DNA of 45,083 nucleotides, taken from contig JAUNAI010000002.1 of NCBI GenBank assembly GCA_030527705.1, positions 2,559-47,641 of the forward strand, written 5' to 3'. The notes under the pieces are model-generated. The model had not been told where the DNA came from. It saw only the letters and a program-made list of their open reading frames with translations, and did no database searches. Numbering within the stretch: the stretch's first letter is position 1; each line of letters starts with the position of its first letter. This DNA is from Planctomycetia bacterium (GTDB taxonomy: Bacteria; Planctomycetota; Planctomycetia; Pirellulales; Thermoguttaceae). Below are positions 1 to 45,083 of this stretch, piece by piece. The translations under genes and the position numbers were made by a program.

Positions 1-85
1 CTGTGAAATTCTGTGGAATCTGTGGGAGATTTAAAACCTCGATGGCCCGTGAAATTCGTGGGATATAAAATTTTCAGGTTAAGAC

Positions 86-1942
86 TTACTCCTCACTCCG
101 CGTGAGAATTTCTTCCCAGTATTCCAGCGCGTATTCGTGGAGCTGACGGAGTTTTTTACCGTCGGAGCCGGTGAAGGAACCACGTTTTTCAAGCATTTCG
201 ATGCGTTTTCGCTCCCAGTTTACGAAAAATTGTGCGGATTTTTTCTGGATTTTCTGTTTTCCACCCATTTCGACGTAATACGGTGCGCTCATCACGCTAC
301 AGTACGTTGCCGGATTGTCCGCGACGACACGAATCAGGAACCACCCTGATGACGGAATTTCCAGAAGCGGTAAACGTCCCGCTTCCGCGTAATTTCGAAA
401 CGGAACCGACTGCGTGACGCGCCCATTCACGATAAAATCGATATACTGTGCTTTTTGCTGCATCATGAGCGTCATCGACGGATTCAGTTTTTCCGCCTCG
501 CCGTCATTTCCGGGAAACTGAAATACCTCGCCCGGCACATAACCTTCTACCCACGGCATCATCAACGGGCCGTTCGTGACGACGACACGCCCTTCTCGCA
601 GAGCTTCCCACCACATTTTTCGGTTAAAACCCGCATTTCCGCCTTCATACTGGAAGCCACTCCGGTCCGCGTCTTGTGCGTATTCTTCCGGGTCGACGAA
701 AACGTACATCCGATTCGCTCCGACGGCATTCGGCGACAGTCCCGACCCACTCCCCGCAGAAGGCGGAATCCGGTGTCCTGTATTCAGGAGGTGAAAATAA
801 ACCTCCTCTGTCCACTGTTGGCGACCGCGCGGACCTTCATAATTCATCGGTGCTGCGTCCGGTATCAGCGTACTCTGCGACGGACGGAGAAACGTATCTG
901 CCAGAAATTCAGCGACGATTTCCTCCTCCAGTTCCTCCTCGCCGGGACGGATTTTTCCGACTTCCTCTTCTTTCAGTATAACGCGCGGAAGGTTAATTTT
1001 CCCTGCGTTTTTCAGCGTCGGAATCTTTCTCCAGTTTACATTTTCTGGCAGAATCTGATCCCGTAAAATGTGTGGTCCGAGTGTCTGGAACGAGTCCGCC
1101 AGTCCCAACGCGACCAGCAACGGTAAATCCCAACAGTCCGCGTCCTGCACGTCGAACCATGTGGCCGGGTACTTTTTCTGAATGGCGTATAGCATGGAAA
1201 TCGGACTTTTTCGCGCCTCCAGATTCAATTTCCGAAACTGAACCACCGTGGGTAAATTCAGAATTCCCACCGAACAGGACGGATGGCGTAAAATATAATT
1301 CTGCGTCGTGAAAAGCCGATCGGAGTCGAACCAGATATCATCGGTTTTCGGTGATTTTTCAGTATTTTTCGCGTCTTTAGAATCTTTCCGTCCCGCTTTT
1401 TCCCGATCCTCCGCGCGTTTTTTTTCTTCCGTACGTTTTACCGCCGCGAAATGCTGGTGCGTTGCAGACTCCGCTAACGGAACGAAATGAAGGTCGTCCG
1501 CCATCATCAGTAACTCGATTTCATCCAGATGTCGCATAACCATTAAGTCGCCTGACCACCAGCCTTTTTCTGCGAGATTCGTGAAACGGCGTAACGTTTC
1601 CGTTTTCGCGTCTTTCGCATACTTATTCATTACGAAATGTCCGGTTCTCGGCAAGTATTCCAGTCCGCGTTCAATCGTCATCGGATATGTTCCTGGTGGC
1701 CATTCTAGAGAAACTTCTCCCGGCATCACAAAATGGTCATACAGAAACGGCATTCCTTCTGCTTTTCGTGCGACACCCTTTTCATTTCGAATTGACACTC
1801 GACACGGAATTGGTCGACGCGTTTCCTCATCAATAATCTGTAAACGGAACTCTGCCGGTGGTGCCGACCACGCGGAAAACGCGTTTAATATCAATCCGCC
1901 AATTAAAATATTTCTGAAAAACCATTTTCGGTTAAAAATCAT
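86..1942 (-). CDS. Secreted CehA/McbA-like (PHP-fold) protein with altered metal motif
   Basis: This 618-residue protein starts with a signal peptide or membrane anchor (about residues 8-27, ending near AWSA). A beta-rich stretch (about 30-110) comes next. The segment WWSGDLMVMRHLDEIELL (about 128-145) then matches the position where planctomycete members of the CehA/McbA metallohydrolase family, as I remember them, have GDLHVHR. Here both metal-binding histidines of that HxH are methionines (M134, M136), so the enzyme may be inactive or have another role. A charged, Lys/Glu-rich insert lies at about 170-200. The start ATG lies inside the end of the upstream DUF1207 gene (11-base overlap), so the two are probably translated together. 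The family call rests on this motif and the length. The substrate is unknown. Confidence 0.5.
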   Translation of the reverse strand: MIFNRKWFFRNILIGGLILNAFSAWSAPPAEFRLQIIDEETRRPIPCRVSIRNEKGVARKAEGMPFLYDHFVMPGEVSLEWPPGTYPMTIERGLEYLPRTGHFVMNKYAKDAKTETLRRFTNLAEKGWWSGDLMVMRHLDEIELLMMADDLHFVPLAESATHQHFAAVKRTEEKKRAEDREKAGRKDSKDAKNTEKSPKTDDIWFDSDRLFTTQNYILRHPSCSVGILNLPTVVQFRKLNLEARKSPISMLYAIQKKYPATWFDVQDADCWDLPLLVALGLADSFQTLGPHILRDQILPENVNWRKIPTLKNAGKINLPRVILKEEEVGKIRPGEEELEEEIVAEFLADTFLRPSQSTLIPDAAPMNYEGPRGRQQWTEEVYFHLLNTGHRIPPSAGSGSGLSPNAVGANRMYVFVDPEEYAQDADRSGFQYEGGNAGFNRKMWWEALREGRVVVTNGPLMMPWVEGYVPGEVFQFPGNDGEAEKLNPSMTLMMQQKAQYIDFIVNGRVTQSVPFRNYAEAGRLPLLEIPSSGWFLIRVVADNPATYCSVMSAPYYVEMGGKQKIQKKSAQFFVNWERKRIEMLEKRGSFTGSDGKKLRQLHEYALEYWEEILTRSEE

Positions 1943-3362
1943 ACCAAAACCCTAACCCAATCTGTTTTTCCCAGCGATTATAAAACTGATACTGGTCTGC
2001 GTGTCCCGCCATAGCGTATAAACCTGTCCGCATCGTATGTTGATAAACCGTTTTCCACTGCCAGCCTGCTTCCAGTGCACTATACGTGTCGAAATCGGTA
2101 TCCTCGCTCCACCGGAAATGAACCGCCAGGAACGGCGAACCACGATGATTGGGTAACATCATCGGTGAATACTCTGCTCCCGCCTCGAACTGCCACGGTT
2201 TCGCACCACCGTCACAATAAAAAACATAATCCCCACCGACATAAAATCGCCAGTTCGCGTCCGGTCGGTATCCAATTCCCCACATCAGACAGTCGCGCAC
2301 ATAATTAATACGGTAAACCTCACCTGTAGCGGCGTAATTCTTAACGATCCACTCGTCGCCCATGTGGGAACTGATGTGATAGTATCCGATTTTAAATTCC
2401 CACCCATTTTTTCGGAACGTAATCGGCACGCCGAAACGATAATCCGTTCCGTGCAGGTCGCGGTCCCCTTTTAACGTAAGACGTGCAATCGCCCCACACT
2501 CGATGTCTAGCTGAACCCCCTCTGGATACAGTCGGCTGGTAGTTCCATATCGAATCAGATTAATTCGGCCACCAAGCGTCGGGTCCCAGTACGCCAAGCC
2601 GGTAGTGTCTTCATTAATAAAATGAATTCCCATTCTCCCTTCCCGGTTACTCGCGAAATACGCCCGAAATAGCGTTCCGCCGGGTAAAACCTGCCACGTC
2701 CACGCCTCATTCGACGTCGGCAATGGTCTCCCTTTTCCCGGAATACACGCGCGGAAAGACGGGTCCCAATAATGATACGCTTCTTCTTCCGGCGTATAAA
2801 GCACACGCGGACCAACACTCATGGCAGTTCCAGAAACACCCGAAACATCTGAAACACTTGAAAATTCAGAATGGTCATAAGTTCCCAAGGTTCCATAAAC
2901 ATCCGATTCCGAAAAATTCATAAATTCTGGAATTTCTTCCGTAGTCTGCGTATTTTCCAGTGTCGGTTCCTCCAGAATCGGCTCAGCCTGGCCACGCACA
3001 CAGAGCGTTTCGGAAGGTGCCCATGGATAATCAGGACATGTCGGACATATAGTCTGGCACGGAACACAACAGACCGGTGCCTGCGCATGCTCTGATGGAT
3101 AAACACTGAAATTCGTAGCCGAGTAAGCGGAATTCGCGGGCAACTCCGTCGTTTTCAGGACAAAATACTCGGTAACATCCCGTTTCGGAAAATATGGAAA
3201 CTCTATTTCCGATACACGTTCTACGTCTGATACATTTTCCGTCTCCGGCAACCAGGAATCTTCTCCTAAAACGGTTTCTCCCGGATTCCAGAACAGTGTG
3301 GAAAGCAGAATCCAGTTTCTGCATGAAAAAATATTTTTCTTAAATTTACTATAATTTGACAT
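1932..3362 (-). CDS. DUF1207 family exported protein
   Basis: This 476-residue protein has a short basic N-terminus and a hydrophobic stretch (about residues 12-32), consistent with export. A low-complexity region follows with a Cys/Pro-rich patch (CCVPCQTICPTC near 97-108). The C-terminal half (about 195-476) is rich in aromatic residues and alternating beta strands. It ends in a segment of the type MAGHADQYQFYNRWEKQIGL followed by GFWYDF, which is how DUF1207 proteins of planctomycetes end. The terminal aromatic residue and strand pattern suggest an outer-membrane or surface beta-structure. Its stop codon overlaps the start of the CehA-like gene, so the pair probably forms an operon reading away from the receiver gene. 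The molecular function of DUF1207 is not known to me. Confidence 0.65.
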   Translation of the reverse strand: MSNYSKFKKNIFSCRNWILLSTLFWNPGETVLGEDSWLPETENVSDVERVSEIEFPYFPKRDVTEYFVLKTTELPANSAYSATNFSVYPSEHAQAPVCCVPCQTICPTCPDYPWAPSETLCVRGQAEPILEEPTLENTQTTEEIPEFMNFSESDVYGTLGTYDHSEFSSVSDVSGVSGTAMSVGPRVLYTPEEEAYHYWDPSFRACIPGKGRPLPTSNEAWTWQVLPGGTLFRAYFASNREGRMGIHFINEDTTGLAYWDPTLGGRINLIRYGTTSRLYPEGVQLDIECGAIARLTLKGDRDLHGTDYRFGVPITFRKNGWEFKIGYYHISSHMGDEWIVKNYAATGEVYRINYVRDCLMWGIGYRPDANWRFYVGGDYVFYCDGGAKPWQFEAGAEYSPMMLPNHRGSPFLAVHFRWSEDTDFDTYSALEAGWQWKTVYQHTMRTGLYAMAGHADQYQFYNRWEKQIGLGFWYDF

Positions 3363-3479
3363 TTTTTTACCCTGTAAATAACCTGATAGACAATTTTACC
3401 CGATATTTACATTTAGGGGAAGAGCAATTTTTTTTCGTGAATACGTCCCCCCCACCTTTTCTTTTTACTCATTTTAGAC

Positions 3480-3485
3480 TATAAT
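3480..3485 (+). promoter_or_regulatory. Possible -10 box for the receiver/TMEM143-like pair
   Basis: A TATAAT hexamer lies about 70 bases before the receiver start, in the divergent gap between the DUF1207 and receiver genes. No good -35 hexamer is visible 16-18 bases upstream, only T-rich sequence, so this is a weak call. Confidence 0.3.
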
Positions 3486-3555
3486 AAGGGAAATGGAGAC
3501 GAAAAACGGATTTTCCTGCCCTTAAAAAATAGTAGAAAAAAAATAGGAAAAGTTC

Positions 3556-3939
3556 ATGAGTAACGAAATTCGGACTGTCAAGAGAATTTTAATTATCGAT
3601 GATGATCAGGAAATCACGGAATCTGTGCGACTGACGCTGGAATCTCGTGGTTACGAGGTTTATAACGCCGTCGACGGAAATCAAGGATTAATCATGACGG
3701 AACAGAAAAACCCCGATCTGATTATTCTGGACATGATGATGCCTAAGCGCAGTGGCTTTCTTGTTCTGGAAAAACTCCGTCGTTCCCTTCCAATTCCGAT
3801 TCGGGTGATTATGATTACCGCGAACGAGGGAAATCGTCATAAAGCCTATGCAGAAACGCTCGGTGTTGATGATTACATTCGAAAACCTTTCCCGATGGAT
3901 CGACTTCTGGAAAGCGTAAAACGTCTGCTCGGAGAATAA
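3556..3939 (+). CDS. CheY-like single-domain response regulator
   Basis: This 127-residue protein is a stand-alone receiver domain with no output domain. The acidic pocket is D15-D17 (LIIDDD), the phospho-acceptor is D59 (LILDMMMP), the switch threonine is T88 (MITAN), and the conserved lysine is K110 (RKPF). All phosphorylation residues are present, so it should be a working phospho-relay or protein-interaction receiver. AGGA sits about 10 bases before the ATG. The next gene starts 4 bases after its stop, so the pair is very likely co-transcribed and functionally linked. No histidine kinase is in the window. Confidence 0.9.
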   Translation: MSNEIRTVKRILIIDDDQEITESVRLTLESRGYEVYNAVDGNQGLIMTEQKNPDLIILDMMMPKRSGFLVLEKLRRSLPIPIRVIMITANEGNRHKAYAETLGVDDYIRKPFPMDRLLESVKRLLGE

Positions 3940-3943
3940 TTTC

Positions 3944-5374
3944 ATGCGTCTCTATGACCGACTTGTGAAATGGTTTCTCGTCGATGAAGCGAAACTCCCC
4001 GACCTGAGCTGGCTCGCGGTGCGTGAACATTTTATTCCAATCTTTTTCTCAGACATTCTGAAAAAAGCGCTGGAAGATGAACGCCTTACGGAGACGGACC
4101 GGACTTATTTCCGGACTTTCGCGAATATGCTTTATGAGCATTATCATCTGGACTATCATCAGAGTGCGCTGGAGTTAAAAAAGGCATTCGCGCCGTTCGA
4201 TCCGGATTCTGAAGTCGAGTGGAAGCCCGAATATTCCGAGGAATACCGGAAGGAATGTCGAGAGAAATTCGAGAAAAATATTCTTCAGTTTCTCAGTGCG
4301 TGTAACTTTTGTGAGCTGGAACAGGAAAAGCTAAACACAATTCTGGACGCGCCATATCCTGGAGTGTTGTCGATTGCCGTGGATTATCGGAAGTTGGATT
4401 CCATGCGACTTTATTATCGTGGGTCTACAGATACGACGCACTTAGCACAAAAACTGTTTATTCTGCGGAAAAGTTATGCCAGCAAGAAACTGAAACGTGT
4501 TTTCGTTCTTGCGCGGTATAAAGAAGAATACGATTCTCAGATTATCGCGAAAGCATTTCGGGATGTTTCTGTCGAAAATCTGAAAGTGGTGATTCCAGAA
4601 GTCCGCCTCAAATTGCCGATTTTCGATCAGATTAAGGTGGGTGGTACCGGTCTGATTTCGATTGTGATGGCACTTTATAAAGTGTTTCTAGCCGCGGTTC
4701 TCACGCCGATTCTTTTCGTGATTGTCATGACTGGTATCGTCAGCGGTTTTATAAAAGCCGTTTTCGGTTTCCTGAATTCACGCACGAAATGCTTGAAAAC
4801 ATACTCGGAAAGCCTGTATCACAAGAGTCTCGCCAGTAATATGGGTGCGGTGAACCTGCTTGTAGAACAGGCAGAAACGCAGGAAGTAAAAGAAGCATTT
4901 CTTGCATATTTTATCCTGTATGTATTACGTGATGAAAATCTGACTCAGTCGACGTTAGATCGTCGGATTGAATCATGGATTTTTGACCATTTCGGATTCC
5001 AGTTGGATTTCGAGGTTCGTGACGCGTTAAGAAAACTGGTTGATAAGAAATTACTCGGTATGTTCACTTCACCGGACGATTCTGAGACCTATTATAAGGT
5101 GTATGACCTTCCCAGTGCGCTTCGCCGACTTGATGAAATGTGGGATAATCACCATTCAGAAAATAATACAGGTGACGCGTCTTTTGACCAATTCGCCGGC
5201 CTGTCCGCGTTGGAGCAGGTCGGCATGATTCTTAATGAAAATCTCGAGAGAAATCCACGCAAAAACTCTTGTAAACATGATAATCGACATAATCTGCGAA
5301 GGAAAACGGGGAAATGTGGGCTTGTGCCGAAAAGTCATCAAGTACAGAAATATTTCAACCGAAAAAAGAAATGA
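3944..5374 (+). CDS. TMEM143 / DUF3754-like membrane protein
   Basis: This 476-residue protein opens with WLAVREHFIPIFFSDILKKA (residues 23-42) and HYHLDYHQSALELKKAFAPF (about 66-85). That arrangement resembles the DUF3754 domain of TMEM143-like proteins as I recall it (an R-x-FIP motif, then a short helix ending in APFDPD). A single long hydrophobic region (about 244-283) probably makes one or two membrane helices or a hairpin. The C-terminal part looks like a winged-helix-type domain, and the last 50 or so residues are basic and low in complexity. GGAGA precedes the start, and the gene is coupled to the upstream receiver. Bacterial members have no established function. The link to a phospho-receiver is the main clue here. 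Confidence 0.55.
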   Translation: MRLYDRLVKWFLVDEAKLPDLSWLAVREHFIPIFFSDILKKALEDERLTETDRTYFRTFANMLYEHYHLDYHQSALELKKAFAPFDPDSEVEWKPEYSEEYRKECREKFEKNILQFLSACNFCELEQEKLNTILDAPYPGVLSIAVDYRKLDSMRLYYRGSTDTTHLAQKLFILRKSYASKKLKRVFVLARYKEEYDSQIIAKAFRDVSVENLKVVIPEVRLKLPIFDQIKVGGTGLISIVMALYKVFLAAVLTPILFVIVMTGIVSGFIKAVFGFLNSRTKCLKTYSESLYHKSLASNMGAVNLLVEQAETQEVKEAFLAYFILYVLRDENLTQSTLDRRIESWIFDHFGFQLDFEVRDALRKLVDKKLLGMFTSPDDSETYYKVYDLPSALRRLDEMWDNHHSENNTGDASFDQFAGLSALEQVGMILNENLERNPRKNSCKHDNRHNLRRKTGKCGLVPKSHQVQKYFNRKKK

Positions 5375-5389
5375 TACATTTTATAGTGG

Positions 5390-5410
5390 ATATGTGTTTT
5401 AAACACGTAT
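5390..5410. promoter_or_regulatory. Operator-like palindrome at the start of the BMC operon
   Basis: This 21-base imperfect palindrome is centred on T5400: GTGTTT (5394-5399) faces AAACAC (5401-5406), and the symmetry continues outward with a single mismatch (5393/5407). It lies between the TMEM143-like stop (5374) and pduL and runs into the first possible pduL ATG (5409). A TATAGT hexamer (5382-5387) just upstream could be a -10 box, which would put the palindrome at the transcription start, a common place for a repressor site. No -35 hexamer with normal spacing was found. The regulator is not in the window. Confidence 0.4.
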
Positions 5411-6113
5411 GAGTCATTTCACGGTCGACGTCGTTATTATGGATACAAGAAATATTAATCCTGCACTTGTTGAACAGATTGTTCGGCAAATCGTTTTGGA
5501 ATGCGTTGGCGTGCGCGGAAAATTAGAGCCTAATCCTGCACCAGAATTGGTGGTAAGTATCTCCGCACGTCACATTCATTTAAGCGACGCAGATGTCGAA
5601 ACGCTTTTCGGTCCCGGATATCAACTTACGGTGGAAAAAGACCTCTATCAGCCCGGCTTTTTCGCCGCGAAAGAGACGCTGATGGTTGTCGGTCCGCGAA
5701 AACGCATGTTGCCGTCCGTCCGTATTCTTGGTCCTACGCGGAAACTGTCGCAGGTGGAACTTGCGTTCACAGATGGTATCTCTCTTGGAATTCCTCTTCC
5801 TGTCCGTCAGTCGGGCGACTTGGCAGGGACTCCCGGCTGTGTTCTTGTCGGTCCGAAAGGGGTCGTTGAGCTGAAATCTGGCGTCATTCGCGCAGAACGG
5901 CATGTCCACATGCATCCGTCCGAGGCGGAATATTATGGTGTGAAAGATAAAGACCATATGAATCTCCGCGTTTTCGCTGGTCCGTGTACGACGGTTTTTG
6001 AGAATGTTCTCGTGCGTGTCGATTCGGGCGTGCATTTAGAGGTTCATCTCGATACGGACGAGGGAAATGCGTGTGATATAGACCACGCGGAGAAAATCGA
6101 GTTATATAAATAA
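5409..6113 (+). CDS. pduL: PduL phosphate acyltransferase, BMC cargo
   Basis: PduL converts acyl-CoA plus phosphate to acyl-phosphate plus CoA, recycling CoA inside the microcompartment. The 234-residue protein shows both PduL half-domains with their zinc-binding histidine clusters: ARHIHLS (H55, H57) and ERHVHMHP (H165, H167, H169), plus [10 protein letters not shown] with H213. An N-terminal amphipathic helix (about residues 16-37, [13 protein letters not shown]) precedes the domain and fits an encapsulation peptide. The start is uncertain. The ATG at 5409 overlaps a palindrome and has no Shine-Dalgarno sequence. The ATG at 5439 (residue 11) would keep the helix and also lacks one. It is the first gene of the BMC operon, 34 bases after the TMEM143-like gene. 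Confidence 0.92.
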
Positions 6114-6139
6114 AAAGAAAATAAAAAAGAAAAAGAACT

Positions 6140-6307
6140 GAAAAGCAAGCGTTCGTAGAACGCGATTAAGAGTTTTTTGAAGGGGGAGTGTGAGGGGGAA
6201 ATAATTTTGCAAAAATGTTTCCCACCTTACCAACGTAAATTCTTTACGGGTAGCCGATTCTTCCCGATAGGGTAGAATTCGGCGTTGGTGTTTAGCCTAA
6301 ACACCAA
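6140..6307 (+). repeat. BMC intergenic structured element, copy 1
   Basis: Copy 1 of a three-copy element, between pduL and the first BMC-H gene. Stem A is GCGTTC (6149-6154) with GAACGC (6158-6163). Stem B is GGGAAA (6196-6201) with TTTCCC (6218-6223), enclosing ATTTT/AAAAT. Stem C is CCGATTCT (6254-6261) with AGAATTCGG (6274-6282), one bulge, capped by CCC-GATA-GGG. Stem D is a perfect 10-base-pair hairpin (6285-6294 with 6298-6307, loop GCC). CCAACG (6230-6235) can also pair with CGTTGG (6283-6288), which competes with stem D. The 5' part (AAAAGCAAGCGTTCG) is nearly identical to copy 3. No T-run follows a stem, so these are not ordinary terminators. About 100 bases of plain sequence separate it from the BMC-H start. 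Confidence 0.8.
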
Positions 6308-6406
6308 TCCATGTAACTTTGGGAATTTTCGAGAGTTGGTCCGATTTCCCTCATTGAATCATACAAGTTATCATCCATTTAACATATTAACAAAAAGGAA
6401 AAAGCA

Positions 6407-6700
6407 ATGGCAAAACTGGAAGCATTGGGAATGATCGAAACGAAAGGCTTCGTCGCTCTCGTAGAAGGCGTGGACGCCATGATGAAATCGGCGAACGTTC
6501 AGTTCCTCGGCTGGGAGAAACCGGGGTCTGGTATCGTGACAGCTTACGTGACGGGTGACGTCGCTGCTGTGAAAGCTGCTACGGACGCAGGTGTCGCTGC
6601 CGCAAGTCGCGTCGGGGAAGTTCTGGCAGTTCAGGTGATTCCGCGTCCGTCGGAAGACATCGTTTCGCTTCTGCCCAACCTGAAAAAGGAAAAGAAATAA
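6407..6700 (+). CDS. BMC-H shell hexamer protein 1
   Basis: A single BMC domain (97 residues) that forms hexagonal shell tiles. It begins [20 protein letters not shown], the canonical PduA/EutM-type first strand and helix. The pore loop is K38-P-G-S-G42, close to the usual K-I-G-S-G. It ends with [14 protein letters not shown] and a basic tail. AAGGA stands 7 bases before the ATG. It is followed by a second BMC-H gene, and the two may mix in the shell facets. The pore is probably the route for small polar metabolites such as the sugar phosphate or lactate; this is inference. Confidence 0.95.
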
Positions 6701-6710
6701 GAATGGTAAG

Positions 6711-6727
6711 TTGCCGGAGTGTCGGCA
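6711..6727 (+). promoter_or_regulatory. Intercistronic hairpin between the two BMC-H genes
   Basis: TGCCG (6712-6716) pairs with CGGCA (6723-6727) around a six-base loop, starting 11 bases after the first BMC-H stop. No T-run follows, so it is unlikely to terminate. A hairpin here could protect the 3' end of the upstream shell message, or it could be chance. Confidence 0.35.
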
Positions 6728-6812
6728 TATTTACGTTTGATTTCATTTTATACGAGTCACAACCCCCTAAAAATTTAAAATAACCTAAAAATTCAAAATA
6801 AAAGGTAAAAAA

Positions 6813-7082
6813 ATGCAAGACGCACTTGGATTCATTGAAACTAAAGGTCTGGTCGCTCTGATTGAAGCGTGTGACGCGATGTCGAAAGCCGCGAATGTCG
6901 ATATTCTGAAAAAAGTGAACATTGGTGGCGCGTACGTGACCGCTATCGTTCGCGGAGACGTTGGAAGTGTCCGTGCCGCAATTGAAGCGGGTGCCGCAGC
7001 AGCATCTCAGACGGGTGAATTGGTTTCTAGCCACATCATCCCCCGTCCCGCTGCCGGTCTGCTGGACGCGTTCATCAACTGA
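6813..7082 (+). CDS. BMC-H shell hexamer protein 2
   Basis: A single BMC domain of 89 residues, close to the first BMC-H protein (shared ALGxIETKG, VTGDV/VRGDV, IPRP) but shorter at the C-terminus. The pore loop reads KKVNIGGAY (about residues 33-41) instead of K-x-G-S-G, so the central pore should have different chemistry from its neighbour. AAGG lies 8 bases before the ATG. Two BMC-H genes side by side are usual in PVM-type loci. About 200 bases of non-coding, stem-forming sequence follow before ackA. Confidence 0.95.
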
Positions 7083-7124
7083 GCGTAAAAAACGTAAAAA
7101 ACGTAGAAAGTCCGTGATTTTTCA

Positions 7125-7272
7125 CAAATTGGGAGACGATGTGTTTCGCGTCGTTATCGTGTGCCTTAAAATACTAATTTTAGGCTTAAATCTGTGATTT
7201 TTAGATACTTTTTAGGTTAAAATTTATATTTTCACCATTTCAGCGACGCAAGACGCGCCGTCTCCCAGTTTG
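7125..7272 (+). ncRNA. Stem-closed structured leader region before ackA
   Basis: CAAATTGGGAGACG (7125-7138) is complementary to CGTCTCCCAGTTTG (7259-7272) over 14 pairs, one of them G-U. Inside, GCGTCG (7147-7152) can pair with CGACGC (7244-7249), and two weaker AT-rich hairpins fill the centre. The closing stem ends 2 bases before the AAAGG ribosome site of ackA. This could be a structured cis element controlling ackA translation or message stability. It does not share the stems of the three-copy element. Confidence 0.45.
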
Positions 7273-7283
7273 AAAGGTAACCC

Positions 7284-8480
7284 ATGAAAGTTTTAGTGGC
7301 AAATATCGGCTCGACCAGTTTTAAATACCGTCTTTATGACATGACGGACGAGTCGCAACTTGCGAAAGGGCGAATCGAGAGAATCGGCGAGGCGGAAAGT
7401 CCTGTAGAAGTCGAGGTAAATGGACGGAAAATCGTTGAAACGCTTCCTGTTCCGGACCATGCAGAGGCGGTACGTCAGTGTCTGAAACAGCTCACGGCTC
7501 CTGAAACTGGTTGTCTGGCGGACTCGTCGGAAGTCTCCGCGATTGGCTTCAAGGCAGTTCACGGTGGGCGCGTGACGGGCGTGCAGATTGTGACGGATGA
7601 AGTTCTGGAAGCGATGGAGGAAATGGTTGACATTGCGCCAGCTCATAATCCGCCGTACATCGCTGCTATGCGTCAACTCCGTGCGCAACTTCCAGAAGTC
7701 CCGCTTGTCGCGGCGTTCGAGACTGGTTTTCACGCAACTATTCCCGTGGCGAATCGGACTTATGCCGTCCCGGATGAGTGGATTGAAGAGTACCAGATTC
7801 GTCGTTTCGGCTTTCACGGCGCAAGTCACCGTTTCATCTCCGTCCGTGGTGCGGAACTATTCGGCGGGAAAAATCCTCGGATCATTTCCTGTCACTTGGG
7901 CGGTTCCAGCTCGCTGTGTGCGATTGCCGATGGAAAAAGTCGTGCGACGAGCATGGGAGGAAGTCCGCAGGGTGGATTGCCACAGAATAACCGCGTCGGG
8001 GATTTCGACCCGTATCTGTTGCCACACTTGATGAAACGGACCGGAAAAAGCTGTGAGGAAATCCTCGCGATTCTCGGAAAACAGGGCGGTCTACTCGGTC
8101 TGGGAGGCGCAGGGACGGATATTCGTGACATTATGGCGGCTCTCGATAATGGCGACGAGAAGGCGAAACGCGCGATTGACGTGTACGTTTTCGACATTCG
8201 GCGTTATCTCGGCGCGTATCTGGTGGAACTCGGTGGTGCGGATATGCTCGTTTTCACGGGCGGAATTGGCGAGAACCAGTGGCGGATACGTGAAATGGTC
8301 TGTCGGAATTTAGAATCGTTCGGAATCATTCTGGACCCCGAAAAGAACCAGTCCTGTCGCGCGGTAGAAGGGTGTATCAGTACGGATGACAGTCCAGTAA
8401 AGATTTACGTCATTCCCGCGAATGAAGAGATTATCGTTGCCCGACAGACGGCGGAAGCGGTAAGTGAAAAGAAAAATTAA
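7284..8480 (+). CDS. ackA: Acetate/propionate-type kinase of the BMC operon
   Basis: AckA transfers phosphate from an acyl-phosphate to ADP, giving ATP and the free acid. In this operon the likely substrate is the acyl-phosphate made by PduL (lactyl- or acetyl-phosphate; inference). The 398 residues are the normal family length. Visible family motifs are VANIGSTSFKYR (start, phosphate-binding N/S/S), HNPP, FETGFHATIP, RRFGFHGASHR, CHLGGSSSLCAI and FTGGIGENQWRIR, ending with the usual IPANEE segment. No targeting helix is evident, so it may work outside the shell. AAAGG precedes the ATG, which was chosen for that reason. A structured region sits upstream and a repeat element directly downstream. 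Confidence 0.93.
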   Translation: MKVLVANIGSTSFKYRLYDMTDESQLAKGRIERIGEAESPVEVEVNGRKIVETLPVPDHAEAVRQCLKQLTAPETGCLADSSEVSAIGFKAVHGGRVTGVQIVTDEVLEAMEEMVDIAPAHNPPYIAAMRQLRAQLPEVPLVAAFETGFHATIPVANRTYAVPDEWIEEYQIRRFGFHGASHRFISVRGAELFGGKNPRIISCHLGGSSSLCAIADGKSRATSMGGSPQGGLPQNNRVGDFDPYLLPHLMKRTGKSCEEILAILGKQGGLLGLGGAGTDIRDIMAALDNGDEKAKRAIDVYVFDIRRYLGAYLVELGGADMLVFTGGIGENQWRIREMVCRNLESFGIILDPEKNQSCRAVEGCISTDDSPVKIYVIPANEEIIVARQTAEAVSEKKN

Positions 8481-8632
8481 ACGCCTGCGACGTAGTTGCG
8501 ATCAAAAGTTTTTTTGAAGGGGGAGTCTGAGGGGGGAACAATTTTTCAAAAATGTTCCCCCACTCACAGGCGTAATTTCTTTACAGGTAGCAAGTTTCTC
8601 CCGAAGGGTGAAATCTTGCGTTGGTGTTTAGC
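8481..8632 (+). repeat. BMC intergenic structured element, copy 2
   Basis: Copy 2 begins right after the ackA stop. Stem A is TGCGAC (8486-8491) with GTTGCG (8495-8500); it has G-U pairs, yet its sequence differs from copies 1 and 3. Stem B is GGGGGAAC (8532-8539) with GTTCCCCC (8554-8561), enclosing ATTTTT/AAAAAT. Stem C is CAAGTTTC (8591-8598) with GAAATCTTG (8610-8618), carrying the same one-base bulge as the other copies and capped by CCC-GAA-GGG. ACGCCTG (8481-8487) can pair with CAGGCGT (8567-8573), an outer stem not seen in the others. The GGTAG motif before stem C and GTTGGTGTTTAGCCTA after it are shared with copy 1. Stem D is missing. Confidence 0.8.
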
Positions 8633-8661
8633 CTATTTCCCAATATTTACGGATTAAAATC

Positions 8662-8967
8662 ATGTTTATAGGAAAAATCGTTGGTTCGACAGTTGCGACG
8701 CAGAAGCTCGACACGCTCCGGGGGTGGAAACTTCTAGTGGTGGAAGCATATCGAATCGATCCGGCTGAGCAGAATTCGCTGATTCCGACGGGGCGCACGC
8801 TCATTACGCTCGACACGCTCGGTGCGGGCGAGGGAGATTTCGTGCTGGTTTGTCAGGGGTCCAGTGCGCGTATGACACCAGAAACGAAACCGATTCCGAC
8901 CGACGCAGTGACAATTGGAATCGTGGATACTGTGAATTTGGGAAGTCGTGTAGTGTTTCAGCGGTGA
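8662..8967 (+). CDS. BMC-P shell pentamer protein 1 (EutN/CcmL family)
   Basis: A 101-residue EutN/CcmL-type protein that should form pentamers capping shell vertices. It has the family start MFIGKIVGSTVATQKLDTLR, a central LDTLGAGEGDFVLVCQGSSAR (about residues 50-70), and the end VTIGIVDTVN. It is the longest match to the family among the three BMC-P genes here. The ribosome site is weak (GGATTAAAATC before the ATG). It follows repeat copy 2 and is followed by pduP after 63 bases. Confidence 0.93.
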   Translation: MFIGKIVGSTVATQKLDTLRGWKLLVVEAYRIDPAEQNSLIPTGRTLITLDTLGAGEGDFVLVCQGSSARMTPETKPIPTDAVTIGIVDTVNLGSRVVFQR

Positions 8968-9030
8968 AAAGACCGAAAAAGACTGAAAAAAACCGAAAAC
9001 CGAAGTAAAATAAAGTAAAAGATAGCGAAG

Positions 9031-10467
9031 ATGAAGATTAGCGAAAATACGATTAACAAGATTGTTGCGGAAGTCATTCAGCAGATGGGTGGGACCGCGA
9101 ATCCGCCGGCTCCGACGCGCTCTTATGTCGGACATTTCGGGCAGTTTACCGACTTGGACGATGCGGTTCAGGCGGCGCGTTACGCTTTTGAACAGCTGGA
9201 AAAAAAGTCGATTGCGGAACGGAGAATGGCGATTGACGCGATTCGGAACGTGTCGAACTCGAATGCTGTGGAACTCGGCACGATGGAAATGCACGAAACG
9301 AAAATCGGTCGGTTGGACCACAAAATCGAGAAACAGCAGGGCGTCGGACGCGTCACGCCAGGTATTGAGTTTCTACGGAGTGAATGTTTCAGTGGTGATT
9401 GCGGGCTGACGGTTATTGAACACGCGCCGTACGGGGTGATTGCGGCTGTTTCACCGGTTACGCACTCCTTGCCGACGGTGACTTGTAACGCGATTAATAT
9501 GATTTCTGCGGGGAACACGATCGTTTTCAGTCCCCATCCGGGCGGGAAAAAAATTGCGTCTCTCGGCGTGAAAATGTACAATCAGGCGATTTACGACGCT
9601 ATCGGAATCGACAATTTAATGACTATTTTAACGGAACCGACCGTGGAAAACGTGGAGAAACTCTTCGCGCACGAGTTGGTCTCGCTGATTAACGTGACTG
9701 GCGGTCCTGCGGTGGGGCGTGTGGCGCTCCGTCAGCAGAAACGCGCGATCGTCTCCGGTCCGGGAAATCCTCCGGTGGTCGTGGACGAGACGGCAGATCT
9801 GGACCGTGCGGCTCGCGGAATCATTTACGGCGCGTCATACGATAATAACCTGCTCTGCCTTGCGGAAAAAGAGGTTTTCGCGGTGGAGAGCATTTTCGAT
9901 GAACTCATGGACGCCATGAATCGAGCAGGCGCGTATCGACTCTCTCCCAGCCAGGTCGAAGCGTTTACGGAAAGAGCGATTACGTGGGTCGGTGAAGGTG
10001 CTGATCGCCATCCGGTTCCCTCGCGTGACTTCCTCGGTCAGTCTCCGCACGACATGGGACAGCTCATGGGGTGGAATATTCCGGAAAATGTCGAATTGCT
10101 TTACGGTGAAACGGATGAATTTAACCCGTTCGTCACGTGTGAGCAGATGTTGCCATTCCTGCCGTTCGTGCGTGCGAAAGATGTCGACGATGCGATTCGG
10201 CTGGCGGTCAAGTATGAGCACGGTTTCCATCACACAGGAATCATGCACTCGCGGAACGTTGAAAACCTGACGCGGATGGGGAAGGCTCTCGACACGACGA
10301 TTTTCGTCAAGAATGGCGCGAGCGTCGCGGGTCTCGGAAATGGCGGAGAAGGTTACGCCTCCTACTCCATCGCCGGTTGCACAGGGGAAGGCATCACCAA
10401 TCCGCTCGTGTATACCCGTTCGCGACGGTGTACGCTGGTCGATTCGTTACACATTCTGGGAAAATAG
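9031..10467 (+). CDS. pduP: CoA-acylating aldehyde dehydrogenase, BMC cargo
   Basis: PduP oxidises an aldehyde to the acyl-CoA with NAD+. In PVM-type loci the proposed substrate is lactaldehyde from fucose or rhamnose breakdown. The 478 residues carry the Aldedh fold with the catalytic cysteine C276 in SYDNNLLCLAEKEVF, a nucleotide-binding region (SPVTHSLPTV, SPHPGG) and the GGPAVGR segment. The N-terminus MKISENTINKIVAEVIQQMG is a short amphipathic helix followed by a Pro-rich linker, the usual PduP encapsulation peptide. It sits between two BMC-P genes; the second BMC-P starts 13 bases after its stop. Confidence 0.95.
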   Translation: MKISENTINKIVAEVIQQMGGTANPPAPTRSYVGHFGQFTDLDDAVQAARYAFEQLEKKSIAERRMAIDAIRNVSNSNAVELGTMEMHETKIGRLDHKIEKQQGVGRVTPGIEFLRSECFSGDCGLTVIEHAPYGVIAAVSPVTHSLPTVTCNAINMISAGNTIVFSPHPGGKKIASLGVKMYNQAIYDAIGIDNLMTILTEPTVENVEKLFAHELVSLINVTGGPAVGRVALRQQKRAIVSGPGNPPVVVDETADLDRAARGIIYGASYDNNLLCLAEKEVFAVESIFDELMDAMNRAGAYRLSPSQVEAFTERAITWVGEGADRHPVPSRDFLGQSPHDMGQLMGWNIPENVELLYGETDEFNPFVTCEQMLPFLPFVRAKDVDDAIRLAVKYEHGFHHTGIMHSRNVENLTRMGKALDTTIFVKNGASVAGLGNGGEGYASYSIAGCTGEGITNPLVYTRSRRCTLVDSLHILGK

Positions 10468-10480
10468 AGGGTTCTAATTC

Positions 10481-10744
10481 ATGTTTCCGGCGAAAGTTAT
10501 CGGTAAAGCGGTTTCGACTGTTCGGCATCCGTCCCTCGCGGGGCAACGACTGTTGATTGTTCAGCCGCTGATGTTGGATGGCGTTTCGCCGGAGGGGTTT
10601 CCGCAACTGTGTCTCGATTCGGAAATTGGTGCGCGCGTCGGCGACCGAGTCATCATCACGAGTGACGGAAGTCTGATTGCAGATCAGGTAAAGAGTAAAA
10701 ATTGTCCCGCACGGTGGTCGGTTTTAGGGATTATTGACGAGTAA
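10481..10744 (+). CDS. BMC-P shell pentamer protein 2 (EutN/CcmL family)
   Basis: An 87-residue EutN/CcmL-type vertex protein: start MFPAKVIGKAVSTVRHPSL, central LDSEIGARVGDRVIITSDGS, end WSVLGIIDE. It is shorter than the first BMC-P and has its own version of the central loop. GAGG precedes the ATG by about 10 bases. It starts 13 bases after pduP, so it is translated from the same message. PVM-type loci usually encode three BMC-P proteins, as here. Why three are needed is not known to me. Confidence 0.92.
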   Translation: MFPAKVIGKAVSTVRHPSLAGQRLLIVQPLMLDGVSPEGFPQLCLDSEIGARVGDRVIITSDGSLIADQVKSKNCPARWSVLGIIDE

Positions 10745-10780
10745 AAAAATCAAAAGAAAAACGTTTCAGGAAATACGGTA

Positions 10781-11632
10781 ATGCAGAATTTAGAGGTTCA
10801 GGCAGTCGAAAAACTCGTTCGCGCAGTGGTGAGCGAGGTTTATCGCACGCAGAACTCGTCCGTTCCCCGATTTAGTAAAGGGAAAACGTATGAGAAACGT
10901 GTTTCTGTGCCGATTTTTGCCTCAACTCCAGTTTCCGCCTCAGCTCCGGTTCCAGTTCAGATTCCCACGCCAATTCCCACGCCGATTCCTGAAAAGAAGG
11001 GCGAAAATTCCGTTAAAACGCTGAAATCGGACGAAATTTTACTCGATAAGCAGGTGATTACGCTCCGGGATGTGGAGAATTTACCGCGTTGCGTGCGTCG
11101 GGTGATTGTTCCTCAGTCCGCTATTTTAACGCCGTCCGTGCGCGATGAACTTTCGGAACACGAAATCCGTCTTGCACGTTACTCGGCAGAGGCGATTCAG
11201 GCGTTTTTGTCCGTAATTTCCGAGGTGACTGGGAACGCGCAGACACAGATTAACCATTCTCGGCTGGGTGCGCTAGAGGTTTACTCGCTGTTTACGCCGT
11301 ATCATCCGGAAGCGTTATTTCCCCACTGGACGCGGTGTGGGTTACGCCCAAATCTCCGGAGCAGTTTCGTCTGTTTTGACGGAATTCGCACGTCAATGGC
11401 GAAAAATGAAACGCTCAACGTCCTCTTCACTTCCCGTGTGGACGAGGCATTATGTCGGCTTCACCGAGATGAAAAAATCTGCGCGATTCACTCCGTTCAC
11501 CCTGAAAAACTGTCGGTACAGTGGAAAGATTTTCCGTCGGCGAATACGCTGGTCGTGAATCCGTCCGAAATCGGAATTTACCTTGCTGGTCAGGTCGTCA
11601 TGCGTGGCGCGGAGCTGTTTTATCACGGTTAA
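10781..11632 (+). CDS. Unknown BMC-locus protein with cargo-like N-terminal helix
   Basis: I do not recognise this 283-residue protein. It starts with an amphipathic helix (LEVQAVEKLVRAVVSEVYR, residues 4-22) like the encapsulation peptides of PduL and PduP. A Pro/Val/Thr-rich linker follows (about 45-75, with repeats of PxP), then a globular part (about 85-283). The globular part contains VIVPQSAILTPSVRDEL (about 108-124), a TPxxRD arrangement that I recall from other BMC-associated proteins, and ends with NPSEIGIYLAGQVVMRGAEL. Position, helix and linker argue that it is a luminal cargo or scaffold protein. No catalytic motif is evident. It lies 36 bases after BMC-P 2 and 35 bases before BMC-P 3. 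Confidence 0.75.
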   Translation: MQNLEVQAVEKLVRAVVSEVYRTQNSSVPRFSKGKTYEKRVSVPIFASTPVSASAPVPVQIPTPIPTPIPEKKGENSVKTLKSDEILLDKQVITLRDVENLPRCVRRVIVPQSAILTPSVRDELSEHEIRLARYSAEAIQAFLSVISEVTGNAQTQINHSRLGALEVYSLFTPYHPEALFPHWTRCGLRPNLRSSFVCFDGIRTSMAKNETLNVLFTSRVDEALCRLHRDEKICAIHSVHPEKLSVQWKDFPSANTLVVNPSEIGIYLAGQVVMRGAELFYHG

Positions 11633-11667
11633 AAACGGACGAAACGGACGAAACGGGAGAAAACATC

Positions 11668-11982
11668 ATGAAACTCGTGAAAATTGTCGGGCATGTGACG
11701 CTGGCGAAAGCGCATCCGGCGGTGGAAGGCGCGTCGTGGAAAATTGCAGTTCCTCTGCGTGAGGAGGACTTGGCAGAGTTGGATGGGGTTTCGTTAAGTG
11801 AACAGGTGGAAAATGCCGACATAACGAGTGAGGAATTCGTGATTTACGACTCGATGGGCGCGGCGGAAGGACAATTCGCGGGCGTCGGCGAAGGGCGTGA
11901 AGCGGTGAATCCGTTTTATCCAGAATATAAGCCGGTCGATGCGTATTGTGTGCTGTTTTTGGACCGAGTGCATTTAAAATAA
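11668..11982 (+). CDS. BMC-P shell pentamer protein 3 (EutN/CcmL family)
   Basis: A 104-residue EutN/CcmL-type protein: start MKLVKIVGHVTLAKAHPAVE, central FVIYDSMGAAEGQFAGVGEG (about residues 62-81), end YCVLFLDRVHLK. The reading frame is open further upstream, but the ATG at 11668 has GGGAGA about 7 bases before it and gives the canonical family N-terminus, so I start it there. Compared with the other two it has an inserted acidic stretch (LREEDLAELDGVSLSE), possibly a different surface on the vertex pentamer. Repeat copy 3 begins 12 bases after its stop. Confidence 0.9.
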   Translation: MKLVKIVGHVTLAKAHPAVEGASWKIAVPLREEDLAELDGVSLSEQVENADITSEEFVIYDSMGAAEGQFAGVGEGREAVNPFYPEYKPVDAYCVLFLDRVHLK

Positions 11983-11994
11983 AAAAGAAAACAA

Positions 11995-12186
11995 GAAAAG
12001 CAAGCGTTCGCAGAACGCGATTAAAAAGTTTTTGAAAGAGGGGTCTGGGGAGAAAACAATTTTCAAAATGTTTTCTTCCCACGGGCGTGGAAGCGAGACG
12101 GGTAGTCGATTCCTCCCGCAGGGTGGAATTCGGCGTAATGAGTTTATCTTTACTCCTAAATCGAGTTTTACTAAAACTCACACGCC
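11995..12186 (+). repeat. BMC intergenic structured element, copy 3
   Basis: Copy 3 lies between BMC-P 3 and the aldolase. Stem A is GCGTTC (12004-12009) with GAACGC (12013-12018), loop GCA. Stem B is GGGGAGAAAAC (12047-12057) with GTTTTCTTCCC (12070-12080), 11 pairs with one G-U, enclosing ATTTT/AAAAT. Stem C is TCGATTCC (12106-12113) with GGAATTCGG (12125-12133), the same bulge, capped by CCC-GCA-GGG. Stem D is GAGTTTT (12163-12169) with AAAACTC (12173-12179). GGCGTG (12084-12089) can pair with CACGCC (12181-12186) to enclose C and D. The stem sequences differ from the other copies but the pairing is kept. The aldolase starts 64 bases later. Confidence 0.8.
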
Positions 12187-12249
12187 ATTTCCAAAAGACA
12201 AAACACAGATTTTTATTCAATACAGATTTAATTATAAAAGGAAAGTAAC

Positions 12250-13083
12250 ATGCCGAGCATTTATCAGGTGAAGCAGGAAATCTGCGCGATTGGCGACCGA
12301 CTTTATAAACGCGGGTACGCGGCTGGGAATGATGGAAACATCAGTTTTCGGATTAGCGAAAATGAAGTGGTCTGCACGCCGACGATGATTTCTAAGGGGT
12401 TCATGACGCCGGATGACCTGTGTATTGTGGACATGAACGGGAAACAGTTGTCCGGGAAACGGAAGGCGACGAGTGAAATCCGTCTTCATCTGACGATTAT
12501 GAAAGAGCGTCCGGAAGTGAAGTCGGTCGTTCACTGTCACCCGCCATTTGCGACGGCTTTCGGGATGGCGCGTGAGCCGATTCCGCCGTGTGCGTTGCCG
12601 GAAATTGAGATTCATCTGGGCGAGGTTCCGATTGCGAAATACGCGATTCCGGGCGGTCAGGAATTTGCGGATACGGTGTTACAGTTCGTGCACAAAACGA
12701 AAGTCGTCGTGCTCGCGAATCACGGAACGGTCAGCTGGGGTGAGAATCCTGAACAGGCTTACTGGTACACGGAAATGCTGGATGCGTATTGCCACATGTT
12801 GATTCTGGCGAAATCGATTGGCAACGTCGGTTACTTCACGAAAGCGGAAGAGGAAGAGCTTCTTGCACTGAAAAAGAAGTGGGGAATCGACGACCCGCGT
12901 TTCGAGATGAAGGACTGCGACATCTGCTCGAACGACGTTTTCCGCGACAGCTGGAAGGAAGCGGGACTTGCGCACCGTGGTTTCAATCCACCGTCTTTCC
13001 GTGATGAAAAACCGGAAGAAGATGATCAGGAAGCTCTCATCGCCGAAATTACGAAACGTGTGGTGGATGCGCTGAAAAAATAA
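12250..13083 (+). CDS. Class II aldolase (fuculose/rhamnulose-1-phosphate type), BMC cargo
   Basis: A zinc aldolase of the class II aldolase/adducin family, 277 residues. Metal and catalytic residues are visible: E76 in TSEIRLH, H95 and H97 in HCHPP, and H158 in ANHGTVSWG. In PVM-type loci this enzyme cleaves L-fuculose-1-phosphate (and probably L-rhamnulose-1-phosphate) to DHAP and L-lactaldehyde. It is longer than plain fuculose aldolases. A linker with Cys residues (DCDICSNDVF) leads to a C-terminal amphipathic helix (EALIAEITKRVVDALKK, about 261-277), which fits a C-terminal encapsulation peptide. AAGGA lies 7 bases before the ATG. It is the last gene of the operon and is followed by a terminator. 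Confidence 0.92.
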   Translation: MPSIYQVKQEICAIGDRLYKRGYAAGNDGNISFRISENEVVCTPTMISKGFMTPDDLCIVDMNGKQLSGKRKATSEIRLHLTIMKERPEVKSVVHCHPPFATAFGMAREPIPPCALPEIEIHLGEVPIAKYAIPGGQEFADTVLQFVHKTKVVVLANHGTVSWGENPEQAYWYTEMLDAYCHMLILAKSIGNVGYFTKAEEEELLALKKKWGIDDPRFEMKDCDICSNDVFRDSWKEAGLAHRGFNPPSFRDEKPEEDDQEALIAEITKRVVDALKK

Positions 13084-13106
13084 ATGTGGTAAATTTTAAT
13101 GAAACG

Positions 13107-13139
13107 AAAGGAAGAGGCGGTGATGTTTCTTCCTTTTTT
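13107..13139 (+). terminator. Rho-independent terminator of the BMC operon
   Basis: AAAGGAAGA (13107-13115) pairs with TCTTCCTTT (13128-13136), and the T-run continues to 13139. It lies 24 bases after the aldolase stop. Confidence 0.75.
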
Positions 13140-13144
13140 GTTTT

Positions 13145-13189
13145 GGGATTTTAGAAGTGCGGAAAAATACGTAAATTGGTTAAAATCCC
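13145..13189. other. Inverted repeat in the gap before the acyl-CoA synthetase gene
   Basis: GGGATTTTA (13145-13153) is repeated in inverse at 13181-13189 (TAAAATCCC), 27 bases apart. It follows the operon terminator and precedes the next promoter. It may be a second terminator-like stem or a protein site; no function can be assigned. Confidence 0.35.
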
Positions 13190-13277
13190 TCCTGTTTTCC
13201 TTTCCTTTTTTATCCAAGAATTTCCCATAAGTCACGTTTTTTCTCGTGTTTCTGCTTAAAAATTGCGCCCCTACCGC

Positions 13278-13305
13278 TTTACAGAAATTTTTGAAGTGGT
13301 ATAAT
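13278..13305 (+). promoter_or_regulatory. Sigma-70-like promoter of the acyl-CoA synthetase gene
   Basis: TTTACA (13278-13283) and TATAAT (13300-13305) are 16 bases apart, with TGG directly before the -10 (extended -10). The predicted transcript starts near 13312, giving a leader of about 48 bases. This separates the gene from the BMC operon. Confidence 0.65.
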
Positions 13306-13359
13306 AAGTTTAATATGGAGTAACTATATTTCACATGTCTTGAGAAAAGGAGCCGATTC

Positions 13360-15489
13360 ATGGCAGACGTTAGCAAACTGGACTCGCTGTTTTATCCGAA
13401 ATCCATCGCGGTTATTGGAGCTTCGACGAAGCCGAAAACCTGTGGAAACGACATTCTGAAGAACCTGTTGGACACCTTCAAAGGCGGTCCGGTTTATCCG
13501 ATTAACCCGAAAGCTCCCGAAGTCTTGGGCGTCACGGCATATCCGTCCATTAAGGACGTTCCGGGTGATGTCGATTTGGCGGTCATCGTCGTTCCGAGCA
13601 AATTCGTTCTCCAGACCACGGAAGAATGCGCGGAAAAAGGCGTGAAAGCTCTCGTCTGCATTTCTGCTGGTTTCAAAGAAGTCGACCACGCTGGTGCGGA
13701 ACTCGAAGAAAAATTCGCGAATCTCGTCCGTGAAAAAGGTATGATTCTCGTCGGTCCGAACTGCCTTGGCGTTTTGAATGCAGAAGACAATGCGTGCATG
13801 AATGCGACGTTTGCCGCGAAAACTCCGAAAGCCGGTACGTTGGCGTTCATCAGTCAGTCTGGCGCTCTGTGCACGTCCGTTTTGGACTTCGCCGAAGAAC
13901 GCGACATGGGCTTCAGTAAATTCGTTTCGTTCGGTAATAAAGCTGACGTGAACGAAATCGACCTTCTCAACTATCTTGCCGATGACCCGAACACGAACGT
14001 GATTGCGATGTATCTTGAATCGATCACGAACGGTCCGGAATTCCAAGCGATTGCGTCGAAAATCTTCTATGAGAAGAAAAAGCCGATTCTGGTGCTCAAG
14101 AGTGGTCGTTCCGCCGCAGGCGCAAAAGCTGTCTCCAGCCATACGGGTTCTCTCGCTGGTAACGACGCGGTTTATGAAGCGCTTCTTTCCCAGTCTGGCA
14201 TCCAGCGTGTTGACACGATTGCTGAACTATTCGACTATGCGGCACTGTACTGCAACCAGCCGTTGCCACGTGGTAACCGTCTGGCGATCATCACCAACGC
14301 CGGTGGTCCTGGTATCATGGCGACCGACGCTGCTGAACGTTATGGTCTGACGCTTGCGACGATTTCTGACGTAACGAAAGACGCTCTGCGCGACCAGCTT
14401 CCGGCTGCCGCTTCTCTGCGTAACCCGATCGACGTAATTGGCGACGCGAAACATGACCGTTACGAAGCCGCTTGCAAAGAAGTCTTCAAAGACGCAGGCG
14501 TTGACATGGGTCTCGTGATTCTGACCCCGCAGTCGATGACCGACATTGACGAAATCGGCGAAATCGTTCCGCAGGTCGTGAAAGACCTCAATATTCCGGT
14601 CGTCGCGAGTTTCATGGGTGCGGAAATGGTTACGAAAGGCGTGAAGAGCCTGCGTGACGGTGGTGTTCCGAACTACAGTTTCCCGGAAGATGCCGTCCGT
14701 GCGTTGGGTGCCGCGTATAAACTTTCCGAACAGGCGAAACTTACCGACCGTGAACCGGTCACGATTGAGGGAACGGATAAAGAGAAGTGCGCGAAAATCA
14801 TCGCTGAAAAACTCGGCGACGCGGACAGCAAATATCTGGCTCAGGCAGAATGCCGTGAAATCTTCGCGTGCTACGGAATGCCGTTACTCCAGAGTGCGGT
14901 GGTTACCTCGGCTGACGACGCGGCGAAAGTCGTCGGTGAATGGGGTTCGACCGTCGTGATGAAGGTCATGTCTGCTGACGTGAAACATAAGTTCGACGCG
15001 GGTGGAGTTCTCCTGAACATTAAAGGTGCTGACGGTGCAAAAGCTGGTTTCGAGCAGATTTACGCGAACATTGCGAAGAACGTACCGGGCGCGAAAATCG
15101 ACAGCATCCTGATCGAAGAAATGGCGCCGAAGGGCACGGAAGTGATTCTCGGTTGTAACCGCGACCCGAAATTCGGTCCGTTGGTCATGTTTGGTATGGG
15201 TGGAACGACTGCTGAGCTGATGAAAGACGTTCAGTTCCGTCTTGCACCGACGAGCAAGTACTTCCTGCACTCGATGCTGGAAAACACGAAAGTTTACAAG
15301 CTGATGAATAACTACCGTGGTCTGGGTCAGCACGACTTGGCGGCGCTGGAAGATGCGGTTCTGCGTCTCTCCGCGTTGGTTGCTAATCACCCGGAAATCG
15401 CCGAACTGGACATCAACCCGTTGATCGTCCACGCGGAAGGTCTCGGCTGCTCCGTCGCCGACAGCCGTATCGTGCTGAAAAAAGCGTAA
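13360..15489 (+). CDS. NDP-forming acyl-CoA synthetase (acetyl-CoA synthetase, ADP-forming type)
   Basis: This one-chain enzyme of 709 residues makes acid, CoA and ATP from acyl-CoA, ADP and phosphate (reversible). Domains in order: CoA-binding Rossmann domain (about 8-135, with SIAVIGASTKPKTCG), succinyl-CoA-ligase-like domains (about 150-460) with the phospho-histidine H261 in SSHTGSLAGND, and an ATP-grasp domain (about 480-700, with GWTVVMKV-like strand, LIEEMAPKGTEVILG and ELDINPLIVH). The full alpha-beta fusion length is present. AAAGGAG precedes the ATG by 7 bases. It lies next to the BMC operon but has its own promoter. It could use acyl-CoA that leaves the pathway, or simply be a housekeeping acetate/propionate enzyme. 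Confidence 0.92.
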   Translation: MADVSKLDSLFYPKSIAVIGASTKPKTCGNDILKNLLDTFKGGPVYPINPKAPEVLGVTAYPSIKDVPGDVDLAVIVVPSKFVLQTTEECAEKGVKALVCISAGFKEVDHAGAELEEKFANLVREKGMILVGPNCLGVLNAEDNACMNATFAAKTPKAGTLAFISQSGALCTSVLDFAEERDMGFSKFVSFGNKADVNEIDLLNYLADDPNTNVIAMYLESITNGPEFQAIASKIFYEKKKPILVLKSGRSAAGAKAVSSHTGSLAGNDAVYEALLSQSGIQRVDTIAELFDYAALYCNQPLPRGNRLAIITNAGGPGIMATDAAERYGLTLATISDVTKDALRDQLPAAASLRNPIDVIGDAKHDRYEAACKEVFKDAGVDMGLVILTPQSMTDIDEIGEIVPQVVKDLNIPVVASFMGAEMVTKGVKSLRDGGVPNYSFPEDAVRALGAAYKLSEQAKLTDREPVTIEGTDKEKCAKIIAEKLGDADSKYLAQAECREIFACYGMPLLQSAVVTSADDAAKVVGEWGSTVVMKVMSADVKHKFDAGGVLLNIKGADGAKAGFEQIYANIAKNVPGAKIDSILIEEMAPKGTEVILGCNRDPKFGPLVMFGMGGTTAELMKDVQFRLAPTSKYFLHSMLENTKVYKLMNNYRGLGQHDLAALEDAVLRLSALVANHPEIAELDINPLIVHAEGLGCSVADSRIVLKKA

Positions 15490-15524
15490 TCATTATATTA
15501 GATAGAACATAGAGCCCTAGAAAT

Positions 15525-15578
15525 AGGTTCCAAAAACCGATGTCAACCTCGACAACCGTTTTTGGAACCTTCTTTTTT
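15525..15578 (+). terminator. Rho-independent terminator after the acyl-CoA synthetase gene
   Basis: AGGTTCCAAAAAC (15525-15537) pairs with GTTTTTGGAACCT (15558-15570), 13 perfect pairs, followed by TCTTTTTTT. A very clear terminator. Confidence 0.9.
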
Positions 15579-15599
15579 TGTAACTTTCTTTAATATTGT

Positions 15600-15632
15600 A
15601 TCCTCTTATCCGAATATATATGACAAGAGGAT
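15600..15632. other. Inverted repeat in the convergent gap
   Basis: ATCCTCTT near 15600 faces AAGAGGAT near 15632 across a 17-base AT-rich loop. It lies between the plus-strand synthetase terminator and the end of the minus-strand PEP-CTERM gene. It lacks a T-run on either strand, so a terminator role is uncertain. Confidence 0.3.
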
Positions 15633-15746
15633 GGTATTTTATACTGCCCCCGTGTTAAATTTCAGGACGGTGGTCCGCCGTTGGAGCTACGCACCACAGC
15701 TTCCGTTCCGGTCAAGAAACTGAATTTTCAAGTGGAAACGGTATAT

Positions 15747-17798
15747 TTAATGTTTTCGACAACGTCTCATACTCAATATGCCGAACGCTCCAACGAGGAG
15801 GATTACCCACGTGGAAGGTTCCGGAAGAGTGGAAGCAATTGTACTAGCGGAACCGATGAATAACTGATTACCAATAAGTCCCCCGGATAAAGCAATATCG
15901 GAGTTGTTCAGTATGACCGTGAAATCCGAAAGATTAAATGTCTTTGAATCCGCAACGGTAATGACATTATAAATTTCGTCCTCATCAAATTCGAATCCGG
16001 TTTCCAAATCCAATACCAGATTGGAAATTTGCGTATCCCCTGTGATTTCCAACGGATGCGCTCCTAAAGTCATCTGTAACGTACCAGCAGTCTGATTGAA
16101 ATCACCATAGAAAACGAATTCATCATTAGCTAACGCCAACTTTCCGCCTGTCTGATTGAGCGTAATCGGAAGAGTCTCACTTCCCCAAGTCCCCACCTTC
16201 AAATTTCCACTTGTTAAGTTGATAACAGATCCATTTTCTTCAGACGTGAGATTGTTGACATTTAACGTCCAGTTTCCATTAATCGTTAAATCTTTGTTAA
16301 CAATAATTTCCTCCAACGACTGAGTACCATCATAGGTAAGCGTATTATTACCCAAAAATCGGACTGTTCCTTTTCCGAGTGCAAATTGAGTAGTCGCTTT
16401 TACATTCGTATACTGCGCAACTTCCATTCTGCCAGTATATTCTTCATTATTACTGGCAAGTTCAATATGTACCTGATTCACCGGGTTTAAGGAGTTTCCA
16501 CCTGTCAGATTCAACTGAGCGGAACCACTAATATCAGATTTTACGCATAATGTACTGTTATTTGTTCTACTACTGAGTTCTGACTCTTCCAGAACCGTAA
16601 TATGTCCATCCAACGTCATCGTCGTTTTCTCAATATAATTCCTAATGGATCCACCGTTCAGTACCAAATCGGGAATAATGATTTGGGACGATTTATTTTT
16701 TAATGCCAATATTCCCCCCGAATTGAGTTTCGTTTTCGCCAAAAAATACTGGTTTGTAGTAATATTGTCTACTGTACGGAGAATCTTTTCAATATTCACA
16801 GTATCGCCGACCGTAGGAATATAGGAACTAGCATTACCATCCTTATCTATCCAAATTCCGGCGGTATCCCAACCTTTATCCGAGCTTTGAGTTTCTCTGT
16901 TTAATGTATATTCCTTCGCCTCACGAGCGGAAGTTGTCGATACAATGGTCGCCCCAATCGGCGCATCAATTCCCGCGGTAGCGAGTGCTTCCTGCATATA
17001 TTTATTACTTACGGTAATTTTATTGGGCATCAGAATTGTTTGTTTACTGGCTGCGCTATAATAATTCGCGTTCCAATTCCCGATAGTAAATTTACCATCC
17101 GTAAGGTTACTGTTATCAATAGATAATTTTGCCTTTTCCCCTGTCACAAGTTTGACCGAATCGGAACCAAGCGTTCCACCATTCGGAAGAAGTAACGTCG
17201 AGGTATTGGTAAGATTTACCGTACCCGAAAAGGTATTATTCTTGTTTGTAAAACTAATTTTAGCTGATATACTTTTGTCTGTTTGCGCATCTAATGTCAA
17301 TACCGCATTCTCGTCGCCAAGAATTTGGGATGAAACCTTCAATGTACGTGTCGCACCTGTTGATTTAATTTTCCCACTTCCGTCAATGGTAAGCGTAGTT
17401 CCAGCAAATTCAAATTCCGTTCCAGGCTGTGAAAGATTTAGGGAACCGCCATTCTTAAGAATGAAGTTATTTACTGTACAATGCGACTTCATGATAAGAG
17501 TGCCGTTTCCTTCTATATATAAAGCACCTCCGCCAAATACGGCTTCACTCACACTGGTATTGGTAGGCGAGCGTAAGTCCCCACTTGTAACATAATAATT
17601 ATGTTCAGCAGTAGGTACAGCTTCACTGGTCCATGTAAAGACATTAGACGTTTTAAGATCATCCCAATCTGTACCAGCCGGTTGGGATACATTTAGATAA
17701 TAATCCTCGGCTACAACCGTATTCGTTCTCATTGGAGCCACAGTCAAAGATGCTAAACATACCCATGGCATCATGCATTTTAAGGAAACTCTCATCAT
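15747..17798 (-). CDS. PEP-CTERM exported protein with autotransporter-like repeats
   Basis: A secreted protein of about 683 residues. I start it at the ATG at 17798 (a second ATG follows at 17795). AAAGG stands just upstream, and both starts lead into a good signal peptide (VSLKCMMPWVCLASLTVAP). The frame is open further up only with a TTG start. The body is Asn/Thr/Ser/Gly-rich with repeated beta-strand turns such as GGGALYIEGNGTLIMKS and NNTFSGTVNLTNTSTLLL, of the passenger-repeat (PATR) kind. The C-terminus has LPEPSTW, a hydrophobic helix and a basic end (MRRCRKH): a PEP-CTERM sorting tag normally removed by an exosortase. No exosortase is in the window. Confidence 0.85.
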   Translation of the reverse strand: MMRVSLKCMMPWVCLASLTVAPMRTNTVVAEDYYLNVSQPAGTDWDDLKTSNVFTWTSEAVPTAEHNYYVTSGDLRSPTNTSVSEAVFGGGALYIEGNGTLIMKSHCTVNNFILKNGGSLNLSQPGTEFEFAGTTLTIDGSGKIKSTGATRTLKVSSQILGDENAVLTLDAQTDKSISAKISFTNKNNTFSGTVNLTNTSTLLLPNGGTLGSDSVKLVTGEKAKLSIDNSNLTDGKFTIGNWNANYYSAASKQTILMPNKITVSNKYMQEALATAGIDAPIGATIVSTTSAREAKEYTLNRETQSSDKGWDTAGIWIDKDGNASSYIPTVGDTVNIEKILRTVDNITTNQYFLAKTKLNSGGILALKNKSSQIIIPDLVLNGGSIRNYIEKTTMTLDGHITVLEESELSSRTNNSTLCVKSDISGSAQLNLTGGNSLNPVNQVHIELASNNEEYTGRMEVAQYTNVKATTQFALGKGTVRFLGNNTLTYDGTQSLEEIIVNKDLTINGNWTLNVNNLTSEENGSVINLTSGNLKVGTWGSETLPITLNQTGGKLALANDEFVFYGDFNQTAGTLQMTLGAHPLEITGDTQISNLVLDLETGFEFDEDEIYNVITVADSKTFNLSDFTVILNNSDIALSGGLIGNQLFIGSASTIASTLPEPSTWVILLVGAFGILSMRRCRKH

Positions 17799-17954
17799 TT
17801 TGCCTTTCACAAATTTATTGTATACTATTTTGAACAACTACCTTTATTATTATAGATTACACCAGATTTTAAAAAAGTCAACCTAAAAATGGAATATTTT
17901 TCCTAAAAATTAAAATTTCTTATCTATTCTTTAATGTGTATATATCACTCTTTA

Positions 17955-19271
17955 TTATTGATTCTCTAAACACCGAATCCTCACGTCCGCTGCGAGTAAT
18001 TTCGGATCGGACTTGCGGTAATTACGGATTTCTTCGACCAACGCTTTCGCCTCGGTCAGTTTTCGACGCTCGATTAACTCGAAAAGATAAAGCAGTTTCT
18101 GTTCTTCGTCCGGATCGCGTGAGGGAACGTTCATGATGTCTTCTAGAATTTCGTTGGAAGTCATGCCGAAAGATTCTTCAGGACGGCGAAGTTCGATGAT
18201 TCCTTCCTCATTTTCGACGAGCATAAAGACACATTCCGCATGAACATGCCCCAAAATCTGTGGTGAGTGCGTCGCAACGATAAATTGACAATTCGGAAAC
18301 ACTTCCAGAAGTTTCGGAACGAGCATTCTCTGCCGTTTCGGATGGAAATGAAGGTCAATTTCGTCGATTAAAATAATACCATTCCCCTCCAGCGGATTTT
18401 CCATCGTCGGATTCGCAATCGCCAACCGCCGTGCGATGTCGCCGACGAGCGCGAGAAGACTTTTTTCACCATCTGAAAGCTGATCGATTCGGAACGGAAT
18501 TCCATTCTTTTTCGCCTCAAGACGTAGCGGATTCGGCTGAATCGTAAACTGAGAAAGTTCCGGCATGAACGCATGCCACGCATTTCGGAGCGTCTGTAAC
18601 GCGCGGTCACGGTATTCCGCCACGATTTTTTGCGTTTCGATTTCTCCATCCGCCTGCGTATTTTGTGCTTCTAAAATGAGACGACGAAATTCCCGGTCTT
18701 CCAGATTTTCCCGTTCGCGAAACCATTCCAGAAGGACACGGTAATCCGCTTTACAGGAAAGCGCGTCGCGGTAGACGCTCATAAGGGAAAAGTCGCGGTC
18801 CGTATGCACAAAACGTGGGAAATTTAGCGCGATTCGATTCGTCTGGTAATAAATAATGACTGGCACAGAACAGTTTTCCTGTGTTTCCTCAACGGTTGCT
18901 CGGAAACTTTCTGTCAGATCGCGGATGTTTTTCTGAACCGTATCTGGTATTATTTTTTTCGTAGATTTCGACTTTTTCGTAAGCGACTTCTCAACATACC
19001 AAGAATAAAGCTGATTTTCATGTTTCAGCTCAATTTGGAGGCTGGAATCCTTAAAACCCGCGGAAATGTCGTAAGGAGCGATATCCTTTCCAGAGTTTTT
19101 TCCACTACGCAGAAGGGAGACGAAACGGGAAAGAGGAACACTCAGTGCGTCAAGAACCGTGGATTTTCCGGCTCCGTTGACACCGACCAGAACATTCATT
19201 CGGGGATGGAATTCGATATTCATGGAATGAATTCCACGAAAGTTGACGATTTTTAGCGAGTTGAGTTTCAT
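17955..19271 (-). CDS. RecF/OLD-like AAA ATPase
   Basis: A 438-residue ABC-type ATPase of the RecF/SMC-like group (AAA_21/AAA_23). Walker A is GVNGAGKST (30-38), the signature-like motif is QLSDGEKSLLALVGD, Walker B is GIILIDEIDLHFHP, and a switch histidine lies in IVATHSPQI. The start RGIHSMNIEFHPRMNVLVG is typical. There is no coiled-coil arm of SMC length and no nuclease (TOPRIM) domain after the ATPase. The last 50 residues are helical and charged. AAAGGAA precedes the ATG by about 8 bases. Relatives act in DNA repair or in defence systems together with a nuclease, but no nuclease gene lies next to this one, so its role is open. Confidence 0.85.
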   Translation of the reverse strand: MKLNSLKIVNFRGIHSMNIEFHPRMNVLVGVNGAGKSTVLDALSVPLSRFVSLLRSGKNSGKDIAPYDISAGFKDSSLQIELKHENQLYSWYVEKSLTKKSKSTKKIIPDTVQKNIRDLTESFRATVEETQENCSVPVIIYYQTNRIALNFPRFVHTDRDFSLMSVYRDALSCKADYRVLLEWFRERENLEDREFRRLILEAQNTQADGEIETQKIVAEYRDRALQTLRNAWHAFMPELSQFTIQPNPLRLEAKKNGIPFRIDQLSDGEKSLLALVGDIARRLAIANPTMENPLEGNGIILIDEIDLHFHPKRQRMLVPKLLEVFPNCQFIVATHSPQILGHVHAECVFMLVENEEGIIELRRPEESFGMTSNEILEDIMNVPSRDPDEEQKLLYLFELIERRKLTEAKALVEEIRNYRKSDPKLLAADVRIRCLENQ

Positions 19272-19447
19272 AAAAAGTTTCCTTTAAGGCTCTATCATAA
19301 ATTCGGTGTGTTTCTCTTTTTTCTTAATATTTTACTGGAGAATCGAATATTTTCAAGAGGGATACCGTAAAGAATAAAAATTTTTGAGAAAGAAAGTTTA
19401 ATTATATCGAATTTTCCAAAAATATCGCAAAATTTTCTAAAGTTTTT

Positions 19448-19476
19448 TTGACAAAGTATGTTTCGTATGGTATAAT
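19448..19476 (+). promoter_or_regulatory. Consensus sigma-70-like promoter of the YTV-repeat gene
   Basis: TTGACA (19448-19453), a 17-base spacer, and TATAAT (19471-19476) with TGG just before it. This is the best promoter in the window. The predicted start is near 19483, giving a leader of about 78 bases. Confidence 0.85.
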
Positions 19477-19560
19477 ACATAATGAAGGTGTAGATTTTGT
19501 GGATTATTCCAGTTGTACGTATGTTAAATGTAAAATGAAACCAGTTCAGAAGGTGGTGTT

Positions 19561-21489
19561 ATGAAGAAATTCGGAGAAATCAGAAGATGGAACCCGACGA
19601 TGGTTGGGAAACTCACTACCGGAGCTGTTTTGGGCTTTTCGCTGCTTGGAAATACTCTGGTAGAAAATGTGAATGCAGAGTGTGCGACGTGTAATGTCGG
19701 GACGACGTATTCTGTTCCGGCTCCGGTCGTTGCGCCGGTTGGGGTCTCTACGCCAGTGGTGGCGAGTTGCATGACCTGTGGTCCATTATGTACCAGCACG
19801 CCTCCGACATATAAACTGGTCTGTGAGACGGTTTATGAAGAGAAAAAAATTGTGACTTATAAGCCGGTCTGGGAAACCGAGTTACGTACACGTCCCGTGA
19901 CGGTCCAGAAGAAGGTCGTCGAAACGGAAATGCGCGAGGAACGTTATACCGTACGTATTCCGGTAAAAGAAATCCAGATGAAAGAGCAGAGTGAAGAGCG
20001 TGTACGTTATGTTGAGGAAACGTGCGAGCGAGAAGAAATTTCATACTGCCTGAAGCCGGTTCAGAAAATTATTGAGCAGGAAAAAGTCTGTGTGGTTCAG
20101 AAGCCGGTGTGCGAGACGAAAATGGAAACGCGCGTGAAAACGGTGAATGAACAAGTGACATCTTACGAAACGAAATATGTTGATCAGGGCGCGTTCACTG
20201 ATCAGCTGGTTCTGAAACCGAATAATGGATTTTTCGGGAAAAAGTTAGCTTTTCAGGAAGCGAAAGCGGTAACGGATGAATGTACGGGAGAAGTCACGAA
20301 ACAGCGTGCTGGTCTGTACTGGACGCCGTCGAATAAGGGAAAATATGAGGTTCAGAAAATCTGGGTTCCGAATCCTCAGCCAGTACAGGTTCCGCGGACC
20401 TATACGGTTCCTCGTCAGGTCTGTGAGCAGGTTCCGGTTACGACAACGCGCATGGTAGAAGAACGTGTCGTCCAGAAAGTACCGGTCACCGTCACGGAAA
20501 TGGTGAAGGAACAGATCGTCAAAAAAGTTCCGGTCACAACGATGAAACCAGTAAAGGAAGTGGTCGTGAATAAGGTTCCAGTGGAAATCTGCACGTGGAA
20601 GGAAGAAGAACGGGTGCGTCAGGTTCCGTACACCACATGGAAAATGGTAGATGAGTGCCAGCAACAGCAGTATGAAGTGAAAGTGTGTAAGATGGTTGCC
20701 GAGGAGAAAATCGTTCGGGTTCCACGCACGATTCAGCGTTATGTGCCGATTGATGCCTGCGGAAATGAAATTGTGGCGCGGAGTCCGTTAACGACAAGTA
20801 CAGTCGTGACACCATCCGTGGTAACCCCTTCCGCGACTACTCCAACCGTCGCGACACCGAGTACGTCAGGGACGCCAAGTGTCTCGGGTACACCAAGCAC
20901 AACAGAAGCACTTCCCGCACCGAAAGTGGACGCTACACCGACGGTAAATTCTCCAACCACTCCGGCAACGGTACCGATGGTAGAAACGCCGAACACTACA
21001 TCGAGTAGTGCACCGAACATGGTACCGAGCACGGCACCGAGTACCACTCCGGCGGCTACTCCGACAGTAGAAAATCCTGCGACAAGCCAGAATACTGGTG
21101 AACAGCGGACATACGCGGAAAAACGCTCCATTATTCAGGAAGGTGCGGAAACACCGAGTAATTCAGGAAGCGCTCAGGTTCAGAATTCAGCGACGACTCC
21201 TGTTCCCGCTGAAAATTCTGTACCGGTGAATCAGACTCCGGCAGTGAATCCAGTACCAACAACGCAGAGGCCGGCAACCAACTCAGAACCGGCTCAGATG
21301 CCAACACAGTTACCTGAAGCTGCTGCCAGCACGACTGTTTCTTCTCCATCTACGCCAACGGTAACGACGCCGACCGCAGAATTACCTTCCGGAACCTCCA
21401 CACAGGTTCTTCCGCCAGTAACACCGACGGAAAATAATGTGGAAACACCGGCAGAAACACCGGGAACTTCAACTGAAATGACGAAATAA
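19561..21489 (+). CDS. YTV-repeat exported protein with Thr/Pro/Ser-rich tail
   Basis: 642 residues. The signal peptide covers about 1-39 (hydrophobic GAVLGFSLLGNTLV, end NVNA). A Cys-containing stretch follows (CATC, CMTCGPLC), then a long repetitive region (about 85-415) of short units such as VPVTTTRMVEERVVQK, VPVTVTEMVKEQIVKK and VPVTTMKPVKEVVVNK. These match the YTV repeats described from planctomycetes. The tail (about 420-642) is low-complexity Thr/Pro/Ser/Ala, likely disordered and possibly glycosylated. A consensus promoter and AAGGTGGTG before the ATG suggest strong expression. It is probably a structural surface or cell-wall protein; the exact role is unknown. Confidence 0.75.
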   Translation: MKKFGEIRRWNPTMVGKLTTGAVLGFSLLGNTLVENVNAECATCNVGTTYSVPAPVVAPVGVSTPVVASCMTCGPLCTSTPPTYKLVCETVYEEKKIVTYKPVWETELRTRPVTVQKKVVETEMREERYTVRIPVKEIQMKEQSEERVRYVEETCEREEISYCLKPVQKIIEQEKVCVVQKPVCETKMETRVKTVNEQVTSYETKYVDQGAFTDQLVLKPNNGFFGKKLAFQEAKAVTDECTGEVTKQRAGLYWTPSNKGKYEVQKIWVPNPQPVQVPRTYTVPRQVCEQVPVTTTRMVEERVVQKVPVTVTEMVKEQIVKKVPVTTMKPVKEVVVNKVPVEICTWKEEERVRQVPYTTWKMVDECQQQQYEVKVCKMVAEEKIVRVPRTIQRYVPIDACGNEIVARSPLTTSTVVTPSVVTPSATTPTVATPSTSGTPSVSGTPSTTEALPAPKVDATPTVNSPTTPATVPMVETPNTTSSSAPNMVPSTAPSTTPAATPTVENPATSQNTGEQRTYAEKRSIIQEGAETPSNSGSAQVQNSATTPVPAENSVPVNQTPAVNPVPTTQRPATNSEPAQMPTQLPEAAASTTVSSPSTPTVTTPTAELPSGTSTQVLPPVTPTENNVETPAETPGTSTEMTK

Positions 21490-21500
21490 TCTTTATTTTT

Positions 21501-21530
21501 AGGGAGATGCACAGAATGTATCTCCCTTTA
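21501..21530 (+). terminator. Rho-independent terminator after the YTV-repeat gene
   Basis: AGGGAGAT (21501-21508) pairs with ATCTCCCT (21520-21527) and is followed by T-rich sequence. It lies 12 bases after the stop. Confidence 0.75.
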
Positions 21531-21596
21531 TTTATATTTATCTATTTTTTATTTATTTATGTAGTTTCCTATTTGTCCAGCAAAATGGGGTGAAAG

Positions 21597-23171
21597 ATGG
21601 CCGACCTGGAATCATCAGGGCCTTTACAGCCAAGATCCAGTCAATTTCTCCGTGGAAAGACTGTCCGAATCTACGGCCCACTCCAGAGTATGTCGACACG
21701 GGAAGCGACAAAACTCATTCGAGAACATGGTGGACAGGTTCTTCCGTCTGTGGCGCATGAGGAATTGGAAACGGAAAATATACCGGCCGACTGGATTATT
21801 ATCGGGGAGCGCTCACAGGTTTTCACAGATACCAGTGCGAAAGAGGTACCAGAATGGCTGTCAGACCAGCTCCGGGAGGATATCGAGTGTGGCCTGACGC
21901 ATATCGCTACGGAAACACAGCTTTTACAGCGTCTTTTTCCGGGTGATGACCGTGAGAAAGATCTTACGGCGCTTTATACTCCGGTTATGTTAGCGGAACT
22001 GTTACGTGTAACCGTCTCCGACGTACGACGATGGTATCAGCGTGGCTTAATTGCGCCTGTCCGAGTAATTAAACGGTTGCCCTATTTCGATTTAGAAGAG
22101 GTTTTCTCTGCACGTCGGCTCTCTCTTCTACTCCAGAACGGAGTAAAAACACCTTCCATCGAGAAAAAATTAAAAGCATTACGCCGTCTAAATCCCGGCA
22201 TCTTACCACTCTTGGCGAGTAATGATTTAGTAATTCAGGGAAAAAATGTTTTTTTACGCCAGAATGACCAACTTCTGGAATCGTCGGGACAGCTTTTACT
22301 CGATTTTGAGACGATTGAAAATGAACATGAAATAGCCGCTCTGACGGTTTCCAGTTCAGAATTACCACAGAATCTGGAACCGTTACCAGGACGAGTAGAA
22401 GATTACACACGTCTTGATTCTTCCGCCATGCTTGATACACTGGAAGCGTTATTTCTGGATGGTGCAGAGGCCGACACGAAAGTGGAGGAAAAACGTCCTG
22501 AAAATACGGAAACATCTGACACGGGGAATGTAGAAAATGCGAAAAATACGGAAAATACGGAAAATGTCGAGAATTCTTCAGAAACCATGTGGCAGAACGT
22601 TTCACGGCATTTCGAGACGCTTTTTGATTCAGAAATGTCGGAAAATAGTGAGGCCGCGAATCGGATTTCCATTTCGCAGATTCGTGCGTCAGCATTAGCG
22701 CTCGATGAAGCATATCGGCTGGAAGAAGCGGCGGAAATGTGGCGGAATGCGCTTTTTGCGGCAGGCGCGAACGCAGAAGACGCTTTTCAATTAGGTGACG
22801 TACTGTATCGGATGGGAAATTTACACGGTGCACGAGAACGGTTTTCGATGGCGATTGAGCTAGATGAGGATTTTGTTGAAGCACGGGCGAGTCTCGGATG
22901 CGTACTCGGTGAGTTGGGGGAAACTCAGTTGGCGATTCATGCACTTGAGGGCGCAATTGCGTACCATAGTGATTATGCGGAAGCGTATTACCATCTCGCT
23001 CGATTTTTGGAGCTGGACGGTCAAAACACTGCGGCACGACACTGTTATCAGAAGTTTCTCGCACTTACGGAAGCGTGCGACTCATTCTGGCGTCGGGAAG
23101 CGGCCGCTAAAATTGAAGAATTAACGGCCACTTCAGCGACGGATAAAAATTTATCCCAAGAGATGGATTAA
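21597..23171 (+). CDS. BRCT-like / MerR-type HTH / TPR fusion protein
   Basis: 524 residues with three parts. Residues about 17-85 (FLRGKTVRIYGPL, STREATKLIREHGGQVLP, DWIIIGE) look like a BRCT domain. About 127-197 is a MerR-type helix-turn-helix (YTPVMLAELLRVTVSDVRRW, then RRLPYFDLEEVF-like wing and RRLSLLLQNG). After a variable acidic Asn/Glu-rich linker (about 290-345), residues about 362-510 form TPR-like helical repeats (AFQLGDVLYRMGNLHGARERF, ARASLGCVLGELGETQLAIH, AYYHLARFLELDGQNTAARH). The combination suggests a DNA-binding regulator or chromosome-associated scaffold. It ends tail-to-tail with the giant gene on the other strand, the stop codons overlapping. A 3-codon minigene (ATG GGG TGA) sits just before the start; probably chance. 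Confidence 0.7.
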   Translation: MADLESSGPLQPRSSQFLRGKTVRIYGPLQSMSTREATKLIREHGGQVLPSVAHEELETENIPADWIIIGERSQVFTDTSAKEVPEWLSDQLREDIECGLTHIATETQLLQRLFPGDDREKDLTALYTPVMLAELLRVTVSDVRRWYQRGLIAPVRVIKRLPYFDLEEVFSARRLSLLLQNGVKTPSIEKKLKALRRLNPGILPLLASNDLVIQGKNVFLRQNDQLLESSGQLLLDFETIENEHEIAALTVSSSELPQNLEPLPGRVEDYTRLDSSAMLDTLEALFLDGAEADTKVEEKRPENTETSDTGNVENAKNTENTENVENSSETMWQNVSRHFETLFDSEMSENSEAANRISISQIRASALALDEAYRLEEAAEMWRNALFAAGANAEDAFQLGDVLYRMGNLHGARERFSMAIELDEDFVEARASLGCVLGELGETQLAIHALEGAIAYHSDYAEAYYHLARFLELDGQNTAARHCYQKFLALTEACDSFWRREAAAKIEELTATSATDKNLSQEMD

Positions 23172-26100
23172 ATTTTATTCTTCTCCATGTTATTCACGGA
23201 AAAGTCCCACTCATATTCAGAATCCGCATCTGTAGTGGAATCCTTTTCCAAGAGAAATTCCCACATGGCAGTCTCCTGACTCGTTTCAGCTTTTATTTGG
23301 GAGACCGTTTCTGATGTGGTTCCTGGGATATTCTCCATATTCATAGAAGAAACTGGCATGTCCGCGTTGTCGAGCGTTTCTTCCAGTAGTCGCGCACGGA
23401 GTTCTATTTCCTGACGTTCACGATTCTGCGCTTCCTGCATCGCATACGGCATTAATACAGTCCAGTCGGTGACCGTTACGTTTCCGACATTCTGGAATAA
23501 CAGCGTTTCGACTGTTTCTCCCTGAATATTTTCCGTTACCTCATTCTCTGATTCATTATTTTCCGTATTAACAGTCTCTGTATTATCACTTTTTGTGTTA
23601 TTACTTTCCATCTCGTGTACATCAGTCGTCGCGGAGAGTGGCGCAAGCGAGATCGTGTCGAGTGTGGTAACGGAGTTTACCGGAACAGGTTCCATAATTT
23701 CTACGACACCCCAATGCTGAGTCAGAGAGGTGCTAAACGTAATTTTATCACCCGTCTGCTGGTAATTCTGTGCGAAGAAAACCAAGTCGTGAATGTCGAC
23801 GGACCTATTAGCGTTATAATCACACGCCGCAGCATCTGTGGAAATCGTAGAAACTTTTCCATATTCCTGCGCGAATCGGACTAAATCGTTAATATTCACG
23901 ACTCCATCATCATTTAGGTCGTAGACTACAGCGTAAACACCTGGAAGTGTACCGGTCAGATCTTCCGTGTTACCATCAAGTGATTGACCATTCGTGTCCT
24001 GAATAGAAATAGAATTTTCCACGAAACATATTCCAGATTCCGTCGGCTTATGCGTGACTCCATCTTCCGCGAATTGAATGGGAGTGCCGTTACCTCTTCC
24101 GTATTTCGGGAGGAACTGAATACTGGTAATGAGCGCGTAACCAGCGTCGGTTTCACCGGTGCTTACGCCGACATTTTCTTTCCCTTCTTTCACAGTTGCG
24201 GTAATCGTTATCGTATTATTTCCCGCGTCCGTGATGGCTACATTTTGGAAAACTTCACGGTTCCACTCATAAGTCACATTTCCCTGCGTGTCGAACGGTG
24301 TAAACAGGGTCGGATTATAGGAAATCTGAGCAGTATACGTCGTAAGTCCATTTTCCGTCGTGGAGACGACACGGCCCCAGACTTCTACCCAGATGGTGTT
24401 CCACTCATGTACCCAGTCCGCATTTTCAGGAAGCGTTTCCACCGTCGCCGTCGTGGAGTCGACGAGTGAAAGGGAAGATTCCGTACGTACTCCAAGTCGC
24501 GTTTCCGTGGCACCGTTCAGGTTCACAGTAAATGTTTTCACATAAAGGAATGCGGAATCACCAGACTGCGTGAGGCCGAGAAGCGGGATTCCGGATTCCG
24601 GCACCACTTTTTCGGCATTCAGCGTAGTACGGAGTACGTCATCCGTCAGGATTTCACTTACATTATTCGCTGTCCAAGTAAGAACCCCGTCCACATAGGA
24701 AAAGGTTCCATGCGCTGTAATATTTTCTGCATTTCCGCCACGTGTCCGAGTTACAGAAACTGCATTTTCCCAGCCGCCGACAGGTGCAAGAACGTTTTCC
24801 GAAAATTTCCACGTAAGTGATACGGATTCTTCCGACGCACGTAGCCGATTTGTCACCGTTACGCCGTTCATCGAGAGTGCGATCGGCGCGATTCCATCTT
24901 CTGCCTGACCATCCAACGTGAGTACGCCACCTGCCAGCGTGCAGAAATCGTTCGTGTTTATCATCAGCTGAGAAGCTGTTGTGAAGTAAATCGTTGTCGG
25001 AGAGAAATGGAATGTCACGCTTTTCCCATCATTGGAAAGTGTGAAATGGGTCGCGGAGACATTTTCTTTTCCGTTAAAAATCTGGACACTTTCCACAGAA
25101 AGTCGGTCCGCGCGGATTTTATCTGAGAAGTTGAACGTCAGGGACGTGGGACGTTCCGTAAGTTTTTCGGTTACGGAAAGTTCATTTCCGTTTTCACCAC
25201 GTAAAATAAGACTTTCCATCTCCAGCGTCGGCAGGTTCTGCACAATTCCGTCTACCGTTAAAACATAATCCAGCGCTGTTCCATCCGCAGTAGCCAGACT
25301 GAGGTAATATTCTGTGCCCGCTGTGACCTGGAAAGTATACTGGTTATTCGTTGCAGTGCCAGTAATATGGTTCCCGTTCACGTCTGTCAGTTCCACGAGA
25401 AGGGTTATATTTTCCGTTCCCGTTACATTTAGACCGGTATACATCGCAGCAGTCTGGAGTGTGACTGTGATCGTATCTGAGTCCGCAGTAAAACGGTAAT
25501 AGTCATCCTGATAGTCGAAAGTATAGACCTTTCCCAGTGGTAAACCGTTCGTGAGTGCACTAGGAGCAGTAACGAAATGCATGTGATTTCCTTGCGCAGA
25601 GTCGAAACCGTAAAAACCGTTAGCGATTTCCGTCTGTGTTGGGGGAAGTGTGGAAGTCTGGAGGATTTCCCACGTGTTCCCATTCAGTTTCAGGAGTAAG
25701 GCGGTATTTTCCTGCGTAAAACCAGCCAGTGAGAGAATTCCATCCTGAAGGCGGACAGTTCGGTCTGCGGTTCCGTTAGACGTAATACCGGTCAGTTCAG
25801 TTCTCATGATAGTCGGTGCCGTTCCTGACTGCGGATTAAATTCCGTTAAATCTGCGGTATAAAGAATAACACACTTGGAATTATAGGCCGCGATGACTGC
25901 CAGTCCGTTTTCCATGGCGACAGAATAACCGAGCGCAGAGTCACTTTCCGTAGGTATAAATTGCTGAACACTCTCATAACGAGCACCATTCCACTGATAG
26001 AGAAGGACGGACCCCTGAACCGTAATTGATCCACCCTCTTGGGTCGTATACGTCTGGGTACCGGGAACTGCTACAAGAATATTTCCGTTATCCACTGCGA

Positions 26101-29100
26101 CAGAGAAACCATAAAAAGCGGTCTGACTCATCGCTGCCTCGGAAAGACGGTAACTCTGGTACTGACCATTTGAGAGATTCAGATGGAAAGCCCACACACT
26201 GCCACCATTATCCTGCGTTCCGACCGCGAGAAGTCCGTCGGAATAGTCCATTACGTAGCCGAAATCGGAAAGGGAGGACGTATTCGGATTCGTGATCTGG
26301 TGCGTCTGCGTGAATGTACCATCTCCGTTCCATCTGAAAGCATACACTGCACCACTTGATTGGTTTACACCATTCGGACCGACATTAGAGTGATTCGGTG
26401 CGGAAACGAGTAATGTCTGACCGTCGAAAACCATTGAGGTTCCGAAAGCATCTCCCGCAACGGTATCTGAAGCGGTCAGGTCTGCGATTTTTCGGTATTT
26501 TAAACCGTCGAATTTATAAATCGAGACACTTCCAGCATCTTCACCATTCGTACTGTTTCCTGGAATACCAACGAAAAGGTAATTCTCAGTGGCGACAATC
26601 GAGTGTCCGAGAAATTCCTCATAGATGGTTTCCGCCTGAATAACTCCGCTTTCTTGGGAAACATGACCGACTACCGTATTCTGAGTGTCGAGAAGAAGAG
26701 CATTATCCCGCGTGCCGTTCGTGATACCGTTAAACAGTGCGTTTTCGGTAATAACAAGATTATACGCTCCCGTGGCGGTTTTAGTACCTACTCCAGTAGC
26801 GGAAACCTGAAGAAGATATGTAACGTCAGAAGAATCAGTGTTTTGAATATTCTGGAACCATGCATCGAGCGTATCCATCGCGGAATCGGAAGACGCGAGC
26901 CATACCGTGCTACCATCCTCCAAAACTTCATAGAGATTCAGCGTCGCTTGACCGGAAATCTGGCTGGTAAAGGCAGCGGAGAATGAACTTTTTCCGGAAA
27001 TCGTAAAGCGGTAAGTGTCGGTTTCTCCTGCAGCCATGAGTGTGCCAGAAACACTCCCCTGACGAATCACTGTACTTTCCTGCGTTGCGAGTGTTGCGAG
27101 AGAAAGCTCCGTTACTGAACCAGTCACTTTTCCAGCTCCAGTTTCAGTTCCAGCTCCATTCTCAGCATTTCCTGAATTGATTTCGGTTTCCGTTACTGTT
27201 CCAGATTCCAATGTTGTGTTACGAAGAAGGGTAATTCTGAAAGTCACACCTTCTTCAGCGGTCAGCGTTGGTGCTGAGACAGTCAGTGTTTCCGTTTCAG
27301 CATTCCAGACTGTCTGGATTTTACCAGTATTTTCCACGTTTCCTGAGCTTCCATTCTCCATGACGAAATAGGTGAAAATTTCACCTTTTCCATGTGGAAT
27401 TTTGAAGCTCATCGGAGCATTCTGAGTTACATATCCCACGACATCGGTACGGTAGGCGAATGCGCCGTCCATTACCGCACGTTCCCATGCACTGTTGGAA
27501 ACAGTCATGGTCTGATTCGTGGAAGCGGTCACGGAAAAGGTATAAACGGCACTTTCCGAGAGATCTTCTGCGTAAGTATAATTACCAGCCGCGTCCATTA
27601 ATGCAGTAACACGGAAAGTATACTGGTCCGGTAAAAGAGACATACTGTCAGACATCGGCGCCCATTTAACGGTTAATGTATTCCCATTATTTACCATTTC
27701 AGTGAATGAAATATTTCCATATCCCGCTCCGGTCAGCCAGAATTCTGCACCTTCAATCGGTTCTGTGAAAATCATGGTCGCTAAACCATTCTGAGCGTCA
27801 ACAGAAATGCTCACCACATCTGGCGCCAGAGTGTCAATTCTGATGGAATTCGTGGGATTTTCCGGCGTACCAAAAACGAATTCCTGTCCAGAAACGGTAG
27901 AAAGTGCGTTTTCTGCGAGCGTGATCGTCCAGTCGCCGATTCCTAGCGTTTCCGTAAAAATAAACTCCACACGCTGCCCATCATTCTGTATGGTATAACT
28001 CTTGGGAGAAAGAATCGCACCTGTGACGTTATTCTTAACCGTAATTGCGGAAATGTTGACGGTAGACGGATTTACTGGTTCACTGAATTCCAGAACTACG
28101 TTATTCGTGCCAAGCGTACATTCCACTGTCGGAATCGGATTCACATACTTATACTCCGTAGTCAGCGCGGGGATTTCCATACCGGAAACGGATTCTAGAC
28201 CAGAAATGGTCAGAGCATAAGTGCCATTCGTGATGTTCTGTGGAATGGTCCAGACGATTTTATTACCGTCCAGAAGTTCCGGATTCTGAAGTGTGACGTT
28301 ACCCAGCTGTGCCACCATATCTGTAAGGCTCGAAACGAGAATCTGTTGCGCATATTCCACGATAATCTCATTAGATAACGTACCGTCCATATTCAGGGAG
28401 ATACCCGCATCCTGATATTCGGTAAGGGTACCAGAGGTTACTTCCAGACGGTATTCCGTACCTGATGTATCACCAGAATTATTCGAGTCACCAGATTCTC
28501 CCGCGGAAAGAATGAGGGTATAAGTTCCCAACATTTTCGGCGTGAAAGTATAAGTCCGCGTCGTGGAGTCGGTATTCGTTTTCGATGTAAATGTGACCGG
28601 AAGGCCGTTCGGGTCCAGAATTTCGACATTCGGTAACGTTTTACCTTCTTTCTGCGCAGAAAGCGTGAACGTTACTGGTTCCATACCGGTTACATTTAAC
28701 GTCCAGCGGTCGATATTCGAGAAATTCGTGAATGTGTAAATCCGATTCTGAAGGGAATCCCAGACGTCGAGCCGATTCGCGGAGAGTGCGACCGCATTGC
28801 CTAACGCACCTTCTTCTGTGTGCTGAATCGTCTGATCCAATTCCCAGACGGCATTCACACCACTGGCACTCGCGTGATAAAGATACACGATTCCTAATGG
28901 TGCTAAATTACTGTTTAATGCTCTATTCGAGCCGACAGCTAACTGTGAGCCAGAAAGGGAGATTGAACCGCCGAAATTGGTGACATACTTACTTTCCTCC
29001 AGTGCCTGTAGCTCGGTAACAGCCTCCCACGCGTTTCTATCCGTATTCCACGCGTATATCCGAACGACGTTCGTAACGCCGGCACCACATGAAACCGCCA

Positions 29101-30727
29101 GCGTGTTCCCAGAAAGCGCAACAGCCCGGCCAAAGTGCGTAACACTTTCCTGAGTCTCGAATTTATCTGATGAAATCGCTCCATTCAAAGTAGATTCCAA
29201 CGTCACTTCACCGGAAGCACTGATGTGGAAAATATAAAGCATATTCGCACTTTCATTCTCACACGCGACACAGAGGCGAGAAGAAATGGAATCCCATGCT
29301 AAAACGGAACCGAAACCGAATCCCGTAGTATCAGAAATTGCGAGAGTTCTAACAAAATTCCAGGAAGTTACAGAGCGCTGAAAAACATATACCGCACCGG
29401 AATCTGTACCATTTAAGTCACTATTCGGGGCGGAAATGAAAGCGTAATTTCCCTGTAAAAGAACCGTTGCGCCAAATTTATCACCAGTGGCAACTGAGGG
29501 AGCGTTGAGTGTGGTTGCGAGCAGTTTATCACCATTTCGCGTGTAAACCTGCGCTAAATTATTCGCTGCGTCGCCGATGAGAATGGAGTTTCCCGAAACA
29601 GAGATTTTCTGTCCGAAAGTGGCAAGATCAATTCCAGTTCCTGTCGTATTGGTTGTGTCATAGGTGACAGAAGCCAGTTCACGCCACATGGAAGCGGAAT
29701 ATTCCAGAAGACGGAGTGTAACGGAAGTAAAACCACCCCCCGTCTTCGGAAGGTATGTGACGGTAGCCATACGGGAATCTGAAACGGAGAAAGCACGGAT
29801 TTTTTCGCCCGTAAATTCACAGATTTTCTCTGTCATGGCACTTTCACTGCCGCTAATCATTCCAAGTCCCACACCAGAGGTATTCAGGTGGTTAACCAGT
29901 GCGGATTCTTCACCAGTACTCGTTTCGACGATGCAGTTTTCCGTGACGGTAAGCGCATATTGACTAGCCGCTGTCGTGCTACTACCATTCGTGTTGGAAG
30001 TGGTAACACGGAGAAAATAGTTTCCGTTTTTGAGCGCCACAGAGCTGAGAACACTATTCACATCATCAACGGAAGTGGAATATGCTAAAATATTCTGATT
30101 TGCGTCATAAAGTTCCAGTGAAAGTTGGGTACCAGAGAGGGAATGAAGCTGGAAATTCGCTGTTCCCCCTTGAGCAGTAATACGGTAACAGTCGGCAGTA
30201 TCCGCACCGCCAATTTCTCCCATCACAACTACCTGACGCTGGGGTTTCGCGGATTGGTTCCCGGAACTGTCACGGAGCGTTGTAAATGTAAGTGGCTGCA
30301 CACTTTCTGAGAAGGTATTATTCGTTTTTTCACCGAGTAATTCCGTTTCCAGTGCACTGTTACTGACGGCATACAACGTGTAGGAACCGTCCTTATTACT
30401 GGAATTTTCGAGCACGAGCGTAGCCGTTGTGTAATCACTCGTGTTAACCGTAAATTGGCGATTCACATTGAAAGACGCATCACCATTCGGTGAACGAAAA
30501 ATAGTGTTAACCTGATTATGATTGATACAGAACACGGTTACGGAATCCAACTCTGTAGTATCCAGTGAAATCTGAGTACTTTCATAAGATTTCAGGTCAA
30601 TCTCCTGTGTCCAGTAAACGGCCTGTGTCCCCGTCGGCGGAAGGGGCGCAAAAGATGGCGTAGCACTGAGAAGAACGCGATTTTCTAGGGATTCCAGCTG
30701 AAGGGTACGTTTTTTGAGGGATTCCAT
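23168..30727 (-). CDS. Giant LEPR-XLL surface protein with FG-GAP, PPC and dockerin modules
   Basis: 2519 residues. The N-terminus LQLESLENRVLLSA (9-22) is the LEPR-XLL type segment of planctomycete exported giants; there is no classical signal peptide. Modules in order: a PPC-like domain (about 165-262), FG-GAP/integrin-like propeller repeats (about 290-690, with VSGNSILIGDAANNLAQVY and GNYAFISAPNSDLNGTDSGA), Ig-like/SbsA-like domains (about 700-1150), a second PPC (about 1250-1330), a second propeller (about 1390-1720), more beta domains, a cohesin-like beta domain (about 2100-2260, starting EWNTIWVEVW), and a dockerin with two calcium loops (DLNDDGVVNINDLV and DYNANRSVDIHDLV, about 2267-2325). 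An acidic tail of some 190 residues follows. It probably serves adhesion or extracellular scaffolding. AGGAA precedes the ATG. Confidence 0.85.
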   Translation of the reverse strand: MESLKKRTLQLESLENRVLLSATPSFAPLPPTGTQAVYWTQEIDLKSYESTQISLDTTELDSVTVFCINHNQVNTIFRSPNGDASFNVNRQFTVNTSDYTTATLVLENSSNKDGSYTLYAVSNSALETELLGEKTNNTFSESVQPLTFTTLRDSSGNQSAKPQRQVVVMGEIGGADTADCYRITAQGGTANFQLHSLSGTQLSLELYDANQNILAYSTSVDDVNSVLSSVALKNGNYFLRVTTSNTNGSSTTAASQYALTVTENCIVETSTGEESALVNHLNTSGVGLGMISGSESAMTEKICEFTGEKIRAFSVSDSRMATVTYLPKTGGGFTSVTLRLLEYSASMWRELASVTYDTTNTTGTGIDLATFGQKISVSGNSILIGDAANNLAQVYTRNGDKLLATTLNAPSVATGDKFGATVLLQGNYAFISAPNSDLNGTDSGAVYVFQRSVTSWNFVRTLAISDTTGFGFGSVLAWDSISSRLCVACENESANMLYIFHISASGEVTLESTLNGAISSDKFETQESVTHFGRAVALSGNTLAVSCGAGVTNVVRIYAWNTDRNAWEAVTELQALEESKYVTNFGGSISLSGSQLAVGSNRALNSNLAPLGIVYLYHASASGVNAVWELDQTIQHTEEGALGNAVALSANRLDVWDSLQNRIYTFTNFSNIDRWTLNVTGMEPVTFTLSAQKEGKTLPNVEILDPNGLPVTFTSKTNTDSTTRTYTFTPKMLGTYTLILSAGESGDSNNSGDTSGTEYRLEVTSGTLTEYQDAGISLNMDGTLSNEIIVEYAQQILVSSLTDMVAQLGNVTLQNPELLDGNKIVWTIPQNITNGTYALTISGLESVSGMEIPALTTEYKYVNPIPTVECTLGTNNVVLEFSEPVNPSTVNISAITVKNNVTGAILSPKSYTIQNDGQRVEFIFTETLGIGDWTITLAENALSTVSGQEFVFGTPENPTNSIRIDTLAPDVVSISVDAQNGLATMIFTEPIEGAEFWLTGAGYGNISFTEMVNNGNTLTVKWAPMSDSMSLLPDQYTFRVTALMDAAGNYTYAEDLSESAVYTFSVTASTNQTMTVSNSAWERAVMDGAFAYRTDVVGYVTQNAPMSFKIPHGKGEIFTYFVMENGSSGNVENTGKIQTVWNAETETLTVSAPTLTAEEGVTFRITLLRNTTLESGTVTETEINSGNAENGAGTETGAGKVTGSVTELSLATLATQESTVIRQGSVSGTLMAAGETDTYRFTISGKSSFSAAFTSQISGQATLNLYEVLEDGSTVWLASSDSAMDTLDAWFQNIQNTDSSDVTYLLQVSATGVGTKTATGAYNLVITENALFNGITNGTRDNALLLDTQNTVVGHVSQESGVIQAETIYEEFLGHSIVATENYLFVGIPGNSTNGEDAGSVSIYKFDGLKYRKIADLTASDTVAGDAFGTSMVFDGQTLLVSAPNHSNVGPNGVNQSSGAVYAFRWNGDGTFTQTHQITNPNTSSLSDFGYVMDYSDGLLAVGTQDNGGSVWAFHLNLSNGQYQSYRLSEAAMSQTAFYGFSVAVDNGNILVAVPGTQTYTTQEGGSITVQGSVLLYQWNGARYESVQQFIPTESDSALGYSVAMENGLAVIAAYNSKCVILYTADLTEFNPQSGTAPTIMRTELTGITSNGTADRTVRLQDGILSLAGFTQENTALLLKLNGNTWEILQTSTLPPTQTEIANGFYGFDSAQGNHMHFVTAPSALTNGLPLGKVYTFDYQDDYYRFTADSDTITVTLQTAAMYTGLNVTGTENITLLVELTDVNGNHITGTATNNQYTFQVTAGTEYYLSLATADGTALDYVLTVDGIVQNLPTLEMESLILRGENGNELSVTEKLTERPTSLTFNFSDKIRADRLSVESVQIFNGKENVSATHFTLSNDGKSVTFHFSPTTIYFTTASQLMINTNDFCTLAGGVLTLDGQAEDGIAPIALSMNGVTVTNRLRASEESVSLTWKFSENVLAPVGGWENAVSVTRTRGGNAENITAHGTFSYVDGVLTWTANNVSEILTDDVLRTTLNAEKVVPESGIPLLGLTQSGDSAFLYVKTFTVNLNGATETRLGVRTESSLSLVDSTTATVETLPENADWVHEWNTIWVEVWGRVVSTTENGLTTYTAQISYNPTLFTPFDTQGNVTYEWNREVFQNVAITDAGNNTITITATVKEGKENVGVSTGETDAGYALITSIQFLPKYGRGNGTPIQFAEDGVTHKPTESGICFVENSISIQDTNGQSLDGNTEDLTGTLPGVYAVVYDLNDDGVVNINDLVRFAQEYGKVSTISTDAAACDYNANRSVDIHDLVFFAQNYQQTGDKITFSTSLTQHWGVVEIMEPVPVNSVTTLDTISLAPLSATTDVHEMESNNTKSDNTETVNTENNESENEVTENIQGETVETLLFQNVGNVTVTDWTVLMPYAMQEAQNRERQEIELRARLLEETLDNADMPVSSMNMENIPGTTSETVSQIKAETSQETAMWEFLLEKDSTTDADSEYEWDFSVNNMEKNKI

Positions 30728-30855
30728 ATTCGTTTCCTGTTATAATGGACTAGGTATCTATTTTTATTGGTTTTATATTAGTTCTATATTGTTTTTATAT
30801 TGGTTATGGTCCGATTTAGGTTGGCTTTGGGAATTCTATTCGCTTTTTTACCGCG

Positions 30856-30908
30856 AAAAAGGACGGGTGTTGAGAAAATGTGTGTTCTCCCAGCAGCCCG
30901 TCCTTGTG
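30856..30908 (-). terminator. Rho-independent terminator of the larger giant gene
   Basis: Read on the minus strand, CCCGTCC (from 30903-30897) pairs with GGACGGG (30867-30861), flanked by two more A-T pairs and an inner GAGAA/TTCTC stem. It is followed by TTTTT (30860-30856). It lies 26 bases past the stop of the 3287-residue gene, so the two giant genes are probably separate transcripts. Confidence 0.8.
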
Positions 30909-30933
30909 TGTTACTCAACCCGGAAAAGGAAGA

Positions 30934-33900
30934 TTATTCCTGATCGTTGAGTTGAATCCGTAACGTTTCCTGCGCGATGTCCTCCAATTCGCGGGCGAAA
31001 TCGTCATCGTTGAACAGGTCATCCATTGGTACTTCCGAAACGGCTGTCGCAAGATTGACCTGCGTATCTTCCATGACGGAATCCACCATGGATGGATTTA
31101 CCGACGTTTTAGCCTCGGCCGGGGTCCATTCTTCCCACGCCTGTTCATTCGCAGCGACGGTAGCCTGTTCGACCGCTTGGGTGGCGGACTCGACAAGCAT
31201 TGCGTTCCAGTCACTTTCCGCCATGATATTAGAAGCGGTAGTAAGGAGAATACCGTTCTGAACTTCACTGCCGAGGGTGCAGGCAACCGTTCCGCTAATC
31301 GCATCCGGACGCACGCCATTCACTGAACCACCTTCCTTACGAGCATTGGCTACGATTTCAGCGTCGAGATCGGAAATCTCATGACGGATACCGGTACCAA
31401 TCATGTCGTTCATCAGGTCGCCGTTCGTGACTACATGACCATTGAAAATGTAATGTACATTACCATCTTCGGCCTTGTAGGTGGAAGTCGTACCATCAAT
31501 CAGCGAGTTATATCCATCGTAAGACGGACTCATGCCGAGCGCGTGCCCAAGTTCATGGAGGAGTACCGAGTACAGGTCATACTGGTCACTGATGACGTTA
31601 TCACTCGAACCAGCATACCAGCCCATTCCGAGCGCGTCGGAATCGAGATACACCACTGCGGAGTTCGGTTTCCCGAATTCATCGCAACCAAGGAGCAACG
31701 TTTCCGCGAGGCAACCACCGTCGACATTCTCGTAATCTTTTACGATAATCTGGACGTTAAGGTTCAGTTCTTCACCGAGCTTTTCACTCCAAGAGAGAAT
31801 CGCGTCGTTGAGCGTGTCCGCCACGTTCGAGTCACCTTCCGTATCGAGCGTCGCACCAATCCACGTCTGGAAGAAGTTCATCGGATACATCACTTCCACG
31901 TTACTGTCGCGGCTTACGTTGTAGTTCTGCGCGAAGGAAACCAGGTCGTTAATGTCGATTTTTCCACTGTTATTGAAGTCCATCGCCCAGATTCGAGCGT
32001 CTGTCGTATCAACGGAATTCTGACCGAATTCGTGCGCGAACAGTACCAGGTCTTTAATGTCAATCAGTCCATCGTCGTTCGCATCGTACACGGAGGCGAA
32101 AACTTTCGTGTTGACATAAACCTGTTCGTTCACCTGTAACAGGGCGGTAGCCGAGTCACGTAGGAGGACATTCGACAGCTGGAGGCCCATCGAAACGGAA
32201 TTCAGCGTATCCGCCGCCACGTTGTCGGTTCCAACAGATTCCAGCTGAACCCGACCGAGCAGGACGAAACCATCTTCACGAGTGATGGCGTTCATCAAGT
32301 CGCCGCGGATACCGGAAACTTTACCATTAGCGTCGTTAATCGTAACTTCATTACCGTTCAGGACGTTCGTGCTGTACTCGAAGCCGGTCGCGGTGAAGTA
32401 ATCGGTATTATACAGCAGATTCAGATCGAAACTGGAAATGTCGGTTCCGATTTCCTGCGTATTCACCCACAACTCGACCCACGAGGAATCCCATTCCGTG
32501 ATGTAGGCATCACTTTCGCGGAGGGTGTCGGACGTTTCCACATCGGACTTATCCTTCACAACGGACATGTACACGCCGTTACCTTCCACAACCGTCTCAC
32601 GATTGGCGGTGTTACCCTTGACAGGCGTTCTGTTGGAGTAGTCGGTAATGACCGTCTGCGCCTGTGAAATCACACCTGCGCCAGTGATGTTACCAGCGGT
32701 ATCGATTTTGCTACCAGCGAGACCGATACCGGGGTAATTTTCGCCGTAGGCTTTATTCGCATTAATAACCATCGCCATCGTTGAATTACTTACCGTTTCA
32801 CCGATTTCCACAGGTCCAGCAGCAGTAAAGTTCAGGTAGGACAGCAAGTAATCCTCGTTGCAGTAACCATCACCAATTGCACCAGAAGTGGTTAGTGCTT
32901 TAAGTGTATTCGCCGTAAGAGTAAATTTCTCGAAACCGTCTGTACCCATTTCACGATTTCCACTGCGGATGTCCTGGGTATTCAAGACATTAACACCTTT
33001 TAGGAATACCGTTACATCGGAGTATAACGCGAATGCCTGATAGTAACTCAAAACATCCTTGTTGAAAATCGGCAGGTTACACTGTAACCAGACCTGATAG
33101 GAATAGGTGTTGTTGGCACTAGTTGAGGCATAATCGATGAAGTCATCCGTGTCGAACGACGTGGGCAGGTTACCACCGTTGTCCTGTACGGTCGCACCTT
33201 CGACGATACCCGTTACGATTTCGAATGGCTTCACGAAGTCCGTGGAAACCTTAATGGACATTTCCGTGCCACCGTTGAATGTCAGTTTCATGTACTCTTC
33301 CGTACGGTCCTGCGTCACGTCGTACGGCAGGTAGTAAACCGAAAATTTACCGGTTGTCGCATCATAACCAATATACTGGAACGGACTGTTCGGATCGGTC
33401 GCGGTGGAAACGACCTGAATTTCACGGGCTTCACGATTTCCGTCAACTGTCAGACTGAATACCGTAATCGTTTCCGTGGAGGAAACCAGTTTTTCACATA
33501 TCGCACTATCCAGCGTCAGGCCCAGATCATGCTCGAGGTAAACCGTATGTTCCACCACCGTACCATCATTCGTAATTTCACGAGTCGCTTCGTAAATTTT
33601 GATGATGGTATCCGTATCAGCCTTCTGCGTGTTCAGGACCAGTTCGGTTAGGAGACTGCTATCCTTCGCAAAATTGGAACCTGCGAGGATTTTCGACCCT
33701 GTTTTAATCTCAAGGTATTTCGGATTGCCAGACGTCTTACCATATAAAGACATATCTTGTGAAAGAGTAATGTCTTCTGTAAGCGTGTACTCTGATCGGA
33801 AAATCAGTCGGAGATCACCATCTTCCGTTTCCCCAAATTCTGCAATCGTAGCACCGAGGCTGGTAAATTCAGTCGGATCACCATTACAGTAGAACGTGGT

Positions 33901-36900
33901 GTTTTTCGGAATAACGGTTCCAGCTTTCAAAATAGTTCCAGCTTTCAGGACCGTTCCTGAAATGGCTTTAATATCACATTCCAACACGATATCTTCGGAT
34001 ACAGTTGTATCAGACGGGAACACCGTGCCAGCAGGATGCGTTTCCGTTGCCGGTATATACGGATTCAGACTTTCGTCCTTGATCATCGTTTCGCCACCGA
34101 CAGCGACGTAAATCTTCTGCTCAACAGTCTGGGCACTTCCATCTTTTGCGATGATGGTATACTCGTAAACGCCCATTGGGCAGTCACTGGCAATGCTGAT
34201 GGTTGCAGCGGAATCCTGCGTTTTACTCACGATTGTAATCGCGTCGCCGTCCGGGTCAGTGAACATACCACCGAACAGGTCCTGAAGATTCAGCACATCT
34301 CCCGGTTTGGCCGAGACAATAAAGTTCGCGTCTTCTTTCGGAGCCGGAGCGTCGTTCTTGTTGTTGATGGTCAGGATGATCGGGAAGTCCGTCTGAATCG
34401 CAACCGCATCACCGACAGCCGTATCTTTAACCGTCAGAGTAACCGTGACCGTACCGTGGAAATCTTTGTCATCCGGCGTGAAAATGAGGTTGCCAGTCGC
34501 TTTATCGTAAGTGACCGTTCCTGTTGTTTCGTAGCCCGTACGAGCATCGGTGACCGTGTAACCTTCTTTAACGACGATTTCCAGGTCATTGAATGCTGTA
34601 TCGTTGTTCACATCGACGATTTTGTCACCCATGTTCAGGCTGTAAATCGGATTTTTAGCCGTCTGGTCTTCCTGGTCTTCCTGAACCGTCCACTGATACG
34701 CACCATCCACAACTTCAGTCTGAGCAATTTCACTCCACGTCGGCGCCCAGTTGACGTCGGTGATGTTGAGGTAAATGTGAGCTGAGAATTCTTCACCATT
34801 CAGGGTCAGCGTGTAGGTTAGGTTATGTTCACCACGAGCATAAGCCGGAATAGTGATTTCAATGTTCCCCGCGTCTGTGACGACGTACGTATAACCTTCG
34901 GGCAGACCAGCAACTGCGCCAATCGTCGCGCCCGCTTCGCTGCACAGTTCACTGTACAGAATCGTGACTTTCTGCGCTTCCTGAGCACGTTCCACCGTTT
35001 CGGTCACAGAGTGCGCCGCCGCACTGAACTGGAGCGTGTAGGTATTTTCCGCTGTCTGGCCAGTTGAATCATTCTTCACGGTATAAGTGAACTGAATTTC
35101 CACACCATCGAGTGCTTCCCATACCGTGTCGGCTGCGTCGGCGTACAGCGTAGTCGTGTTACCTTCCGTAACGGAATAGAGGGTAAACTTGACATCTGTT
35201 CCTACATTTTCCATCAAGATACAGTACGTTGCGTCGCCTTTCGTAATGTTAATCGCATTTTTGCCGTCCACTGTCGTGGATTTTACCGTGTCGGTTTCCT
35301 TCAGCGTCATCGAAATGAATGCGACATTCCCACTATCCGTATCGGTATCGCAACCCGCCATGATAGAATCCTGCGTAATGAAGGCAGATTCATCATTGAC
35401 CGGGAAATAACCGAGGTTCGGCTTGGTGTACGGAACGACTTCCGTGTTCGTGACTTCCACGACAACGGTATTTTCTACACCGTTAGCAGAGAATATCAGC
35501 GTCGCATTTCCGTAAGCATTTTCCGCAAGCGTAAAGCTGATTTCTCCATCCGCAATGGTTGGTTCACCGACGAACAGGGACGTACACTGCGTCTGCGTGC
35601 GGTTTCCATCCGCCGTTGTGACGGTATTACCGTTGGCAGTCTCGTTAGTCACATTAACCACCCAATTTACAGCATCAACTGTGTAACCGCCCCACGCGTC
35701 ATCCGGGTTAAACAGATTTTTTGCTGTGACAGTGATCGTCTGCATGCCAGAATTTTCGGCAACAGACAGTTTTTCAGCAGAAACACTCTGAATACCAGCC
35801 CACTTGATGGTCACGTTAATCGTGTATTTTTTCTCGATTTCGTTTTCACCATCTTTCACCGTGACGGTCATCGTCGCGTTACCGTATTTACCCGCGGAAG
35901 GATTCCACGTTACGACTTTACCGGAAATGTCACAGGGGTCTTCTGTTCCATTGGCAATGACGGTCGCACTTTCGATCGTCCACTGGTCGCCTTCCGGGTC
36001 ATTGAAGTAATCCGACAGATCAAACGTGTAAGACGGATTATCTTGACTTACGTCCTGCGTGATGGGGTCGGTATCCAATTTTACCTGATCCACCGGCAGA
36101 TTCGTCTTGGAAATCGTCGCTTTTTCAGTCGTAATTGCCTGTTCGTACACGTCGGTCAGCGTTACCGTCAGCGTTCCGACAGTGTGCACCGCACGGACCG
36201 CAGCTTTGTCGTTCAGCGTGAACGTGAGGACCCAGTTGTCGCCATCCAGTTCCTGTTTCGTCAGCGAGATAGCGTCGTCCAACTTGCTCTCGCTCGTGAA
36301 ATTGAACGTATAGGTCAGTTTTTCTTTACCGTTGTTCGCGTCCGTATCGTTGAAGAGCGCATCAATTTCCGCTTTCGTGTAGGTGACCGTGACCGTATTT
36401 ACCGTATCACTTTCCGGATACGTGAAGGAATTGTCTTTCAGCGTAACGTTCGTCAGAATCGGCGAGTGGTCATAGGAAACTGTAATGACTTTATTAACGC
36501 CCGTTTCGTCAGTCCAGACCGTCTCATTTCCAGCATCGTCTTTCACTTTGAACTGGAATTTCGTGTCGCCGAAGGAGAGATCCGTAACGCCAGTTTCAGC
36601 ATCATAATCTGTCCATTTACCACCATTGGCGGAATACTGAATCGTGTATTCCGAAGTTTCCGCGATGTCGAAATTGAACTTCGCATAGTTGAGCGTGGTG
36701 GAACCGGAATTTTCCACGATGAGCGAGTTACCCACGAGCGTAATGCTGTCGATGACCGGAGGTTTCGTGTCGACCGTGATAGAAGAACCGATGGTTGCCG
36801 TGTCGGTTTTATTGCTTGCCGCGTCGATGATTTCGTAGGTGAACGCATGTGCGCCGTCAGCGAGATTGTCAACCGTCACTTCGGTCGGGAATACGCCATT

Positions 36901-39900
36901 TTTGGCTTTCACCGTCTTCACTTCTGTACCATTATCGTAAATGACGAGCCAGCAGTCACTTGCGTCAGTCAGACCGTTCGTGATGGTGAACGTCTGGGAC
37001 GTTTCTTTCGTCGGCGTTGCGTCATTTTTCAGCGTCACGGAACCGGTAAAGGTCGGGACCGTTTTGTCGAAAGTAATGCTGTAACTCACGGACGGGTCGG
37101 TTTCCGTCGACGCTTCCGTAATACCGTCATTGCCCCAGAATTTCAGGGTGTAAACGCCTTCCGTCGTCAGCGTAGCAGTTCCGGTTGCCGTGGCAGTTTT
37201 CGTATCCGTGATATTGCCTTCACCACAGATAATGATGTTGCCATCCGGACCGACAAGCACCCACGCGGCACTCACAATCGCAGTATCGTCCGTAATCGTC
37301 GCGTTAAAGGTGAAATTACCGTCTTTAATCGCGAAGTTGCCCGCCTCGTATGCGGAATTGTTCGTGACCGTCAGATTTCCCGGTTTCACCGTCGGTGCTT
37401 CATTATCGTAAATGTACTCAATGTTCAACTGAAGCTCAATCGTTTCATCGAATTCATCCTTCAGCGTGACATTCAGCGTGGCGAAAAGGTCGTTGTCGAG
37501 CGTGACCTCTTCCATGTCGAGAATCAGCTTGCCGTTCACGATTTCCGCGGATTCAATCGCGTCGTTGTTCGTGAGCGCAATCTGTCCGACCTGCTCGAGC
37601 GTCTTTTCATCTGTGATGTAATCCGCGAGGTCCAGAACGATTTTACCAGCGTAATTGCCGGAAGTTTCCTTGAAACCAACGCTCAGGAGCTGGTCGAAAA
37701 CAGCTTTATCAACCGTGCCAAGTCCCGGAATTACCGTGCTGGCATCAGCTTTATAACCTGTATTCGTCGTGTTCGCAACTGGTTTCTTGTTGTAAATAAT
37801 CGTGAACGTGTTGGACACTTCACTCTTATTACCCGCGGCGTCTTCCGAAACAAGCGTGAAGGTGTTTTCGCCGTACTTGAGCGTGACTTCATAAGACTCG
37901 CCGAACGTAATTTCTTCACCGTTCAGGTAAAGTTTCTCCACGCCGGAAAGGTTATCCGCATAATTGAAGTTCAGCGTGTACGATTCATTTTCCGTCTTGG
38001 GGTCCGTATTTGTGATTTCCGCAGTCGGCGCGGTCATATCAACCACGTAATCTTCAATCGTCGCGGTAGTGTAGTTGCCCGCGTTGTCCCAGACGGTGAG
38101 CGTAAACGTATACGTTCCGTCCGCAAGCGTTTCATCGCCCGGCTGATCGTTATAAATACCGTTGCCGGAAATCGGAAATTCTGCCTTGAACGTACCGGAA
38201 ACTTCTTTACCATCCACAGTGGTTCCGCTGTAGGTAATCTCACGGTTCATCGCTTCCGTGCCTGCGTTGGTCACGTTGAAATTCAGCGTCGGCTGATCTT
38301 TGGTCGGAGTCGCTACAGTCGGCTTGAAACTATCCGTAACAATCGCTCCTTTTAACTCGGTATCGACAGTAATCGTATCAAACGTAACCGCCTCTGGCGT
38401 CTCGTTACCGAATTTGTCCGCAGACGTATAGGAAATTTTGATTACGTCGTCATTTTTCAGATTGTTCAGCTTAATAGTTGCCGTGCTGTTTTCGAACTCT
38501 TCCAGAGTGACGTTCTTGACTTCAATGTCGTTTACCGTAATCGAAACATTTGCCGATGTGATTTCGCTCTTGTCCGTGATGCTCAATTTAATCTCGGCAG
38601 TATCTTTGTTGGTCGTGAGGTCAGCGGTATTGATTATACCCTTGAAATCTTCATTTTGGTTCGTGAAAGAAACCACCGGAGCAGCCACATCGTTTGTGAT
38701 ATGAATCGTAAATTCAATTTCTTCACGTTTTGCGTCGCCTTCGCCGTAGAACGCGGTTTTTCCATGTTCGTCGGTATAGGAAATCGTTACGTTGGAAGTA
38801 TATTTCACGATAGTGGTCGAATTGCACTCATTCAGTGTCAAAACGAGGTTTCCATTTTTGTCGATATTTTTATTCGTGACCGCCTGACCGTCGTATAGAA
38901 CTGTGATTCTATCCAAGTCAATCGTGGAACCATCGGTTTCATTGAACAGACTGGCAACATTTTCGATAATATATTTCGAATCCTTGTCGTTACGGAGATA
39001 CTCATCAGGCTGTTTGTCATACTTCTGCCCATTTTCCGTAATCTGCGGAACCTGATTGTACGTGTATTTATACGTCGCGGATTCCGTGTTGCCTGCGATG
39101 TCGGAAACGGTAAACACAATCGTATTTTCACCATGATTGAGCGTGAAATTCTCGAAAACGTACTGAACATCACCATCAACCACCGTGGGTGTGCCGGTGA
39201 GCGTATTTCCGTTGAGCGTCACTGTCGGATTCGTTTCCGCCGGGGCTTTCATGTTCGTGTCTTTCACAACGATCGTAAGCGTCTGATTCTCAGCATCCAC
39301 ATACATCGTACCTTCATAATCCGCCAAGAATCCCGGAGCGGTAATGGTCGGTTTCGTCGTGTCGATTGTGATTTCCTGCGTCTTGGACTCTGATTTATTA
39401 TTCAGAAGGTCACGCGTGTATGTCGTAAATGTGTACACACCGTCCGCCAACGCCGGCACGGTAAACGCATAGGAAAAATCGTACGTGTCACCATTTTGGG
39501 TGAATTCTTTTCCCGTCAGTTTATATTCGAGCTTCTGCGTCTGACCGTCTTTAATCGCATATTCCAGAACGATCCAGATTCCTTCAGAGGAACTGTTGAT
39601 TTCACTGACGATTTTCTCGTAATCCGCCTGACTAATGCCCGTTGCGGAGACGAGATAATTTGGCGAGTTGTCGGCCGTGTAGGTTTTCTCGGCATAAATC
39701 GTACTGGTCGAAGTAAGCGTGAGCGTTCCCGGCACGAGCGTCGGCGCGTCCGTATTCAAGTTAATTGTAAAGGTATTTTCACTACTTTCCGTACCCGCAT
39801 AACTCATGGTCGTGGAAATCGTGGAGTTATCCTCGACATCTTTCAGCGTCAGCGTGAAATTACCGTCCGCGTCCACCACGTAATTCAGTTCGTTGTCATT

Positions 39901-40797
39901 CGCGTACATGTCATCAATCGTGATCGTCTGCAGATTTCCGTCCACGTCGGTATACTCGATTTCACCAACAATCGTCATGCTCCCTTTCGGCGGCAATTTA
40001 CCGGAAACTTCGACTTCACCACCGGCCTGAGCGACCGTGTATTCCTGCGTCTCTTCATCAGTAAGCGTCGCATCCGTACCGTTCACATTCAGACCTTCCA
40101 GCGTCGGTTTCACGATGATCGTCTGCTCAATTTTCAGACCGGAATCATACGCGCCTTTTACCAACGCGTTGAATTCATCCTGACTCAGCTTTCCGTCACT
40201 GTTAAGGTCCAACAAGCGATTAAATTCCAGCGTAGAAATATTAATTCCATACTGCTGCTGGAACATCATGGCTGTCCGTTGCGAAATACCTTGTCCCTTG
40301 AGAACATTTCCGAATGATGAATAGTATTCCGTATATCCTACAGAACCATCACCATCGATAATGTCTCCCGGAGTAGTGAAAAGAACACTAATCTGATTGT
40401 CCTTATTCACACCATTTACCGTGACGGTATAGTCCGTACCAAGTCCCATGCGCAGGAGCAGAGTCGTGACACCATCTTCTTTAACCGATTTAATAATATC
40501 CTGACGCGTACCATTTTTATCTGTAATGGTAATGTCCGAAGCATCTACGTCGCCCTGAACATGCATCGCAATATACTGTAGTTGGTCTACGTCATTTTTG
40601 GTACTATTCAGGGTAACGTAAAACGTCTCCGCCTGAATACCGTCTTCGGCGGCAACCATTGAAACCGCGGAGAGCAAATGGCGTTCCTCCAGAGATTCCA
40701 ACTGAGGATTACGCGCTTTTCGGTTCATCGCCGGAACCATTTTTTTGCTACGAAGACCGGATTTGGAAAAATACTGGGTTTCAGTGTTCTTTTTCAT
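30934..40797 (-). CDS. Giant LEPR-XLL protein with Ig/cadherin-like repeats, dockerin and metzincin-like protease
   Basis: 3287 residues. LEPR-XLL segment LESLEERHLLSA (about 33-44) after a basic extension; an EF-hand (DLNSDGKLSQDEF, about 195-207); then some 2500 residues of Ig-like and cadherin-like domains (repeated ...NTFTLVSEDAAGNKSEV, ...FTPDDKDFHGTVTVTLTVKD). A cohesin-like domain (about 2765-2895, starting EWDSSWVELW) is followed by a dockerin (DANDDGLIDIKDLV and DFNNSGKIDINDLV, about 2900-2960). A metalloprotease domain (about 2975-3190) has HELGHALGM (zinc ligands H3081, H3085; E3082 catalytic) and a possible Met-turn (GDLMNDM). The usual third ligand at +10 is proline; a later histidine (NGHV or GIRHE) may replace it. 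The C-terminus is acidic. Probably a calcium-dependent surface protease or scaffold. Confidence 0.85.
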   Translation of the reverse strand: MKKNTETQYFSKSGLRSKKMVPAMNRKARNPQLESLEERHLLSAVSMVAAEDGIQAETFYVTLNSTKNDVDQLQYIAMHVQGDVDASDITITDKNGTRQDIIKSVKEDGVTTLLLRMGLGTDYTVTVNGVNKDNQISVLFTTPGDIIDGDGSVGYTEYYSSFGNVLKGQGISQRTAMMFQQQYGINISTLEFNRLLDLNSDGKLSQDEFNALVKGAYDSGLKIEQTIIVKPTLEGLNVNGTDATLTDEETQEYTVAQAGGEVEVSGKLPPKGSMTIVGEIEYTDVDGNLQTITIDDMYANDNELNYVVDADGNFTLTLKDVEDNSTISTTMSYAGTESSENTFTINLNTDAPTLVPGTLTLTSTSTIYAEKTYTADNSPNYLVSATGISQADYEKIVSEINSSSEGIWIVLEYAIKDGQTQKLEYKLTGKEFTQNGDTYDFSYAFTVPALADGVYTFTTYTRDLLNNKSESKTQEITIDTTKPTITAPGFLADYEGTMYVDAENQTLTIVVKDTNMKAPAETNPTVTLNGNTLTGTPTVVDGDVQYVFENFTLNHGENTIVFTVSDIAGNTESATYKYTYNQVPQITENGQKYDKQPDEYLRNDKDSKYIIENVASLFNETDGSTIDLDRITVLYDGQAVTNKNIDKNGNLVLTLNECNSTTIVKYTSNVTISYTDEHGKTAFYGEGDAKREEIEFTIHITNDVAAPVVSFTNQNEDFKGIINTADLTTNKDTAEIKLSITDKSEITSANVSITVNDIEVKNVTLEEFENSTATIKLNNLKNDDVIKISYTSADKFGNETPEAVTFDTITVDTELKGAIVTDSFKPTVATPTKDQPTLNFNVTNAGTEAMNREITYSGTTVDGKEVSGTFKAEFPISGNGIYNDQPGDETLADGTYTFTLTVWDNAGNYTTATIEDYVVDMTAPTAEITNTDPKTENESYTLNFNYADNLSGVEKLYLNGEEITFGESYEVTLKYGENTFTLVSEDAAGNKSEVSNTFTIIYNKKPVANTTNTGYKADASTVIPGLGTVDKAVFDQLLSVGFKETSGNYAGKIVLDLADYITDEKTLEQVGQIALTNNDAIESAEIVNGKLILDMEEVTLDNDLFATLNVTLKDEFDETIELQLNIEYIYDNEAPTVKPGNLTVTNNSAYEAGNFAIKDGNFTFNATITDDTAIVSAAWVLVGPDGNIIICGEGNITDTKTATATGTATLTTEGVYTLKFWGNDGITEASTETDPSVSYSITFDKTVPTFTGSVTLKNDATPTKETSQTFTITNGLTDASDCWLVIYDNGTEVKTVKAKNGVFPTEVTVDNLADGAHAFTYEIIDAASNKTDTATIGSSITVDTKPPVIDSITLVGNSLIVENSGSTTLNYAKFNFDIAETSEYTIQYSANGGKWTDYDAETGVTDLSFGDTKFQFKVKDDAGNETVWTDETGVNKVITVSYDHSPILTNVTLKDNSFTYPESDTVNTVTVTYTKAEIDALFNDTDANNGKEKLTYTFNFTSESKLDDAISLTKQELDGDNWVLTFTLNDKAAVRAVHTVGTLTVTLTDVYEQAITTEKATISKTNLPVDQVKLDTDPITQDVSQDNPSYTFDLSDYFNDPEGDQWTIESATVIANGTEDPCDISGKVVTWNPSAGKYGNATMTVTVKDGENEIEKKYTINVTIKWAGIQSVSAEKLSVAENSGMQTITVTAKNLFNPDDAWGGYTVDAVNWVVNVTNETANGNTVTTADGNRTQTQCTSLFVGEPTIADGEISFTLAENAYGNATLIFSANGVENTVVVEVTNTEVVPYTKPNLGYFPVNDESAFITQDSIMAGCDTDTDSGNVAFISMTLKETDTVKSTTVDGKNAINITKGDATYCILMENVGTDVKFTLYSVTEGNTTTLYADAADTVWEALDGVEIQFTYTVKNDSTGQTAENTYTLQFSAAAHSVTETVERAQEAQKVTILYSELCSEAGATIGAVAGLPEGYTYVVTDAGNIEITIPAYARGEHNLTYTLTLNGEEFSAHIYLNITDVNWAPTWSEIAQTEVVDGAYQWTVQEDQEDQTAKNPIYSLNMGDKIVDVNNDTAFNDLEIVVKEGYTVTDARTGYETTGTVTYDKATGNLIFTPDDKDFHGTVTVTLTVKDTAVGDAVAIQTDFPIILTINNKNDAPAPKEDANFIVSAKPGDVLNLQDLFGGMFTDPDGDAITIVSKTQDSAATISIASDCPMGVYEYTIIAKDGSAQTVEQKIYVAVGGETMIKDESLNPYIPATETHPAGTVFPSDTTVSEDIVLECDIKAISGTVLKAGTILKAGTVIPKNTTFYCNGDPTEFTSLGATIAEFGETEDGDLRLIFRSEYTLTEDITLSQDMSLYGKTSGNPKYLEIKTGSKILAGSNFAKDSSLLTELVLNTQKADTDTIIKIYEATREITNDGTVVEHTVYLEHDLGLTLDSAICEKLVSSTETITVFSLTVDGNREAREIQVVSTATDPNSPFQYIGYDATTGKFSVYYLPYDVTQDRTEEYMKLTFNGGTEMSIKVSTDFVKPFEIVTGIVEGATVQDNGGNLPTSFDTDDFIDYASTSANNTYSYQVWLQCNLPIFNKDVLSYYQAFALYSDVTVFLKGVNVLNTQDIRSGNREMGTDGFEKFTLTANTLKALTTSGAIGDGYCNEDYLLSYLNFTAAGPVEIGETVSNSTMAMVINANKAYGENYPGIGLAGSKIDTAGNITGAGVISQAQTVITDYSNRTPVKGNTANRETVVEGNGVYMSVVKDKSDVETSDTLRESDAYITEWDSSWVELWVNTQEIGTDISSFDLNLLYNTDYFTATGFEYSTNVLNGNEVTINDANGKVSGIRGDLMNAITREDGFVLLGRVQLESVGTDNVAADTLNSVSMGLQLSNVLLRDSATALLQVNEQVYVNTKVFASVYDANDDGLIDIKDLVLFAHEFGQNSVDTTDARIWAMDFNNSGKIDINDLVSFAQNYNVSRDSNVEVMYPMNFFQTWIGATLDTEGDSNVADTLNDAILSWSEKLGEELNLNVQIIVKDYENVDGGCLAETLLLGCDEFGKPNSAVVYLDSDALGMGWYAGSSDNVISDQYDLYSVLLHELGHALGMSPSYDGYNSLIDGTTSTYKAEDGNVHYIFNGHVVTNGDLMNDMIGTGIRHEISDLDAEIVANARKEGGSVNGVRPDAISGTVACTLGSEVQNGILLTTASNIMAESDWNAMLVESATQAVEQATVAANEQAWEEWTPAEAKTSVNPSMVDSVMEDTQVNLATAVSEVPMDDLFNDDDFARELEDIAQETLRIQLNDQE

Positions 40798-41394
40798 GAT
40801 TTTTTTCCACTCTATAGGGGTTAAACCGGGAGATTCGACTATTTCCTACACTACTGGATTACGAATCTGAAATCAATCCAGAGCGACCTCCGTATATCTG
40901 GAGGAATGATACCCGGTAAACGCTTACCACAGGGTTTAAATTGTTTTTCTCTTTTCAACTAGAAGTTTTCACATTGAATGAACTGGACTTTTAGTGAATA
41001 TGCCCCACTGGCAAACCTCTAGCGACATAGTACGTACCTTAAAAATACGAACTACTCTTATAATCGTCAAAATTTATACAACATTACAATAAATTCCACC
41101 CAAAACGTCAAGAATTTTGGAAAAATTCATACAACCAAAACAATCGACATTTCGTGAGTTTTAAAGTGTAATTTAACACAATAAATATTACGTGCGAAAA
41201 AAAAAGTAGTTCAAATGTTGTTGTTCTCCCATGAAACACTATCCCTACATTATATATTTTCACAACAATCGTATTTTTTGTAAATTTATAAAAATTCACT
41301 ATTTTTATCTTAACTAGTTATTCTGTCAGAACCGATAAATTCCATGAACTGGATATTCATACAACAGTCATTTATTTGACTAAGGGATTAAGTC
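40798..41394. promoter_or_regulatory. Divergent gap with structured leader and promoter of the larger giant gene
   Basis: This 597-base gap separates the divergent giant gene and porin and holds no supported gene. On the minus strand, TTGACG (41070-41065) and TATTTT (41047-41042) with a 17-base spacer could be the promoter of the giant gene, giving a leader of about 235 bases. Within that leader are three hairpins in a row: ACCC-TGT-GGTAA/TTACC-GGGT (40935-40911), CCTCC/GGAGG (40904-40887) and CTGGATT/AATCCAG (40881-40854). The porin has AAGGGA about 7 bases before its ATG, but I see no clear promoter for it. Confidence 0.45.
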
Positions 41395-42825
41395 ATGAGC
41401 AAATTACCATTTCAATGGAAGACGATTCTGAAAGGATTCATCGTGCTTCTAACGTTGAGTGTTGGTGCACAGCTTCATGCTCAGACCCAATCGGGTTATT
41501 ATAGCCATGATGCGTACCTCACTTCGTTTGATGCAGGCAATCCCAAAGTAGTCGCTGCTTCTTACCAGAACACAAATGTTGTTCCCTCTCAACAGGATAC
41601 AAGTGCAGTTCCCTGTGAAACCTGCATTGTTTCAGAAACAGCACCTGAAGGGTTATTCCTGCATAAGCTGAATAACTCGAGCGGATATGGTTTCTTTATT
41701 GAGGGATACATCGATCAGGGATTAACCTATGGCAGTTCGGAGGATTATCAGACACCAGCTGCTATGAATGATAAAGAAGGTTACCAGATGAACCAACTTT
41801 ATCTTTCTCTTGGTCGAAAAGTTGTCAAAGGAAATCATTTTTCCGTTGGCGCTCAAATTGATATTATGTTTGGCACGGACTACTATTATATGTCTTCCGC
41901 TGGCCTCGAAAACCACAGTGATAACTCCAATCACTGGAATTCGATGAGCGACGACTATAATTATCGTGCCGGTCGGAGTGAGTACGGTGTCGCATTGCCG
42001 CAGTTCTATGCAGAATTTTACGCTCCCTTCATGGAAGGACTCGATGTAAAAGTCGGTCATTTCTACTCTGTTATGGGGTACGAGTCCATGAGAAGTGACC
42101 AGAACTTCTTCTACTCACGTACCTATTCCAAAATGTATGGCATGCCGACTTCCATGACGGGTGTCATCGCAGAACAGGGACTCGGTTGTGGTTGGAATCT
42201 GGTTTACGGTGCGGTTAACGAGTGGAACGCTTTTGACACGCCGAATGACACCTTCTCGGGCGTTCTCGGTGCGAATTACACCAACTACAACGGTTTCTTC
42301 ACCTTCGCAGTGACAACCATGTTCGGTGATCAGCACGCTCCCTGTTACCAGTATGAAACCTACTCCGATGACGCGGAAATGTGCTTCGTGCTCAACACGT
42401 ACGCCAAATTCCAGTTGTCTCAGCGTCTCTCCTACGTCTGTGAATTCACCGTAGGTTACGACGATCGTGAGTACTTCTGCATGGAAACTTTCGAAAATAA
42501 TCACGGACGCGCCTGGTTCGGCCTGACGAACTATCTGTTCTATGACATCTGTGACGATTTAACCCTCGGATTCCGTTTCGAGTGGTTTAATGACTCGGAT
42601 AATACTGTCATCGACGGCGGTTACGGCTGGGCAAGTATCGACGATTCCGTCAACTATTTCGCCTTCACTTTCGGCGCGAACTGGACTCCACTCAGTTGGC
42701 TCTCCATCCGCCCGGAAATTCGGTATGACTTCTCCGATTACGAGTGCGCAGGTATGGAAACCTACAATAATTGGAGTTCCGATTATCAGTTGACCGTTGG
42801 TGCGGATATGATTATTCGCTTCTAA
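41395..42825 (+). CDS. Outer-membrane beta-barrel porin, BBP2 (OmpL-like) type
   Basis: 476 residues. Signal peptide (about 1-29: WKTILKGFIVLLTLSVGAQ, cleavage near LHAQ). After a short Ser/Thr-rich region with a CETC pair, the barrel starts with GFFIEGYIDQGLTYGS (about 101-116) and continues as alternating strands rich in Tyr, Phe, Trp and Asn, ending in QLTVGADMIIRF with a C-terminal phenylalanine as expected for barrel assembly. This layout fits planctomycete BBP2 porins (PF07642). It should be an outer-membrane channel; its substrate cannot be read from the sequence. A terminator shared with lpxA follows. Confidence 0.8.
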   Translation: MSKLPFQWKTILKGFIVLLTLSVGAQLHAQTQSGYYSHDAYLTSFDAGNPKVVAASYQNTNVVPSQQDTSAVPCETCIVSETAPEGLFLHKLNNSSGYGFFIEGYIDQGLTYGSSEDYQTPAAMNDKEGYQMNQLYLSLGRKVVKGNHFSVGAQIDIMFGTDYYYMSSAGLENHSDNSNHWNSMSDDYNYRAGRSEYGVALPQFYAEFYAPFMEGLDVKVGHFYSVMGYESMRSDQNFFYSRTYSKMYGMPTSMTGVIAEQGLGCGWNLVYGAVNEWNAFDTPNDTFSGVLGANYTNYNGFFTFAVTTMFGDQHAPCYQYETYSDDAEMCFVLNTYAKFQLSQRLSYVCEFTVGYDDREYFCMETFENNHGRAWFGLTNYLFYDICDDLTLGFRFEWFNDSDNTVIDGGYGWASIDDSVNYFAFTFGANWTPLSWLSIRPEIRYDFSDYECAGMETYNNWSSDYQLTVGADMIIRF

Positions 42826-42826
42826 T

Positions 42827-42877
42827 ATTCACGGAGGATTCCGTATTCACAGAGAATGTCAGGAATTCACGGAGAAT
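42827..42877. repeat. Three short direct repeats of ATTCACGGAGAAT type
   Basis: Units start at 42827, 42845 and 42865 (ATTCACGGAGGAT, ATTCACAGAGAAT, ATTCACGGAGAAT), spaced 18 and 20 bases, directly after the porin stop. The left edge of the window (1-62) has related GTGAAATTC and GTGGAAT steps on the other strand. They look like a decaying intergenic repeat. Confidence 0.5.
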
Positions 42878-42901
42878 ATCTGAACTTCTGAACGTAAAAA
42901 G

Positions 42902-42940
42902 AAACACCTTCCATTCATCATGAATTGGGAGGTGTTTTTT
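42902..42940. terminator. Bidirectional terminator between porin and lpxA
   Basis: AAACACCT (42902-42909) pairs with AGGTGTTT (42930-42937), with ATTCA/TGAAT inside. T-runs follow on the plus strand (TTTTTTT) and on the minus strand (TTTCTTTTT). It serves both convergent genes. Confidence 0.8.
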
Positions 42941-42982
42941 TATCTTGATATCTATAATGTAAAACAGAAATCGCTCGGAAAC

Positions 42983-43975
42983 TTACCCAATCGCGCGAAT
43001 TGCCGGAGTTTCGCTGGAAACAGACGCCACTTTCGTTTCGGTCGCTTTTTCGTTTTCTTCCACGCGTACCAACTTCAGCGCACGACCCGACGCACGACGT
43101 TCCGCTACGAATCCACGCTGACTCGACGCCAGAAAATCTGCATACGTAGCCGCCAGACCAACCGGGAAACGCTCACGAATAAGAGCTTCACTCTCTTTCA
43201 GCGTCCGTTTTTCATCATACAAAAGATGATACGCTTCACGAATCTGCTTGATCTCCGCGTTGGAAATTCCCGCCCGACGCAAACCAATGAGATTCACACC
43301 AACCACCAGCGAAGTACCACCATCAATATTCACGAATGGAGGAACGTCCTGAACGATATGCGCATTGCCCCCGACCATGGCAAACGTCCCAATTTGGCAG
43401 AATTGGTGAACCGCCACACCACCGGAGATATTCGCGCGGTCACCGACATGAACATGACCGCCAAGCATCGCGTTATTCGTAATAATAACATTATTTCCGA
43501 TAACACAGTCATGCGCAATGTGCGAGTTAACCATCAGGAAATTATTATCACCAATAATCGTATTTTTTTCCGGATACATCGCGCAGTGAACCGTGCAATT
43601 TTCGCGGAAAGTGTTTCCGTTACCAATGACGACACCACCGTATTCACCGTGCGAGCAGATATGTTGTGGCTTTCCGCCCAAAACGGTTCCTTCATGAATT
43701 GTGTTATTTTCACCGAGGACCACGCCCTTCTTCAGAGACACATGTGGCATAAGGACGCAACCTGCGCCAACGACTACGCCAGATTCAATAATGCAAAACG
43801 GTCCAATTTCGACATCGGCTGCAATTTGGGCCTCGTTACTAATAATCGCTGTTGGGTGTATTTTCACTGGAATTTCCTTTGTGGCATGCATTGCCGTTGG
43901 TTTGCTGACTTCAACCGAAATCTCTCTTCCTGATTCCCTATCGGTTGAAGCTGAACTCCATTTTTGAATATTCAT
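42983..43975 (-). CDS. lpxA: UDP-N-acetylglucosamine acyltransferase (lipid A synthesis)
   Basis: LpxA moves a 3-hydroxyacyl chain from acyl carrier protein to UDP-GlcNAc, the first step of lipid A synthesis, in the cytoplasm. The left-handed beta-helix repeats are clear (about residues 38-230: IHPTAII, AADVEIGPF, IGDNNFLMVNSHIAHDCVIG). The catalytic histidine lies in HIAHDCVIGNN, and VHQFCQIG and the helical C-terminal domain (GLRRAGIS, IREAYHLLY) follow. The protein is 330 residues, against about 262 usual, because of an N-terminal extension (about 36 residues; M29 is an alternative start) and a 30-residue charged tail. Other LPS genes are not in the window. It marks a Gram-negative outer membrane. 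Confidence 0.93.
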   Translation of the reverse strand: MNIQKWSSASTDRESGREISVEVSKPTAMHATKEIPVKIHPTAIISNEAQIAADVEIGPFCIIESGVVVGAGCVLMPHVSLKKGVVLGENNTIHEGTVLGGKPQHICSHGEYGGVVIGNGNTFRENCTVHCAMYPEKNTIIGDNNFLMVNSHIAHDCVIGNNVIITNNAMLGGHVHVGDRANISGGVAVHQFCQIGTFAMVGGNAHIVQDVPPFVNIDGGTSLVVGVNLIGLRRAGISNAEIKQIREAYHLLYDEKRTLKESEALIRERFPVGLAATYADFLASSQRGFVAERRASGRALKLVRVEENEKATETKVASVSSETPAIRAIG

Positions 43976-44414
43976 TTAAATCTTATTTTGAGTGACAACT
44001 TCCAAAATCTAAATAAAATTCACGAAGCTCTATTTCCTTTTATATAATTTAACCCTTTTTTTCATTTTTGACAATGCAGGTTAAGCAAAAAAACCAAAAA
44101 TGTTTGTAAAATATTTTATTTTTTTGAAAATTATTCCTCTTGCGTAAAATGGGAAAGATGGAAAACGCCGACATGGCTTCGGGAAAATTTTATCTATTTT
44201 CTCTTTTTTTCGTTTTTTTGCAAGTCCCCCTCCTTGTTTTATTTTAGTTATTTATTAAAAATCCACAAAATTTTCTGCGTTCAGACTTCCAATTGTCAGG
44301 AAACCTCAAAAAATTTTCAGAAATTCCGAGAAATTTCAGAGCGTACCCGTTCTATTTCAGCGTATTCTTGGTATAATAGAAAGAATCTTCAGGAAGAAAA
44401 AAAGGAGGTGTATT
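43976..44414. promoter_or_regulatory. Divergent gap between lpxA and the TPR gene with one promoter
   Basis: This AT-rich gap of 439 bases contains no supported gene. TATAAT at 44372-44377 with TGG before it (extended -10) lies about 38 bases before the TPR start. The -35 (TTCTAT, 16 bases upstream) is weak. I see no clear promoter for lpxA and no strong hairpin. Confidence 0.45.
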
Positions 44415-44864
44415 ATGAGTGATTTGGTAAAAGAAACCCAATACGATGAAGCGATTGCGCTGAAGGAGAAGGGTGACCTAGTTCAAGCGGTCACCATGTT
44501 GGAAAAATTGTGTGAGGATTTCCCGGAATATGCGTTGCCACACGCGGCACTGAGCATGATTTATTGCCGACTGGACAAGTTTCCAGAATCGTTGAATCAT
44601 GCGGAGATGGTGTGTGAGTTGGAACCAGAGGATCCGTTCAGTTTCGTGGCGATGAGTGCGTTGGCGATTAAGTCGGGTGACCATGCTGCTGCGGAAGACG
44701 CGTTACATAAGGCACAGTTAGCTCAGTTACGTTATTTCCACTCGCAGGCCAGAGAGGCTGGAACAGGTAACGCAGAAGAATCGGATAGTAAAACTGGAAA
44801 CAAGACTGAGAATCAAGCGGAAAATGAAACCAACACGCAGGCGAATTCGGAGGAAAACGCATGA
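44415..44864 (+). CDS. Small TPR protein
   Basis: 149 residues with two to three TPR-like helical pairs (about 8-105: YDEAIALKEKGDLVQAVTML, ALPHAALSMIYCRLDKFPES, PFSFVAMSALAIKSGDHAAA) and an acidic, low-complexity tail of Glu/Asn/Thr repeats. AAGGAGGTG precedes the ATG, the best ribosome site in the window. The stop codon overlaps the start of the next gene (ATGA), so the two are translationally coupled. TPR proteins act as protein-interaction adaptors. The partner is probably encoded by the overlapping gene. Confidence 0.8.
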   Translation: MSDLVKETQYDEAIALKEKGDLVQAVTMLEKLCEDFPEYALPHAALSMIYCRLDKFPESLNHAEMVCELEPEDPFSFVAMSALAIKSGDHAAAEDALHKAQLAQLRYFHSQAREAGTGNAEESDSKTGNKTENQAENETNTQANSEENA

Positions 44865-45083
44865 GCGACGTGATTGCAGTTCGGTGCCACAGTTGCCGGG
44901 TTGGAATGAAAATTAAGCCGGAATATGCTGGGAAACTGCGAAAATGCCCTAAATGTGGGGTGATTTTCGTCGTGCCGAATACGGACGGAGACACGACGCC
45001 GCCTTCTGAAGAGGTGATGGCGCAACTTCGCCGACAGATGACACAACAAGCGGAAAATAAGGCGGAAAATCGTCCGGACATAA
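44861..45083 (+). CDS. Zinc-ribbon protein, partial at window edge
   Basis: The first 74 residues of an open frame that runs off the right edge. The N-terminus holds a zinc ribbon: CHSC at residues 9-12 and CPKC at about 29-32, with GMKIKPEYAGKLRK between, the form common in planctomycete proteins that carry an N-terminal ribbon before other domains. After it comes a Thr/Pro linker and a Gln/Glu-rich helix. The start overlaps the TPR stop by four bases (ATGA). What follows the ribbon cannot be seen. Confidence 0.7.
   Translation, partial: MSDVIAVRCHSCRVGMKIKPEYAGKLRKCPKCGVIFVVPNTDGDTTPPSEEVMAQLRRQMTQQAENKAENRPDI

Follow-up and report, generated by a model that had tools for sequence, protein, structure and literature searches.

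Two giant planctomycete genes in tandem each encode a dockerin directly after a cohesin-like domain, which raises the question of whether each dockerin binds the neighbouring domain, the corresponding domain of another chain, or a partner elsewhere. Both genes are on the minus strand, with intact ORFs, within the 45,083-nucleotide stretch of DNA analysed here (the window). The upstream gene (30934..40797) encodes P0002, a giant LEPR-XLL protein of 3287 aa, identified by its ORF and by syntenic orthologues in six genomes of the genus, and the downstream gene (23168..30727) encodes P0001, likewise a LEPR-XLL giant, which is 2519 aa long and contains FG-GAP repeats (PF14312, E=5.6e-28). A preliminary description of this DNA noted that the tandem giants share a LEPR-XLL segment, and the alignment bears this out: the N-terminal segments of P0001 (residues 5-27; 30635..30703, minus strand) and P0002 (residues 27-49; 40651..40719, minus strand) are 61% identical. 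The P0001 segment scores above the cut-off of NF012209, and NCBIfam LEPR-8K is above cut-off in P0001 only, with P0002 assigned by alignment. The P0002-type/P0001-type tandem is kept in six sister genomes of the genus, and a divergent gene for a BBP2-type porin (41395..42825, plus strand; PF07642, E=2.8e-56) adjoins it in four of five relatives. The window's genome comprises 4.36 Mb in 514 contigs; among named records, those closest to it are MAGs of Thermoguttaceae and Planctomycetia, several of which come from herbivore guts.

Beyond the LEPR-XLL segment, the giants are homologous over a C-terminal unit of ~250 residues (P0001 2091-2339 and P0002 2751-2979; 30% identity, E=3e-17, BLASTP). 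No other local match between the two proteins comes close to this one, which is thus not due to chance. As described earlier, the unit contains similar segments, EWNTIWVEVW at aa 2108 of P0001 and EWDSSWVELW at aa 2768 of P0002, followed by a two-loop dockerin. Elsewhere the chains are unlike, with FG-GAP repeats in P0001, and bacterial Ig-like domains and a metzincin-like domain after the dockerin in P0002.

Structure prediction supports a cohesin fold for the domain before the dockerin in both giants, as had been proposed. AlphaFold2 models built from 15-16 sequences were of moderate quality for P0001 (mean pLDDT 71) and good for the cohesin part of P0002 (mostly 70-90), and both models display the jelly-roll beta-sandwich of cohesins. 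Cohesins ranked first for both models with Foldseek and VIA-align 2, and nearly all Foldseek matches were cohesins. The P0002 domain (aa 2741-2903, containing the motif EWxxxWVELW; 32089..32577, minus strand) superimposed on cohesin 6kgc with a VIA Z of 13.4 and 2.6 A over 133 residues, and the P0001 domain (aa 2091-2266; 23930..24457, minus strand) on cohesin 2vo8 with a Z of 11.2 and 2.6 A over 125 residues, while unrelated pilin/adhesin domains scored lower for both models in VIA-align 2 (Z about 7.6-10.5). The sequence tie to known cohesins is weak but consistent. Pfam PF00963 (cohesin) had no match above chance in the isolated P0001 and P0002 domains and matched seven of 24 family members weakly, below cut-off (best E=0.0013), and cohesins were among the best matches of the family profile in the PDB (E 0.07-1.3). 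Among the best structural matches were cohesins of Archaeoglobus fulgidus (2xdh) and Clostridium perfringens (2vo8, 2jh2), which have the cohesin fold and are non-cellulosomal; to our knowledge, neither LEPR-XLL giants nor a dockerin code spanning the genome have been connected with these.

The dockerins of P0001 (aa 2269-2325; 23753..23923, minus strand) and P0002 (aa 2904-2961; 31915..32088, minus strand) each consist, by sequence, of two calcium-loop/helix repeats, in which the ligands lie at positions 1, 3, 5, 9 and 12. On excised units, Dockerin_1 scored 24.3 bits for P0001, above its cut-off of 22.9, and a weak 15.6 bits, below cut-off, for P0002, in which EF-hand_7 was above cut-off. 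The closest solved dockerin by profile is the type II dockerin of Bacteroides cellulosolvens (2y3n, E=2.3e-9). The recognition positions read I/N/V/A/Q and I/H/V/A/Q in the first and second repeats of P0001, and I/K/V/A/H and I/N/V/A/Q in those of P0002. To assess internal symmetry, both 21-residue repeats were excised from 76 dockerins and compared with shuffles. Agreement between the repeats of one protein was far above the shuffles at positions 10, 11, 14, 17, 18 and 20 and hardly so at 2, 4, 5, 7 and 8; the repeats matched in 92% of the 76 proteins at position 10 (26% expected) and in 70% at position 18 (20% expected). The recognition face is thus internally symmetric.

A search of the window's genome for the same domain pair, suggested in the preliminary description, found the cohesin-dockerin unit in at least eight further giants, and the unit-bearing proteins scanned include Ig-like, LRR, FG-GAP, beta-helix and FN3 giants. 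At the threshold used, the unit family is present in four of 98 genomes of the phylum, the window's own included. Eight genomes of the genus gave 40 cohesin-like and 40 dockerin matches, 33 of each adjacent by coordinates, and all 31 were paired in three additional genomes, of which two consist of a single contig, such that nearly every cohesin-like domain has a dockerin beside it. On reading, few true exceptions remained in the eight genomes: a second cohesin without a dockerin in C81, and a dockerin without a cohesin in G002:C111. The latter protein (L074) has a body that matches no Pfam family and, by eye, resembles a cysteine peptidase. The other unpaired cases were units cut at contig ends and one orthologue group with a degenerate dockerin. 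In these apparent orthologues from six genomes of the genus (L034, L078-L081 and L084), the EW cohesin-like domain is followed by a dockerin that has an insertion past its first calcium loop and lacks the usual recognition helix.

Across the 76 dockerins, the residues at the recognition positions look genome-specific. We therefore compared, column by column, the likeness of non-orthologous proteins of the same genome with that of proteins of different genomes, using 209 aligned columns of the unit in 35 proteins from the eight genus genomes. In the MAFFT alignment, the top ten of the 209 columns were dockerin positions 10, 11, 14, 17 and 18 of both repeats (z 4.1-6.9), the next was a cohesin column (P0002 aa 2813, z 4.05, in this alignment only), and all others were below 2.9. 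In a profile alignment, z exceeded 4 only at 10, 11, 14 and 17 in both repeats and at 18 in the second repeat. Homogenisation within genomes was not seen for any class of cohesin column in this test, which has lower power in these columns due to their poor alignment.

The same effect was seen in comparisons of individual protein pairs. For the syntenic pair in seven genomes, the recognition positions were 0.66 identical within and 0.38 across genomes (exact p=0.003), whereas the cohesin domain was 0.27 identical in both comparisons (p=0.66). Among pairs with cohesin identity below 25%, the recognition positions were 0.725 identical within and 0.391 across genomes (z 8.3). Conversely, orthologues from different species were only 0.44 identical at the recognition positions, compared with 0.61 at other dockerin positions. 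A replication in distant lineages, with the prediction fixed beforehand, was only partly successful: positions 10, 11, 14, 18 and 20 ranked high, but so did 5, 9 and 15, and 17 was moderate, probably because the paralogues in those lineages share recent ancestry. Correlating the species code with cohesin divergence gave r about 0.63 for the P0002 and P0001 types alike; the values do not discriminate between the two types and are confounded by species relatedness.

The positions involved are those known from other dockerins. Positions 10, 11, 17, 18 and 22 are specificity determinants in clostridial cellulosomes and differ between species groups (PMC5748583), and in the B. cellulosolvens complex 2y3n, with positions mapped by us from the aligned sequence, binding requires the residues at 10 and 20, and position 14 is in contact with the cohesin (PMC8063739).

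A face that is kept alike across otherwise unrelated proteins and shifts jointly from one species to the next would be the expected outcome of a single shared partner. The sequence comparisons thereby give a clear evolutionary signal for a shared dock, and we consider it somewhat better than an even bet that the tagged giants of a species share one common partner in trans through their dockerins. Each giant has, near its C-terminus, a fixed unit of a predicted cohesin-fold domain and a dockerin. According to this model, the dockerin would be a working docking tag, its recognition face being alike within a species and changing as a set between species. These putative surface proteins would plug into the shared partner as cellulosomal enzymes do, and the neighbouring cohesin-fold domain would most likely be a structural companion rather than a general receptor. 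We infer that the code signifies binding, that the partner is single and that it is either outside the family or one member of it.

The shared residues might instead have no functional meaning and reflect ancestry, base composition or dockerin segments copied from gene to gene. Shared ancestry is indeed visible in the distant lineages, and the non-recognition positions of the dockerin are also slightly more alike within genomes (0.49 compared with 0.45). The effect, however, falls on five positions of both repeats, is weak or absent at the flanks and in the adjacent domain, and persists when related pairs are left out. Recent gene conversion is unlikely, since a shared residue is encoded by one and the same codon in just 45% of the same-genome cases; the codons echo the code only faintly, and conversion is unsupported as its cause. 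Base composition is likewise unsupported, given that I and V also alternate at position 8, where no clear genome effect is seen. Overall, we regard a non-functional origin of the code as improbable.

The remaining alternatives give the adjacent cohesin-fold domain a larger role. The dockerin could pack in cis on this domain, forming a rigid calcium-stabilised unit that binds nothing else, in keeping with its place directly after the cohesin and with how rarely the two are found apart (all 31 paired in three genomes). Such packing predicts coevolution inside each protein rather than a code common to unrelated paralogues of a species, and one fixed contact does not need repeat symmetry at the recognition face; we give this arrangement little credence. 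It is also conceivable, though on balance we think it unlikely, that chains polymerise or cross-link into a surface net, each dockerin binding in trans a cohesin of the same giant or of another one. Every chain carries both halves, the cohesin fold is predicted, the numbers of cohesins and dockerins are near one-to-one, and a promiscuous network of paralogues would likewise need a common code. On the other hand, paralogous cohesins share about 20-27% identity and lack species-wide homogenisation where the dockerins have it, which argues against a self-contained pair on each chain and for one common partner. The earlier suggestion that the adjacent cohesin is the partner of the dockerin and that the chains polymerise is therefore unsupported. 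The code test would be blind, however, to one particular cohesin of the set, for example the conserved P0002 type, serving as general receptor for all the dockerins; this is possible, and would also be compatible with a net.

The layout described here differs from that of a cellulosome, in which one scaffoldin carries many cohesins and dockerins are found on the enzymes. Cellulosome bacteria likewise have one docking code per species across their tagged proteins, and the type II cohesin-dockerin pair of B. cellulosolvens (2y3n) resembles the unit described here in its hydrophobic, symmetric recognition face (positions 10, 14 and 20) and in its cohesin fold. In contrast to that system, the cohesin and dockerin here are adjacent in one chain, and the scanned cargo consists of the giants listed above rather than glycoside hydrolases. 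No plant-polysaccharide enzyme was found in the ten dockerin-bearing proteins scanned in the window's genome, and a search of the eight genus genomes found no scaffoldin with several cohesins and no Pfam cohesin above cut-off. Four stray, weak PF00963 matches in sister genomes were rejected by eye as receptor candidates, being an efflux-pump adaptor and other unrelated frames, and appear to be due to chance.

Dockerins are enriched in huge planctomycete proteins and are poorly characterised there (PMC11573180). The NCBIfam family NF041540 (GC-type dockerin domain-anchored protein) also has dockerins on large proteins; of 24 members of the present family, 12 match it (best E=2.3e-6), with the two window proteins below its cut-off (16.4 and 13.2 bits compared with 29). 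The planctosome proposed for Nemodlikiaceae is itself a hypothesis, with separate anchoring, adaptor and peptidase proteins (PMC6461901); like the present system, it has cohesin and dockerin modules in surface proteins of planctomycetes, together with peptidases. In our family, by comparison, nearly every protein has the same cohesin-dockerin unit, and a recognition code does not appear in the passage of the planctosome account consulted here. The parts of the present system, cohesin, dockerin and LEPR-XLL, are known; the arrangement, nearly always one cohesin beside one dockerin, is new. We tentatively suggest, with less than even confidence, that giant non-enzymatic proteins of some planctomycetes may plug into a cellulosome-like surface system, with one species-specific dockerin code and one receptor other than a classical scaffoldin. 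If the species code is real, the giants would be assembled on a shared dock and a single dockerin could be used to fish out the receptor. Concerted evolution of the recognition positions could also serve as a sequence test for functional non-cellulosomal dockerins.

We also noted other dockerin arrangements and further domains in the giants. Strict one-to-one pairing of cohesins and dockerins is not universal, given that in one relative, genome G012, no cohesin was detected for many of the dockerins. In three G012 proteins (L187, L181 and L179), dockerins in tandem carry a second code, V-S-G-A, and a cohesin was not detected; another dockerin type in the same genome has the code L-G-A-S. The metzincin-like domain that follows the P0002 dockerin (aa 2985-3155; 31333..31845, minus strand; weak PF00413 match, E=0.0018) contains HELGHALG at aa 3081 (31543-31557) and is kept in all P0002-type orthologues. 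The putative zinc site of these orthologues comprises HExxH and a later conserved GH, with the third His off the standard HExxHxxGxxH spacing in a region where the AlphaFold2 model is poor. At the same post-dockerin place, a full HExxHxxGxxH site is found in many relatives but is absent from P0001 of the window. Finally, a lone EF-hand-like loop lies near the N-terminus of P0002 (aa 194-214; 40156-40218).
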